Shown here one piece after another: positions 1-44,960 of a stretch of 44,960 nt of DNA. Source of the stretch: Methylococcaceae bacterium. GTDB lineage: Bacteria; Pseudomonadota; Gammaproteobacteria; Methylococcales; Methylomonadaceae. The position numbers and the translations under genes are program-made. The stretch lies in contig OMIH01000125.1 of the NCBI GenBank assembly GCA_900299045.1, forward strand, positions 1 through 44,960, read 5' to 3'. The notes beneath the pieces are model-generated. The model was not told where the DNA came from. It ran no database searches and saw only the letters and a program-made list of their open reading frames with translations. Positions within the stretch are counted from its first letter, which is position 1. The number at the start of each line of letters is the position of its first letter.

Positions 1-23
1 CATTATCACTTTTTCTTTTCGAT

Positions 24-953
24 ATGAACGCACTCTCTATTCGTAACCTTCGTAAAACCTACGCCAATGGTTTTGAAGCCTTAAAAGGCATTGATTTAGA
101 TGTTCAGCAAGGCGATTTTTTTGCACTACTTGGTGCAAATGGCGCAGGAAAATCAACTGCCATCGGTATTATTAGTTCACTTGTCAATGCCAGCAGCGGC
201 TCGGTCAACATTTTTGGACATGATATCAAATCAGAGTCCTATTTAGCGAAAAGTTGCCTTGGGCTTGTCCCCCAAGAAATCAATTTTAATCAATTTGATA
301 CCGTAAAGCGTATTGTTCTCAATCAAGCGGGTTACTATGGGATTCCCCGAAAAATTGCGATGGAACGCATGGAAACGTGCTTAAAGCAAGTGGATTTATG
401 GGATAAACGTGATGTCATTTCACGACGTTTATCCGGCGGTATGAAACGACGCGTAATGATTGCTCGCGCTATGGTTCATGCCCCCAAACTGCTGATTCTC
501 GATGAGCCGACAGCTGGCGTTGATATTGAAATTCGTCGCTCTATGTGGCAAATGATGGAAACATTAAACGCGCAAGGTACTACTATCATTTTAACCACGC
601 ATTATCTTGAAGAAGCCGAAAGTTTATGCCGTAACATTGCCATTATCGATCAAGGCAGAATTGTTGAAAATTCGGATATGGGCACGTTTCTCAAGCGGTT
701 GCATATTGATCATTTTGTACTTGATTTAGCGCAACCAATTGACGTATTACCGGTTATTCATAGCTATTCTTTAAAGCAAATTTCACCAACAGTCATTGAA
801 GTAGGAGTCCCTAAAGATAATGATTTAAACGGTCTTTTTTCACAATTGAGTGCGTTTAATATTCACGTTATTAGCATGAAAAATAAAAGTAATCGTTTAG
901 AGCAGTTATTTATCGATTTAATTGAAACTAAGGCATCCAAGGATATAGCATGA
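24..953 (+). CDS. yadG: ABC-2 type exporter ATP-binding protein, YadG-like
   Basis: This 309-residue ATPase would power an inner-membrane exporter together with the permease that follows. Visible motifs are Walker A GANGAGKST (about residues 37-45), the signature LSGGMKRR (about 137-144), Walker B LLILDEPTAGVD (about 155-166) and the switch histidine in TTHYLEEAE. Length and motif wording match E. coli YadG, whose substrate is not established. The ATG at 24 lacks a clear Shine-Dalgarno sequence, but the N-terminus MNALSIRNLRKTY aligns with where the family begins. Its last codons overlap the start of the permease gene by 4 nt (ATGA), so the two are probably co-translated. The promoter lies outside the window or in the first 23 bases. 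Confidence 0.9.
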   Translation: MNALSIRNLRKTYANGFEALKGIDLDVQQGDFFALLGANGAGKSTAIGIISSLVNASSGSVNIFGHDIKSESYLAKSCLGLVPQEINFNQFDTVKRIVLNQAGYYGIPRKIAMERMETCLKQVDLWDKRDVISRRLSGGMKRRVMIARAMVHAPKLLILDEPTAGVDIEIRRSMWQMMETLNAQGTTIILTTHYLEEAESLCRNIAIIDQGRIVENSDMGTFLKRLHIDHFVLDLAQPIDVLPVIHSYSLKQISPTVIEVGVPKDNDLNGLFSQLSAFNIHVISMKNKSNRLEQLFIDLIETKASKDIA

Positions 954-1714
954 GTGTGCTTATTGCTTTTACGACCATTGTTCGTAAAGAAGTTTACCGT
1001 TTTATTCGTATCTGGCCACAAACACTTCTTCCCCCAGCCATTACGACTGCCCTGTATTTTTTGATCTTTGGCAAATTAATTGGTGATCGCATTGGCACTA
1101 TTCATGGCATGAGCTATATGGATTACATTGTGCCTGGTATCGTTTTAATGTCAGTGATTACCCATTCGTATGCTAATGTTGTTTCTTCATTTTATTCGAC
1201 GAAATTTCAACGCAATATCGAAGAATTACTCGTCGCCCCTATTCCTAACTGGGTGATTCTATCAGGCTATATTAGCGGAGGCATTTTGCGAGGTGTCTTG
1301 GTTGGCAGTGTGGTTGCTTTTATTTCTTTATTTTTCACGCCACTGCATATTCATAATGGACTTATTGCAGTCACCATTATTTTTCTCACCGCAACACTTT
1401 TTTCGTTAGCGGGATTTATCAACGCAATTTTGGCGGAAAGTTTTGATGATATTTCCATCATTCCCAATTTTGTTTTAACACCACTTAGCTATTTGGGTGG
1501 CGTGTTTTATTCCGTGGATATGCTGCCTAGTTTTTGGCAACACATTTCGTTTGGGAACCCTATTTTATATATGGTCAATGCGTTTCGGTTTGGCATTATT
1601 GGGGTGTCTGATATTGACGTGGCGTTAGCGTTCTTAATGATAAGTGGGTTCATTTGTGTCTTAGCACTTTTTTCACTCATTTTACTCTATCGAGGAGCGG
1701 GAATTAAAACATAA
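950..1714 (+). CDS. yadH: ABC-2 type exporter permease, YadH-like
   Basis: This 254-residue hydrophobic protein is the membrane partner of the preceding ATPase. It has about six transmembrane segments typical of the ABC-2 fold, a conserved cytosolic stretch FQRNIEELLVAPIPNW (about residues 88-103), and the ABC-2 C-terminal motif around PLSYLGGVFYSVDMLP (about 178-193). Length fits E. coli YadH (256 residues). The start is fixed by the ATGA overlap with yadG. I see no clear hairpin terminator in the 75 bases after the stop; the opposite-strand decayed gene begins there. The transported substrate cannot be told from sequence. Confidence 0.88.
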   Translation: MSVLIAFTTIVRKEVYRFIRIWPQTLLPPAITTALYFLIFGKLIGDRIGTIHGMSYMDYIVPGIVLMSVITHSYANVVSSFYSTKFQRNIEELLVAPIPNWVILSGYISGGILRGVLVGSVVAFISLFFTPLHIHNGLIAVTIIFLTATLFSLAGFINAILAESFDDISIIPNFVLTPLSYLGGVFYSVDMLPSFWQHISFGNPILYMVNAFRFGIIGVSDIDVALAFLMISGFICVLALFSLILLYRGAGIKT

Positions 1715-1789
1715 ATGCTTTAAGCTCTGTGTAGATGTCCAAGGCGTTTTACAAACTAGGCAATTGTTACAAGAATCGATGCGTCACGA

Positions 1790-2249
1790 TTATCTCAATT
1801 TAGCCTTAGATTTTTGCCGCCAACGAATAACGCCTGTTATGTACAAAATAAGCGGAAGTAAACCGCTAATAAAAACAAGACAACGTTCACCAGTTCCCCC
1901 AATTTCACCGCTATGCAAAGGATGCAACATACGCACAAACCAATCACCATGAGTACTTTGCATTGGCTCTCTTTTATTTAAAATCCTACCGGTATATTGA
2001 TCAATCGTCACTATAAGTTTTTGGGAATCACTCACTGGGTTCACCACGTTGATAGAGCATGATAGTAAACGTACCTGTTTCATTACTCGGGGTTTCAATC
2101 CACCGTAGTCGTGCAGAGGGATACACTTGCTGCGCGATATTAACGGCTTTATCAACACTTATACGTTCAGAGGGCGGGTCAATTAAGATAGAATGAACAA
2201 CCGGTGTTTTAAATAGGGGATATGTGCTGGATGATTGGATTAAATACAT
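1790..2249 (-). pseudogene. Frameshifted remnant of a PepSY-TM (iron-regulated type) membrane protein
   Basis: Two minus-strand reading frames together give the end of a PepSY-associated transmembrane protein. The upstream frame carries a PepSY-like stretch (SERISVDKAVNIAQQVYPSA) and stops at 2028. The downstream frame continues with SDSQKLIVTIDQYTGRIL, then MLHPLHSGEIGG and a terminal transmembrane helix ending RWRQKSKAKLR. The switch lies near 2030-2045 (CCCAGTGAGTGATTCCC on the minus strand), consistent with a one-base indel. No intact N-terminal half is present. A further open minus-strand stretch at 2209-2388 (...AERIYNQINTDVF...) has no family I recognise and may be more of the same decayed gene. 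Known family members are inner-membrane proteins often near siderophore uptake genes; this copy is almost certainly inactive. Confidence 0.7.
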
Positions 2250-2518
2250 CAGTATTTATTTGATTGTAAATTCGCTCAGCTGCGTCATCGTAGTGTGTTT
2301 TTTCTGCAAAAATGGTAGTAGCTGTATCAGGTACAGTCGTACTGTTGAGGGGAATTTGCATTGCCGTGAGTGTTTCACACGCTTCTACTTATTTGTCATT
2401 GTGCATATTTTTATTGCTATTCTTACCGAACATAAGCCACTACTTCACCGTGCGCATAATACAATTAACGTTCGCGAAGACGTTGTAAATAAATAGGAAA
2501 CTTTGATATTCATATTAT

Positions 2519-2555
2519 AAAAAAGCTCTCATTGTTTTAAAAACAACCAGAGCTT
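2519..2555 (-). terminator. Rho-independent terminator after the 35-residue small gene
   Basis: A perfect 7-bp stem AAGCTCT / AGAGCTT (2523-2529 with 2549-2555) is followed, read on the minus strand, by six T residues (A-run 2519-2524 on the plus strand). It lies 37 nt past the stop codon of the small minus-strand gene at 2593-2700. Confidence 0.65.
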
Positions 2556-2592
2556 GAGAAGATCAACCAAAAACATTAAAAACTTGAAAAAA

Positions 2593-2700
2593 TCACTTCA
2601 CTTTTAGCTTAATTGGCTCCCCAAAAACTACCGATACTATCAATAAAACAATTAATACAAACACTTCATCAGAAACTGAGTCAATAACGTTAACGATCAT
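2593..2700 (-). CDS. Small single-pass membrane protein, 35 aa
   Basis: I do not recognise a family. The 35-residue product begins MIVNVIDSVSDEVF, continues as one hydrophobic helix (VLIVLLIVSVVFG) and ends in a lysine-rich tail, PIKLKVK. That pattern suits a small inner-membrane protein with its basic end in the cytoplasm. The ATG at 2700 is preceded by GAGAGAGTGTT, a plausible ribosome binding site. A dedicated terminator follows at 2555-2519, which supports a real transcription unit. A CAATACGTTATATGAC repeat lies about 100 nt upstream of the start. Alternatives are chance coding or a toxin-like hydrophobic peptide; no antisense RNA is evident. Confidence 0.5.
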   Translation of the reverse strand: MIVNVIDSVSDEVFVLIVLLIVSVVFGEPIKLKVK

Positions 2701-2798
2701 AACACTCTCTCAATAAACAAATTGAAAATATCTGTAACAACATAGTATCTAACACCATCTCTGTTGACTGCATTCTCTAATAAAGATAGCTGTTGGTT

Positions 2799-2818
2799 CA
2801 ATACGTTATATGACTTAT
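2799..2818. repeat. CAATACGT half-site repeat, copy A
   Basis: The plus strand reads CAATACGTTATATGACTTAT. It differs at one base from copy B at 3423-3442 and matches one arm of the inverted repeats at 26464-26501 and 33517-33553. It lies between the terminator at 2837-2875 and the small gene that starts at 2700, so it falls in that gene's likely promoter region. No good second arm is visible. Confidence 0.5.
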
Positions 2819-2836
2819 TTGGTAATGTCTTTAGGC

Positions 2837-2875
2837 AAAAAAAAGCCCCCACTATTCCAGTTAATAAATGGAGGC
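2837..2875 (-). terminator. Rho-independent terminator after the 50-residue small gene
   Basis: The stem GCCCCCA / TGGAGGC (2845-2851 with 2869-2875, one mismatch) is followed on the minus strand by eight T residues (A-run 2837-2844). It sits 55 nt past the stop of the minus-strand small gene at 2931-3083. Confidence 0.7.
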
Positions 2876-2930
2876 AGAAAGCATATGAATTAGGAGATAA
2901 TAAAAAAGAACAGAAAAAATATGTTTCGCA

Positions 2931-3083
2931 TTAATCCTTTTTGTCAAATTTTAAATGGCTATTGCTTAAGATAGCAGCCATGCCAAATGCAATGGAAGAA
3001 AGAATATATTGACCTGAAATAAATCCGGTAATTCCAAATAAAAACATCAAGCTAATTACTATGTCTCTATATAGCACGTTCAT
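2931..3083 (-). CDS. Small hydrophobic membrane protein, 50 aa
   Basis: This is an unrecognised 50-residue protein. It starts MNVLYRDIVISLMFLFGITG and has two short hydrophobic stretches (about residues 8-20 and 26-40) separated by FISGQY, then a charged tail SHLKFDKKD. This suggests a two-helix inner-membrane hairpin protein. The ATG at 3083 is preceded by ACAGGTATTTATT, which gives an AGGT ribosome binding site at workable spacing. A sigma70-like promoter lies about 50-80 nt upstream and a strong terminator follows at 2875-2837, so it looks like a single-gene transcription unit. It shares only general hydrophobicity with the 35-residue neighbour. Confidence 0.55.
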   Translation of the reverse strand: MNVLYRDIVISLMFLFGITGFISGQYILSSIAFGMAAILSNSHLKFDKKD

Positions 3084-3133
3084 AATAAATACCTGTATTT
3101 TATAGTAAAAATATAAATGCTTTGTTGGTTTTT

Positions 3134-3161
3134 AATATACTCTGTAATTTTTAATTAACAA
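3134..3161 (-). promoter_or_regulatory. Possible sigma70 promoter for the 50-aa small gene
   Basis: On the minus strand TTGTTA (3161-3156) and TATATT (3139-3134) are separated by 16 bases. A transcript start near 3127 would leave a leader of about 44 nt before the ATG at 3083. The surrounding DNA is very AT-rich, so chance matches are likely. Confidence 0.3.
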
Positions 3162-3319
3162 TACATCTAATTATTAATTATTAATTTCTTAAATAGATAC
3201 AATATTTCATGAGTAAATTGGCATCATCAACTCAGCAGACAATTGAGAAACATAAAAGTGATATGACACATTGAGTTTTTTCAATCAACATAAAGTTAAG
3301 TAGCAATGACGCTAATAAT

Positions 3320-3357
3320 AAAAAAGCCCTCAATACCATGCAGCAATGAGAGCTTTT
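3320..3357 (-). terminator. Hairpin terminator, possibly bidirectional
   Basis: The stem AAAGCCCTCA / TGAGAGCTTT (one mismatch) lies in 3322-3356 and has T-rich flanks in both directions: five to six T on the minus strand and GCTTTTG on the plus strand. It follows the Com-like minus-strand gene at 3439-3618, making it the third gene-plus-hairpin unit in this stretch. Confidence 0.55.
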
Positions 3358-3422
3358 GAAACACACGTCTAAAACACACTTTTAAAACGTATGATTATTC
3401 TATGTGAATTGATTTAATGATT

Positions 3423-3442
3423 CAATACGTTAAATGACTTAT
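3423..3442. repeat. CAATACGT half-site repeat, copy B
   Basis: The plus strand reads CAATACGTTAAATGACTTAT. Nineteen of 20 bases match copy A at 2799-2818, and it resembles one arm of the dyads upstream of the urea and amide operons. It overlaps the stop codon of the Com-like gene and lies upstream of the hairpin at 3320-3357. Confidence 0.5.
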
Positions 3443-3618
3443 AACACATCAGCCTTATATACTTGTGATTTTTTGGAATTAGTTATTGTCGTCGTTTTAT
3501 ATGTTAAAAAATTATGCTGTTGTAAATAATCGCAACCAAAGCACTGGCACTTAATTTCGATGCTACCAAGCAACGCAAACACCCGACAATTTCAACACCT
3601 AATTAGGTGTAATTTCAC
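3439..3618 (-). pseudogene. Com-like zinc-finger small protein with in-frame TGA
   Basis: Read on the minus strand from a GTG at 3618 (preceded by AGGAATAAGCTG, a good ribosome binding site), the product is VKLHLIRC, a TGA stop at 3594-3592, then NCRVFALLGSIEIKCQCFGC and a polar tail ending at 3439. Apart from the TGA, this follows the plan of the Com family of small zinc-finger proteins (phage Mu Com and its many bacterial relatives): an IRC-x2-C knuckle, then IEIKC...C. The TGA falls between the two cysteines of the first knuckle. The simplest reading is a nonsense-inactivated gene; a sequencing error or readthrough are alternatives. The family assignment rests on the pattern alone. Confidence 0.4.
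3595..3610. repeat. Perfect 16-bp palindrome ACACCTAATTAGGTGT
   Basis: This uninterrupted palindrome overlaps codons 3-8 of the Com-like gene, directly before its in-frame TGA. It could be an operator for a dimeric regulator or a hairpin in the start region. The remaining 3619-3910 is AT-rich and holds the upstream region of the ATP-grasp gene; I see no gene or confident promoter there. Confidence 0.4.
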
Positions 3619-3910
3619 CAGCTTATTCCTAAATAAAACTACATAGCTACTTTTTATGGCTGTAGACCTTTTTAGCTAAACATTAGATATGAGCAAGAAC
3701 AATAAAGAACCAAAATGGTGCATCACAAAATCATCTCTGTTTTTTTTGGTGCAATAAACATCGCATTAGGTAAAGTTGCAACACGTCTTATCAAGAATAA
3801 TTATATTTTTTACTTTTAAAATCAGCTTGATAGTAGCTAATAAATTTTTTTCTTCATTATGGTATATCGATTGCTACAACTGAAGAAAGAGTTAATTTTC
3901 TAGGTAAAGC

Positions 3911-5335
3911 ATGAATATGAACACAAAAAATTATTTCGATGAAATGCGTATTGATAACAAAACCATTCGTGATATTTACCAGCGCTATCAACATTGGCAA
4001 AATCAACTACCTATTGGTGCACTTGAGCGTAAAAGCGCTGAAGCAGAATTACTTTTTAGACGTTTAGGTATCACGTTTGCTGTTTATGGCGAATCTACGG
4101 GGTCAGAGCGACTTATTCCCTTTGATGTTGTGCCACGTATTTTTAGCGCCTCTGAATGGAATCGTCTTGAGCGAGGAATTAAGCAGCGTGTCAAGGCATT
4201 AAATGCGTTTTTACATGATATCTATCATGAACGTGAAATCATCAAAGCCGGTATTATTGGCAAAGAACAAGTGTTAGGAAATGTTCTCTATTGCCAAAAG
4301 ATGCAAGGCGTTGACTTACCCAATCAAGTTTACGCACACATTGCAGGAATTGATTTAGTACGTGTGGCGGAAGATGATTTTTATGTTCTTGAAGATAATT
4401 TGCGCACGCCTTCTGGCGTGTCCTATATGCTGGAAAATCGTAAAACGATGATGCGTTTATTTCCTGAATTATTTGCAAGTCACGCCATTGAACCTGTTGA
4501 ACATTATCCACAAATGCTTTTTGACACACTACGAGAGTCTGCCCCTGCTGGAGTGAGTGATCCAGTGATTGTGGTCATGACGCCTGGTTCCTACAACAGC
4601 GCCTACTTTGAACACGCTTTTCTGGCTAGTCAGATGGGGGTTGAACTAGTCGAAGGGCAAGATTTATTTGTACATGATAAAAAAGTGTATATGCACACCA
4701 CTGAGGGTGCCCAACAAGTGCATGTTATCTATCGTCGCGTAGATGATGATTTTTTAGATCCGCTCGTGTTTAGACCTGATTCAACGTTAGGCGTACCTGG
4801 ATTAATTGATGCTTATTGTCATGGTAATGTATCTCTCGCAAATGGAGTAGGCACTGGGGTTGCTGACGATAAATCCACCTACTTATTTGTACCAGATATG
4901 ATTAAATTTTATTTAGGTGAAGAGCCGTTGCTTTCTAATGTGCCAACATGGCGATTAAGTCTTAGAGATGATTTGAAATATGTGCTTGAGCATCTACCTG
5001 AATTAGTTGTCAAGGAAGTACAAGGTTCTGGAGGCTATGGGATGCTTGTTGGTCCAACAAGTTCAAAAAAAGAAATTGAAGCGTATAAGCAACGTATTTT
5101 AAGCGATCCAGCAAATTTTATCGCACAACCAACACTCGCACTTTCAACCTGCCCAACGCTTGTTGAAACGGGTGTTGCACCACGTCATGTCGATTTACGC
5201 CCCTTTGTGTTATCGGGAAAAGAAGTTCGTTTGGTACCAGGGGGGTTAACACGGGTTGCCCTTAGTGAAGGCTCATTAATTGTCAATTCGTCACAAGGCG
5301 GCGGAACAAAAGACACTTGGGTATTGGAGAATTAA
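3911..5335 (+). CDS. Circularly permuted ATP-grasp protein (DUF404/DUF407 type)
   Basis: This 474-residue protein is the putative peptide-bond-forming (amidoligase-like) enzyme of Anbu clusters. Visible signatures include LRTPSGVSYMLENR (about residues 164-177), the nucleotide-binding strand VVKEVQGSGGYGMLVGP (about 360-376) and the terminal SSQGGGTKDTWVLEN typical of this circularly permuted ATP-grasp family. Length is normal. The ATG at 3911 follows CTAGGTAAAGC (AGGT binding site). The alpha-E gene starts 2 nt after its stop, and the Anbu and transglutaminase genes follow, so this is the first gene of a four-gene operon. Family literature proposes ligation of amino acids or peptides; no product is proven. 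Confidence 0.9.
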   Translation: MNMNTKNYFDEMRIDNKTIRDIYQRYQHWQNQLPIGALERKSAEAELLFRRLGITFAVYGESTGSERLIPFDVVPRIFSASEWNRLERGIKQRVKALNAFLHDIYHEREIIKAGIIGKEQVLGNVLYCQKMQGVDLPNQVYAHIAGIDLVRVAEDDFYVLEDNLRTPSGVSYMLENRKTMMRLFPELFASHAIEPVEHYPQMLFDTLRESAPAGVSDPVIVVMTPGSYNSAYFEHAFLASQMGVELVEGQDLFVHDKKVYMHTTEGAQQVHVIYRRVDDDFLDPLVFRPDSTLGVPGLIDAYCHGNVSLANGVGTGVADDKSTYLFVPDMIKFYLGEEPLLSNVPTWRLSLRDDLKYVLEHLPELVVKEVQGSGGYGMLVGPTSSKKEIEAYKQRILSDPANFIAQPTLALSTCPTLVETGVAPRHVDLRPFVLSGKEVRLVPGGLTRVALSEGSLIVNSSQGGGTKDTWVLEN

Positions 5336-5337
5336 TC

Positions 5338-6339
5338 ATGTTATCACGCACAGTAGAAAATTTATTTTGGATGGCGCGTCATATTGAACGCGCTGAAAAC
5401 ACAGCTCGTGTTCTCGATGTAGCACATCGCACATCATTACTCCCCCTTGACATTGAAGGAACGGAGGCTTATTTATGGTATGCACCACTCAATATTACCG
5501 GTTGCGCAGCAGGTTATGAGCGTAAATACGGTTTGGCAAAAGCGGATACGGTAACGTATTACCTCGCTCTTGATCCCGATAATCCTTCAAGTATTTATAC
5601 CTGTTTAAAAATGGCGCGTGAGAACGCACGTGCTGTTCGTAGTGCTATCACATCTGAAATGTGGGAAATTATTAATGCCACGTGGCTTGAGCTTAATCGC
5701 GTTTCTGCACAGATGGAGTACGAAAAGTTTCCTGACTTTTTTGATTGGGTGAAAGACCGTTCCCATTTGTTTCGGGGTGTGACACTAGGGACAATTCTCA
5801 AAGATATTTCGCTCAGTTTTATTAAATTGGGTACCTTTTTAGAACGTGCGGATAATACTGCGCGAATTTTAGATGTAAAATACCATATTTTACTTAATGA
5901 AAATGACAGTGTTGGTAGTGCGGCAGATTATTATCAATGGGGTTCTTTACTCAAATCGGTGAGTGCATTTGAAGCATATCGAAAAATTTACCGTGATGTT
6001 ATTTCACCATTGCGCGTTGCTGAATTGCTCATTTTAAGGGACGATATGCCTCGTTCGCTGCATGCCTGCATGAATGAGGTGGAATCTGCTTTAATTGATA
6101 TCAATGGTTCAGCAGGCAAAGAAGCACGCAGGTGCGCAGGCGAACAACATGCCGCACTGCATTTTGGGCGTATTGACGATGTTTTTACACAAGGTCTACA
6201 TGAGTATCTGACGGATTTTCTCGGGCACATGGATTCGCTAGGTAAAAATATTCGCGATGCGTATTTATCTCGCCGAGATCATTTTGATAATTTACCTATT
6301 CGCAGAGTGGTGCAATCACAACAACAAATCACAACGTAA
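5338..6339 (+). CDS. Alpha-E domain protein (DUF403)
   Basis: This all-helical 333-residue protein is the regular partner of the circularly permuted ATP-grasp protein; the two are fused in some bacteria. The hallmark N-terminus is MLSRTVENLFWMARHIERAENTARVLDV-like, and the repeat-like FLERADNTARILDVKY occurs near residues 166-181. I chose ATG 5338 over an in-frame upstream start at 5317: it follows TTGGAGAATTAATC, a proper binding site, gives the conserved MLSR start, and leaves a 2-nt gap rather than an overlap. No catalytic motif is recognised; the biochemical role is unknown. Eleven bases separate its stop from the Anbu gene. Confidence 0.9.
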   Translation: MLSRTVENLFWMARHIERAENTARVLDVAHRTSLLPLDIEGTEAYLWYAPLNITGCAAGYERKYGLAKADTVTYYLALDPDNPSSIYTCLKMARENARAVRSAITSEMWEIINATWLELNRVSAQMEYEKFPDFFDWVKDRSHLFRGVTLGTILKDISLSFIKLGTFLERADNTARILDVKYHILLNENDSVGSAADYYQWGSLLKSVSAFEAYRKIYRDVISPLRVAELLILRDDMPRSLHACMNEVESALIDINGSAGKEARRCAGEQHAALHFGRIDDVFTQGLHEYLTDFLGHMDSLGKNIRDAYLSRRDHFDNLPIRRVVQSQQQITT

Positions 6340-6350
6340 AAATAATTATT

Positions 6351-7097
6351 ATGACTTATTGTGTCGCTTTGAAGCTGAATGAGGGGATAGTGTTCGCTTC
6401 AGATTCCAGAACGAATGCGGGACTTGATCAAATATCAAGTTTCAAAAAAATGCGTAGCTTTTTTAATCACGGTGATCGCGCCATCATCATTTTGAGTTCA
6501 GGTAATCTTTCGGTTACCCAAAATGCGATTAATTTACTCGAACAACGTAGTTCAAATCATGAAATTCGCAATATTTGGAATGTGACATCTATGTTTGATG
6601 TCGCTACTTTGCTTGGTGAATGTTTGCGCGAAGTGCGTGATCGAGAGAGTGTTTTTCTTTCGCAGAGCAATATTGATTCGAGTGTGAATTTTATTGTTGG
6701 TGGGCAAATTAAAAACGAACCTATGCGTTTATTTCTTGTTTATGCTGAAGGGAACTTCATTGAAGTGAGCGAAGAAAATCCGTTTTTTCAAATTGGTGAA
6801 ACCAAATATGGAAAACCGATTATTGATAGAGTAATAAATCCTCAAACGCCTATTAATGACGCGGTAAAGTGTATTCTAGTGTCATTTGACTCGACAATGC
6901 GTAGCAATTTATCAGTTGGATTTCCTATTGATTTAGTGTGTTATAAAAATAATAGTTTGGATTTAACATTTCAGCATATTACTCAAGATGATGACTATTT
7001 TTCACAAATTAGCCGTTGTTGGGGCGAAGGACTGCGTAATGTGTTTGCGTCACTTCCTAATCCGAATTGGTTAAGCAATAACCCACCCCCGTTTTAA
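6351..7097 (+). CDS. Anbu, proteasome-like Ntn hydrolase
   Basis: This 248-residue protein belongs to the Anbu branch (ancestral beta subunit) of the proteasome/HslV fold. It starts MTYCVALKLNEGIVFASDSRT; removing Met exposes the N-terminal threonine nucleophile. The Asp of ASDSR and the lysines of SSFKKM occupy the positions of proteasome Asp17 and Lys33. It is longer than HslV, as Anbu proteins are. Known Anbu proteins form open helical or ring-like assemblies in the cytoplasm, and activity reported for them is weak. The position between the alpha-E and transglutaminase genes is the standard Anbu operon, implying that a ligated product is made and cleaved. Confidence 0.9.
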   Translation: MTYCVALKLNEGIVFASDSRTNAGLDQISSFKKMRSFFNHGDRAIIILSSGNLSVTQNAINLLEQRSSNHEIRNIWNVTSMFDVATLLGECLREVRDRESVFLSQSNIDSSVNFIVGGQIKNEPMRLFLVYAEGNFIEVSEENPFFQIGETKYGKPIIDRVINPQTPINDAVKCILVSFDSTMRSNLSVGFPIDLVCYKNNSLDLTFQHITQDDDYFSQISRCWGEGLRNVFASLPNPNWLSNNPPPF

Positions 7098-7131
7098 TCT
7101 ATATCGACCTAATACTAGAGAGTTGACCATT

Positions 7132-10100
7132 ATGACAATCCAAGTTGCCCTGCATCATAAATCGCATTATGTGTTTGATCGTCAAGTGGTCGTTTCTCCT
7201 CATGAAATTCGCTTACGTCCTGCCGCACATAGTCGAACGCCTATATCAAGCTATTCTCTAAATATAAAACCCGCCAAGCACTTTGTGCATTGGCAACAAG
7301 ATGCTTACGGTAATTTTGTTGCACGCATAACGTTTCCGCAACCTACACGAGAAATTGAAATTAATGTCGATTTAATTGCGGATATGACTATTATCAACCC
7401 ATTTGATTTTTTCGTGGAAGATTGGGCAGAGCATTTCCCTTTTGCTTATCCAGCGAATTTAAAAACGGAATTAGCGCCCTTTTTAGAAATCGTTAACGAT
7501 AGTCCTCGTCTTGATGAGTGGTTAAAGCAATTTTCAGTACATATTCCAGAAGAGATTACGACAACTAACTTCCTCGTTTATATCAATCAACAGATTCATA
7601 ATGAAATCAATTATCTGATTCGTATGGAAGCGGGTGTGCAAAGTTGTGAAGAAACGTTAGAAAAAAAATCAGGATCGTGTCGGGATAGTGCTTGGTTACT
7701 TGTACAAATTTTACGACATTTAGGTATTGCAGCACGTTTTGTATCGGGTTATTTGATTCAGTTAGTGGCAGATGAAAGACCGCTTGATGGTCCTTTAGGA
7801 ACGGATGTCGATTTCACTGATTTACATGCGTGGTGTGAAGCGTATATTCCTGGTGCAGGATGGGTGGGCTTAGATGCTACTTCGGGTCTACTGACGGGTG
7901 AAGGGCATATTCCGCTGGCTGCCACAGCTATTCCTTCATCAGCAGCGCCGGTGAGTGGCATGACAGGGATTTGTGAATCGACGTTAGATGTTGAAATGAT
8001 TATCACGCGTATTCATGAAGATCCTCGTGTCACCAAACCTTTTACTGATAAGCAATGGCAAACCATTCACGCATTAGGTGAGCAAGTTGACGTGCAACTC
8101 CAAGATTTAGACGTCCGTTTAACACAAGGTGGCGAACCCACATTTGTTTCAATCGATAATATGGACGGTGCTGAATGGAATATTGCTGCATTAGGTGAAG
8201 AAAAATGGACACTTGCCAATACACTTTTAACGAGAATACAAAAACGATTTGCTCCTCATAGTGCGCTACATTTTGGTCAAGGGAAATGGTATCCAGGTGA
8301 ACCATTGCCGCGTTGGGCGTTAAATATGTATTGGCGCACTGATGGTGTACCAGTGTGGAATAATGAAGCATTAATTGCAAAACAGGCTCAATTGATTGAC
8401 ACCAGCACGCTTCGTAAATTTTCAGAAAAATTAACGGCAAGATTAGCGTTAAATTCAGGTTATTTAATTCCCGCTTACGAGGACCCATGGATTGCTTTAG
8501 ATAAGGAAAGTCGTCAGCCCATCAATATTGATACACATAAAATTGATTTACTAGGAAATTTAGGTGAAATAGTCGGTTATGTGTTGCCCTTAAAGGCTCT
8601 CAATAAAACACCTAAATGGCAATCTAGTCTGTGGCCACTGCGTCATGAGCGGTTATATCTCGTTCCAGGTGATTCTCCCATGGGACTGCGTTTGCCTCTA
8701 AGTAGTTTGCCGTGGGTAGCACCAGAGGATTTTGACATTGAACTACCTTGCGATCCTTTCGCAGAGCAGCATCCTCTATCAGCTTATCCTTGTGATAAAA
8801 AAATTGACACGCCAGAAGATATTCATAAAGCACCAACACCAAAAGAAGTCATTCATACGGCATTAGTATTTGAAGTGCGCGAAGGTTTTTTATACCTCTT
8901 TATGCCACCACTGACTCTTTTAGAAACATGGCTTGAACTAGTTTCCGCAATTGAAGATACAGCCGAAAAATTTGGATTGCCCATTCGCTTAGAAGGCTAT
9001 GCGCCGCCGCGTGATTCACGATTACTTTCACTTTCAATTACGCCAGATCCAGGCGTGATTGAAGTTAATATTCATCCAGCATCTACTTGGCACGAACTAG
9101 TAAATAATACAAAAATTCTGTATGAGGAAGCCCGTTTAACACGACTTTGTGCTGAAAAGTTTATGTTAGATGGTCGTCACACTGGTACAGGTGGAGGAAA
9201 CCATATTACATTGGGCGGTATGACCGCTGCGGATAGCCCTTTTTTGCGGCGTCCAGATTTGCTGCGTAGTTTAATTACTTACTGGCAACAGCATCCATGT
9301 TTATCATATCTTTTTTCAGGGCAATTTATTGGACCCACTAGTCAAGCACCGCGTGTGGATGAAGCGCGTGATGACAATTTGTATGAATTAGAAATCGCTT
9401 TTGCTCAGTTAGACAAAAAAATTACGATGGGCGAGGAAAATTTACAACCTTGGCTAGTAGATCGTTTATTGCGTAATTTGTTAATTGATTTAACAGGTAA
9501 TACACATCGTGCAGAATTTTGTATTGATAAGCTCTACTCACCCGATTCAGCCACGGGGCGACTTGGATTACTCGAGTTACGCGCTTTTGAGATGCCACCA
9601 CATTATCAGCTCAGTTTACTACAATCCCTTTTACTGCGCAGTTTAGTGGCGCGTTTTTGGAAAACGCCACATCAAGGAAAACTAATTTATTGGAATACGG
9701 CATTACATGATCGTTTTATGTTGCCGCATTTTATTGAACAAGACATCCATGATATTTGCGCAGATTTACGTCGTGCAGGTTATGAATTTGAGAATGAATG
9801 GTTTGCCGCTTTTTTAGAATTCCGTTTCCCTCGTTACGGCAAAGTAATTTATGATGGCGTGCAAATTGAATTGCGCCAAGCCATTGAACCTTGGCACGTA
9901 TTAGGGGAAGAAATAAGTGGTGCTGGGACATCACGTTATGTTGATTCTTCCGTTGAGCGACTGCAAATTAAAGTGAGTGGCATGACAGAAAATCGTCATC
10001 TTGTCTTGTGCAATAAACGTGTTTTACCATTACATCCAACGGGCGTGCCAGGTGAATACGTCGCTGCTGTGCGATTTAAAGCATGGGCACCGCCATCAGC

Positions 10101-10368
10101 ACTACATCCGACCATTCCAACAGATTCACCGTTGGTATTTGATTTATTTGATAGTTGGAGTGGACGCTCAATTGGTGGCTGTACTTATCATGTGAGTCAT
10201 CCAGGTGGACGTCATTATGACGTATTTCCCGTGAATGCAAATGAGGCTGAAGCGCGTCGTCGTGCACGTTTTTGGGAGCATGGTCACAGTGCAGGAAGTA
10301 TGGATATTTCCAATGAGCCTCTCAATCCAAAATTTCCGTTCACATTAGATTTACGTTGGAAAAAATAA
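7132..10368 (+). CDS. Transglutaminase-like protein with DUF2126 C-terminal region
   Basis: This 1078-residue cytosolic protein is the last gene of the Anbu operon. The N-terminus is the bacterial transglutaminase N domain (MTIQVALHHKSHYVFDR), followed by a transglutaminase core with a visible triad: Cys183 (SGSCRDSAW), His232 (DLHAWCEAY) and Asp248 (GLDATSG). The remaining two thirds is DUF2126, with QGGEPTFVSID, GQGKWYPGEPLPRW and a glycine-rich TGTGGGNHITLGG segment. A TTG at 7123 is also possible, but the AGAGAG binding site lies at proper distance only from ATG 7132. The core suggests a peptidase or amide-forming enzyme. A palindrome GTGTTAACAC (10371-10380) follows the stop but has no T-tract, so termination is unclear. 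Confidence 0.9.
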   Translation: MTIQVALHHKSHYVFDRQVVVSPHEIRLRPAAHSRTPISSYSLNIKPAKHFVHWQQDAYGNFVARITFPQPTREIEINVDLIADMTIINPFDFFVEDWAEHFPFAYPANLKTELAPFLEIVNDSPRLDEWLKQFSVHIPEEITTTNFLVYINQQIHNEINYLIRMEAGVQSCEETLEKKSGSCRDSAWLLVQILRHLGIAARFVSGYLIQLVADERPLDGPLGTDVDFTDLHAWCEAYIPGAGWVGLDATSGLLTGEGHIPLAATAIPSSAAPVSGMTGICESTLDVEMIITRIHEDPRVTKPFTDKQWQTIHALGEQVDVQLQDLDVRLTQGGEPTFVSIDNMDGAEWNIAALGEEKWTLANTLLTRIQKRFAPHSALHFGQGKWYPGEPLPRWALNMYWRTDGVPVWNNEALIAKQAQLIDTSTLRKFSEKLTARLALNSGYLIPAYEDPWIALDKESRQPINIDTHKIDLLGNLGEIVGYVLPLKALNKTPKWQSSLWPLRHERLYLVPGDSPMGLRLPLSSLPWVAPEDFDIELPCDPFAEQHPLSAYPCDKKIDTPEDIHKAPTPKEVIHTALVFEVREGFLYLFMPPLTLLETWLELVSAIEDTAEKFGLPIRLEGYAPPRDSRLLSLSITPDPGVIEVNIHPASTWHELVNNTKILYEEARLTRLCAEKFMLDGRHTGTGGGNHITLGGMTAADSPFLRRPDLLRSLITYWQQHPCLSYLFSGQFIGPTSQAPRVDEARDDNLYELEIAFAQLDKKITMGEENLQPWLVDRLLRNLLIDLTGNTHRAEFCIDKLYSPDSATGRLGLLELRAFEMPPHYQLSLLQSLLLRSLVARFWKTPHQGKLIYWNTALHDRFMLPHFIEQDIHDICADLRRAGYEFENEWFAAFLEFRFPRYGKVIYDGVQIELRQAIEPWHVLGEEISGAGTSRYVDSSVERLQIKVSGMTENRHLVLCNKRVLPLHPTGVPGEYVAAVRFKAWAPPSALHPTIPTDSPLVFDLFDSWSGRSIGGCTYHVSHPGGRHYDVFPVNANEAEARRRARFWEHGHSAGSMDISNEPLNPKFPFTLDLRWKK

Positions 10369-10593
10369 GTGTGTTAACACTGTAAACTCTAACTTTAATC
10401 GTCTATAACTAACGCACTATAAAAAGATAATCGTGTTCATCATAAGTAAAATATTATGCCCATTAAAAATAAGTAGCTTTAAATTTTTACCCATATTAAA
10501 TAATCATCACGTTATATTGCGTTAGCTATATGGTTCAAACAAGTCCTGCATTGTATGTTAAAGAGGACAAACAGCATTTTGACTAACGTTGCG

Positions 10594-11511
10594 CTAACGT
10601 CTGAACGTTTTGATTATATCGGCTATTTTTTGCGCGATGTATATTAACGCTATCTTGATGTTACGCCAAATAATGGGAGTATATTGACAAAAATTGGCAT
10701 AGCCGCGCATTAAAAAACATTTAGCGTAGCGAATTACACAAGTTTGATATTGAGAGAGTGTTGCTTGTTGTGACGCCGACAGCGTGAGTTTTCCTTGTTC
10801 AAACCACATTTGATAAAGACTAATCAAAATTTGTACACCCATTGAAAGTCCCATCAAGGCGCCTGATGCAATGACCACATAAGCAAAACTTGGGTAACTT
10901 CGTGTGATAAACCATGAAAGCGTATCAATGAGCATTGATATGAAAGGGATAACAATAATGACACGTTTAAGCGATGTACTCATTTCGCAGTAAATGAAAA
11001 TGCGACCCACAAATAACAAGATAAACGCAATACCAAATAAATGAATATGCGATACTTTTACCAGTCCGGGAAGTGGCGCTGCTTTTGATGAAGCAACATC
11101 CATAACGCCTTCATAGTTTGTCAAATCAGGTAAGCTAGGATTAATTTGTGGCGAATGGCATATCACGCAATCTCGGTCTAAAATAGGCGCGATAGTTGAC
11201 TTAAAATCACGGGGTGTTTTATCCGTGGCAAGCCAGCGAAGAATGGTATCTCTATCCACACTGGATTTAAGATTGGACTCCATTGGTCCACCGTTAATGG
11301 CTGAACCTAGGCGTGTTTGATCTTGTGAACCATAGTAGGCAATCATCACGTCATCAACCGACATGCCTGCTTTGCCATCACGCATTTGATGCGTGTAATA
11401 CATATGAGTTAACGCAAATAAGTATCCGATACCAATCGTAATTAAAAAAAGTGAGTACAGCATTTTCTCACTAACTGAAATATCTTTAAATCGCAAACAG
11501 AGCTTTTCCAT
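10594..11511 (-). CDS. Multi-pass membrane protein with a c-type heme motif
   Basis: The protein has 305 residues, an N-terminal transmembrane helix (about 17-37), a soluble region of about 115 residues and three or more helices in the C-terminal half. The soluble region contains CVICH (Cys115-Cys118-His119), the CXXCH signature for covalent heme attachment, within DFKSTIAPILDRDCVICHSP, so it should face the periplasm. Similar proteins in environmental proteobacteria often carry a misleading 'elongation factor-1 alpha' label; nothing here supports translation factor activity. A GTG at 11514 is an alternative start; ATG 11511 has better spacing to AGGAG. It follows gltA by about 40 nt but has its own binding site. 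An electron-transfer role is inference. Confidence 0.7.
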   Translation of the reverse strand: MEKLCLRFKDISVSEKMLYSLFLITIGIGYLFALTHMYYTHQMRDGKAGMSVDDVMIAYYGSQDQTRLGSAINGGPMESNLKSSVDRDTILRWLATDKTPRDFKSTIAPILDRDCVICHSPQINPSLPDLTNYEGVMDVASSKAAPLPGLVKVSHIHLFGIAFILLFVGRIFIYCEMSTSLKRVIIVIPFISMLIDTLSWFITRSYPSFAYVVIASGALMGLSMGVQILISLYQMWFEQGKLTLSASQQATLSQYQTCVIRYAKCFLMRGYANFCQYTPIIWRNIKIALIYIAQKIADIIKTFRR

Positions 11512-11549
11512 CACAATGACTCCTACTGTTGGGTATTTGGTCTTACACG

Positions 11550-12827
11550 TTAAATATGACGCGTTTTTACTCCTCGGTAAAGTTGCCGTGGGCGTCCAAT
11601 TCGTTGATTAGGATCTGAAATCATTTCGTCCCAGTGTGAAATCCAGCCAATAGTTCGTCCCATAGCAAAAATGGCAGTAAACATATTGACGGGAATACCA
11701 AGTGAATAAAGCAATAAGCCAGAATAAAAATCGACTTTGGGGTACATCCCTTTTTCAATAAAATAGGCATCGTTGAGAACTAGGCGCTCCACTTCAAGCG
11801 CTACTTGAAAAAGTGGGTCATCGAGTTTATTTAGTTCACCAAACACTTCATAACACAGTTCTCTCATGATTTTGGCACGAGGATCGTAATTTTTATACAC
11901 TTGATGCCCAATGCCATTTAATTTGAACGAATCCTTATTATCTTTGGCTTTGTCAATAAAGCGGGAAACATTTGCAGCTTCACCAATGGTTTTAAACGTA
12001 TTTAAAACCGCTTCATTTGCACCACCATGTGCGGATCCCCATAGACACGCAATGCCCGCTGTAATGCACGCATAAGGATTCGCACCACTTGAACCCGCTA
12101 AACGTACAGTCGAGGTGGAAGCACTTTGTTCATGGTCAGCATGTAGAATCAGAAACTTTTCCAGCGCACGAACAAAAACGAGATTTTGACTGTAATCGTC
12201 ACAAGGCGTGGCAAATAGCATTTGCATGAAATTTTCAGTGTAACTCAGTTTGCTTTGCGCATACATAAAAGGCAAACCAACGCTATATTTGTAGCACATC
12301 GCCACAATGGTTGGCATTTTAGCAATTAATCTTATGGCATTGAGTTCACGATCTTGCGGGGATTTAATATCCAATGCGTCGTGGTAAAATGCGGACAATG
12401 CACCCACTACGCCAACCATCACCGCCATTGGATGAGCATCACGCCGAAACCCTTTGAAAAAATTGGTTAATTGATCGTGAACCAATGTTTGTGTCGTGAT
12501 TTTTTGCTCAAATTCGTGCAATCTTTCAGATGTTGGTAATTCACCGTAAAGAAGTAAATAGCCTGTTTCTAAGAAACTACATCTCTCAACTAATTCATCA
12601 ATGGGATAGCCGCGATAAAACAACATACCCACTTCATCATCAACATACGTTATTGTTGAGCTGCAACTTGCCGTAGAATGAAATCCCGGATCGTAGGTAA
12701 ATAAACCTGTTTGACTATATAGCGATTTAATATCCAGTACATCAGGACGATTGGTGCCAGATAATACGGGAAATTCACATACTATTTTGTCATTGTCTTT
12801 TAACGTAAATACACGATTTTGTGTCAT
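11550..12827 (-). CDS. gltA: Citrate synthase
   Basis: Condenses acetyl-CoA and oxaloacetate to citrate at the entry of the TCA cycle. The 425-residue protein has the length and N-terminal beta domain (MTQNRVFTLKDND) of the hexameric, NADH-sensitive Gram-negative type. Catalytic segments are visible: His in WGSAHGGANE, His in GIGHQVYKNYDPRA and Asp in YPKVDFYSGLLL. A longer in-frame start at 12962 would overlap the preceding dioxygenase gene. ATG 12827 is preferred because it carries GGGAGAAATTT and the family N-terminus. The HPPD-like gene ends 25 nt upstream, so the two may be co-transcribed; that pairing is unusual. Confidence 0.95.
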   Translation of the reverse strand: MTQNRVFTLKDNDKIVCEFPVLSGTNRPDVLDIKSLYSQTGLFTYDPGFHSTASCSSTITYVDDEVGMLFYRGYPIDELVERCSFLETGYLLLYGELPTSERLHEFEQKITTQTLVHDQLTNFFKGFRRDAHPMAVMVGVVGALSAFYHDALDIKSPQDRELNAIRLIAKMPTIVAMCYKYSVGLPFMYAQSKLSYTENFMQMLFATPCDDYSQNLVFVRALEKFLILHADHEQSASTSTVRLAGSSGANPYACITAGIACLWGSAHGGANEAVLNTFKTIGEAANVSRFIDKAKDNKDSFKLNGIGHQVYKNYDPRAKIMRELCYEVFGELNKLDDPLFQVALEVERLVLNDAYFIEKGMYPKVDFYSGLLLYSLGIPVNMFTAIFAMGRTIGWISHWDEMISDPNQRIGRPRQLYRGVKTRHI

Positions 12828-12852
12828 AAATTTCTCCCAAAAAAGAATGTGG

Positions 12853-14076
12853 CTATAACGCTTTTGAAACACCCTCTTCTTGACCTGCTGCATAGGTAAG
12901 TGAAGCAACATTTTCTTTGGTAAAAAAACCATCAAACTCGTCAAATCGTTGTACATATTCAATAATCAATGAAGAAAAACTCGATGCGGATGAAAAAATT
13001 TGTTTTAACCCTTCCTCCCGAGAGCCTACTGTATTGACTAAAAAATCTTTACCTTGCGCGGTGATGGCATCTACGACCACATCGATATTTTCTTTACCTG
13101 CTTGATGACCATCTTTGACTTCAACAGCAATGTGGTGCAAACGTGGACCGTAATTTCGCACAAAAGTTTCTGTTGGACTGGGCATATTATCAATATGATT
13201 CACGCAATAGGGATGATTATTTGCTGTAAAAACTTTAGCTGGACTTTTTGATTCGGGATCTAATCGTGTATTTTTGGTGACATTAGTCGACGAATTTTGA
13301 TCGGGAATATCATAACTTCCCCAATAGTAATAACTCGATAATGCAAGATATTCTAAAATAGCGGCTTCACGATTTTGACTGTAAACACGCGTGGCGAGAT
13401 GATCAATAGGACAGAGCAAATGTCGAATACCAAGACGCTCTTGCATTTCTTTTCCACGATCATTTGCCGCCTGTGCTTGAGGAAAGATAACGCAATAGCC
13501 ATGCTGATAAAGACGAATTGCATTTTCTGGACGCTCTATATAACCCAATACATTTTGCGTATACGGAGAAGGTTTTGAAATACTCACATTCAAAGGTAAA
13601 TCCAACTCAGCAAGTTGCTCAGTTTGAAAAAAGCGAAACTCACGTTCTTGTTGTAGTGCAACAACATCATGGCGATTTGTGGTTAACAGAATTTCGCCTA
13701 GATAGCGGCTATGTGGGCGTTTTGCTCCAACGGGATATAAATCATTTAGACTGCGAAAAATGTCGGTATGTTCGGCATGTTTTACTTCACGCAGTAAAAT
13801 ATCTGGCGACTCCATATCAATACGCAAAACGTGTGTTAAATGCTTGTCGCTGTCAAGCGTGACAAGATATTGATAGGGTGTCATCAAAGCGAGTTCGGTA
13901 ATGTAGTCTACTGAATTTCCAGGTTCAACACCAATCATAAGCGCCTCAATACCGCCAATCATATCGGTTAAGCCACTTGCATCACGTTGTGTTAAAAGAC
14001 GTTGAAGATACTCTTCAAAAAAATCAGAATTTTTTTTATCACCAAAACGTGGCATAGTTGTGGAGCAAATCATCAT
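12853..14076 (-). CDS. HPPD-like VOC-superfamily dioxygenase
   Basis: The 407-residue protein resembles 4-hydroxyphenylpyruvate dioxygenase in its C-terminal half. The three expected iron ligands can be seen: His226 (PIDHLATRV), His315 (LHHIAVEVKD) and Glu373 (LIIEYVQR), followed by GFFTKENVASL, the helix that closes the HPPD active site. The N-terminal 200 residues are divergent. The substrate is probably an aromatic 2-oxo acid or a related compound, but genuine HPPD activity is uncertain, and no homogentisate pathway genes are nearby. ATG 14076 follows AAGGTATTC; upstream in-frame codons lack a binding site. Its neighbour downstream is citrate synthase. Confidence 0.7.
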   Translation of the reverse strand: MMICSTTMPRFGDKKNSDFFEEYLQRLLTQRDASGLTDMIGGIEALMIGVEPGNSVDYITELALMTPYQYLVTLDSDKHLTHVLRIDMESPDILLREVKHAEHTDIFRSLNDLYPVGAKRPHSRYLGEILLTTNRHDVVALQQEREFRFFQTEQLAELDLPLNVSISKPSPYTQNVLGYIERPENAIRLYQHGYCVIFPQAQAANDRGKEMQERLGIRHLLCPIDHLATRVYSQNREAAILEYLALSSYYYWGSYDIPDQNSSTNVTKNTRLDPESKSPAKVFTANNHPYCVNHIDNMPSPTETFVRNYGPRLHHIAVEVKDGHQAGKENIDVVVDAITAQGKDFLVNTVGSREEGLKQIFSSASSFSSLIIEYVQRFDEFDGFFTKENVASLTYAAGQEEGVSKAL

Positions 14077-14369
14077 GAATACCTTATAGCTAGTCAAGTG
14101 CGGATAAAAATTAAAACGCAAAGACTATGCCAGCCAATTTTTTATCATTATTTCAAGTACATTATAGGTTGACTAAAAAATATAACATGATGATTATAAA
14201 TAAAAAATAATCAAAAATAAGCCATACAATACGAAAATAAGGAAAAGAATTTCAAATGATAAATACGACGAATTTGCACCAAAAATAACGAGCAATTTCC
14301 CACTATGCACTATTTTGGAACATATTTTTCATCAATCGTTATTCAATAGTCAAGATAGAGGATTTTTCT

Positions 14370-14987
14370 TCATGAATTCAACATTCCAGCACGAATAATA
14401 AACGCTTCAACTTCATCAAGACCGTGCTTAGTTTTTAAATTGGTAAAGACAAACGGACGGTCGCCACGCATTTTGCGTGCATCACGATCCATCACATCGA
14501 GTGACGCACCAACGTGTGGTGCTAAATCGATTTTATTGATAATCAGCAAATCTGAACGGGTAATTCCAGGTCCACCTTTACGCGGAATTTTGTCACCGGC
14601 TGACACGTCTATCACATAAATAGTCAAATCAGCCAGTTCAGGACTAAATGTTGCACTCAAATTATCACCACCACTTTCGACAATAATGAAATCTAAATGC
14701 GCAAAGCGATTAAGTAAATCATCTACTGCAGCAAGATTCATTGACGCGTCTTCACGAATAGCCGTATGAGGACAACCACCGGTTTCAACACCTACTATAC
14801 GCTCTTGAGGCAACGCTTCACTGCGGATTAAAAACTGTTGATCTTCTTTGGTGTAAATATCATTAGTGACAACGGCAATATCAAAATTATCACGCATTTT
14901 TTTGCATAACGCATCAATCAACGCGGTTTTCCCTGATCCAACAGGACCACCAATTCCAAGACGTAAAACGTGTTTTTTTGTGCTCAT
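14370..14987 (-). CDS. ureG: Urease accessory GTPase UreG
   Basis: This SIMIBI-class GTPase drives nickel insertion into urease. The 205-residue protein has P-loop GGPVGSGKT (about residues 13-21), the metal-binding CPH in [15 protein letters not shown], the switch segment [15 protein letters not shown], and the guanine-specificity motif NKIDL. The ATG at 14987 gives the family N-terminus [17 protein letters not shown]; a longer in-frame start at 15014 would add nine residues that the family lacks. It is the last gene of the urease operon, starting 35 nt after ureF. I see no convincing hairpin terminator in the 290 bases before the next gene. Confidence 0.96.
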
Positions 14988-15022
14988 AAATTCTCTTTTT
15001 TTAAATGGTTTCAATCGTTCAT

Positions 15023-15697
15023 TTAAGAACGAAATAATCGTGAATATTGCATTTCATGGCGGCTGCTCATCAATGCTAAACTAAAGGCACTGCCACCAAT
15101 ATTATCATCGTGTATGTCAAAAGCGCTATCTACTAAATTAGGTATGTTATCGGCTAATCGCGTTAATAATTTTTGACCTGCAACTTGACCTAATGGTACT
15201 AATTTAACCGCGCACAATACTTGATTTTCAAGCCAACTCCATAAGTAACCCACTGCCGCTTCACGCACAGGAATCTGCCAATTCACCGAGGTGAACGCAA
15301 ATATATTAACGAGCGTTGTATCTGACCTGCGCATCCAAATACCACTTTTTTCAATTTCAAGTGCATAAAGCAATCGGGCGAGTGCTTGACCGGTCTGCCT
15401 ATCCTCTGCGCGAAGCTCTGCGGTTTCTCGACAAGCTATTAAAGTATGACTCCAATGCGTAATACTTTCATTATCGTTATTTTCCCAAGCACGATAAAAT
15501 CGGATAAATAAAGGCAAATCGACGCGAGCAATGCAACGCGCCATCACACCCTCAATCCACTCACTCGTTTGATCTTCATTGGTTAATAAGCCATCATCAA
15601 CAGCCATTTCAAGCCCCTGCGAATAGCAATACATCCCAATCGGTAAACTAGGACTAATGAGTTGCAGTAGACGCAATAGTGCGAAATCAGTGACCAT
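15023..15697 (-). CDS. ureF: Urease accessory protein UreF
   Basis: The 224-residue UreF acts with UreD and UreG in urease metallocentre assembly. Typical segments are [21 protein letters not shown] at the N-terminus, [10 protein letters not shown] and the C-terminal [31 protein letters not shown]. The ATG at 15697 is chosen over 15742 because it begins at the conserved [15 protein letters not shown] block; it then overlaps the 3-prime end of ureE by 11 nt. The order ureE-ureF-ureG is standard. Confidence 0.94.
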
Positions 15698-16121
15698 GAC
15701 CGTAATAGGCGCCCTGCTCTGGCTCAAAAGGTAAGATTTCATGCGTGACGCTAAATCCTAATCCTTCAAGCATTTGATCCAGTACATAATCGGTTAAAAA
15801 ACGCAACTCACCCTCTAAAATTTGCAACGGCACATGGCGATTGCCTAAGTGATAACACGCACGAGCGAATTGCCACGCATCTTGCGAGCGTACAACCGAC
15901 AAATTCTCTGATGCGGATTTTACGCGCACCCTGTAATTATCCGTACCCGTCAATACAAATCCATGACGTAGCACCTGCCCTCGTGGGAGAAATAAACCAA
16001 TTTCTCGACCACTGTCTGTTTGACCCAGTAGGCGTGATTTTTGCCGCGCTTCATAGGTTAGCGTCACCTCATCATCGGAAACACTGTCTTGTTGCGTGGT
16101 GATTTCTGTTAGTTTTAGCAT
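15687..16121 (-). CDS. ureE: Urease accessory nickel metallochaperone UreE
   Basis: UreE delivers nickel to the UreDFG complex. The 144-residue protein shows the peptide-binding N-terminal domain (LTYEARQKSRLLGQTDSG) and the metal-binding core RACYHLGNRHVPLQI, whose two histidines are conserved. The C-terminus is a very short GHGH rather than the long His-rich tail of Klebsiella UreE, so nickel storage capacity is likely small. An ATG one codon upstream (16124) is equally possible. Fourteen nt separate it from ureC. Confidence 0.94.
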   Translation of the reverse strand: MLKLTEITTQQDSVSDDEVTLTYEARQKSRLLGQTDSGREIGLFLPRGQVLRHGFVLTGTDNYRVRVKSASENLSVVRSQDAWQFARACYHLGNRHVPLQILEGELRFLTDYVLDQMLEGLGFSVTHEILPFEPEQGAYYGHGH

Positions 16122-16135
16122 CATGTCAATGTCTA

Positions 16136-17839
16136 TTAAAATAAAAAATAACGTTGCGCAAATGGCAACACATCAGCAGGTTCACAAACAAGCAATAATC
16201 CATCAGCGCGGACAGCATAAGTTTGTGAATCTACTTCAATTTTGGGTTGATAATGATTGTGAATTAACGCTTTTTTTCCAATGGTACGTGTATTAGCTAC
16301 CACACCAATCCGTTTTTTTAACGTCAAACGCTCATGAACGCCTTCTTCAACAGCAATTTTAGGTAAGAAAAACATTGAACTCGTCGATGCCGTTGTGCCA
16401 AATGAGCCAAACATCGGGCGATAATGTACAGGTTGTGGCGTTGGAATCGATGCGTTTGGATCCCCCATTGGCGCGGTGGCAATGAATCCGCCTTTGAGCA
16501 CCATACTGGGTTTCACTGCAAAAAAAGCCGGATGCCAAAGTACTAAATCCGCTAGTTTTCCTACTTCAATCGAACCGACTTCATGTGAAATGCCGTGGCT
16601 AATTGCAGGGTTTATCGTGTATTTGGCAATATAGCGTTTAATGCGAAAATTATCGTTACTTCGTGAATCTTCTTTTAAACTGCCGCGCTGTGCTTTCATT
16701 TTGTGCGCGGTTTGCCATGTACGAATAATCACTTCCCCAACGCGCCCCATCGCTTGTGAATCTGACGAAATCATTGAAAATGCGCCTAAATCATGCAAAA
16801 TATCTTCAGCAGCAATAGTTTCACGACGAATCCGCGACTCTGCAAACGCGACATCTTCAGCAATGCTTGGATCGAGATGATGACAAACCATAAGCATATC
16901 TAAATGTTCATCGACCGTATTGACGGTATACGGACGCGTGGGATTGGTTGACGATGGTAGCACATTGGCTTCACCGCAGGCTTTGATAATATCGGGCGCA
17001 TGACCACCGCCAGCGCCTTCTGTGTGATAGGTGTGAATCGTTCGCCCTTTAAATGCAGCAAACGTATCTTCCACAAATCCCGATTCATTTAGCGTATCTG
17101 TATGAATGGCTACTTGCACGTCAAATTTTTCAGCAACGCTCAAACAACAATCTATCGTAGCAGGTGTTGTTCCCCAATCTTCATGAAGTTTTAAACCCAT
17201 TGCACCAGCGCGAATCTGTTCCTCTAAAGCATCAGGCAAACTGGCGTTACCTTTGCCAAGCAAACCAAAATTCATCGGAAACCCATCAAGCGATTGCAGC
17301 ATTTGCTCAATATTCCAACGCCCTGGTGTACAGGTAGTTGCATTTGTTCCGGTTGCAGGCCCCGTTCCACCGCCAATCATGGTTGTAACACCCGAAGCTA
17401 GTGCTTCTTCAATTTGCTGTGGACAAATAAAATGAATATGCGCATCGATGCCACCTGCCGTTAAAATCTGCCCTTCACCGGCAATAATTTCTGTTCCCGG
17501 ACCAATGATAATGTCCACGCCCTGCTGAATATCAGGATTCCCTGCTTTACCAATCGCGGCAATACGACCTTGTTTAATGCCTACATCTGCTTTGATAATG
17601 CCCCAGTGATCAACAATTAACGCATTCGTTATCACTAAATCCATCGCAACGGTTGAATCTAGTTGGCTTTGTCCCATGCCATCACGAATAACTTTACCTC
17701 CGCCAAATTTTACTTCATCGCCGTATACCGTGCGATCAGCTTCGATTTCAAGAAATAAACCACTATCACCTAAACGAACTTTATCACCCGTTGTAGGACC
17801 AAACATATCCGCATAAGCTTGCCGACTCATTCTGCTCAT
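16136..17839 (-). CDS. ureC: Urease catalytic subunit alpha
   Basis: Hydrolyses urea to ammonia and carbamate in the cytoplasm. At 567 residues it has the full length of bacterial UreC. Nickel-site features are present: HIHF in the [14 protein letters not shown] block, the lysine that is carbamylated (Lys217 in [12 protein letters not shown]), the [10 protein letters not shown] segment, and the mobile-flap region [21 protein letters not shown] with the catalytic histidine. The start overlaps the ureB stop by 4 nt. Nothing suggests loss of activity. Confidence 0.98.
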
Positions 17840-18153
17840 TGCTGACTCTCCAACTCACCCATCACCTCGCCGCGAAAACCATAAACGCGACGCAATCCAC
17901 CAAAAGCGACTAATTGAATTTCGCGTTGTTGCCCTGGTTCAAAACGAATAGCCGTGCCCGCTGGAATATCGGGACGAAAACCACGTGTCGCTGCGCGATC
18001 AAACTGCAGCGCGAGATTAGTTTCAAAAAAATGGTAATGAGAACCGACTTGAATAGGACGATCACCCGTATTAGCAACCAGCACAGATATGACAGGACAG
18101 CCCACATTCAACTCTAATTCACCTTCACAGGGAATAATTTCTCCAGGTATCAT
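17836..18153 (-). CDS. ureB: Urease subunit beta
   Basis: This 105-residue structural subunit assembles with UreA and UreC into the (UreABC)3 trimer. It starts [16 protein letters not shown] and carries the conserved [11 protein letters not shown] and [16 protein letters not shown] segments. Separate ureA and ureB genes match the usual bacterial arrangement, unlike the fused subunit of Helicobacter. It overlaps ureC by 4 nt and follows ureA by 10 nt. Confidence 0.97.
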
Positions 18154-18163
18154 ATTTCAAACC

Positions 18164-18466
18164 TCATTCAATTGGATTGTGAACCGTGACAAGTTTTGTG
18201 CCATCTGGAAATGTTGCTTCAATTTGCACATCGGGTAGCATTTCACACACTCCTTCCATCACATCTTCACGGTAAAGCAACGTACGACCATACTCCATCA
18301 ACTCAGCAACAGTTTGACCATCACGCGCACCCTCCATAATAGCGGCACTAATAAACGCAACCGCTTCAGGATAATTGAGTTTTAAACCTCGTGCTTTGCG
18401 ACGCTCTGCCAGCAAAGCTGCCGTAAAAAGCAATAATTTATCTTTTTCTCTTGGCGTTAATTGCAT
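18164..18466 (-). CDS. ureA: Urease subunit gamma
   Basis: This 100-residue subunit begins [23 protein letters not shown] and contains [21 protein letters not shown] and the C-terminal [14 protein letters not shown], all diagnostic of UreA. A second ATG one codon upstream (18469) is possible. It follows ureD by about 12 nt in a continuous minus-strand operon. Confidence 0.97.
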
Positions 18467-18478
18467 CATTATTTTCCG

Positions 18479-19285
18479 TTAAGTTGCCCAAATACGGGGT
18501 GTACACATTGTGCGCTCAAGCGTATCTTCTCGCACTACTTTCCACACCAGCTCAAAAAAACTGCGTAATTTATCACTTCGACTATCGATTGCACGACAAA
18601 TCAGCATATCATCAATTTGCGTCACCCCGCGCCCTGTTGTATCACCGATTAAATGGCGCACTGCCTCTATACTTTTCGCAGACACGGGCGTGGCAAATAA
18701 GGTACCGCAAGCCGATAGTCCATTTAATCCCCAACGTGCAGCAAAGGCATTTGCATCAAGTTGCAAACGCTCTAAAAACAAGGGACGATGTTGACAGTAA
18801 ATTTGCCAATTCATTTGTGCCATACCACAATCAAATCCTTCACCCGACGCAGGGCGCCCAAGTGATAAAATTTCCCAGCCGATAAAGCGTGCCTGTGATG
18901 CCAATTCGATAGTCACTGTTGAGATGACATTAGCACCATCATAAATAATGGTTTCTTGCGGTAGCCACTCGAGCATCGCATGATCATCAACGCGGATAGT
19001 CACCTGCTGCGTAGCCTGCTCACCAGAACTACGATAAAACTTCCCCGCTGCTGGCGTTGTTATCAGTGCATGGGCGTTTTCCTGCACATGAATGGAAAAA
19101 TACAACTGATCACCACCGACAATCCCCCCCGGAGGATGCAACAAATACACATGACATACACCGCCTTCAGGATAAAAAGGACGCTGTACCGTCAACGGAC
19201 CTAATTGCCGACGTTTAACTAAAAGCGTTTTTTCGCCTTGTTTTGCAAACGTGAGTTCTAATTGCGCTTTCCAGCCTTTTTCCAT
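18479..19285 (-). CDS. ureD: Urease accessory protein UreD (UreH)
   Basis: The 268-residue scaffold binds apo-urease and recruits UreF and UreG for nickel insertion. Recognisable blocks are LGPLTVQRPFYPEG, the YLLHPPGGIVGGDQL segment, TTPAAGKFYRSSG and LEWLPQETIIYDGA. It lies directly after urtE (16-nt gap), so the urea transporter and urease genes form one transcription unit. Length is normal. Confidence 0.95.
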   Translation of the reverse strand: MEKGWKAQLELTFAKQGEKTLLVKRRQLGPLTVQRPFYPEGGVCHVYLLHPPGGIVGGDQLYFSIHVQENAHALITTPAAGKFYRSSGEQATQQVTIRVDDHAMLEWLPQETIIYDGANVISTVTIELASQARFIGWEILSLGRPASGEGFDCGMAQMNWQIYCQHRPLFLERLQLDANAFAARWGLNGLSACGTLFATPVSAKSIEAVRHLIGDTTGRGVTQIDDMLICRAIDSRSDKLRSFFELVWKVVREDTLERTMCTPRIWAT

Positions 19286-19301
19286 TCACTTTTTTCCCAT
19301 G

Positions 19302-20084
19302 TTAAACCGTCAGATAACGTTTCACCATATCATCAGATAATTCATTCATAGCACCAATAGCAACGTGACGTCCTCTATCCATAATACAAAAACGATCTGC
19401 TACTTTACGCGCAAAGGGTAATTTTTGCTCAACAAGTAATACTGTCACACCAAGTTCATGATTTATTTTTGCAATAGCTTCATGTACTTCACCCAAATCA
19501 TAAGGATTGGTTTTGGGTATAGTGAGTGGTTTGCCGCGTTCACGATTTAATCGGATAATGACCTCGCCAATTTCACTGACAATATTGGGCTGAATACCTT
19601 CGGTAGGCTCATCTAAAATAAGTAAACGTGGGTTTAATACCAATGCGCGAGCAATCGCTAATTGCTGTTGCTGCCCCCCTGATAAATCCCCACCGCGTCG
19701 CTTTAGCATTTGTTTTAGCACAGGAAACACATCAAAAATATGATCAGGTACTTTTTTAATGCCCATTTTACTCGCAGCACGCAAACCCGTTTTCAAATTT
19801 TCATCCACCGTGAGTAATGAAAAAATTTCACGCCCTTGTGGAACATAGCCAATACCTAATTCTGCACGAGACTGCGCTTTTGCATTGGTTAAAGGTCGAC
19901 CATCCATTTCAATACTTCCGCCACTAACAGGCACTAGTCCCATAATCGATTTCAATAACGTGGTTTTCCCTACGCCATTGCGTCCCATTAAACAGACACA
20001 CGATCCTTCGGGGACATCAAGCTGTAAATCCCACAATGTATGACTTTCACCGTAATATTGTTGCAATCCATTTATTTTAAGCAT
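19302..20084 (-). CDS. urtE: Urea ABC transporter ATP-binding protein UrtE, with an insertion
   Basis: This is one of two ATPases of the high-affinity urea importer. The 260-residue protein has Walker A GRNGVGKTT, signature LSGGQQQQLAIARAL and Walker B LLILDEPTEGIQP. Between IQP and LLVEQ there are 49 residues, against 21 residues before the matching IVSEQ in the paralogue at 26748-27437. The extra 28 residues (containing GKPLTIPKTNPYDLGEVHEAI) partly echo the preceding SEIGEVIIRLN helix, as though duplicated. The reading frame is open throughout and the C-terminal RYLTV is family-like, so it is probably functional. It starts 6 nt after urtD. Confidence 0.93.
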   Translation of the reverse strand: MLKINGLQQYYGESHTLWDLQLDVPEGSCVCLMGRNGVGKTTLLKSIMGLVPVSGGSIEMDGRPLTNAKAQSRAELGIGYVPQGREIFSLLTVDENLKTGLRAASKMGIKKVPDHIFDVFPVLKQMLKRRGGDLSGGQQQQLAIARALVLNPRLLILDEPTEGIQPNIVSEIGEVIIRLNRERGKPLTIPKTNPYDLGEVHEAIAKINHELGVTVLLVEQKLPFARKVADRFCIMDRGRHVAIGAMNELSDDMVKRYLTV

Positions 20085-20090
20085 CGTCCT

Positions 20091-20903
20091 TTATCCCCCT
20101 AAATATACTTGAATCACACGCGGATCATTTTGAACCTCACTCATTGTGCCTTCGGTAAGCACAGCACCTTCATGGAGCACCGTCACCTTGGTGGCAATAG
20201 AGCGGACAAACTCCATATCATGTTCAACCACAATAATAGAACGCTCGCCTTGTAGCGAAACCAACAGTTCAGCGGTACGTTCAACTTCTTGATGCGTCAT
20301 CCCGGCAATGGGTTCATCAACCAACATGACTTTAGGCTCCTGCATGAGCAGCATTCCGATTTCAAGCCACTGTTTTTGACCGTGGGATAAAATGCCTGCG
20401 CGATGTTGATAATTCGCTTTTAAACCAATCGTGTCGATAATATGATGAATTTTATCTCGCTGTTCACCATCTAAGCGATGAAACAAGGTTGCCCACGCAC
20501 CTTTATTAGCTTTAAGCGCAAGTTCTAAATTTTCAAAAACGGTTAGTGCATCAAACACGCTAGGTTTTTGAAATTTGCGACAGATTCCCGCTTGGGCAAT
20601 CGCGGGTTCATCCATTTCAAGTAAATCAATGGTTTGCCCAAAGAATACAGTGCCTACATCGGGGCGTGTTTTTCCTGTAATGACATCCATTAACGTGGTT
20701 TTACCCGCGCCATTTGGACCAATCATGCAACGCAACTCACCGGCATCAATGACGAGTGATAAATTATTTAAGGCTTTAAACCCATCAAAACTCACGCTCA
20801 CATCATCAAGATATAAAATAGGTCCATGACGTGTATCAACAACCCCTTCATGAAATAAATGATCTGTCATCGGAATTTCATGGCGTATCTGTTTTGCACT
20901 CAT
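20091..20903 (-). CDS. urtD: Urea ABC transporter ATP-binding protein UrtD
   Basis: This 270-residue ATPase of the LivG type pairs with UrtE. Motifs are Walker A GPNGAGKTT, signature LSHGQKQWLEIGMLL (the variant SHGQ typical of UrtD) and Walker B VMLVDEPIAGM. The N-terminus carries about 30 extra residues before the ILYLDDVSVSFDGF strand. The start overlaps the urtC stop by 4 nt (ATGA), indicating translational coupling. Confidence 0.94.
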   Translation of the reverse strand: MSAKQIRHEIPMTDHLFHEGVVDTRHGPILYLDDVSVSFDGFKALNNLSLVIDAGELRCMIGPNGAGKTTLMDVITGKTRPDVGTVFFGQTIDLLEMDEPAIAQAGICRKFQKPSVFDALTVFENLELALKANKGAWATLFHRLDGEQRDKIHHIIDTIGLKANYQHRAGILSHGQKQWLEIGMLLMQEPKVMLVDEPIAGMTHQEVERTAELLVSLQGERSIIVVEHDMEFVRSIATKVTVLHEGAVLTEGTMSEVQNDPRVIQVYLGG

Positions 20904-21991
20904 GCGTGTTGCTCCTGTAGTCTTCGACGCAGTAACCCAACGAGTCCATCAGGTAAAAAAATGGTCACTACCACAAAGGCTGCGCCTAAAGTAAATAGCC
21001 AAAGTTCAGGCATCAAGCCGGTTAACATCGTTTTACTGTAATTAACCAGCACCGCGCCAATAATGGCACCATACAGCGTATTTCGTCCGCCAATAGCCAC
21101 CCAAACGACAATTTCCAGTGAATTAAGTGGTGAAAATTCACTTGGATTAATAATGCCCACTTGCGGTACATAAAGTGCCCCTGCAACACCTGCAATCATC
21201 GCTGCAAATACAAATATCCATAATTTAAACATATCAACACGATACCCCAAAAAACGCACGCGAGACTCTTGATCTCGAATTGCTGTCACTACACGTCCTA
21301 ATTTGGTATTGACTAACCATCGGCAAATCCCAAATGCGCTAATTAATGCAATTCCAGACAACATCAAAAGCATTGAGCGTACTTCTTCAGATTGGATGTT
21401 AAAACCTAAAATATCTTTACAATCTGTTAAACCGTTATTGCCACCAAACCCCATTTCGTTACGAAAAAATGCAAGCATCAGCGCATACGTTAATGCCTGC
21501 GTAATAATCGATAAATAAACACCTGTTACACGCGAGCGAAAGGCTAAATAACCAAAAATAAACGCTAATGCCCCAGGTGCTAACACGACCATAAGCATCG
21601 CAAAGCCAAAATGATCAAAACCAATCCAATACCAAGGCAATTCTTTCCAGTTTAAAAACACCATAAAATCGGGTAAATTTGCATTGCCATATACGCCGCG
21701 TGTGCCGATTTGACGCATCAAATACATTCCCATCGCATAACCACCCAGAGCAAAAAAAGCACCATGACCCAGTGCCAAAATGCCGCAATACCCCCAAACC
21801 AGATCCAGTGATAAACCCAGCAGTGCAAAGGTTAAATATTTACCGAGTACAGATACGGTATATGCCGAAAAATGCAACATTGAATTCGCTGGAAAAATCC
21901 AATTGCACAAAGGGATAAGAAACGTCACTACGGCTAATATACCAAGAACCGCTATACACGTTTTATCTTGACCTAACTTCATTGATTCCAT
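20900..21991 (-). CDS. urtC: Urea ABC transporter permease UrtC
   Basis: This LivM-type inner-membrane permease of 363 residues has about nine to ten transmembrane helices. Family markers are LSLDLVWGYCGILALGHGAFFALGGYAMGMYL, the insert WYWIGFDHFGFAM, ITQALTYAL and the cytoplasmic EAA-like loop AIRDQESRVRFLGYRVDMFK that contacts the ATPases. A second Met four codons in is also possible. Forty-seven nt separate it from urtB. Confidence 0.94.
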   Translation of the reverse strand: MESMKLGQDKTCIAVLGILAVVTFLIPLCNWIFPANSMLHFSAYTVSVLGKYLTFALLGLSLDLVWGYCGILALGHGAFFALGGYAMGMYLMRQIGTRGVYGNANLPDFMVFLNWKELPWYWIGFDHFGFAMLMVVLAPGALAFIFGYLAFRSRVTGVYLSIITQALTYALMLAFFRNEMGFGGNNGLTDCKDILGFNIQSEEVRSMLLMLSGIALISAFGICRWLVNTKLGRVVTAIRDQESRVRFLGYRVDMFKLWIFVFAAMIAGVAGALYVPQVGIINPSEFSPLNSLEIVVWVAIGGRNTLYGAIIGAVLVNYSKTMLTGLMPELWLFTLGAAFVVVTIFLPDGLVGLLRRRLQEQHA

Positions 21992-22038
21992 GTATCACAT
22001 CCACTAACTATTTATTATTGTGTTAATATTCAAAAAAC

Positions 22039-23688
22039 TTAAGAATCCGCTGCTCTGCCCTTTTGAGGGAATAAACCGCGTGGACGTTTTTGGATAAATA
22101 AAATGATAAAAATAAGTACTAAAATTTTAGCGAGTACCGCGCCAGCAAAAGGCTCTAAGAATTTATTAGCAATACCTAATGAAAAACCAGCTACTAACGT
22201 ACCGAGTAAATTTCCCACTCCACCAAACACCACCACCATAAACGAATCAACAATATAAGCTTGCCCCAAATTAGGTCCCACGTTAGTAATTTGACTTAGC
22301 GCAACACCAGCAACACCAGCAATGCCTGAGCCAAGCCCAAACGTCATTGCATCGACGCTATCTGTAGGAATGCCCATGGCTTTTGCCATATTGCGATTTT
22401 GCGCTACTGCACGAACTTCAAGGCCAAGGCGGGTATGTCTGAGAATTTGTAAAAGCAACACAAATACCATCAAGCAAAATACCAAAATGTAAAAACGGTT
22501 CCATGTAAGCGACAAAAAATCATTAATTTGCCATGAGCCACTCATCCATTCTGGCGTCGCTACACTGCGATTAAGCGGAGAAAAAATGGAGCGTACACTT
22601 TGCTGAAGTACTAAACTAACCCCAAACGTGGCAAGTAGCGTTTCAAGTGGGCGACCGTAGAGAAAACGAATAATACCGCGCTCGATAATAATGCCCGCAA
22701 GACCAGAAATCACAAACGCAGCGGGAATGGATAAAAACAACGACACACCTAAATGATTAGGTAGTAACTGTTGCATAACATAAGTGGTATAAGCACCGAG
22801 CATCATCAATTCACCATGCGCCATATTAATCACACCCATTACGCCAAACGTAATCGCAAGACCAATCGCCGCAAGCACAAGCACCGCACCTAAACTCAGT
22901 CCAAAAAAGACCGTTTCAATCGTGCTGTAAAATTGCAAACGACTATTAATTTTCACTAAAGCGACTTTTGCTAAATTACGAACCTCTGCGTCGCTTTCAA
23001 GGTAATTGCCATTGTCATCTTTTTCAATCATCACATTTAAACGATTGACGACATCAATACTGTTTACTTCTTTGAGTTTATCAATTGCCGCAATACGCAA
23101 CGCTTTATCGCTGCTATTCATCTCTTTTAAGAGAAAAATAGTGTCAATGGCTTGCTTCACATTACTCTCTTTCTCAATATCAGCACGTTTATGAAGCAAG
23201 GCTAACGCATTTTCATCGTCGTCACTCCCCATTGCTTTCACTGCAGCTAAACGAATGACAGGATCTTGCGCATTTAATTCTAATTGACCAATCGTTTTTC
23301 GGAGTGATACACGCAAGTTATTGGTTAAGTTGATTTTTGTCACGTCGCTACGTTCAATGCTATCAAGCTTAATGCCGCTGACGGCATCTGATATATCATA
23401 GCCATGATGATTATCCTCGCCGATCACGAGTTGATTACCTGATTTTAACGTGAATAATTTGCCGTCAAGTAAGGCGCGTAAAATGGGTAAACTGCGCTCA
23501 CTTTGAATTTCTGAGAGTTGTGCGATAGCGTGTTCACGATCGTTGATTGCGCCTTGCTGAAGATCGTGTAGCGCGTCAAATAAAGGTTGCTGCGCGGTTG
23601 GATTCTCCGCAGCATGAACACAAAATGAGAAAACTAGCAAAAAAAATGCTGTTAAAAGGTAATCTGTTTTCAATGAATTCACTTTCAC
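22039..23688 (-). CDS. urtB: Urea ABC transporter permease UrtB, with periplasmic N-terminal extension
   Basis: The 549-residue protein combines a signal-like segment (YLLTAFFLLVFSFCVHA), about 220 periplasmic residues with HEAT-like helical repeats (AVKAMGSDDDENALALLHKRA) and a LivH-type permease domain from about residue 258 (FGLSLGAVLVLAAIGLAITFGVMGVINMAHGE). This long form is usual for proteobacterial UrtB. The GTG at 23688 follows GGAGAGCAA; the more distal ATG at 23757 would place the first codons inside the strong hairpin at 23725-23757 and has no binding site, so I prefer the GTG. Confidence 0.9.
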   Translation of the reverse strand: MKVNSLKTDYLLTAFFLLVFSFCVHAAENPTAQQPLFDALHDLQQGAINDREHAIAQLSEIQSERSLPILRALLDGKLFTLKSGNQLVIGEDNHHGYDISDAVSGIKLDSIERSDVTKINLTNNLRVSLRKTIGQLELNAQDPVIRLAAVKAMGSDDDENALALLHKRADIEKESNVKQAIDTIFLLKEMNSSDKALRIAAIDKLKEVNSIDVVNRLNVMIEKDDNGNYLESDAEVRNLAKVALVKINSRLQFYSTIETVFFGLSLGAVLVLAAIGLAITFGVMGVINMAHGELMMLGAYTTYVMQQLLPNHLGVSLFLSIPAAFVISGLAGIIIERGIIRFLYGRPLETLLATFGVSLVLQQSVRSIFSPLNRSVATPEWMSGSWQINDFLSLTWNRFYILVFCLMVFVLLLQILRHTRLGLEVRAVAQNRNMAKAMGIPTDSVDAMTFGLGSGIAGVAGVALSQITNVGPNLGQAYIVDSFMVVVFGGVGNLLGTLVAGFSLGIANKFLEPFAGAVLAKILVLIFIILFIQKRPRGLFPQKGRAADS

Positions 23689-23724
23689 TTGCTCTCCAAG
23701 GGACGTAGTAGGCAAACTGAACAA

Positions 23725-23757
23725 GTGCAACAACCTTAATATATAAGATTGTTGCAC
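23725..23757 (-). promoter_or_regulatory. Strong stem-loop in the urtA-urtB gap
   Basis: The 14-bp arms GTGCAACAACCTTA and TAAGATTGTTGCAC (23725-23738 with 23744-23757, one mismatch) surround a 5-base loop, ATATA. The hairpin starts 30 nt after the urtA stop. There is no T-tract, so it is more likely an mRNA-stabilising or partial-attenuation structure that raises binding-protein expression above the membrane components. An analogous hairpin follows the amide-binding protein gene. Confidence 0.65.
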
Positions 23758-23786
23758 CTTATCAAATAAAGAAGTTAAGGTTTAAC

Positions 23787-25085
23787 TTAGTAAGTTTGAC
23801 CTGAACACTTTTTAGTTTTTGTATTGAAATTTCCGCAGTTAATGGGTGCTGTCCAATCAGCAATAATCGGTTTGCTTTCTGGTAAGAAATCAGACCACGC
23901 ATCGCCATCTACTAGTTTATTCGTTTGCCATACGGTCATTAACTGACCATCGTCTTGAATTTCACCAATAAGAACGGGTTTGCTAATATGATGATTTGGC
24001 AACATTTTTGACATACCGCCAGTCAAGTTGGGATATTCCACGCCAATAATGGCTTTTTGAACAGCAGTCGCGTCAGTTGTACCTGCTTTCTCAACGGCTT
24101 TGACCCACATATTAAAGCCGATGTAATGCGCTTCCATTGGATCGTTTGTGGTACGTTTTGGATTTTTGGTGTATTCGTGCCATTGATTGATAAACGCTGC
24201 ATTTTTGGTGCTATCAACACTCATAAAATAGTTCCAAGCCGCTAAATGACCAACTAAAGGCTTGGTATCCATGCCAGACAATTCTTCTTCACCAACAGAG
24301 AACGCAATCACTGGAATTTTTTCAGCTGAAATACCTTGGTTTCCAAGCTCTTTGTAGAAAGGAATGTTCGCATCACCATTGATAGTCGATACGACAGCCG
24401 TTTTTTTGCCAGTTGAACCAAATTTTTTGATGTCAGCAACAATACTTTGCCAATCAGAGTGACCAAAAGGCGTATAATTAATCATGATATCTTTAGACGC
24501 AACGCCTTTTGATTTCAAATAGGCTTCCAAAATTTTGTTGGTAGTGCGTGGATAAACGTAGTCAGTACCCGCTAATACCCAACGCTGTACCTTCAAATCA
24601 TTCATCAAATAATCAACCGCTGGAATGGCTTGTTGATTTGGCGCAGCACCGGTGTAGAAAACATTTTTAGAGGATTCTTCACCTTCGTATTGCACTGGGT
24701 AGAAAAGTAAACCATTTAATTCTTCAATCACAGGAAGAACAGATTTACGCGATACCGATGTCCAGCAACCGAAAATGGCAGATACTTTATCTTTGGTAAT
24801 TAATTCACGCGCTTTTTCAGCAAAAAGTGGCCAGTTTGAAGCAGGATCAACAACCACCGCTTCCAATTTTTTACCAAGTAAGCCGCCTTTTTTGTTTTGT
24901 TCATCGATAAGCATCAACATGGTGTCTTTAAGCGTTGTTTCGCTAATCGCCATCGTGCCAGAAAGTGAATGTAGAACGCCCACTTTAATAGTATCTTCTT
25001 CAGCAAACGCTGAACCAAACAACACAGTTGAAAGCACCGTTGTTAACGCAAGTTTGCGTAAAGGATTTGAAAATTTCATTGTCAT
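23787..25085 (-). CDS. urtA: Urea ABC transporter substrate-binding protein UrtA
   Basis: This 432-residue periplasmic protein captures urea for the UrtBCDE importer. A signal peptide is clear (MTMKFSNPLRKLALTTVLS, then VLFGSAFAEE). The mature start IKVGVLHSLSGTMAISE and the segment FGCWTSVSRKSVLPVIEELNGLLFYPVQYEGEE are characteristic of UrtA/FmdD-type binding proteins. The start ATG follows GGAACTTAATT. It sits second in the operon after the porin gene (29-nt gap). It is a paralogue of the binding protein at 30408-31658. Confidence 0.94.
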   Translation of the reverse strand: MTMKFSNPLRKLALTTVLSTVLFGSAFAEEDTIKVGVLHSLSGTMAISETTLKDTMLMLIDEQNKKGGLLGKKLEAVVVDPASNWPLFAEKARELITKDKVSAIFGCWTSVSRKSVLPVIEELNGLLFYPVQYEGEESSKNVFYTGAAPNQQAIPAVDYLMNDLKVQRWVLAGTDYVYPRTTNKILEAYLKSKGVASKDIMINYTPFGHSDWQSIVADIKKFGSTGKKTAVVSTINGDANIPFYKELGNQGISAEKIPVIAFSVGEEELSGMDTKPLVGHLAAWNYFMSVDSTKNAAFINQWHEYTKNPKRTTNDPMEAHYIGFNMWVKAVEKAGTTDATAVQKAIIGVEYPNLTGGMSKMLPNHHISKPVLIGEIQDDGQLMTVWQTNKLVDGDAWSDFLPESKPIIADWTAPINCGNFNTKTKKCSGQTY

Positions 25086-25114
25086 AATTAAGTTCCGTTA
25101 TCGTAAATGATTAA

Positions 25115-26350
25115 TTAAATTTGCATTTGGAAGCCGAGTGTCAAGGCATGTGAACTTGTACCTGCGACATCAGAGCCGAAGTTTAAATTACCTTTGGTCA
25201 AACCATCGCCATATTGATAAATTAATGATACTCTCGCGTTGTGACCATCAATAATGTAATTCAAGCCACCTTCATAAATATTACGATTAGTACTATTAAC
25301 TGGCATAATATTGACGTAACGAACATAAGGTTGAAATTGACCAATACCCACTTTACCGGGAATTAAATACATGCCACTTGCATCGTAAGCATCGCCTTCA
25401 AACATACCAAAGCCTTTGCTTTGATCGTAAGCGACAGACCCTTTAGAAATACCATAGTTTTTATATTCACCATTAACAGTGATTACACCCATATTATTTG
25501 CTAAGGGTTTTTCATATAAAACGTCTACGGCAGTTCCACGGAAACTGCCGTTACCTAGTACACCTGCACCATCTTCTTGGTACTGATTAGATACACCTAC
25601 AGTTAAAATATTTCCGCCTTTACCATAGTAAGTGCCTGATGTGTAGTAACCTGGATTTTTTTCAACATCAAGGATGTTATAAGACACGCGCTGTGCATAA
25701 AGAATATTATTATCTCTATTTGCACCTCCTGCTAAACCACGGAAGAAACCAGCAACGTATTGCAAGTGCCCATCTAAAACAGAACCCCAAATATTTACAC
25801 CGTCATCACGACCAATGGCACCCGCTGATGATCCGTTATTATATGTACGAACGTTATAGTCTGATGGTTCGAATGGCGTGCCACCTGAGAAAATACTGTA
25901 TGTAGCACTATAAAAAGGACCATTTAATTCACGACGCTCTGCAGGTACCAATTGACGACCTAACCAAACGTTAAAATAGGGTGTAATTTCGAATTTTGAA
26001 ATTGCATCAAGCACGAACATGTGACCACCATTACTACCAGTACATGGAAAACATTCAGTGTTTAATTCAAATTTAATATATTTATGAACTTGACCGTTTA
26101 CATATAGACGAGCATTGTCAAGATTGAAATTATTGCTCCATTTTTGCGTTTCTGCATTACCTGCTGCAGCTTCTTGCGCTGTGAAACTCGAACGGATACC
26201 AGCGCCTAAACTGATCCACTTAGTATCGTCAATTTTAAATGTTGCCCCAGCAAATGAATCCGACGCATAGCCAAGCGAACGCGTTGAAAGTGCTGCTACA
26301 CATAAGACGCGAGCAAAACGCCCGCTTGAAACTTGTTTGATAGTACTCAT
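25115..26350 (-). CDS. fmdC: Outer-membrane porin, FmdC-like
   Basis: The 411-residue predicted beta-barrel has a signal peptide (start MSTIKQVSSGRFARVLCVAA, likely cleavage after LGYA) and many alternating beta strands ending LTLGFQMQI. The end deviates slightly from the usual terminal aromatic residue. The pattern (DDTKWISLGAGIRSSFTAQE; FNLDNARLYVNGQVHKYIKFELNTE) resembles porins beside urea and amide transporters, such as Methylophilus FmdC, which are thought to pass short amides and urea. A CFPC pair in a loop could form a disulphide. It is the first gene of the urea operon; the ATG follows AAGGGGACTCTCTA, and a shared regulatory dyad lies 114-151 nt upstream. Confidence 0.75.
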   Translation of the reverse strand: MSTIKQVSSGRFARVLCVAALSTRSLGYASDSFAGATFKIDDTKWISLGAGIRSSFTAQEAAAGNAETQKWSNNFNLDNARLYVNGQVHKYIKFELNTECFPCTGSNGGHMFVLDAISKFEITPYFNVWLGRQLVPAERRELNGPFYSATYSIFSGGTPFEPSDYNVRTYNNGSSAGAIGRDDGVNIWGSVLDGHLQYVAGFFRGLAGGANRDNNILYAQRVSYNILDVEKNPGYYTSGTYYGKGGNILTVGVSNQYQEDGAGVLGNGSFRGTAVDVLYEKPLANNMGVITVNGEYKNYGISKGSVAYDQSKGFGMFEGDAYDASGMYLIPGKVGIGQFQPYVRYVNIMPVNSTNRNIYEGGLNYIIDGHNARVSLIYQYGDGLTKGNLNFGSDVAGTSSHALTLGFQMQI

Positions 26351-26435
26351 TAGAGAGTCCCCTTGAATAAAAGTAAATTTAAAATATGAACGTAAAACGC
26401 TCTATAGACGCATTACTGCCACGAAGTGGTCGAGG

Positions 26436-26501
26436 TCATTTTTAAATTTGTAGCACTTTCGCACAATACGTCAAATAACCCATTAGTTATTTAACGTATT
26501 G
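26436..26501 (-). promoter_or_regulatory. Shared control region of the urea operon: inverted repeat plus conserved box
   Basis: Arms CAATACGTCAAATAAC and GTTATTTAACGTATTG (26464-26479 with 26486-26501, one mismatch) flank a CCATTA spacer. Reading toward the porin gene there follows CTACAAATTTAAAAATGA (26453-26436). The same architecture, with 16 of 18 box bases identical, occurs upstream of fmdA at 33489-33553. It probably binds a dimeric regulator. The rest of the 397-base gap (26351-26747) holds a small CCAC-TTC-GTGG hairpin, the terminator at 26663-26692 and no gene. Confidence 0.65.
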
Positions 26502-26662
26502 ACCTTTCATAATGAATTGAAGGGACTAATTTTAATAAAGATAAAATAATATACGCTGTTTTAGATGGATTTTTATCGAATAAAAAATGAAAAGACCATC
26601 ATTTAGCATCTATCAAACTAAAGAAATAAGCGAAAATTGCGGTAATAATCATCGAAATTAAC

Positions 26663-26692
26663 AAAATCTATAAAAATTCATAGATTTTTTTT
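26663..26692 (-). terminator. Terminator ending the amide operon
   Basis: A perfect 9-bp stem AAAATCTAT / ATAGATTTT (26663-26671 with 26680-26688) encloses an 8-base loop, and the arms themselves provide T-runs in both directions. It lies 56 nt past the stop of the last amide-transport gene, separating that operon from the urea operon. Confidence 0.55.
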
Positions 26693-26747
26693 ACCAATTT
26701 GAAATATCTGTTGTTTTTTTACATCAATTAAACAGTGATATTGTGTT

Positions 26748-27437
26748 TCACACTGACAAATAACCCTTAATTTTTTCTGCATCGACATCTTCACGAAGGT
26801 CTTCGTGAATAAATCTTCCTTTATCAATAACGATAATACGATCCGCTACGGCCATCGTAAAACTCAGTACTTGCTCAGACACAATAATGGTAATTTCTCG
26901 CATTTTGCGAATATCATTGAGCACATTAGCAATGTCTTTGATAATTGACGGCTGAATGCCTTCAGTAGGCTCATCAAGCAATAAAACTTTAGGATTGGTC
27001 ACAAGTGCGCGAGCGATAGCAAGCTGTTGTTGCTGTCCACCAGATAGATTACCGCCTTTGCGTTTGCGCATATCGTAGAGAACAGGAAACAACGCGTAAA
27101 TATCTTCGGGGATTTCACTCGACGTTGAATTTTCGAGTCCTGTTTCAATATTTTCTTGAACAGTCATTGCTGGAAAAATCATCCGACCTTGTGGTACATA
27201 CGCCAAGCCTTTTGCCACGCGTTGATAAGTCTGTATCTCGTTGACACTATCGCCATCAATTTCAGCTTTAGTAGCGTGACTTGGCAAAATGCCCATCAAT
27301 GATTTAAAGAGAGTCGTTTTTCCCATGCCATTGCGCCCCATAATGGCGAGCGTTTCATTTTTTTCTGCTTTAAAACTCAGTCCATGAATGACTTCACTTT
27401 GACCGTAACTCACATGCAAATCAACTACTTCAAACAT
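26748..27437 (-). CDS. Short-chain amide ABC transporter ATP-binding protein (UrtE-like)
   Basis: This 229-residue ATPase is the last gene of the amide operon. It has Walker A GRNGMGKTT, signature LSGGQQQQLAIARAL and Walker B VLLLDEPTEGIQPS, and ends IKGYLSV. It is the standard length of the family and lacks the insertion present in the urease-linked UrtE. ATG 27437 follows AAGGAGAATTTTC and gives the family N-terminus MFEVVDLHVSYGQSE; the longer start at 27470 lacks this support. The gene order fmdA-fmdB-binding protein-permease-permease-ATPase-ATPase points to amide or urea import rather than amino acids. Confidence 0.88.
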   Translation of the reverse strand: MFEVVDLHVSYGQSEVIHGLSFKAEKNETLAIMGRNGMGKTTLFKSLMGILPSHATKAEIDGDSVNEIQTYQRVAKGLAYVPQGRMIFPAMTVQENIETGLENSTSSEIPEDIYALFPVLYDMRKRKGGNLSGGQQQQLAIARALVTNPKVLLLDEPTEGIQPSIIKDIANVLNDIRKMREITIIVSEQVLSFTMAVADRIIVIDKGRFIHEDLREDVDAEKIKGYLSV

Positions 27438-27476
27438 GAAAATTCTCCTTACCTTTGTGAATTTAAACAACAGTGT

Positions 27477-28220
27477 CTAATGCCCTAAATAAACTTCAAT
27501 AACTTTTTCATTAGCTTGAACTTTTTCCATTGAACCTTCGGCTAGAATTTTACCTTGATGCAGTACAGTTACTTTATGAGCAATTTTTTTCACAAATTCC
27601 ATATCATGTTCAATGACAAGTACCGAACGATTTTGGCAAATTTGATTGAGGAGTTCTGCAGTCTGATCACGCTCTTTTGCGCTCATGCCGGCAACAGGTT
27701 CATCAAGCATCAAAAGTTCAGGGTCTTGCATAAGAAGCATACCAATTTCCAGCCATTGCTTTTGTCCGTGACTGAGTAGCGCAGCTTCTAAATCTAAATG
27801 CTCAGTGAGTAACACTTCAGCCGCAATTTTCCTCACTTGTGCACTTAATTCTGATGTACGCTTAAACGTTAAACTCCCCCAAACACTTCGCCCAACTGGA
27901 TAGGACACTTCTAAATTTTGATATACGGTTAAATTTTCATAAATAGAGGGTGTTTGAAATTTACGTCCAACGCCAGCACGAACAATTTCGTGTTCAGATA
28001 AGGTAGTCATTTCAATATTTTTGAATTTGATTGAGCCCTCTGTCGATTTTGTTTTGCCGCAAATTAAATCTAAAACAGTAGTTTTTCCCGCTCCATTGGG
28101 TCCAATCACGACACGTAATTCGTTTTTATCGATGTACATTGACAGCGAATCGACCGCTTTGAATCCATCAAATGAAACGGTTAAATCTTCAATCGCCAAA
28201 ATAAAGTCCGTGTTACTCAT
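27477..28220 (-). CDS. Short-chain amide ABC transporter ATP-binding protein (UrtD-like)
   Basis: The 247-residue ATPase has Walker A GPNGAGKTT, the UrtD-type signature LSHGQKQWLEIGMLL and Walker B LLMLDEPVAGMS. It is paralogous to urtD at 20091-20903 but lacks the N-terminal extension. The start codon overlaps the stop of the upstream permease by 4 nt (ATGA). It works with the adjacent UrtE-like ATPase on the two permeases. Confidence 0.88.
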   Translation of the reverse strand: MSNTDFILAIEDLTVSFDGFKAVDSLSMYIDKNELRVVIGPNGAGKTTVLDLICGKTKSTEGSIKFKNIEMTTLSEHEIVRAGVGRKFQTPSIYENLTVYQNLEVSYPVGRSVWGSLTFKRTSELSAQVRKIAAEVLLTEHLDLEAALLSHGQKQWLEIGMLLMQDPELLMLDEPVAGMSAKERDQTAELLNQICQNRSVLVIEHDMEFVKKIAHKVTVLHQGKILAEGSMEKVQANEKVIEVYLGH

Positions 28221-29362
28221 ACTTTATCTCCTAGCATGTTGGGATCTTTTTTTAAGAATTTGGTATAACGTGCAATCAACCAATCTGCTATATTGAAGTT
28301 TTTAGCATGATCACGATAAACCCCCGCCAGTCCATCTGGGAAGAACATCACCACGGCAATAAATAAGCCGCCCATTAAAAACAACCATAATTCAGGAAAG
28401 TTTTCAGAAAACATGGTTTTGCCAAAATTCACCAGTAACGCACCATAAACTGCGCCAATTAAGGACATTCGCCCACCCACTGCAGCAAAAATGACCATTT
28501 CAATTGACGGAACAATACCCACAAAACTTGGTGACATAAAACCAATTTGCAGCGTAAACATTGCGCCACCTATCGCTGAAATCATCGCGGCAAAGCAAAA
28601 AATAAAGATTTTAAAACTCGAAACGTCATAGCCTGAAAAACGTACACGCTCTTCTTTATCACGCATAGCAAGCAGCAACATGCCAAATTTTGACGAGAGT
28701 ACATAATTGCTCAATATAATGACGCCAATGAGCAAACTAGCATTGATAAAATATAAAACATATTTCGCGCTATCGGTTCGAATATCCCAACCTAGCAGAG
28801 TTTTTAAATCCGTAATACCGTTTACGCCACCGGTATAGCCTTGTTGACCCACAATTAAAATGCTCAAAATGAGTGCAATGGCTTGCGTGATAATAGCGAA
28901 ATACACACCACCCACGCGACGCTTAAACATGGCGTAGCCAATAATAAATGCTAAAAAAGTCGGAACCGCTAGCACAAAAAATACAGTTAAAGGGAAACTT
29001 TTAAATGGCAGCCAAAACCAAGGAATTTCAGTAAGTTGATTCCAATCCATAAAATCGGGAATGCCGGGCGTAGTTTGAATCTTGGTACTAATGGGATCTG
29101 ACGCTTCAAGTTTTAAAAACATCGCCATGCAGTAGCCGCCAAGACCAAAGAACATCCCCTGCCCCAAACTTAAAATCCCCCCATTCCCCCAAAGCAAAAC
29201 AAGGCTGACGGCAACAAACGCATAAGTGACATACTTGCCAATGAGTCCCAAGCGAAATAAATCCAGCCACAGCGGGAAAATAACCAGCAGTAAAATCGCT
29301 AATATCGCTAAATTTATGGCGCCCTGTTTTCCACCAAAATATTTATTTAAAAATACGGTCAT
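28217..29362 (-). CDS. fmdF: Short-chain amide ABC transporter permease (UrtC/LivM-like)
   Basis: The 381-residue inner-membrane permease has family blocks LVLLWGNGGILSLGQGMFFGLGGYCMAMFLK, ITQAIALILS and the cytoplasmic loop AMRDKEERVRFSGYDVSSFK. It is a close structural counterpart of urtC. ATG 29362 follows GAGGGCGTT and leaves a 10-nt gap after the upstream permease; a start at 29395 would overlap that gene. The name fmdF is assigned by analogy with the Methylophilus methylotrophus amide cluster and is tentative. Confidence 0.85.
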   Translation of the reverse strand: MTVFLNKYFGGKQGAINLAILAILLLVIFPLWLDLFRLGLIGKYVTYAFVAVSLVLLWGNGGILSLGQGMFFGLGGYCMAMFLKLEASDPISTKIQTTPGIPDFMDWNQLTEIPWFWLPFKSFPLTVFFVLAVPTFLAFIIGYAMFKRRVGGVYFAIITQAIALILSILIVGQQGYTGGVNGITDLKTLLGWDIRTDSAKYVLYFINASLLIGVIILSNYVLSSKFGMLLLAMRDKEERVRFSGYDVSSFKIFIFCFAAMISAIGGAMFTLQIGFMSPSFVGIVPSIEMVIFAAVGGRMSLIGAVYGALLVNFGKTMFSENFPELWLFLMGGLFIAVVMFFPDGLAGVYRDHAKNFNIADWLIARYTKFLKKDPNMLGDKV

Positions 29363-29372
29363 AACGCCCTCA

Positions 29373-30290
29373 CTATTTACGCACTTTTGAGGCAAACAAC
29401 CCTTCTGGACGCATCATTAAAATAATGACAATGGTCATCAAGGTAGACACTTTGCCCATTGAACTGGTCATGAAAAATTGCAAAATAGACTGCGCTTGGG
29501 CAATCCCAAATGCCGAGGCAATCGTTCCCATTAAACTTGCCGCACCACCAAACACCACTACCATAAAGCTATCAACAATGTAGAGTGAGCCGGTTGTTGG
29601 ACCTGTTGAGGCAATCGTTGTAAAAGCCGCGCCCGCAACACCTGCAATACCACAACCTAACGCAAACGTTAATCGATCGACTTTTTGCGTATTAATACCC
29701 ACCGCGCCAGCCATCATACGATTTTGCACCGTCGCGCGAATACGCAAACCACCGCGTGAGCGAAACATAAATAAATACACTCCAACCGTGACAATTAACG
29801 CTAATCCCATTACGAAAACGCCATTGATAGGAATATCAATATCAGGCGTGGGTTTAAAGGAACCAAGTAACCATTCAGGTAACTCAGCACTCACTTCTTT
29901 TGCACCAAACGTTGAGCGAAAAATTTGCTGCATCACCAAACTCAGACCCCACGTTGCAAGGAGCGTATCAAGCGGGCGTTTATAAAGATGCCGAATTAGC
30001 GCATACTCCACAAAATACCCAATAAAGAAAGCCAATATAAATGCAGCAATAATGGCAAAAATAAAGTATGAATTGACGATATCAAATTCAACGGCCATTT
30101 TAGATAAAAACACAGTGGTATACGCTCCCACTGTCATGAATTCACCATGAGCCATATTAATCACGCCCATTTGACCAAAAATAATTGCAAGACCCAGCGC
30201 CATTAGCAGCAATACACTAAATAAACTCAGCCCCGAAAAACCCTGCATGACGACAATATTGCCCACGTCTTCCATCGAATAGCCAAACAT
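29373..30290 (-). CDS. fmdE: Short-chain amide ABC transporter permease (UrtB/LivH-like)
   Basis: This 305-residue permease lacks the long periplasmic N-terminal domain of urtB. Markers are LLLMALGLAIIFGQMGVINMAHGEFMTVGAY, YKRPLDTLLATWGLSLVMQQ and SLYIVDSFMVVVFGGAASLMGT. ATG 30290 follows GGAGAAAGGCT; in-frame starts further upstream reach 30308 without a better site. The name is tentative, by analogy with the Methylophilus fmd cluster. Confidence 0.86.
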   Translation of the reverse strand: MFGYSMEDVGNIVVMQGFSGLSLFSVLLLMALGLAIIFGQMGVINMAHGEFMTVGAYTTVFLSKMAVEFDIVNSYFIFAIIAAFILAFFIGYFVEYALIRHLYKRPLDTLLATWGLSLVMQQIFRSTFGAKEVSAELPEWLLGSFKPTPDIDIPINGVFVMGLALIVTVGVYLFMFRSRGGLRIRATVQNRMMAGAVGINTQKVDRLTFALGCGIAGVAGAAFTTIASTGPTTGSLYIVDSFMVVVFGGAASLMGTIASAFGIAQAQSILQFFMTSSMGKVSTLMTIVIILMMRPEGLFASKVRK

Positions 30291-30351
30291 AGCCTTTCTC
30301 CACATCACGCAAATTAACGTAAATCTTTCTAAAAAAATCAGTTACCTTTGC

Positions 30352-30376
30352 AGCGCAGACCGAAAACTTCTGCGCT
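30352..30376 (-). promoter_or_regulatory. Stem-loop after the amide-binding protein gene
   Basis: The 8-bp perfect stem AGCGCAGA / TCTGCGCT (30352-30359 with 30369-30376) has a 9-base loop and lies in the 117-nt gap between the binding-protein stop and the permease start. No T-tract follows. The position mirrors the hairpin in the urtA-urtB gap. Confidence 0.55.
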
Positions 30377-30407
30377 ACAAATAACGCTATACAGTTAACG
30401 ATATGGC

Positions 30408-31658
30408 TTATTGATAGCCTTTTGGAAATGGATCTGGATTGATTAATCCTGATTCATAAACCATATCGGCTTGACCATCTTTGCGCCATTGACCAATACG
30501 CAATTTGCTAAGTAAATGGTGATTTGGATCGACTTTGACATAGCCTTCAGGTGCGGTAGTTAATTCATAACCGGGAAGCGCAGCAACCGCTTTATCTACA
30601 TCAAAGCTGCCCGCACGCTCAACCGCTGCTTTCCAAAGCCAAGGACCCAAATACGCCGCTTGTGTTACGTCACCAATAACAGCTTTTTCGCCATAAGCTT
30701 TTTTGAATTCAGCTACGAATTTGTCGTTATTGGAATTTTTCAAACTTTGGAAATATTTCATTGCAGAATAGAAACCTTCCAAGTTTTCACCGCCAATACC
30801 AAGCACTTCGTCTTCAGTAACTGAAATAGTGAGCATATTTTGTTTTTTCGCATTTAAGCCCGCTGCATTTAACTGTTTGAACCAAGCTACATTACTGCCG
30901 CCAACTACCGCTGCGTAAATCACATCCGGTTTTTCGAGCTTAATTTTATTGATGACTGAACCAAACTGCGTATCACCTAAAGCAACATATTCTTCACCAA
31001 CAACCGTGCCGCCTAAATGCTGCTCAATATGCTTACGCGCAATCTTCATTGATGTGCGCGGCCAAATATAATCAGAACCAATTAAATAAAACGTTTTTGC
31101 TTTTTTCTCTTTAGCAATCCAATCTAAACCCGCCAAAATTTGTTGCGTAGCTTCTTGACCGGTATAAAAAACGTTTTTCGACTGTTCAAGCCCTTCATAA
31201 AAGGTGGGATAGAAAAGTAAGCCGTTATCTTTCTCGAAAACAGGTAGCGCTGCTTTACGTGAAGCCGACGTCCAGCAACCAAAGACGGCGGCTACTTTGT
31301 CATTCTCAAGTAATTTCTTCGATTTCTCCGCAAAAGTTGGCCAATCACTTGCGCCATCTTCTTGAATCACTTCAATCTTGCGACCAAGTACACCGCCCGC
31401 TTCATTGATTTGAGCAATAGCGAGCTTTTCCGCTTGGATTGAACCCGTTTCACTAATCGCCATGGTGCCCGTTGCCGAGTGAAGAATACCCACTTTGACC
31501 ACATCATCCGTAACAGAAAGTCCTGTTGTATTCACTTTTGCAGTTGGAAAATCCCCCGCGACGGAGGTATCCACATAAATTGGGAGACTCAAAGCCAGTG
31601 ACAGGGCACTCAGCACCATTGACTTTTTCACAAATTGATTTTTATCAATATTACTCAT
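30408..31658 (-). CDS. fmdD: Short-chain amide/urea ABC transporter substrate-binding protein (FmdD/UrtA-like)
   Basis: The 416-residue periplasmic binding protein has a long signal peptide (about 34 residues, likely cleavage after TSVAG or nearby). The mature region opens VVKVGILHSATGTMAISETG and shares FGCWTSASRKAALPVFEKDNGLLFYPTFYEG with UrtA. It is clearly paralogous to urtA in this window. Position between fmdB and the permeases, and linkage to formamidase, favour formamide or acetamide as ligand, though urea cannot be excluded. Confidence 0.88.
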   Translation of the reverse strand: MSNIDKNQFVKKSMVLSALSLALSLPIYVDTSVAGDFPTAKVNTTGLSVTDDVVKVGILHSATGTMAISETGSIQAEKLAIAQINEAGGVLGRKIEVIQEDGASDWPTFAEKSKKLLENDKVAAVFGCWTSASRKAALPVFEKDNGLLFYPTFYEGLEQSKNVFYTGQEATQQILAGLDWIAKEKKAKTFYLIGSDYIWPRTSMKIARKHIEQHLGGTVVGEEYVALGDTQFGSVINKIKLEKPDVIYAAVVGGSNVAWFKQLNAAGLNAKKQNMLTISVTEDEVLGIGGENLEGFYSAMKYFQSLKNSNNDKFVAEFKKAYGEKAVIGDVTQAAYLGPWLWKAAVERAGSFDVDKAVAALPGYELTTAPEGYVKVDPNHHLLSKLRIGQWRKDGQADMVYESGLINPDPFPKGYQ

Positions 31659-31736
31659 CTTTTTCCCCTAAATTAAACAAAAAAATATGGCACTTTGATG
31701 TGTAAAAAAATCACACCTTTAACAACGAATTACAAA

Positions 31737-32081
31737 CTAATGACTCAACATCCAAGGTCTTGCTGTTTTCTTTGTTTGCATTTGATAACCAGTAGACTGA
31801 TTGCTCGTTGATTTGACACTATTGCTAGTTTTACAAGTGTGTCCCCCCATGCTGCAACCACAACTTGAGCGACGCATCGATACAGGCTCATGCGCTGATT
31901 TTTCGTTGCGCTCATAAGCAATGCGCTGAGATTGCCCCACCAAAGCAAAATGCGGGGCAGATATAATGCGCGGACTTTCACCACCGCAATGATTACAAAC
32001 AGCAGGCAGTTTAGCGTCGGCTATTTTTCGCAATGCTGAAAACGTGCCGCAGGCATCGCAGTGATATTCATATAAAGGCAT
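31737..32081 (-). CDS. fmdB: FmdB family zinc-ribbon protein
   Basis: The 114-residue protein begins MPLYEYHCDACG and continues to CNHCGG, forming the CxxC...CxxC zinc ribbon that defines the FmdB/CxxC_CxxC_SSSS family. A second Cys-rich patch (CGCSMGGHTC) follows near residue 75-85 and the tail is polar. In Methylophilus methylotrophus, FmdB was described as a regulator of the amide operon, but the exact function is unproven. ATG 32081 follows GGGAGTTTAATTG. It sits between fmdA (27-nt gap) and the binding protein gene. Confidence 0.88.
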   Translation of the reverse strand: MPLYEYHCDACGTFSALRKIADAKLPAVCNHCGGESPRIISAPHFALVGQSQRIAYERNEKSAHEPVSMRRSSCGCSMGGHTCKTSNSVKSTSNQSTGYQMQTKKTARPWMLSH

Positions 32082-32108
32082 CAATTAAACTCCCGTGTGT
32101 TCATCAAA

Positions 32109-33332
32109 TTAACTGGTTTTCGCCATGTCGGTGCCGCTGGCTACGATAATTTTTGGCCCGTCCGCATTGGGTTTTAGGTCAAAGTCGAAAATTTCAGTAG
32201 GTAGCCATAGTGTGGCGCACGCATTTGGAATATCGACCACGCCACTGATATGACCTTCAACAGGTGCCGTTCCCAAAATGGAGAGCGCTTGCTCACCGCT
32301 GTAACCAAATTTTTTAAGATATTCGATCGCATTTAAACAAGCTTGGCGGTAAGCCACGTGTACATCTAAATAATGTTGCGTGCCTTTTTCATCAACGGAA
32401 ATACCTTCAAAAATCAAATAATCACGATAATTCGGTGTTAATGGACTGGGTTGAAAAATCGGATTTTTAATACCGTACTTTTTCACGCCATCTTTAATCA
32501 AACTGACTTTAATATCTAAATAACCCGCCATTTCAATCGCGCCACAGAAGGTAATTTCGCCATCGCCTTGAGAGAAATGCAGGTCACCCATTGATAGTCC
32601 GCCGTCTTTTACATAGACAGGGAAGAAGACTTTTGAGCCTTTGGTGAGATTTTTAATATCACAATTACCGCCATGCTCACGTGGTGGAACGGTACGCGCA
32701 CCTTCTAATGCCGCATTTTTAGCAACATCGCCGGTTAATTTACCCATCACCGCTGATTGCGAATTGGGTGGTAGTGCTAGCGCAGGAACGCGCTCAGGAT
32801 CCGTTGCAATCAAAGTTGCTTCACGCTCATTCCACTGCGCAAGTAATTCTTTTGAAGGCAAGCAACCAATCAATCCGGGGTGCATAATGCCGGCAAATTT
32901 CACATTGGGAACGTGACGAGAAGTGGTGTAGATACCATGGAAGTCCCAGATAGATTTACGCGCTTCAGGATAATGATCGGTTAAAAATCCGCCCCCATTT
33001 TCTTTTGAAAATAACCCATTAAATCCCCATTGCGATTCTTGGAAAGTGCCGACATCTAAAATATCAACGACCATCAAATCACCCGGCTCTGCACCTTCAA
33101 CCCCAATAGGACCACTAAGATAATGAACTTGAGTCAAATCCACATCACGAACATCATTCGCGCTATCGTTGTTACCAATTTGTCCCCCTGTCCAATCCAT
33201 ACACTCAACACGAAATTCATCACCGGGTTTTACCATAGCAACCATAGGGAGATCCGGATGCCACCGATTATGAATTTGCCCCTCTTGCTCCCACGGTTTT
33301 TTATCAAGATCTAATTTAATTAATGTTTTCAT
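32109..33332 (-). CDS. fmdA: Formamidase / acetamidase
   Basis: Hydrolyses formamide (and possibly other short amides) to the acid and ammonia in the cytoplasm. The 407-residue protein is the size of Methylophilus FmdA and shows VHNRWHPD-like QIHNRWHPDLPMVAMVKPGDEF, NDSANDVRDVDL, LSGPIGVEGAEPGDLMVVDIL and the GGNCDIKNLTKGSKVFFPVYV segment of the FmdA_AmdA family. A longer frame opens at 33404, but ATG 33332 (after AAGGCAAAAGAGAA) gives the family N-terminus MKTLIKLDLDKKPW. It heads the amide operon; the shared control region lies at 33489-33553. Confidence 0.94.
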   Translation of the reverse strand: MKTLIKLDLDKKPWEQEGQIHNRWHPDLPMVAMVKPGDEFRVECMDWTGGQIGNNDSANDVRDVDLTQVHYLSGPIGVEGAEPGDLMVVDILDVGTFQESQWGFNGLFSKENGGGFLTDHYPEARKSIWDFHGIYTTSRHVPNVKFAGIMHPGLIGCLPSKELLAQWNEREATLIATDPERVPALALPPNSQSAVMGKLTGDVAKNAALEGARTVPPREHGGNCDIKNLTKGSKVFFPVYVKDGGLSMGDLHFSQGDGEITFCGAIEMAGYLDIKVSLIKDGVKKYGIKNPIFQPSPLTPNYRDYLIFEGISVDEKGTQHYLDVHVAYRQACLNAIEYLKKFGYSGEQALSILGTAPVEGHISGVVDIPNACATLWLPTEIFDFDLKPNADGPKIIVASGTDMAKTS

Positions 33333-33488
33333 TTCTCTTTTGCCTTCATTGTCTAAATTGGACTGCGTAACATCAGTTTTTAAATCTAAACAATATCGTC
33401 TCATAACTTAAAATACGACGATCCTACTTATGATCTAAATCCCATAAATTTCGCCACTAAAATCAGTGTCTAATCAAAGTTGGCAATT

Positions 33489-33553
33489 TCATTTTCAAAT
33501 ATGTAGATATGATTCACAATACGTCACACGACCCATCAGTCATTTGACGTATA
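33489..33553. promoter_or_regulatory. Shared control region between fmdA and the sensor operon
   Basis: An inverted repeat with left arm CAATACGTCACACGAC (from 33517), spacer CCATCA and right arm GTCATTTGACGTAT lies in the divergent intergenic region. Reading toward fmdA it is followed by CTACATATTTGAAAATGA (33506-33489), matching 16 of 18 bases of the box in front of the urea operon. It is 185 nt from the fmdA ATG and about 80 nt from the divergent ATG at 33634, so it could act on both. Confidence 0.65.
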
Positions 33554-33633
33554 ACAGATAAAGTAGACTTTGCGTACAATTTGGAAGCTATCGAAAGATG
33601 AATAAAATTTAGATGATAATTATCGAGGCGTTT

Positions 33634-34395
33634 ATGTATATTCAATTAGGGGTGATTCATTGGCTGACAATGGGATTGATATTGTTCACAACAACCGTTT
33701 TAGCTGACGACAAGCGTGATATGTCTATCCAGTTTACACTTGAAGATTCTCATCTCACTCTCCTAAATTTCGATGCTCCCATACAAAGAATCACCATGCA
33801 AGTGAGTGAAAATTTATCGCAATGGCAATATCCAGTAAGTGTAAATAATCCTCAACCAACTCACAGCCTAAACGCGATTATTGGACGCGTATCAAACCAA
33901 TCAACGCCAACAGGCTTTTCGTTTTCCAGCGGAAATTCCGATCCTCGCTCGGTTGATTTTCAAAAAGCCGATGTTTTTCCCATCAACTGCCAATTAAAAA
34001 CATATTCCAGCAATTTAATTGAATTTGAAAATAAAATGACCTTTACTGCATATCAAACAACTGACGATATCAGCAAAGAAAAAGCGGTAGAAAAACTCAT
34101 TGATCAAATCAGTACTACTTGCTTTAATTTACTTGATGACCATAAAGTGCCAAAAGTAGGTAAAAAAACCGAGAACGATACCACCTTCAAACCAACGTGG
34201 ATGCCAGATATACAAATTGAAGTAAAACAAAAAAATGCGATGCTACCCGCTAAAAAATTAGGTGTTGAAAATATACAAAGTGAAAATGCACTCTCACCTA
34301 CGCGAGAAAGCGACGAAGAAGAAGGCACAAAAGAATTGATTATTCACAATCAAGGCACGCCACTAACCATAAACTTTGGGCACGAACGGCGCTAA
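33634..34395 (+). CDS. Secreted protein of unknown function, first gene of sensor operon
   Basis: I do not recognise a family. The 253-residue product starts with a signal peptide (MYIQLGVIHWLTMGLILFTT, cleavage probably after VLA). About 125 residues follow with beta-rich character and the sentence QRITMQVSENLSQWQYPVSV. Near residue 105 there is DPRSVDFQKADVFPINCQLK, and the C-terminal third is polar and low-complexity. Two cysteines, in INCQL and TTCFNL, could pair. ATG 33634 follows GAGGCGTTT; a start at 33613 lacks this site. It ends 16 nt before the permease-kinase gene, so a periplasmic accessory role in sensing is possible, but this is inferred only from position. Confidence 0.65.
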   Translation: MYIQLGVIHWLTMGLILFTTTVLADDKRDMSIQFTLEDSHLTLLNFDAPIQRITMQVSENLSQWQYPVSVNNPQPTHSLNAIIGRVSNQSTPTGFSFSSGNSDPRSVDFQKADVFPINCQLKTYSSNLIEFENKMTFTAYQTTDDISKEKAVEKLIDQISTTCFNLLDDHKVPKVGKKTENDTTFKPTWMPDIQIEVKQKNAMLPAKKLGVENIQSENALSPTRESDEEEGTKELIIHNQGTPLTINFGHERR

Positions 34396-34410
34396 CGGTA
34401 AGACACAGTT

Positions 34411-37400
34411 GTGAAAAAACCTATTCATCAAACGATTACAACAGTTCGACGCGACTATAATAGCTTGGTTGCGAGTGAAACAATGGAAGATTATGCGTTG
34501 CGTTTTGCACCGCGTAGTTTTCGTAAATGGTCTGAATTTGATGTCGCAAACACGGCTTTTGGCTCTAGCTCTTTTCTTGTTCTTGAAGCCATAGGTGCCT
34601 TTTTATCAATTAATTACGGTTTTACAAACGCTTTCTGGGCTATAGTTATCGTAGCTGTGGTAATATTTATCACGAGTTTTCCCATTAGTTACTACGCTGC
34701 TCGCTACCACATTGATATTGATTTGCTAACTCGCAGCGCGGGGTTTGGTTATATTGGCTCTACGATTACATCACTTATTTACGCTTCATTCACCTTTACG
34801 CTGTTTGCTCTTGAAGCCTCGATTATGTCGCAGGCTATCGAGCTGTACTTCCAAATATCGCTAGAGAGGGCGTATGTCATTAGCGCCATTATTGTCATTC
34901 CACTAGTGACGTTTGGCATTACCACCATCAGTCGACTGCAATTGTGGACACAACCAATTTGGCTCGTTTTACTTATTACCCCCTACATAGCGATTTTGCT
35001 AGAAGAACCGAGATCTTTACCGCTACTAAACCATTTTTTGCATTTAGCAGTGCATGGCAACGAATTTGATTGGCTATTATTTGGTAGCGCTGCAACGATT
35101 GCCTTTTCAATGATTGCGCAAATTGGCGAACAAGTGGATTTTTTGCGTTTTATGCCCGATCAAACCAAAGAAAATCAGGTAAAATGGTGGATTGCAGTCA
35201 TTGCAGGTGGACCTGGATGGATAATATTTGGTGCAATACGTCAATTACTCGGTGCGTTGCTTGCCCATTTAGCGATCAGTTATGGGATTGATCCTCAACA
35301 CGCGCATGAGCCAACACAACTGTATTTAGTGGCTTACAGTTATGTTTTTGATAACCCACACTGGGCACTTGCAGCGACAACACTCTTTGTGATGTTGAGC
35401 CAAATTAAAATTAATGTAACAAATGCGTATGCAGGCTCATTGGCATGGTCAAATTTCTTTTCTCGCTTAACACATAGTCATCCTGGACGCGTTGCATGGT
35501 TATTCTTTAATGTATTGATTGCATTGCTGTTAATGAAATTTGGTGTTTTTAGTGCGCTCGAAAAAGTACTTGGCTTGTTTTCACACATGTCCATCGCATG
35601 GATTTGTACGCTTGCCGCTGAACTCGCCATCAATAAATCATTAGGGCTTAGTTCGCGTATTATCGAATTTAAACGTGCTTATTTGCCCGACTTAAATCCC
35701 GTGGGTATTTTATCGACTTTTTTTGCCTCGGCTATTTCAATCGCGGCTTATTGCAATCTTTTTGGCGACCAATTGAAAGCCTTTTCGGGATTTGTTGCCG
35801 TCTTCTTAGCCTTTATATTAACGCCACTCATCGCTTACTTTGCACATGGCAAATATAACTTAGCGCGTAACCGTAAAAAAAATAATTCACGATTTAAAAA
35901 CACCTGTGGCATTTGCGAAAATGTCTTTGAGCATGAAGAAATGGCGTATTGCCCCGCTTACAAAAACAACATTTGTTCACTTTGCTGCACGCTCGACGCA
36001 CGTTGCCATGATGTCTGTAAAATTGGGTTTCGTTTTGACGATTATTTAGACATGATGGCAGCGTTTATTTTTCCTAAATCGATGAATTCGCTGACGCGAC
36101 TGCGTTTATTACGCTTTGTGTTGGTATTCTTGTTTTTAGCGACATTAACCGGTATTTTTGTTGGGGTCATCTATTATCAAGACTTGCTTAGTGTGCGCGA
36201 TGAATTGGACACATTTGCATTACTGCTGAATAACTTTTTTAAAATATATTCCGCATTACTTGTATTTATTGGTCTTTGTACATGGTGGTTGATTCTCAAT
36301 TCAGAAAGTCGACGTGTAGCGCATGAAGAAACAGCAAAGCAAACTGAACTACTGCTTAGAGAAATAGACAAGCATAAACAAACTGATGCAAAACTCCAAT
36401 ATGCGATAAAAATGGCTGACCGTGCCAATACTGCAAAAAGTCGTTTTTTGAGTAGCATGAGTCATGAAATTCGCACCCCCCTTAATAGTATTATTGGTTA
36501 TGCGTATATTCTTCAACAAGATCCTGCAATTCCTGAACACCGAAAGCAAGGTATTGATATTTTAAAGCGCAACGGTGAACACTTATCTGCGCTCATTGAA
36601 GATATTTTAGATATTGCTCGCATTGAAGCGCGTAAGTTTGATTTACGAAAAGAACCTATTCATTTCAAACGTTTTCTTGAACATTTAATCAGCACATTCA
36701 AACCACAAGCGCAAAAAAAAGGCTTAGGCTTTCATTGTCAAATTTTAAATACCCTGCCCTCATATATACGCGGTGATGAAAAGCGTGTTGGACAAATTTT
36801 GATTAACTTACTCAGTAACGCGATTAAATTCACTGTAACGGGCGACGTGATATTTCGTATCAGCTATAGTTGCGGCGTCATTACATTTCAAGTTATCGAT
36901 AGTGGTGTGGGGATTGATAAGCACCAGCTACAAAATATTTTTCAACCCTTCACTCAACTCCCTAATGAGAATTTGGGTTCGGGGAGTGGTTTGGGTTTAA
37001 CGATTAGTAAAATTTTATGTGAAATTATGGGCGGAGAACTCGTTGTAAAAAGCGACGTCAATAAAGGCTCAACATTTACGGTACGTTTATTATTACCCAA
37101 CTTAGGCATCGAAGAACATTCTGTTAAGCAAGAAGAAATCATTGGTTACAGAGGAAAACGAAAATTGCTTCTTGTTGTCGATGATAATGCAGATCATCGC
37201 ATACTCGTGACGTCTATTTTAGAACCACTGGGATTTCGCGTGATGCAAGCAGCTTGTGGGGAAGATTGCCTTCGTTTTATGGAAAAAAATACGGTTGATC
37301 TAATTCTGCTTGATTTATCTATGCCTGGTTTAGGTGGAATCAAAACTGCAGAAACACTACGCCAACGTAATAACTCAACACCTATTATCGTACTCAGTGC

Positions 37401-37779
37401 AAACGCCTATCCAGCAGATCGTTTACAAGCAATCAATGCAGGTTGTAATGATTTCTTAATTAAACCATTAACCGTTGTCGATTTACTCTATAAATTAAAA
37501 TTTCATTTAGATATCAAATGGATTTATAGCGAAGAAGACACTCCAGTGCTTGATATGATAACACCACCACAAAATATTATTTTAGAATTAGAAAGTTATA
37601 TACGTATTGGTGATTTAGCGAGTTTAAAACGCTATCTTGCCACTTTTATAAAAACACACCCACAATATCAACATTTTGCAGAAGATATACAATCACTTGC
37701 AACCGAGTTTCGTTTAAATGATATTAAACAACGTCTACAATTTGCCCAAAAGGAATTAACCAAAAATGACCGCGAATAA
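34411..37779 (+). CDS. NCS1 permease-like sensor hybrid histidine kinase
   Basis: The 1122-residue fusion starts at a GTG. Residues 30-490 form a complete NCS1 (purine/cytosine/allantoin permease) fold of about twelve helices (EFDVANTAFGSSSFLVLEAIG). Residues 499-536 hold eight cysteines (Cys499, 502, 514, 522, 525, 526, 532, 536), suggesting a zinc or other metal cluster. Two more helices (about 570-640) and a coiled linker lead to HisKA with His685 (SMSHEIRTPLN), HATPase (NLLSNAIKF; GSGSGLGLTIS) and a receiver with Asp968 (LILLDLSMPG), then about 75 residues. It overlaps the next gene by 14 nt. It likely senses a nitrogen compound or its transport and controls the adjacent amide and urea genes; ligand and target are inference. 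Confidence 0.9.
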   Translation: MKKPIHQTITTVRRDYNSLVASETMEDYALRFAPRSFRKWSEFDVANTAFGSSSFLVLEAIGAFLSINYGFTNAFWAIVIVAVVIFITSFPISYYAARYHIDIDLLTRSAGFGYIGSTITSLIYASFTFTLFALEASIMSQAIELYFQISLERAYVISAIIVIPLVTFGITTISRLQLWTQPIWLVLLITPYIAILLEEPRSLPLLNHFLHLAVHGNEFDWLLFGSAATIAFSMIAQIGEQVDFLRFMPDQTKENQVKWWIAVIAGGPGWIIFGAIRQLLGALLAHLAISYGIDPQHAHEPTQLYLVAYSYVFDNPHWALAATTLFVMLSQIKINVTNAYAGSLAWSNFFSRLTHSHPGRVAWLFFNVLIALLLMKFGVFSALEKVLGLFSHMSIAWICTLAAELAINKSLGLSSRIIEFKRAYLPDLNPVGILSTFFASAISIAAYCNLFGDQLKAFSGFVAVFLAFILTPLIAYFAHGKYNLARNRKKNNSRFKNTCGICENVFEHEEMAYCPAYKNNICSLCCTLDARCHDVCKIGFRFDDYLDMMAAFIFPKSMNSLTRLRLLRFVLVFLFLATLTGIFVGVIYYQDLLSVRDELDTFALLLNNFFKIYSALLVFIGLCTWWLILNSESRRVAHEETAKQTELLLREIDKHKQTDAKLQYAIKMADRANTAKSRFLSSMSHEIRTPLNSIIGYAYILQQDPAIPEHRKQGIDILKRNGEHLSALIEDILDIARIEARKFDLRKEPIHFKRFLEHLISTFKPQAQKKGLGFHCQILNTLPSYIRGDEKRVGQILINLLSNAIKFTVTGDVIFRISYSCGVITFQVIDSGVGIDKHQLQNIFQPFTQLPNENLGSGSGLGLTISKILCEIMGGELVVKSDVNKGSTFTVRLLLPNLGIEEHSVKQEEIIGYRGKRKLLLVVDDNADHRILVTSILEPLGFRVMQAACGEDCLRFMEKNTVDLILLDLSMPGLGGIKTAETLRQRNNSTPIIVLSANAYPADRLQAINAGCNDFLIKPLTVVDLLYKLKFHLDIKWIYSEEDTPVLDMITPPQNIILELESYIRIGDLASLKRYLATFIKTHPQYQHFAEDIQSLATEFRLNDIKQRLQFAQKELTKNDRE

Positions 37780-38698
37780 AGGCATTATTATGATTGTCGA
37801 TGATACGCCCGATAATTTGGCGCTACTTTCGGATACATTATCTGAGGCGGGTTATCGCGTTCTTGTGGCAACAGATGGGTTGTCTGCGTTAGAACAAATC
37901 AACTATCTCAAGCCCGATATTATTTTACTTGATGTCATGATGCCAGGCATTGACGGTTTTGAAACTTGCCAGCGCTTAAAATCCAATCCAAGTACTCATG
38001 CCATTCCAATTTTATTTATGACAGCGCTAAGTGAACTCGATCATCTACTGCGCGGATTCAATGAGGGGGCAGTGGATTATTTAGTAAAACCTATTCGCCC
38101 CCCAGAAGTACTCGTACGCGTTGATGTACAACTAACTCAAATGCGTACACTTCAACGTGCCGAAGAAGTGTTAAACCGTCGTGAATTTTCTGCATTAGCC
38201 ATTAATAAAACATGTCAAATAACGTGGCTTACACCTAGTGGCACTGTATGGCTAAATGAGTTTACAAATACGCATTCCCTCCCAGCCGCAGATTATAGCG
38301 TCGGTAAATTTTTGCCGGCGCCTATTTTTGATTGGGCAAGCGTTTATTTAAACGATCAGCACATATCACCGACAGCGCATTTTGAAAGTTATCGTGCAGG
38401 ATTTGAATTTTCTTGCAAAATTATGCCATGCGAATATGGTGAAGAATATATGTTGATCTTTGAAAAGAAGTCGGGAGAATGGAATGTAGATGCGGTACGT
38501 CATTTACTTGGTCTTACCGTTCGAGAAACTGAAATTTTGATGTGGATTTCACGCGGAAAAACGAATAAAGAAATGGGAGTCATTTTAGGATCCAGTCCTC
38601 GTACTATTAATAAACATCTCGAACATATTTTTGAAAAATTAGGTGTAACAACAAGAACCGCAGCCGTTTCAGCCGTTTTGCAAAAACAAATAAATTAG
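37766..38698 (+). CDS. LuxR/NarL-type response regulator
   Basis: The 310-residue regulator has a receiver domain (acidic pair Asp12-Asp13, phosphoacceptor Asp56 in ILLDVMMPGIDG, Thr in FMTALSE, Lys in YLVKPIRPPEV), a PAS-like middle region (about 140-240) and a C-terminal LuxR helix-turn-helix (LTVRETEILMWISRGKTNKEM; SSPRTINKHLEHIFEKLGV). The start lies inside the 3-prime end of the hybrid kinase gene, so the two are translationally coupled and form a cognate pair. The inverted repeats upstream of fmdA and the urea operon are plausible binding sites for a dimer of this protein. Confidence 0.92.
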   Translation: MTANKGIIMIVDDTPDNLALLSDTLSEAGYRVLVATDGLSALEQINYLKPDIILLDVMMPGIDGFETCQRLKSNPSTHAIPILFMTALSELDHLLRGFNEGAVDYLVKPIRPPEVLVRVDVQLTQMRTLQRAEEVLNRREFSALAINKTCQITWLTPSGTVWLNEFTNTHSLPAADYSVGKFLPAPIFDWASVYLNDQHISPTAHFESYRAGFEFSCKIMPCEYGEEYMLIFEKKSGEWNVDAVRHLLGLTVRETEILMWISRGKTNKEMGVILGSSPRTINKHLEHIFEKLGVTTRTAAVSAVLQKQIN

Positions 38699-38821
38699 GA
38701 TTAATTACCTTTTAAATGTTGTTGAAGCGCTTTTAGTTCATTTGCTCACTAGACAATAAATTTATCACCATTTCGTTTGTTACTACTTTTTGTATTATTG
38801 TACTATTAAGTATCAAAAGAA

Positions 38822-38882
38822 CTTGCACAACCTGCCAATCATTAGATAAATCAAGGTTTGCAGATGTGCAGGATTGTACAAG
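38822..38882. repeat. Imperfect inverted repeat upstream of the phosphatase gene
   Basis: CTTGCACAACCTGC (38822-38835) pairs with GCAGGATTGTACAAG (38868-38882) with one bulge and one mismatch around a 32-base centre. It lies 90-150 nt upstream of the ATG at 38972 and could be an operator or a leader structure. No T-tract follows. Confidence 0.4.
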
Positions 38883-38971
38883 GTTTCATCATCGTTCAGT
38901 GTGGTTTACATCGACAGCCATCCATAGGAAAAAATTAATGTGCTTTGGAAACGAGGCTACAGGAGATACTT

Positions 38972-40273
38972 ATGAAATATCCGTTACCGTTGATTTTACC
39001 TGCTTTATTATTAGTAGAACCAGTACAAGCAACTCAATTGGATAAAATTGAACACATTATTGTCATCTACCTAGAAAATCATAGTTTTGACAATTTATAT
39101 GGCGCGTTTCCAGGAGCAGAAGGACTTGCTCAAGCGAGTCCACAGCAGATTCAACAAATTGATTCAACAGGAAATCCTTATAAAACCTTGCCTGAAGTAC
39201 CTAAGGATAAAAGGTTCCCAAGTAATTTGCCCAATCAGCCTTTTGAAATCAACCAATTCGTTGCACCTAATGAAAAAACCACTGATTTAGTTCATCGCTT
39301 TTATCAACATCAAGCGCAAATAAATGATGGGAAAATGAATCGATTTGCTGTTGTCTCAGACGCTGGAGCATTGACGATGGGGCATTATCGTAGTGACGCA
39401 TTACCACTTTGGTCTTATGCAAAACGATTTACCTTAGCTGATCATTTTTTTCAATCCGCTTATGGTGGTTCATTTTTAAATCATCAATGGTTAATATGCG
39501 CCTGCACCCCACGTTATGAAAATGCACCTGAACGTTTAAAAGTACAATTAAATGACCAAGGCGAATTAATTAAGGATGGTGCTATCACCCCAGATAATTA
39601 TGTCGTCAATACGTTGCAGCCGATAGAATCACCTTCCGATGCTAAAGAAATCGATGTAGAGAAACATTTACCGCTGCAAACAGCAATGACGATTGGTGAT
39701 CGACTCTCAGATAAATCCATTTCTTGGGCTTGGTTTTCCGGTGGATGGAATGACGCTATCGCTGGACATCCAGCGGGAAATTTTCAGTATCATCACCAAC
39801 CCTTCGTCTATTTCAAAAATTATACAGCAGGAAGTACTGCGCGTGAATTGCACCTTAAAGATGAAACTGACTTTCTTAGAGGCATTGAGGAAGATCGTTT
39901 ACCTGCGGTGAGCTTTTATAAACCCATAGGTGATTTGAACGAACATCCTGGTTATTCAGATTTGCTTTCTGGTGAGCAACATATTGCGGACATTTTACAT
40001 AAAATTGAACAAAGTGCCGTATGGAAAAGCAGCGTTGTCATCGTCACTTATGACGAATTTGGTGGTTTTTGGGATCACGTACCTCCTCCTAAATTGGACC
40101 GTTGGGGCGCCGGTAACCGCGTACCCACGTTAATTATTTCTCCTTTTGCAAAACAAGGCTACGTTGACCACACGATGTACGATACTACATCGATCTTAAA
40201 ACTAATTGAAACGCGCTTCGATTTACCGCCACTAACAGATCGTGATGCGAAAGCCACGCCAATACATTTTTAA
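38972..40273 (+). CDS. Secreted acid phosphatase / phospholipase C family phosphoesterase
   Basis: The 433-residue exported enzyme has a signal peptide (MKYPLPLILPALLLVEPVQA) and the alkaline-phosphatase-fold phosphoesterase signatures EHIIVIYLENHSFDNLYG, DHFFQSAYGGSFLNHQWL, EHPGYSDLLSGEQHI and VIVTYDEFGGFWDHVPPP, as in AcpA-type acid phosphatases and bacterial phospholipases C. ATG 38972 follows CAGGAGATACT and is chosen over 38945, which would put nine charged residues ahead of the signal peptide. The substrate is a phosphomonoester or phospholipid; the sequence does not decide. It looks like a single-gene unit. Confidence 0.88.
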   Translation: MKYPLPLILPALLLVEPVQATQLDKIEHIIVIYLENHSFDNLYGAFPGAEGLAQASPQQIQQIDSTGNPYKTLPEVPKDKRFPSNLPNQPFEINQFVAPNEKTTDLVHRFYQHQAQINDGKMNRFAVVSDAGALTMGHYRSDALPLWSYAKRFTLADHFFQSAYGGSFLNHQWLICACTPRYENAPERLKVQLNDQGELIKDGAITPDNYVVNTLQPIESPSDAKEIDVEKHLPLQTAMTIGDRLSDKSISWAWFSGGWNDAIAGHPAGNFQYHHQPFVYFKNYTAGSTARELHLKDETDFLRGIEEDRLPAVSFYKPIGDLNEHPGYSDLLSGEQHIADILHKIEQSAVWKSSVVIVTYDEFGGFWDHVPPPKLDRWGAGNRVPTLIISPFAKQGYVDHTMYDTTSILKLIETRFDLPPLTDRDAKATPIHF

Positions 40274-40308
40274 AAAATCATTGATGGATTCACACAAGAC
40301 ATGAACGT

Positions 40309-40530
40309 TCAATCACGTAAGGCATCGCTCGTTTTGAAAGGCAGATAGCTAGCTGCATCCATTTTATAGCGTCGAACACTTTCTGTTTCACGAGTTAAAA
40401 AATCTTCAATCGCTATTTTAAAATTCTTATCGTAAATCCAATGGGCTGAATAGGTTGTGATAGGCTCAAACCCACGTGAAATTTTGTGTTCCTCTTGTGC
40501 CCCCATTGAGGATGTCGGCATGCCCGCCAA
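40309..40530 (-). pseudogene. C-terminal fragment of a COG3146-type GNAT acetyltransferase
   Basis: About 65 residues from MGAQEEHKISRGFEPITTYS through SAHWIYDKNFKIAIEDFL match the end of the roughly 380-residue GNAT-like proteins of COG3146 (pattern GAQGEHK...RGF.P..T.SAHWI). The upstream reading frame (ISSRLLAGMPTSS) does not continue that family, so the first four fifths of the gene are missing. The fragment is probably not expressed. It fills most of the 330-base gap between the phosphoesterase and alanine dehydrogenase genes, which otherwise shows nothing. Confidence 0.6.
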
Positions 40531-40603
40531 TAATCGACTACTGATTTTCCAAAAAGCGTAAATACATAACGCTCATCCAAACTGTGAAATATGCACCGAC
40601 ATC

Positions 40604-41713
40604 TTAATCCAATACTTCAGCCACACTCTGATATGGCAAAGCAAAAGCTTCTGCGACAGCTTGATATGTGATGGCGCCTTGATACGTCGATAGTCCCTTC
40701 TCCAACGCCGCATTGAGTCGCAGTGCATCCAGTCCATGCGTAGCGAGTTCAATAATAAAAGGTGCTGTTTGGTGACTGAGTGCGAATGTACTGGTTCTAG
40801 GTACCGCACCGGGCATGTTTGCCACGCAATAATGTAACACGCCATCGATGAGATAGGTGGGATGACTATGCGTCGTTGCCTTGGTGGTTTCAATACATCC
40901 ACCTTGATCAACTGCCACATCCACGATGACGGCGCCTTCACGCATACGAGGCAACATCGCTTTTGTCACCAACCAGGGAGCTCGACGCCCTGGAATGAGA
41001 ACAGCACCAATGACCAAATCGGCTGTCGTTATCGCTTCTTCAATGTTGTAAGCGTTGCTAGTGAGAGTTTGTAATCGCCCTTGATAAATGTCATCCAATT
41101 GTTTTAAACGCGCATGATTAATATCGAGCAATGTGACTTTCGCCCCCAATCCCACCGCCATCTGAGCCGCATTACTTCCAACAATACCGCCACCTAAAAC
41201 AACGACATTAGCGGGTAGCACACCAGGAACCCCACCCATCAACACACCACGTCCCCCATTATTCTTTTGCAGATAATACGCGCCTACTTGGGTAGCCATG
41301 CGTCCAGCTACCTCACTCATCGGTGTGAGCAGCGGTAATGAGCCGTCAGGTAATTGAACTGTTTCATAGGCAATGCCCGTGGTTTTCGATGTGAGTAATG
41401 CGTCTGTTAGCGCTTGATTGGACGCTAAGTGCAAATACGTGAATAACAGTAAATCCGAGCGAAGAAAAGCATATTCCACCTCAATGGGCTCTTTAACCTT
41501 GACAACTAACTGAGCATCCCAAGCTTCTTTTGCCGTGTTGACAATGGTGGCACCCACTTGGCGATAAGCCTCATCTGAAATGGCACTCCCCTCACCTGCA
41601 CCCTTCTCAATGAACACTTGATGCCCAAGCTTTATCAAAGCATCCACCGTGCTGGGTATCATCCCTACTCGATTTTCATTATCTTTGATTTCTTTAGGTA
41701 CGCCTATTAACAT
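40604..41713 (-). CDS. ald: Alanine dehydrogenase
   Basis: Catalyses reversible NAD-dependent deamination of L-alanine to pyruvate and ammonia. The 369-residue protein has the family N-terminus [20 protein letters not shown], the substrate region [35 protein letters not shown] and the NAD-binding Rossmann motif [20 protein letters not shown] 41713 follows GAGGAGAATGCA; a longer start at 41743 is not supported. In this nitrogen-scavenging region it could assimilate or release ammonia, but it stands apart from the operons and may serve general metabolism. Confidence 0.95.
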
Positions 41714-41913
41714 TGCATTCTCCTCAATAATCCGTTGTGACAAATCTGTTGTGTTGTAGGTAATATGTAGCTCAAGCCTTTACTTTCAAAAGCCGCGTCT
41801 CATTTTGGATTATACTAATGATAAATGAACACATCAGCAAACAATTAGCCCTATTATCATTGAATAAATTTTACGAGCTAGCTGAATATGCGAAACTATT
41901 TTTGGATAATAAC

Positions 41914-42177
41914 ATGACTAAACTCAGCCCTGTTCTCTTTATTCCCCATGGTGGTGGTCCTTTACCCATTTTGGGAGATATAGGTCATACAAATTTGATT
42001 CATTTTTTGAAAAATTTATCCTCTCAAATGAATAAACCCTCTGCCATTGTGATAATTAGTGCACATTGGGAAGAAAATATGGTGACCATCACAAGTCATG
42101 AAGAGCCACCATTAATTTATGATTATTATGGTTTTCCTAGCAAAGCCTATGAAATTGATTATCCAATAAAGGCATAA
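41914..42177 (+). pseudogene. N-terminal fragment of a DODA-type (LigB-like) ring-cleavage dioxygenase
   Basis: The first 87 residues of a class III extradiol dioxygenase of the YgiD/4,5-DOPA dioxygenase type are present: SPVLFIPHGGGPLPILGD, with a metal-binding His, then AIVIISAHWEENMVTITS and YDYYGFPSKAYEIDYPIKA. The protein normally continues for about 170 more residues, but a stop follows at once and the sequence changes to an unrelated minus-strand frame. The ORF is open further upstream to 41818; ATG 41914 matches the family start. It is truncated and probably inactive. Confidence 0.7.
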
Positions 42178-42181
42178 GTAT

Positions 42182-42430
42182 CTACACAAGTTTGTCGATA
42201 AATTTTTGGGCAGTAAGTTTAAAACTCTCTAATTCTTCAGCAGAGTAAGCGTTGATTACTTCAAGCATGGAGAGAAAAACCCATAATCCATCAAGCAAAG
42301 TGGGATTGGAAAATTCTTGCTTATGTCGCATTTGCCTACCACTGAGTTTAATGAGAAATCGCCGAAGCTCAGCAACTTCATTACTTTGATCCGCTACATT
42401 GATTTCGATACGCCATATCAGCGGTGACAA
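42182..42430 (-). pseudogene. Remnant ORF lacking a proper start
   Basis: I recognise no family. The frame encodes about 82 residues (FWNEFRLLSPLIWRIEINVA, then ELRRFLIKLSGRQMRHKQEF, SMLEVINAYSAEELESFKLT) with natural-looking amphipathic composition. The only start candidate is a TTG at 42430. The open frame continues upstream through the 15-bp tandem repeat and the repeat element to about 42540 without an ATG. It ends four bases beyond the stop of the truncated dioxygenase on the other strand. Most likely it is the 3-prime end of a gene whose 5-prime part was lost or overwritten by the repeat. Confidence 0.35.
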
Positions 42431-42475
42431 AAGACGAAATTCGTTCCAAAAAAGTCCTTGATGTGCTGGACGATT

Positions 42476-42505
42476 GGTAATTTGTAAATGGGCAATTTGT
42501 AAATG
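42476..42505. repeat. 15-bp tandem duplication
   Basis: GGTAATTTGTAAATG is followed directly by GGCAATTTGTAAATG (one difference). In the minus-strand open frame the two units encode HLQIA and HLQIT, so the duplication keeps frame. Confidence 0.75.
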
Positions 42506-42509
42506 ATTG

Positions 42510-42560
42510 ATGGGGTTATACCCATTTCCCCACCTGCGCTACGCTCGCTTTTATTGGCAA
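42510..42560. repeat. REP-like palindromic patch
   Basis: A perfect ATGGG-GTTATA-CCCAT hairpin (42510-42525) is followed by a GC-rich stretch, CCCCACCTGCGCTACGCTCG. The patch stands out from AT-rich surroundings and resembles short interspersed repeats that, when translated, give SERSAGG- or RRWGNGYNP-like peptides. The copy number cannot be judged from one window. The remainder of the gap up to 42759 is AT-rich with no gene seen. Confidence 0.4.
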
Positions 42561-42759
42561 AAACAGAAAGATTAAAAATGGAGTCGGTGATAAATTTGAT
42601 TGCTAAATCAATGGATTAGTATTGCGCATTATACTGTATAAATTACGACAATACAGAGCGTAATGATAAATTTTGTGGTATTTTTTACGATGGAATCGAT
42701 ATCGTTTACACATCATAGCGAGCATAAATCAGTTAAAAAATGTCGATTTTTTGATAAAA

Positions 42760-43383
42760 CTAATGCTGTAACGCGATAAGTTCAGAGAGTGAATTCAAAT
42801 TCAATTTGCGCATCACTTCGGATTTATATTGCTTTGTTGTTGGCAATGAAATGTCGAGTTTGTTAAGTATTTCTGTGTTGTTATACCCCATAGCAAGTAA
42901 ATGAAAAACTTCACGCTCTCGTGGAGAGAGCTTTTTTAATTGATTTTCCAATGCGTGTTTTTTTAATGCGTTTTGGTGCATTTTCTCTACTAATGCAAAC
43001 CCCTGTTCAATAGCTTTAAGCAAATCGTTCACATTAAACGGTTTTATTAAAAACTCGACTGCACCTTGTTTCATCGCGGTAATGGATTGCTCAACCGAGG
43101 ATTGACCGCTAATAAAAATAATGGGCATATCAGCGCGCCCCTGACTCGCTAATGCCGCTTGCACCTCAACACCAGACAAATGGGGCATATTCATGTCACA
43201 CACCATAATGCAAGGTGTTGCCTCAAAGCCACGATTTAAAAAATCCGTTGCATCACTATAAGAATGCACCATGTAACCTAAATTAGTCAGCATCAATTCA
43301 ATTCCTTGACGCACAGAATGGTCATCATCGATTAAAACGATATGTTGAGTATCTTTTGATATTGAACTCGTTAACGAATACAT
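42760..43383 (-). CDS. FixJ/LuxR-family response regulator
   Basis: The 207-residue regulator has a receiver domain (IVLIDDDHSVRQG; phosphoacceptor Asp in CIMVCDMNMPHLSG; Lys in FLIKPFNVNDL) joined by a helical linker to a LuxR helix-turn-helix (LSPREREVFHLLAMGYNNTE, then LPTTKQYKSEVMRKLNL). ATG 43383 is preferred; a TTG at 43401 has no binding site, although GGGGGA is rather far (about 12 nt) from the ATG. It follows the histidine kinase gene by 92 nt and is its likely partner. The target genes are unknown. Confidence 0.88.
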   Translation of the reverse strand: MYSLTSSISKDTQHIVLIDDDHSVRQGIELMLTNLGYMVHSYSDATDFLNRGFEATPCIMVCDMNMPHLSGVEVQAALASQGRADMPIIFISGQSSVEQSITAMKQGAVEFLIKPFNVNDLLKAIEQGFALVEKMHQNALKKHALENQLKKLSPREREVFHLLAMGYNNTEILNKLDISLPTTKQYKSEVMRKLNLNSLSELIALQH

Positions 43384-43475
43384 TTGTACAGATTCCCCCA
43401 AAATTAAAATTACGTTATTGCGCTATATTGACAGAGAGTACACAAATTGACTATCATCCTTTAGTATGATAAATA

Positions 43476-44960
43476 TTACGCAAATGGGTTTTCGTATTTT
43501 TGATTTAATGGCAGTTCTATCGTAAACGCAACACCGCCATTTAATTGATTTTCATAGTATAAAACACCGCCGTGACGTTTTATAATATGCCGTGATAACC
43601 AAAGACCAACGCCCATACCTTCCGGTTTAGAGGTTTTCATTAAATCAAAAATCGTGTTTCCCATCCCCTCAGGAACGCCTGTGCCATTATCCGTCACCGT
43701 CAAACGAACTGCATTGTCTATTTGTTCTGTTTGAATGCGAATTTCTTTATTTTGATGTTCAACGCTTTCGAGCGCTTGCATCGCATTATTGACCAAGTTA
43801 ATAATCACTTGCTGTAATTCCCCAACGCGCAAATGCAGTTCATTGGGTGCATTGAGAAAATAATGCAACGTGATGGCGTTAATTTTCGCGGAGGGCGACA
43901 TAATGACGCCAATTTTTTCAGCTAAGCGATCAAGAGAGATGCGTTGAACTTGATTTTCTGAATGCAGGAATAATTGCTTGAGCGAAATAATAATCTCTGA
44001 AGCACGCTGATTGTCGGCAATAATTCTATCTACTATCACCTGCGTCATAGCTTGACTTTTCTGCTCTTGAATCAAAAATTGCAGTGATTGCGCATTCATA
44101 CTAATAGCGCAGAGAGGCTGACTTAATTCGTGCGCAATGGAGGCAGATAACATACCTGTTTCCGCCATTTTTTCTGATTTCACCAGTGATGCAATAAGTA
44201 ATTCGCGCTCGGCTAAAAGTTGTTGAACCTCGTCTTTTTCATGCGTCAAGGTTTTTAAAGCCGCAATTTTCTCGTTGAGCTCATTCACTAAGTTTTTTTC
44301 GCTTAACAAAATCTTTTCCGAAATGTACCCACCAACTAATACAAAGGTGGCTAAATTTAACCCCGTCAACATCAATCGAGCAAATAAACCATTAGTGCTT
44401 TCTTGATAAACATATTGAACCGTGCCATCAAACACATCTTGCGCTGTGATGACACGTATAAAACAGAGGATCAGTATCGTGATCTTGATATATAAAATGA
44501 CGTTGAGATGAAATGTCATTTCTGTTTTTAAGGCATTAACGACTTCATCTAAATGCCAAAGTGTGAGTAAGATAATCACCGTGCTCACTAAATAAAATCG
44601 CCAAATATAGGCGGCTTTTTCATAAAATAAAACACCAAAAAAAACAGTGAATAGCAGCATGATTAACTGCAGGCGCTTTGTGAACCGCTTGGTAATGGGT
44701 CGATGAAGATGTCTAAAAAGGAGCCCCATTTTCAATAGTGCAATAACAAGAAATACATTTCCAACAAACAAGAAAGCATGAAATCCTGTCGAACCTAACA
44801 CGAGGCAAATATTAGATAACACCAGAAAAACAAGTGACAATGACCAATTTTTTTCAGGTCTTGATGAATGATTTGATTGCTAAACTCAAAAAAGGACTTA
44901 ATGGCGAGTCCCATTGTAAAGGCAGCAAACATCAAATAGGATAATTGATTAATATTGTCC
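43476..44960 (-). pseudogene. Membrane sensor histidine kinase, frameshifted in a homopolymer and cut by the window end
   Basis: Read on the minus strand, the gene enters from beyond 44960. An upstream frame gives a membrane helix (YLMFAAFTMGLAIKSFFEFS) up to QDLKK. At the run of seven T (44848-44854, seven A in the coding strand) the frame must shift for the protein to continue as NWSLSLVFLVLSNICLVLGS. After that come about seven helices, a coiled coil (about 185-225 of the downstream frame), HisKA with IAHELSQPLCAI, the N box NLVNNAMQAL, DNGTGVP and GMGVGLWLS. The kinase core is intact. One extra A would restore the frame. This is either a true indel, a slippage-prone phase-variable site or a base-calling error. 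Without the upstream part, only a TTG at 44840 could start it. Confidence 0.75.

Follow-up and report, generated by a model that had tools for sequence, protein, structure and literature searches.

The window analysed here is a 44,960-nucleotide stretch of a Methylococcaceae contig (OMIH01000125.1). On its forward strand it carries an operon for a sensor kinase and a partner response regulator, laid out as follows.

33613-34395, plus strand: orf260, 260 aa, first gene of the kinase operon; family not recognised, signal-peptide-like N terminus
34411-37779, plus strand: NCS1-type hybrid sensor histidine kinase, GTG start, 1122-aa ORF (Pfam, Foldseek, profile, hhalign)
34528-35850, plus strand: NCS1/LeuT-fold permease domain, residues about 40-480 (Foldseek, profile, hhalign)
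35905-36018, plus strand: eight-cysteine module, C499-C536, predicted β-hairpin plus helix, zinc-finger-like (AlphaFold2, Foldseek)
36088-36315, plus strand: two additional transmembrane helices, residues about 560-635, between the cysteine module and the kinase
36433-37095, plus strand: HisKA and HATPase_c, with His685 at 36463-36465 (Pfam, sensor alignment)
37171-37494, plus strand: C-terminal receiver of the kinase, phospho-acceptor Asp968 at 37312-37314 (Pfam, alignment)
37766-38698, plus strand: response regulator, 310 aa, REC (Asp56) and LuxR/NarL-type HTH (Pfam Response_reg and GerE)

The opposite strand encodes enzymes and transporters for amides and urea.

32109-33404, minus strand: fmdA, formamidase (NF045496)
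26748-32084, minus strand: fmdB-like gene (zinc ribbon), then the genes of an amide/urea-type ABC transporter with two permeases and two ATPases
30408-31658, minus strand: substrate-binding protein of that transporter
14370-26350, minus strand: porin, urtABCDE and urease genes, the other urease accessory ORFs being assigned by position only
25115-26350, minus strand: porin (porin-like match)
19302-25085, minus strand: urtABCDE (UrtA-E matches)
16136-17839, minus strand: ureC, within the urease genes

The formamidase model starts at ORF residue 25, and fmdA therefore probably begins at 33332 rather than 33404. An Rfam match to the 5' ureB sRNA (17404-17686) is antisense inside ureC; it probably reflects conserved coding sequence and was discarded.

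In the kinase an NCS1 fold, the eight-cysteine module, two helices, HisKA, HATPase and a receiver follow one another in that order. Pfam matched HisKA, HATPase_c and Response_reg on the 1122-aa ORF, and hydropathy peaks at residues 569-587 and 602-630 mark the two extra helices. A transporter-fold domain and a full kinase core thus lie in a single chain, and the fusion proposed by the first-pass annotation is borne out by Pfam, Foldseek, profile, hhalign and hydropathy analyses. In a set of 141 homologous sensors His685 is kept in every sequence that extends that far. The coupling to a LuxR-type regulator gene, also proposed initially, is seen as a 14-bp overlap between the regulator start and the kinase stop. 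The regulator combines REC, a GerE HTH and a phospho-acceptor Asp (Asp56, conserved in 125/125), as in NarL/LuxR-type proteins, and its gene adjoins that of the kinase in 54 of 56 loci from a 398-genome sample of Pseudomonadota.

Pfam alone misses the NCS1 relationship. Kinase residues 1-490 gave no PF02133 match at E≤10 and nothing in a single-sequence search of the PDB; the PF02133 gathering threshold is not reached by the sensor domain, and the model matches the sensor in 0/61 related genomes. Pfam/NCBIfam was consequently abandoned as the sole test of membership in favour of fold and profile tests. The best Foldseek matches to the AlphaFold2 model are CodB (E 5.6e-9) and Mhp1 (6.9e-9), a profile of the membrane domain retrieved CodB as its sole match in the PDB (1.4e-8), and hhalign against bona fide NCS1 permeases returned a probability of 99.5%. 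The assignment to NCS1 rests on the agreement of these three approaches. Neither an SLC5 (SSS) domain nor a STAC linker was matched in the kinase by Pfam, and Foldseek ranked NCS1 structures above SLC5 structures. A four-residue insertion in TM6, seen against CodB and stand-alone permeases, was considered as a sensor signature and dropped, as it is alignment-dependent and disappears against the Mhp1-like L175.

Comparison with Mhp1, one of the checks suggested at the outset, showed that the side-chain Na+ ligands S312/T313 are replaced by K333/I334 in 141/141 and 140/141 sensors, respectively. The aromatic clamp is absent, W117 being Leu or Phe and W220 being Val, Ile or Met, while Q121 is replaced by an invariant Glu (E135) and N318 is retained (N338, invariant). 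The loss of the clamp, together with the Gln to Glu change and the retained Asn, was taken to favour a small ligand. The closest stand-alone permease (31% identity) is encoded next to a nitrilase and a binding protein of the amide/urea type.

The distribution of the sensor points in the same direction. It is present in 52 of the 398 sampled Pseudomonadota genomes (about 13%, roughly one in eight), and at all 54 assessable loci in that sample formamidase/amide-ABC, urea-ABC or urease genes lie no more than 10 kb away. The first-pass annotation had suggested a transceptor-type sensor tied to the uptake of a nitrogen compound, a proposal that homologues never found near nitrogen genes would have contradicted; the survey found the opposite. 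A UrtA-type protein is encoded by 51/52 genomes with the sensor vs 118/346 of the others (Fisher p 2e-20). In Methylococcales about ten well-flanked loci have no urea genes within 10 kb, and urtA lies elsewhere in the genome in 14/14 tested Methylococcales of this kind. The kinase-regulator system also occurs on plasmids, common Klebsiella plasmids among them: on Klebsiella CP024500 the pair is divergent from urtABCDE-amiF, and on Burkholderia pBVIE02 it is divergent from amide ABC genes and formamidase. A clean split of sensor clades into amide and urea types was not adopted. The labels cluster on the tree (10 changes vs 25 in shuffles), but both types occur, and separate ligands were not assigned to clades.

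These data narrow the ligands listed initially to urea or a short-chain amide. A purine, hydantoin or allantoin, as bound by classical NCS1 permeases, would fit the nearest solved relatives, CodB (cytosine) and Mhp1 (hydantoin), and a truncated Moraxella copy of the sensor is annotated 'allantoin permease'. We nevertheless regard such a ligand as highly improbable, since the genes nearby concern urea or short-chain amides, none for a purine, hydantoin or allantoin was seen among the annotated neighbours, and both stacking tryptophans of Mhp1 have given way to aliphatic residues or Phe. Alternatively, the system could control urea and amide genes while its NCS1 domain senses a general cue such as membrane energetics, ammonium or nitrogen status. 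One sensor family does serve fmd, urt and urease clusters, and the host operons serve nitrogen scavenging, which is usually under nitrogen-limitation control. This alternative appears unlikely, given that E135 and N338 are invariant at the substrate position and that the linkage is to urea and amide genes rather than to nitrogen genes at large, which argues for a specific cue.

A role for periplasmic proteins in presenting the ligand was also weighed, with UrtA/FmdD binding proteins or the orf260 product docking on the NCS1 domain as receptor. The urea/amide binding-protein gene is often the first across the common promoter, and in many Methylococcales orf260 stands directly ahead of the kinase gene. 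However, several urease-only loci have no binding protein nearby, and orf260, not seen outside Methylococcales loci, remains alongside urt in genomes whose kinase gene lies apart, making docking very unlikely. The same behaviour led us to reject orf260 as an accessory protein of the kinase.

The eight cysteines of the linker module (C499, C502, C514, C522, C525, C526, C532 and C536) are invariant in 141/141 homologous sensors, and the module was detected only in NCS1 kinases. Structure prediction, proposed earlier as a way to look for a metal site, gave a β-hairpin plus helix whose Foldseek list is almost entirely PHD/RING/FYVE/LIM-type, the matches being individually non-significant (best E 0.26, pLDDT 67). 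These models hint at a zinc-finger-like fold and, with the total invariance of the cysteines, make metal binding, probably of a structural zinc, plausible. Of the metal or redox sensing raised initially, metal binding thus stands as plausible and redox sensing finds no support. That the module itself does the sensing, as a redox, Fe-S or metal switch gating the kinase, could account for the invariance of its cysteines and its restriction to these proteins; we give this only a small chance, as the predicted fold has mostly zinc-finger-type neighbours and the gene neighbourhoods lack a redox or metal theme.

The divergent promoter regions contain a common candidate operator, TACGTCA-N2-TGACGTA, a 16-bp inverted repeat of 7-2-7 structure that occurs twice in the window as tandem pairs.

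33520-33551, no strand: TACGTCACACGACCCA and TCAGTCATTTGACGTA, within the dyad 33519-33552 between orf260 and fmdA
26467-26498, no strand: TACGTCAAATAACCCA and TTAGTTATTTAACGTA, preceding the porin-urtABCDE-urease operon by 117 bp

The first pair is a predicted operator common to the fmd and orf260-kinase-regulator operons. The kinase had been described as divergent from fmdA across this dyad; the dyad indeed falls within the conserved operator, but the first divergent gene is orf260. The tandem arrangement recurs upstream of porin-urt in other genomes. A best site of at least 11/14 was found in 47 of 69 intergenic regions vs 0.6% of shuffles; of the 22 regions without such a site some carry a TACGCA variant and others none that was recognised. 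Across 2.44 Mb, 79 of the 82 sites scoring at least 12/14 lie directly upstream of target genes, the remaining three being at gene starts that are probably mis-called. In 14 genomes where the kinase is remote from urt, the site is retained at 13 of the remote porin-urt operons. Judged from sequence, the operator appears to vary in step with the regulator recognition helix, VNKHLEHIF pairing with TACGTCA and V[DNT]KHLEQIY with TACGCA, a pairing confounded by taxonomy.

Architecture, cysteine invariance, genomic linkage and the operator with its co-variation support the view, which we consider probable, that the locus encodes a dedicated two-component, transceptor-type system for urea and short-chain amides. 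The NCS1-permease-derived domain would bind, and perhaps transport, a small amide-type solute, and its conformation would be relayed through the cytoplasmic eight-cysteine linker, probably zinc-stabilised, and the two helices as far as the DHp helices. Autophosphorylation at His685 of the kinase would follow, and the phosphate would pass to Asp56 of the neighbouring NarL-type regulator. This regulator would bind the TACGTCA-N2-TGACGTA sites before two operons, fmd (formamidase and amide/urea ABC transporter) and porin-urtABCDE-urease, switching both. We infer urea/amide binding, the phosphotransfer route, zinc as the metal and the regulator-operator contact from the computed features, and activation is the assumed direction.

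The system resembles the SLC5-STAC kinases CbrA, CrbS (MxtR) and RpuS, in which a transporter-fold N terminus is likewise joined to a histidine kinase with a cognate regulator controlling uptake or utilisation genes (PMC13022988, PMC7918813, PMC5715377, PMC9100948); CrbS, like the NCS1 sensor, is a hybrid kinase. These proteins, however, use the SLC5 family and a helical STAC linker in place of NCS1, the eight-cysteine module and two helices, and their substrates are carbon compounds (histidine, acetate, pyruvate), in contrast to the urea/amide gene linkage here. Ks-Amt5, an ammonium transporter-histidine kinase that binds its ligand without translocating it, is similar in that a nitrogen-compound transporter domain has been recruited as a kinase sensor, but it has the Amt fold, senses ammonium and has no described tie to urea/amide genes (PMC5764959). 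Mhp1 and CodB share with the sensor domain the fold, detectable profile similarity and a conserved TM8 Asn, but lack a kinase, and S312/T313 and W117/W220 of Mhp1 are not kept in the sensor. A literature search limited to open-access papers found no published NCS1-kinase fusion. The putative target operons correspond to the fmd amide operon and the 'UTS' urea transport system of Klebsiella CG307, from which the two-component system is divergent, including on Klebsiella plasmids; the CG307 paper covers the transporter and formamidase and mentions neither a histidine kinase nor a response regulator (PMC13060141).

Characterised transporter-kinase families are few (SLC5-STAC and Amt), and the NCS1 sensor adds another permease family and a different linker. 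A more far-reaching reading, advanced tentatively and at somewhat less than an even chance, is that an ancestral NCS1 permease lost its ion coupling, as the invariant Lys at the sodium site would indicate, and turned into a urea/amide receptor with a bacterial RING/PHD-like zinc module as its obligatory coupler to the kinase, and that this widespread receptor-kinase class governs a conserved regulon found also on Klebsiella plasmids. The kinase and regulator genes adjoin the plasmid urea-transport system of Klebsiella, the control of which PMC13060141 does not describe. The system would provide a control route for bacterial urea and amide scavenging, one that responds to a specific class of ligand, acts through a 16-bp operator and governs a regulon that can be tested.

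The kinase and LuxR-type regulator recognized in the first-pass annotation are both present as claimed, with HisKA, HATPase_c and Response_reg domains in the kinase, and Response_reg and GerE domains in the regulator (Pfam). Residues 1–490 of the kinase matched no Pfam family and, in a single-sequence PDB search, no relative, while PF02133 matches were found in 0/61 related genomes; NCS1 identity therefore required separate proof. Foldseek analysis of an AlphaFold2 model of residues 1–679 (59 homologues, mean pLDDT 76.5) ranked CodB (E 5.6e-9) and Mhp1 (E 6.9e-9) best, above SLC5, Nramp and APC folds. Searched against the full PDB set, a profile of the permease domain retrieved solely CodB (1.4e-8); an hhalign comparison with four bona fide NCS1 permeases returned 99.5% probability. 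These data uphold the earlier claim of an NCS1 transporter-like domain: the permease domain is NCS1-derived yet divergent.

Correspondences with Mhp1, whose residue numbers were verified against the PDB sequence, were established by hhalign. The Na+ ligands S312 and T313 of Mhp1 correspond to the invariant K333 and to I334 (140/141 sensors). The occupation of the sodium site by a basic side chain suggests that Na+ coupling is absent from the domain, and the sensor may well be a receptor devoid of Na+-coupled transport. W117 is replaced by L/F131 and W220 by V/I/M235, while Q121 and N318 correspond to E135 and N338, both invariant. As the aromatic clamp is lost, a ligand smaller than a nucleobase or hydantoin would suit the sensor, and urea or a short-chain amide is a reasonably likely candidate. 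In Ks-Amt5, the best-studied nitrogen example, the domain binds its ligand without translocating it (PMC5764959). Among stand-alone permeases, the closest one (31% identity; TIGR00800 E 2.5e-16) is encoded next to a nitrilase gene and a gene for a binding protein of UrtA/AmiC type.

The cysteine module (Cx2C-x11-C-x7-Cx2CC-x5-C-x3-C) retains 8/8 cysteines in 141/141 sensors, and the Ile, Ser and Leu of its ICSLCC core are likewise invariant. Across 249 genomes the module profile matched solely within NCS1 kinases; the closest stand-alone permease lacks the module. Modelled alone (107 sequences, pLDDT 67.5) it comprises a β-hairpin followed by a helix, and its Foldseek list consists mostly of PHD, RING, FYVE, LIM and ZZ zinc fingers, none individually significant (best E 0.26). 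The module, which follows TM12 and precedes the two extra helices, is probably cytoplasmic and structural, with two metal ions, quite likely zinc. Of the proposed metal or redox sensing, a metal site accords with the zinc-finger matches; redox or Fe-S sensing, for which no positive sign emerged, is less likely.

The sensor family was first located in Methylococcales and Burkholderiales; in a phylum-wide draw of Pseudomonadota the profile matched 55/398 genomes, 52 with the permease domain in usable form. Present in the window are an fmd operon with formamidase (NF045496) and ABC transporter genes, a porin gene, urtABCDE and urease genes. Fmd, urt or urease genes lie within 10 kb in all 54 assessable sensor loci, two further loci stopping at contig edges, and the homologues without nitrogen-gene neighbours sought at the suggestion of the first-pass annotation were thus not encountered among the 54. 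A UrtA-type protein occurs in 51/52 sensor genomes versus 118/346 others (Fisher p 2e-20).

The dyad in the intergenic region shared with fmdA prompted a search of 67 non-redundant regions for common motifs. Among exact dyads, TACGTC-4-GACGTA (12 regions) and ACGTCA-2-TGACGT (9) were most frequent, the best shuffled dyad reaching 1–2. The predicted operator, TACGTCA-N2-TGACGTA, is matched at ≥11/14 in 47/69 regions versus 0.6% of shuffled regions; Methylococcales regions contain two abutting copies, located in the window as follows.

33520-33551, tandem operator pair in the shared intergenic region
26467-26498, second tandem operator pair, 117 bp before the porin-urt operon

In 2.44 Mb of locus sequence, 79/82 sites scoring ≥12/14 directly precede porin, urtA, fmdD, fmdA, orf260 or kinase genes, and the remaining three coincide with gene starts that are probably mis-called. 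As the loci are not mutually independent, the p-value calculated for this enrichment is too strong. All 14 methanotroph genomes with the kinase away from urt contain urtA, and 13 keep the site at the porin-urt operon, the exception being interrupted by a contig end. The predicted operator is a 7-2-7 inverted repeat, the type of site known for NarL-type regulators. Regulators paired with TACGTCA sites have a recognition helix resembling VNKHLEHIF, those paired with TACGCA sites one resembling V[DNT]KHLEQIY, a correspondence confounded by taxonomy. Architecture, invariant residues, gene linkage and the operator come directly from the sequences; we infer the ligand, zinc, phosphotransfer, regulator-DNA contact and the direction of control.

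Two more sites (2802-2817, TACGTTATATGACTTA; 3426-3441, TACGTTAAATGACTTA; each 12/14) fall within 2.2 kb of gene-poor sequence that precedes an ATP-grasp/Alpha-E/proteasome-like (Anbu-type) operon. Close by, short ORFs and hairpins resembling terminators suggest a small gene or RNA co-controlled with the urea regulon. An Rfam 5' ureB sRNA match (17404-17686, 91 bits), antisense to ureC, probably reflects coding conservation rather than an RNA.

Orf260 (33613-34395) matches no Pfam family, begins with a signal-peptide-like segment, was seen in Methylococcales loci only, and is divergent from the porin-urt operon also where the kinase is located elsewhere; it probably takes part in urea/amide uptake in the periplasm. 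Methylotuvimicrobium-type genomes (loci L028, L029; L221, L224) encode two NCS1 kinase paralogues each, one Methylococcales-type and one diverged, the latter in divergent orientation to an fmd-type ABC operon, where a perfect TACGTCATTTGACGTA site occurs. A receiver-less variant (885–894 aa, NCS1-Cys-TM-HK) lies close to fmdA and fmdB (loci L150, L151).

Sensor homologues occur in 525 PLSDB plasmid records, 342 of them from Klebsiella. In plasmid CP024500 the annotated order, amiF-urtE-D-C-B-A followed by the hybrid kinase and regulator in divergent orientation, corresponds to the urea transport system that a paper on K. pneumoniae CG307 discusses, with mention of neither kinase nor regulator (PMC13060141). 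Klebsiella IncFII/IncFIB plasmids carry urtABCDE-amiF, the kinase-regulator pair and a 13/14 predicted operator (CP024500, locus L181, 4903-15258). On a Moraxella osloensis plasmid (locus L182, 7971-9614), a 548-aa NCS1 protein annotated 'allantoin permease' adjoins fmdA, with an IS5 transposase directly downstream, and looks like a truncated sensor.

Sensor homologues are annotated under generic names only (such as hybrid sensor histidine kinase, ATP-binding protein or ArcB). Transporter-kinase fusions are already known (CbrA, CrbS, RpuS, Ks-Amt5), and the open-access papers searched yielded no description of an NCS1-kinase fusion combined with an eight-Cys linker and a urea/amide regulon. 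The kinase-regulator system very probably controls urea and amide genes.
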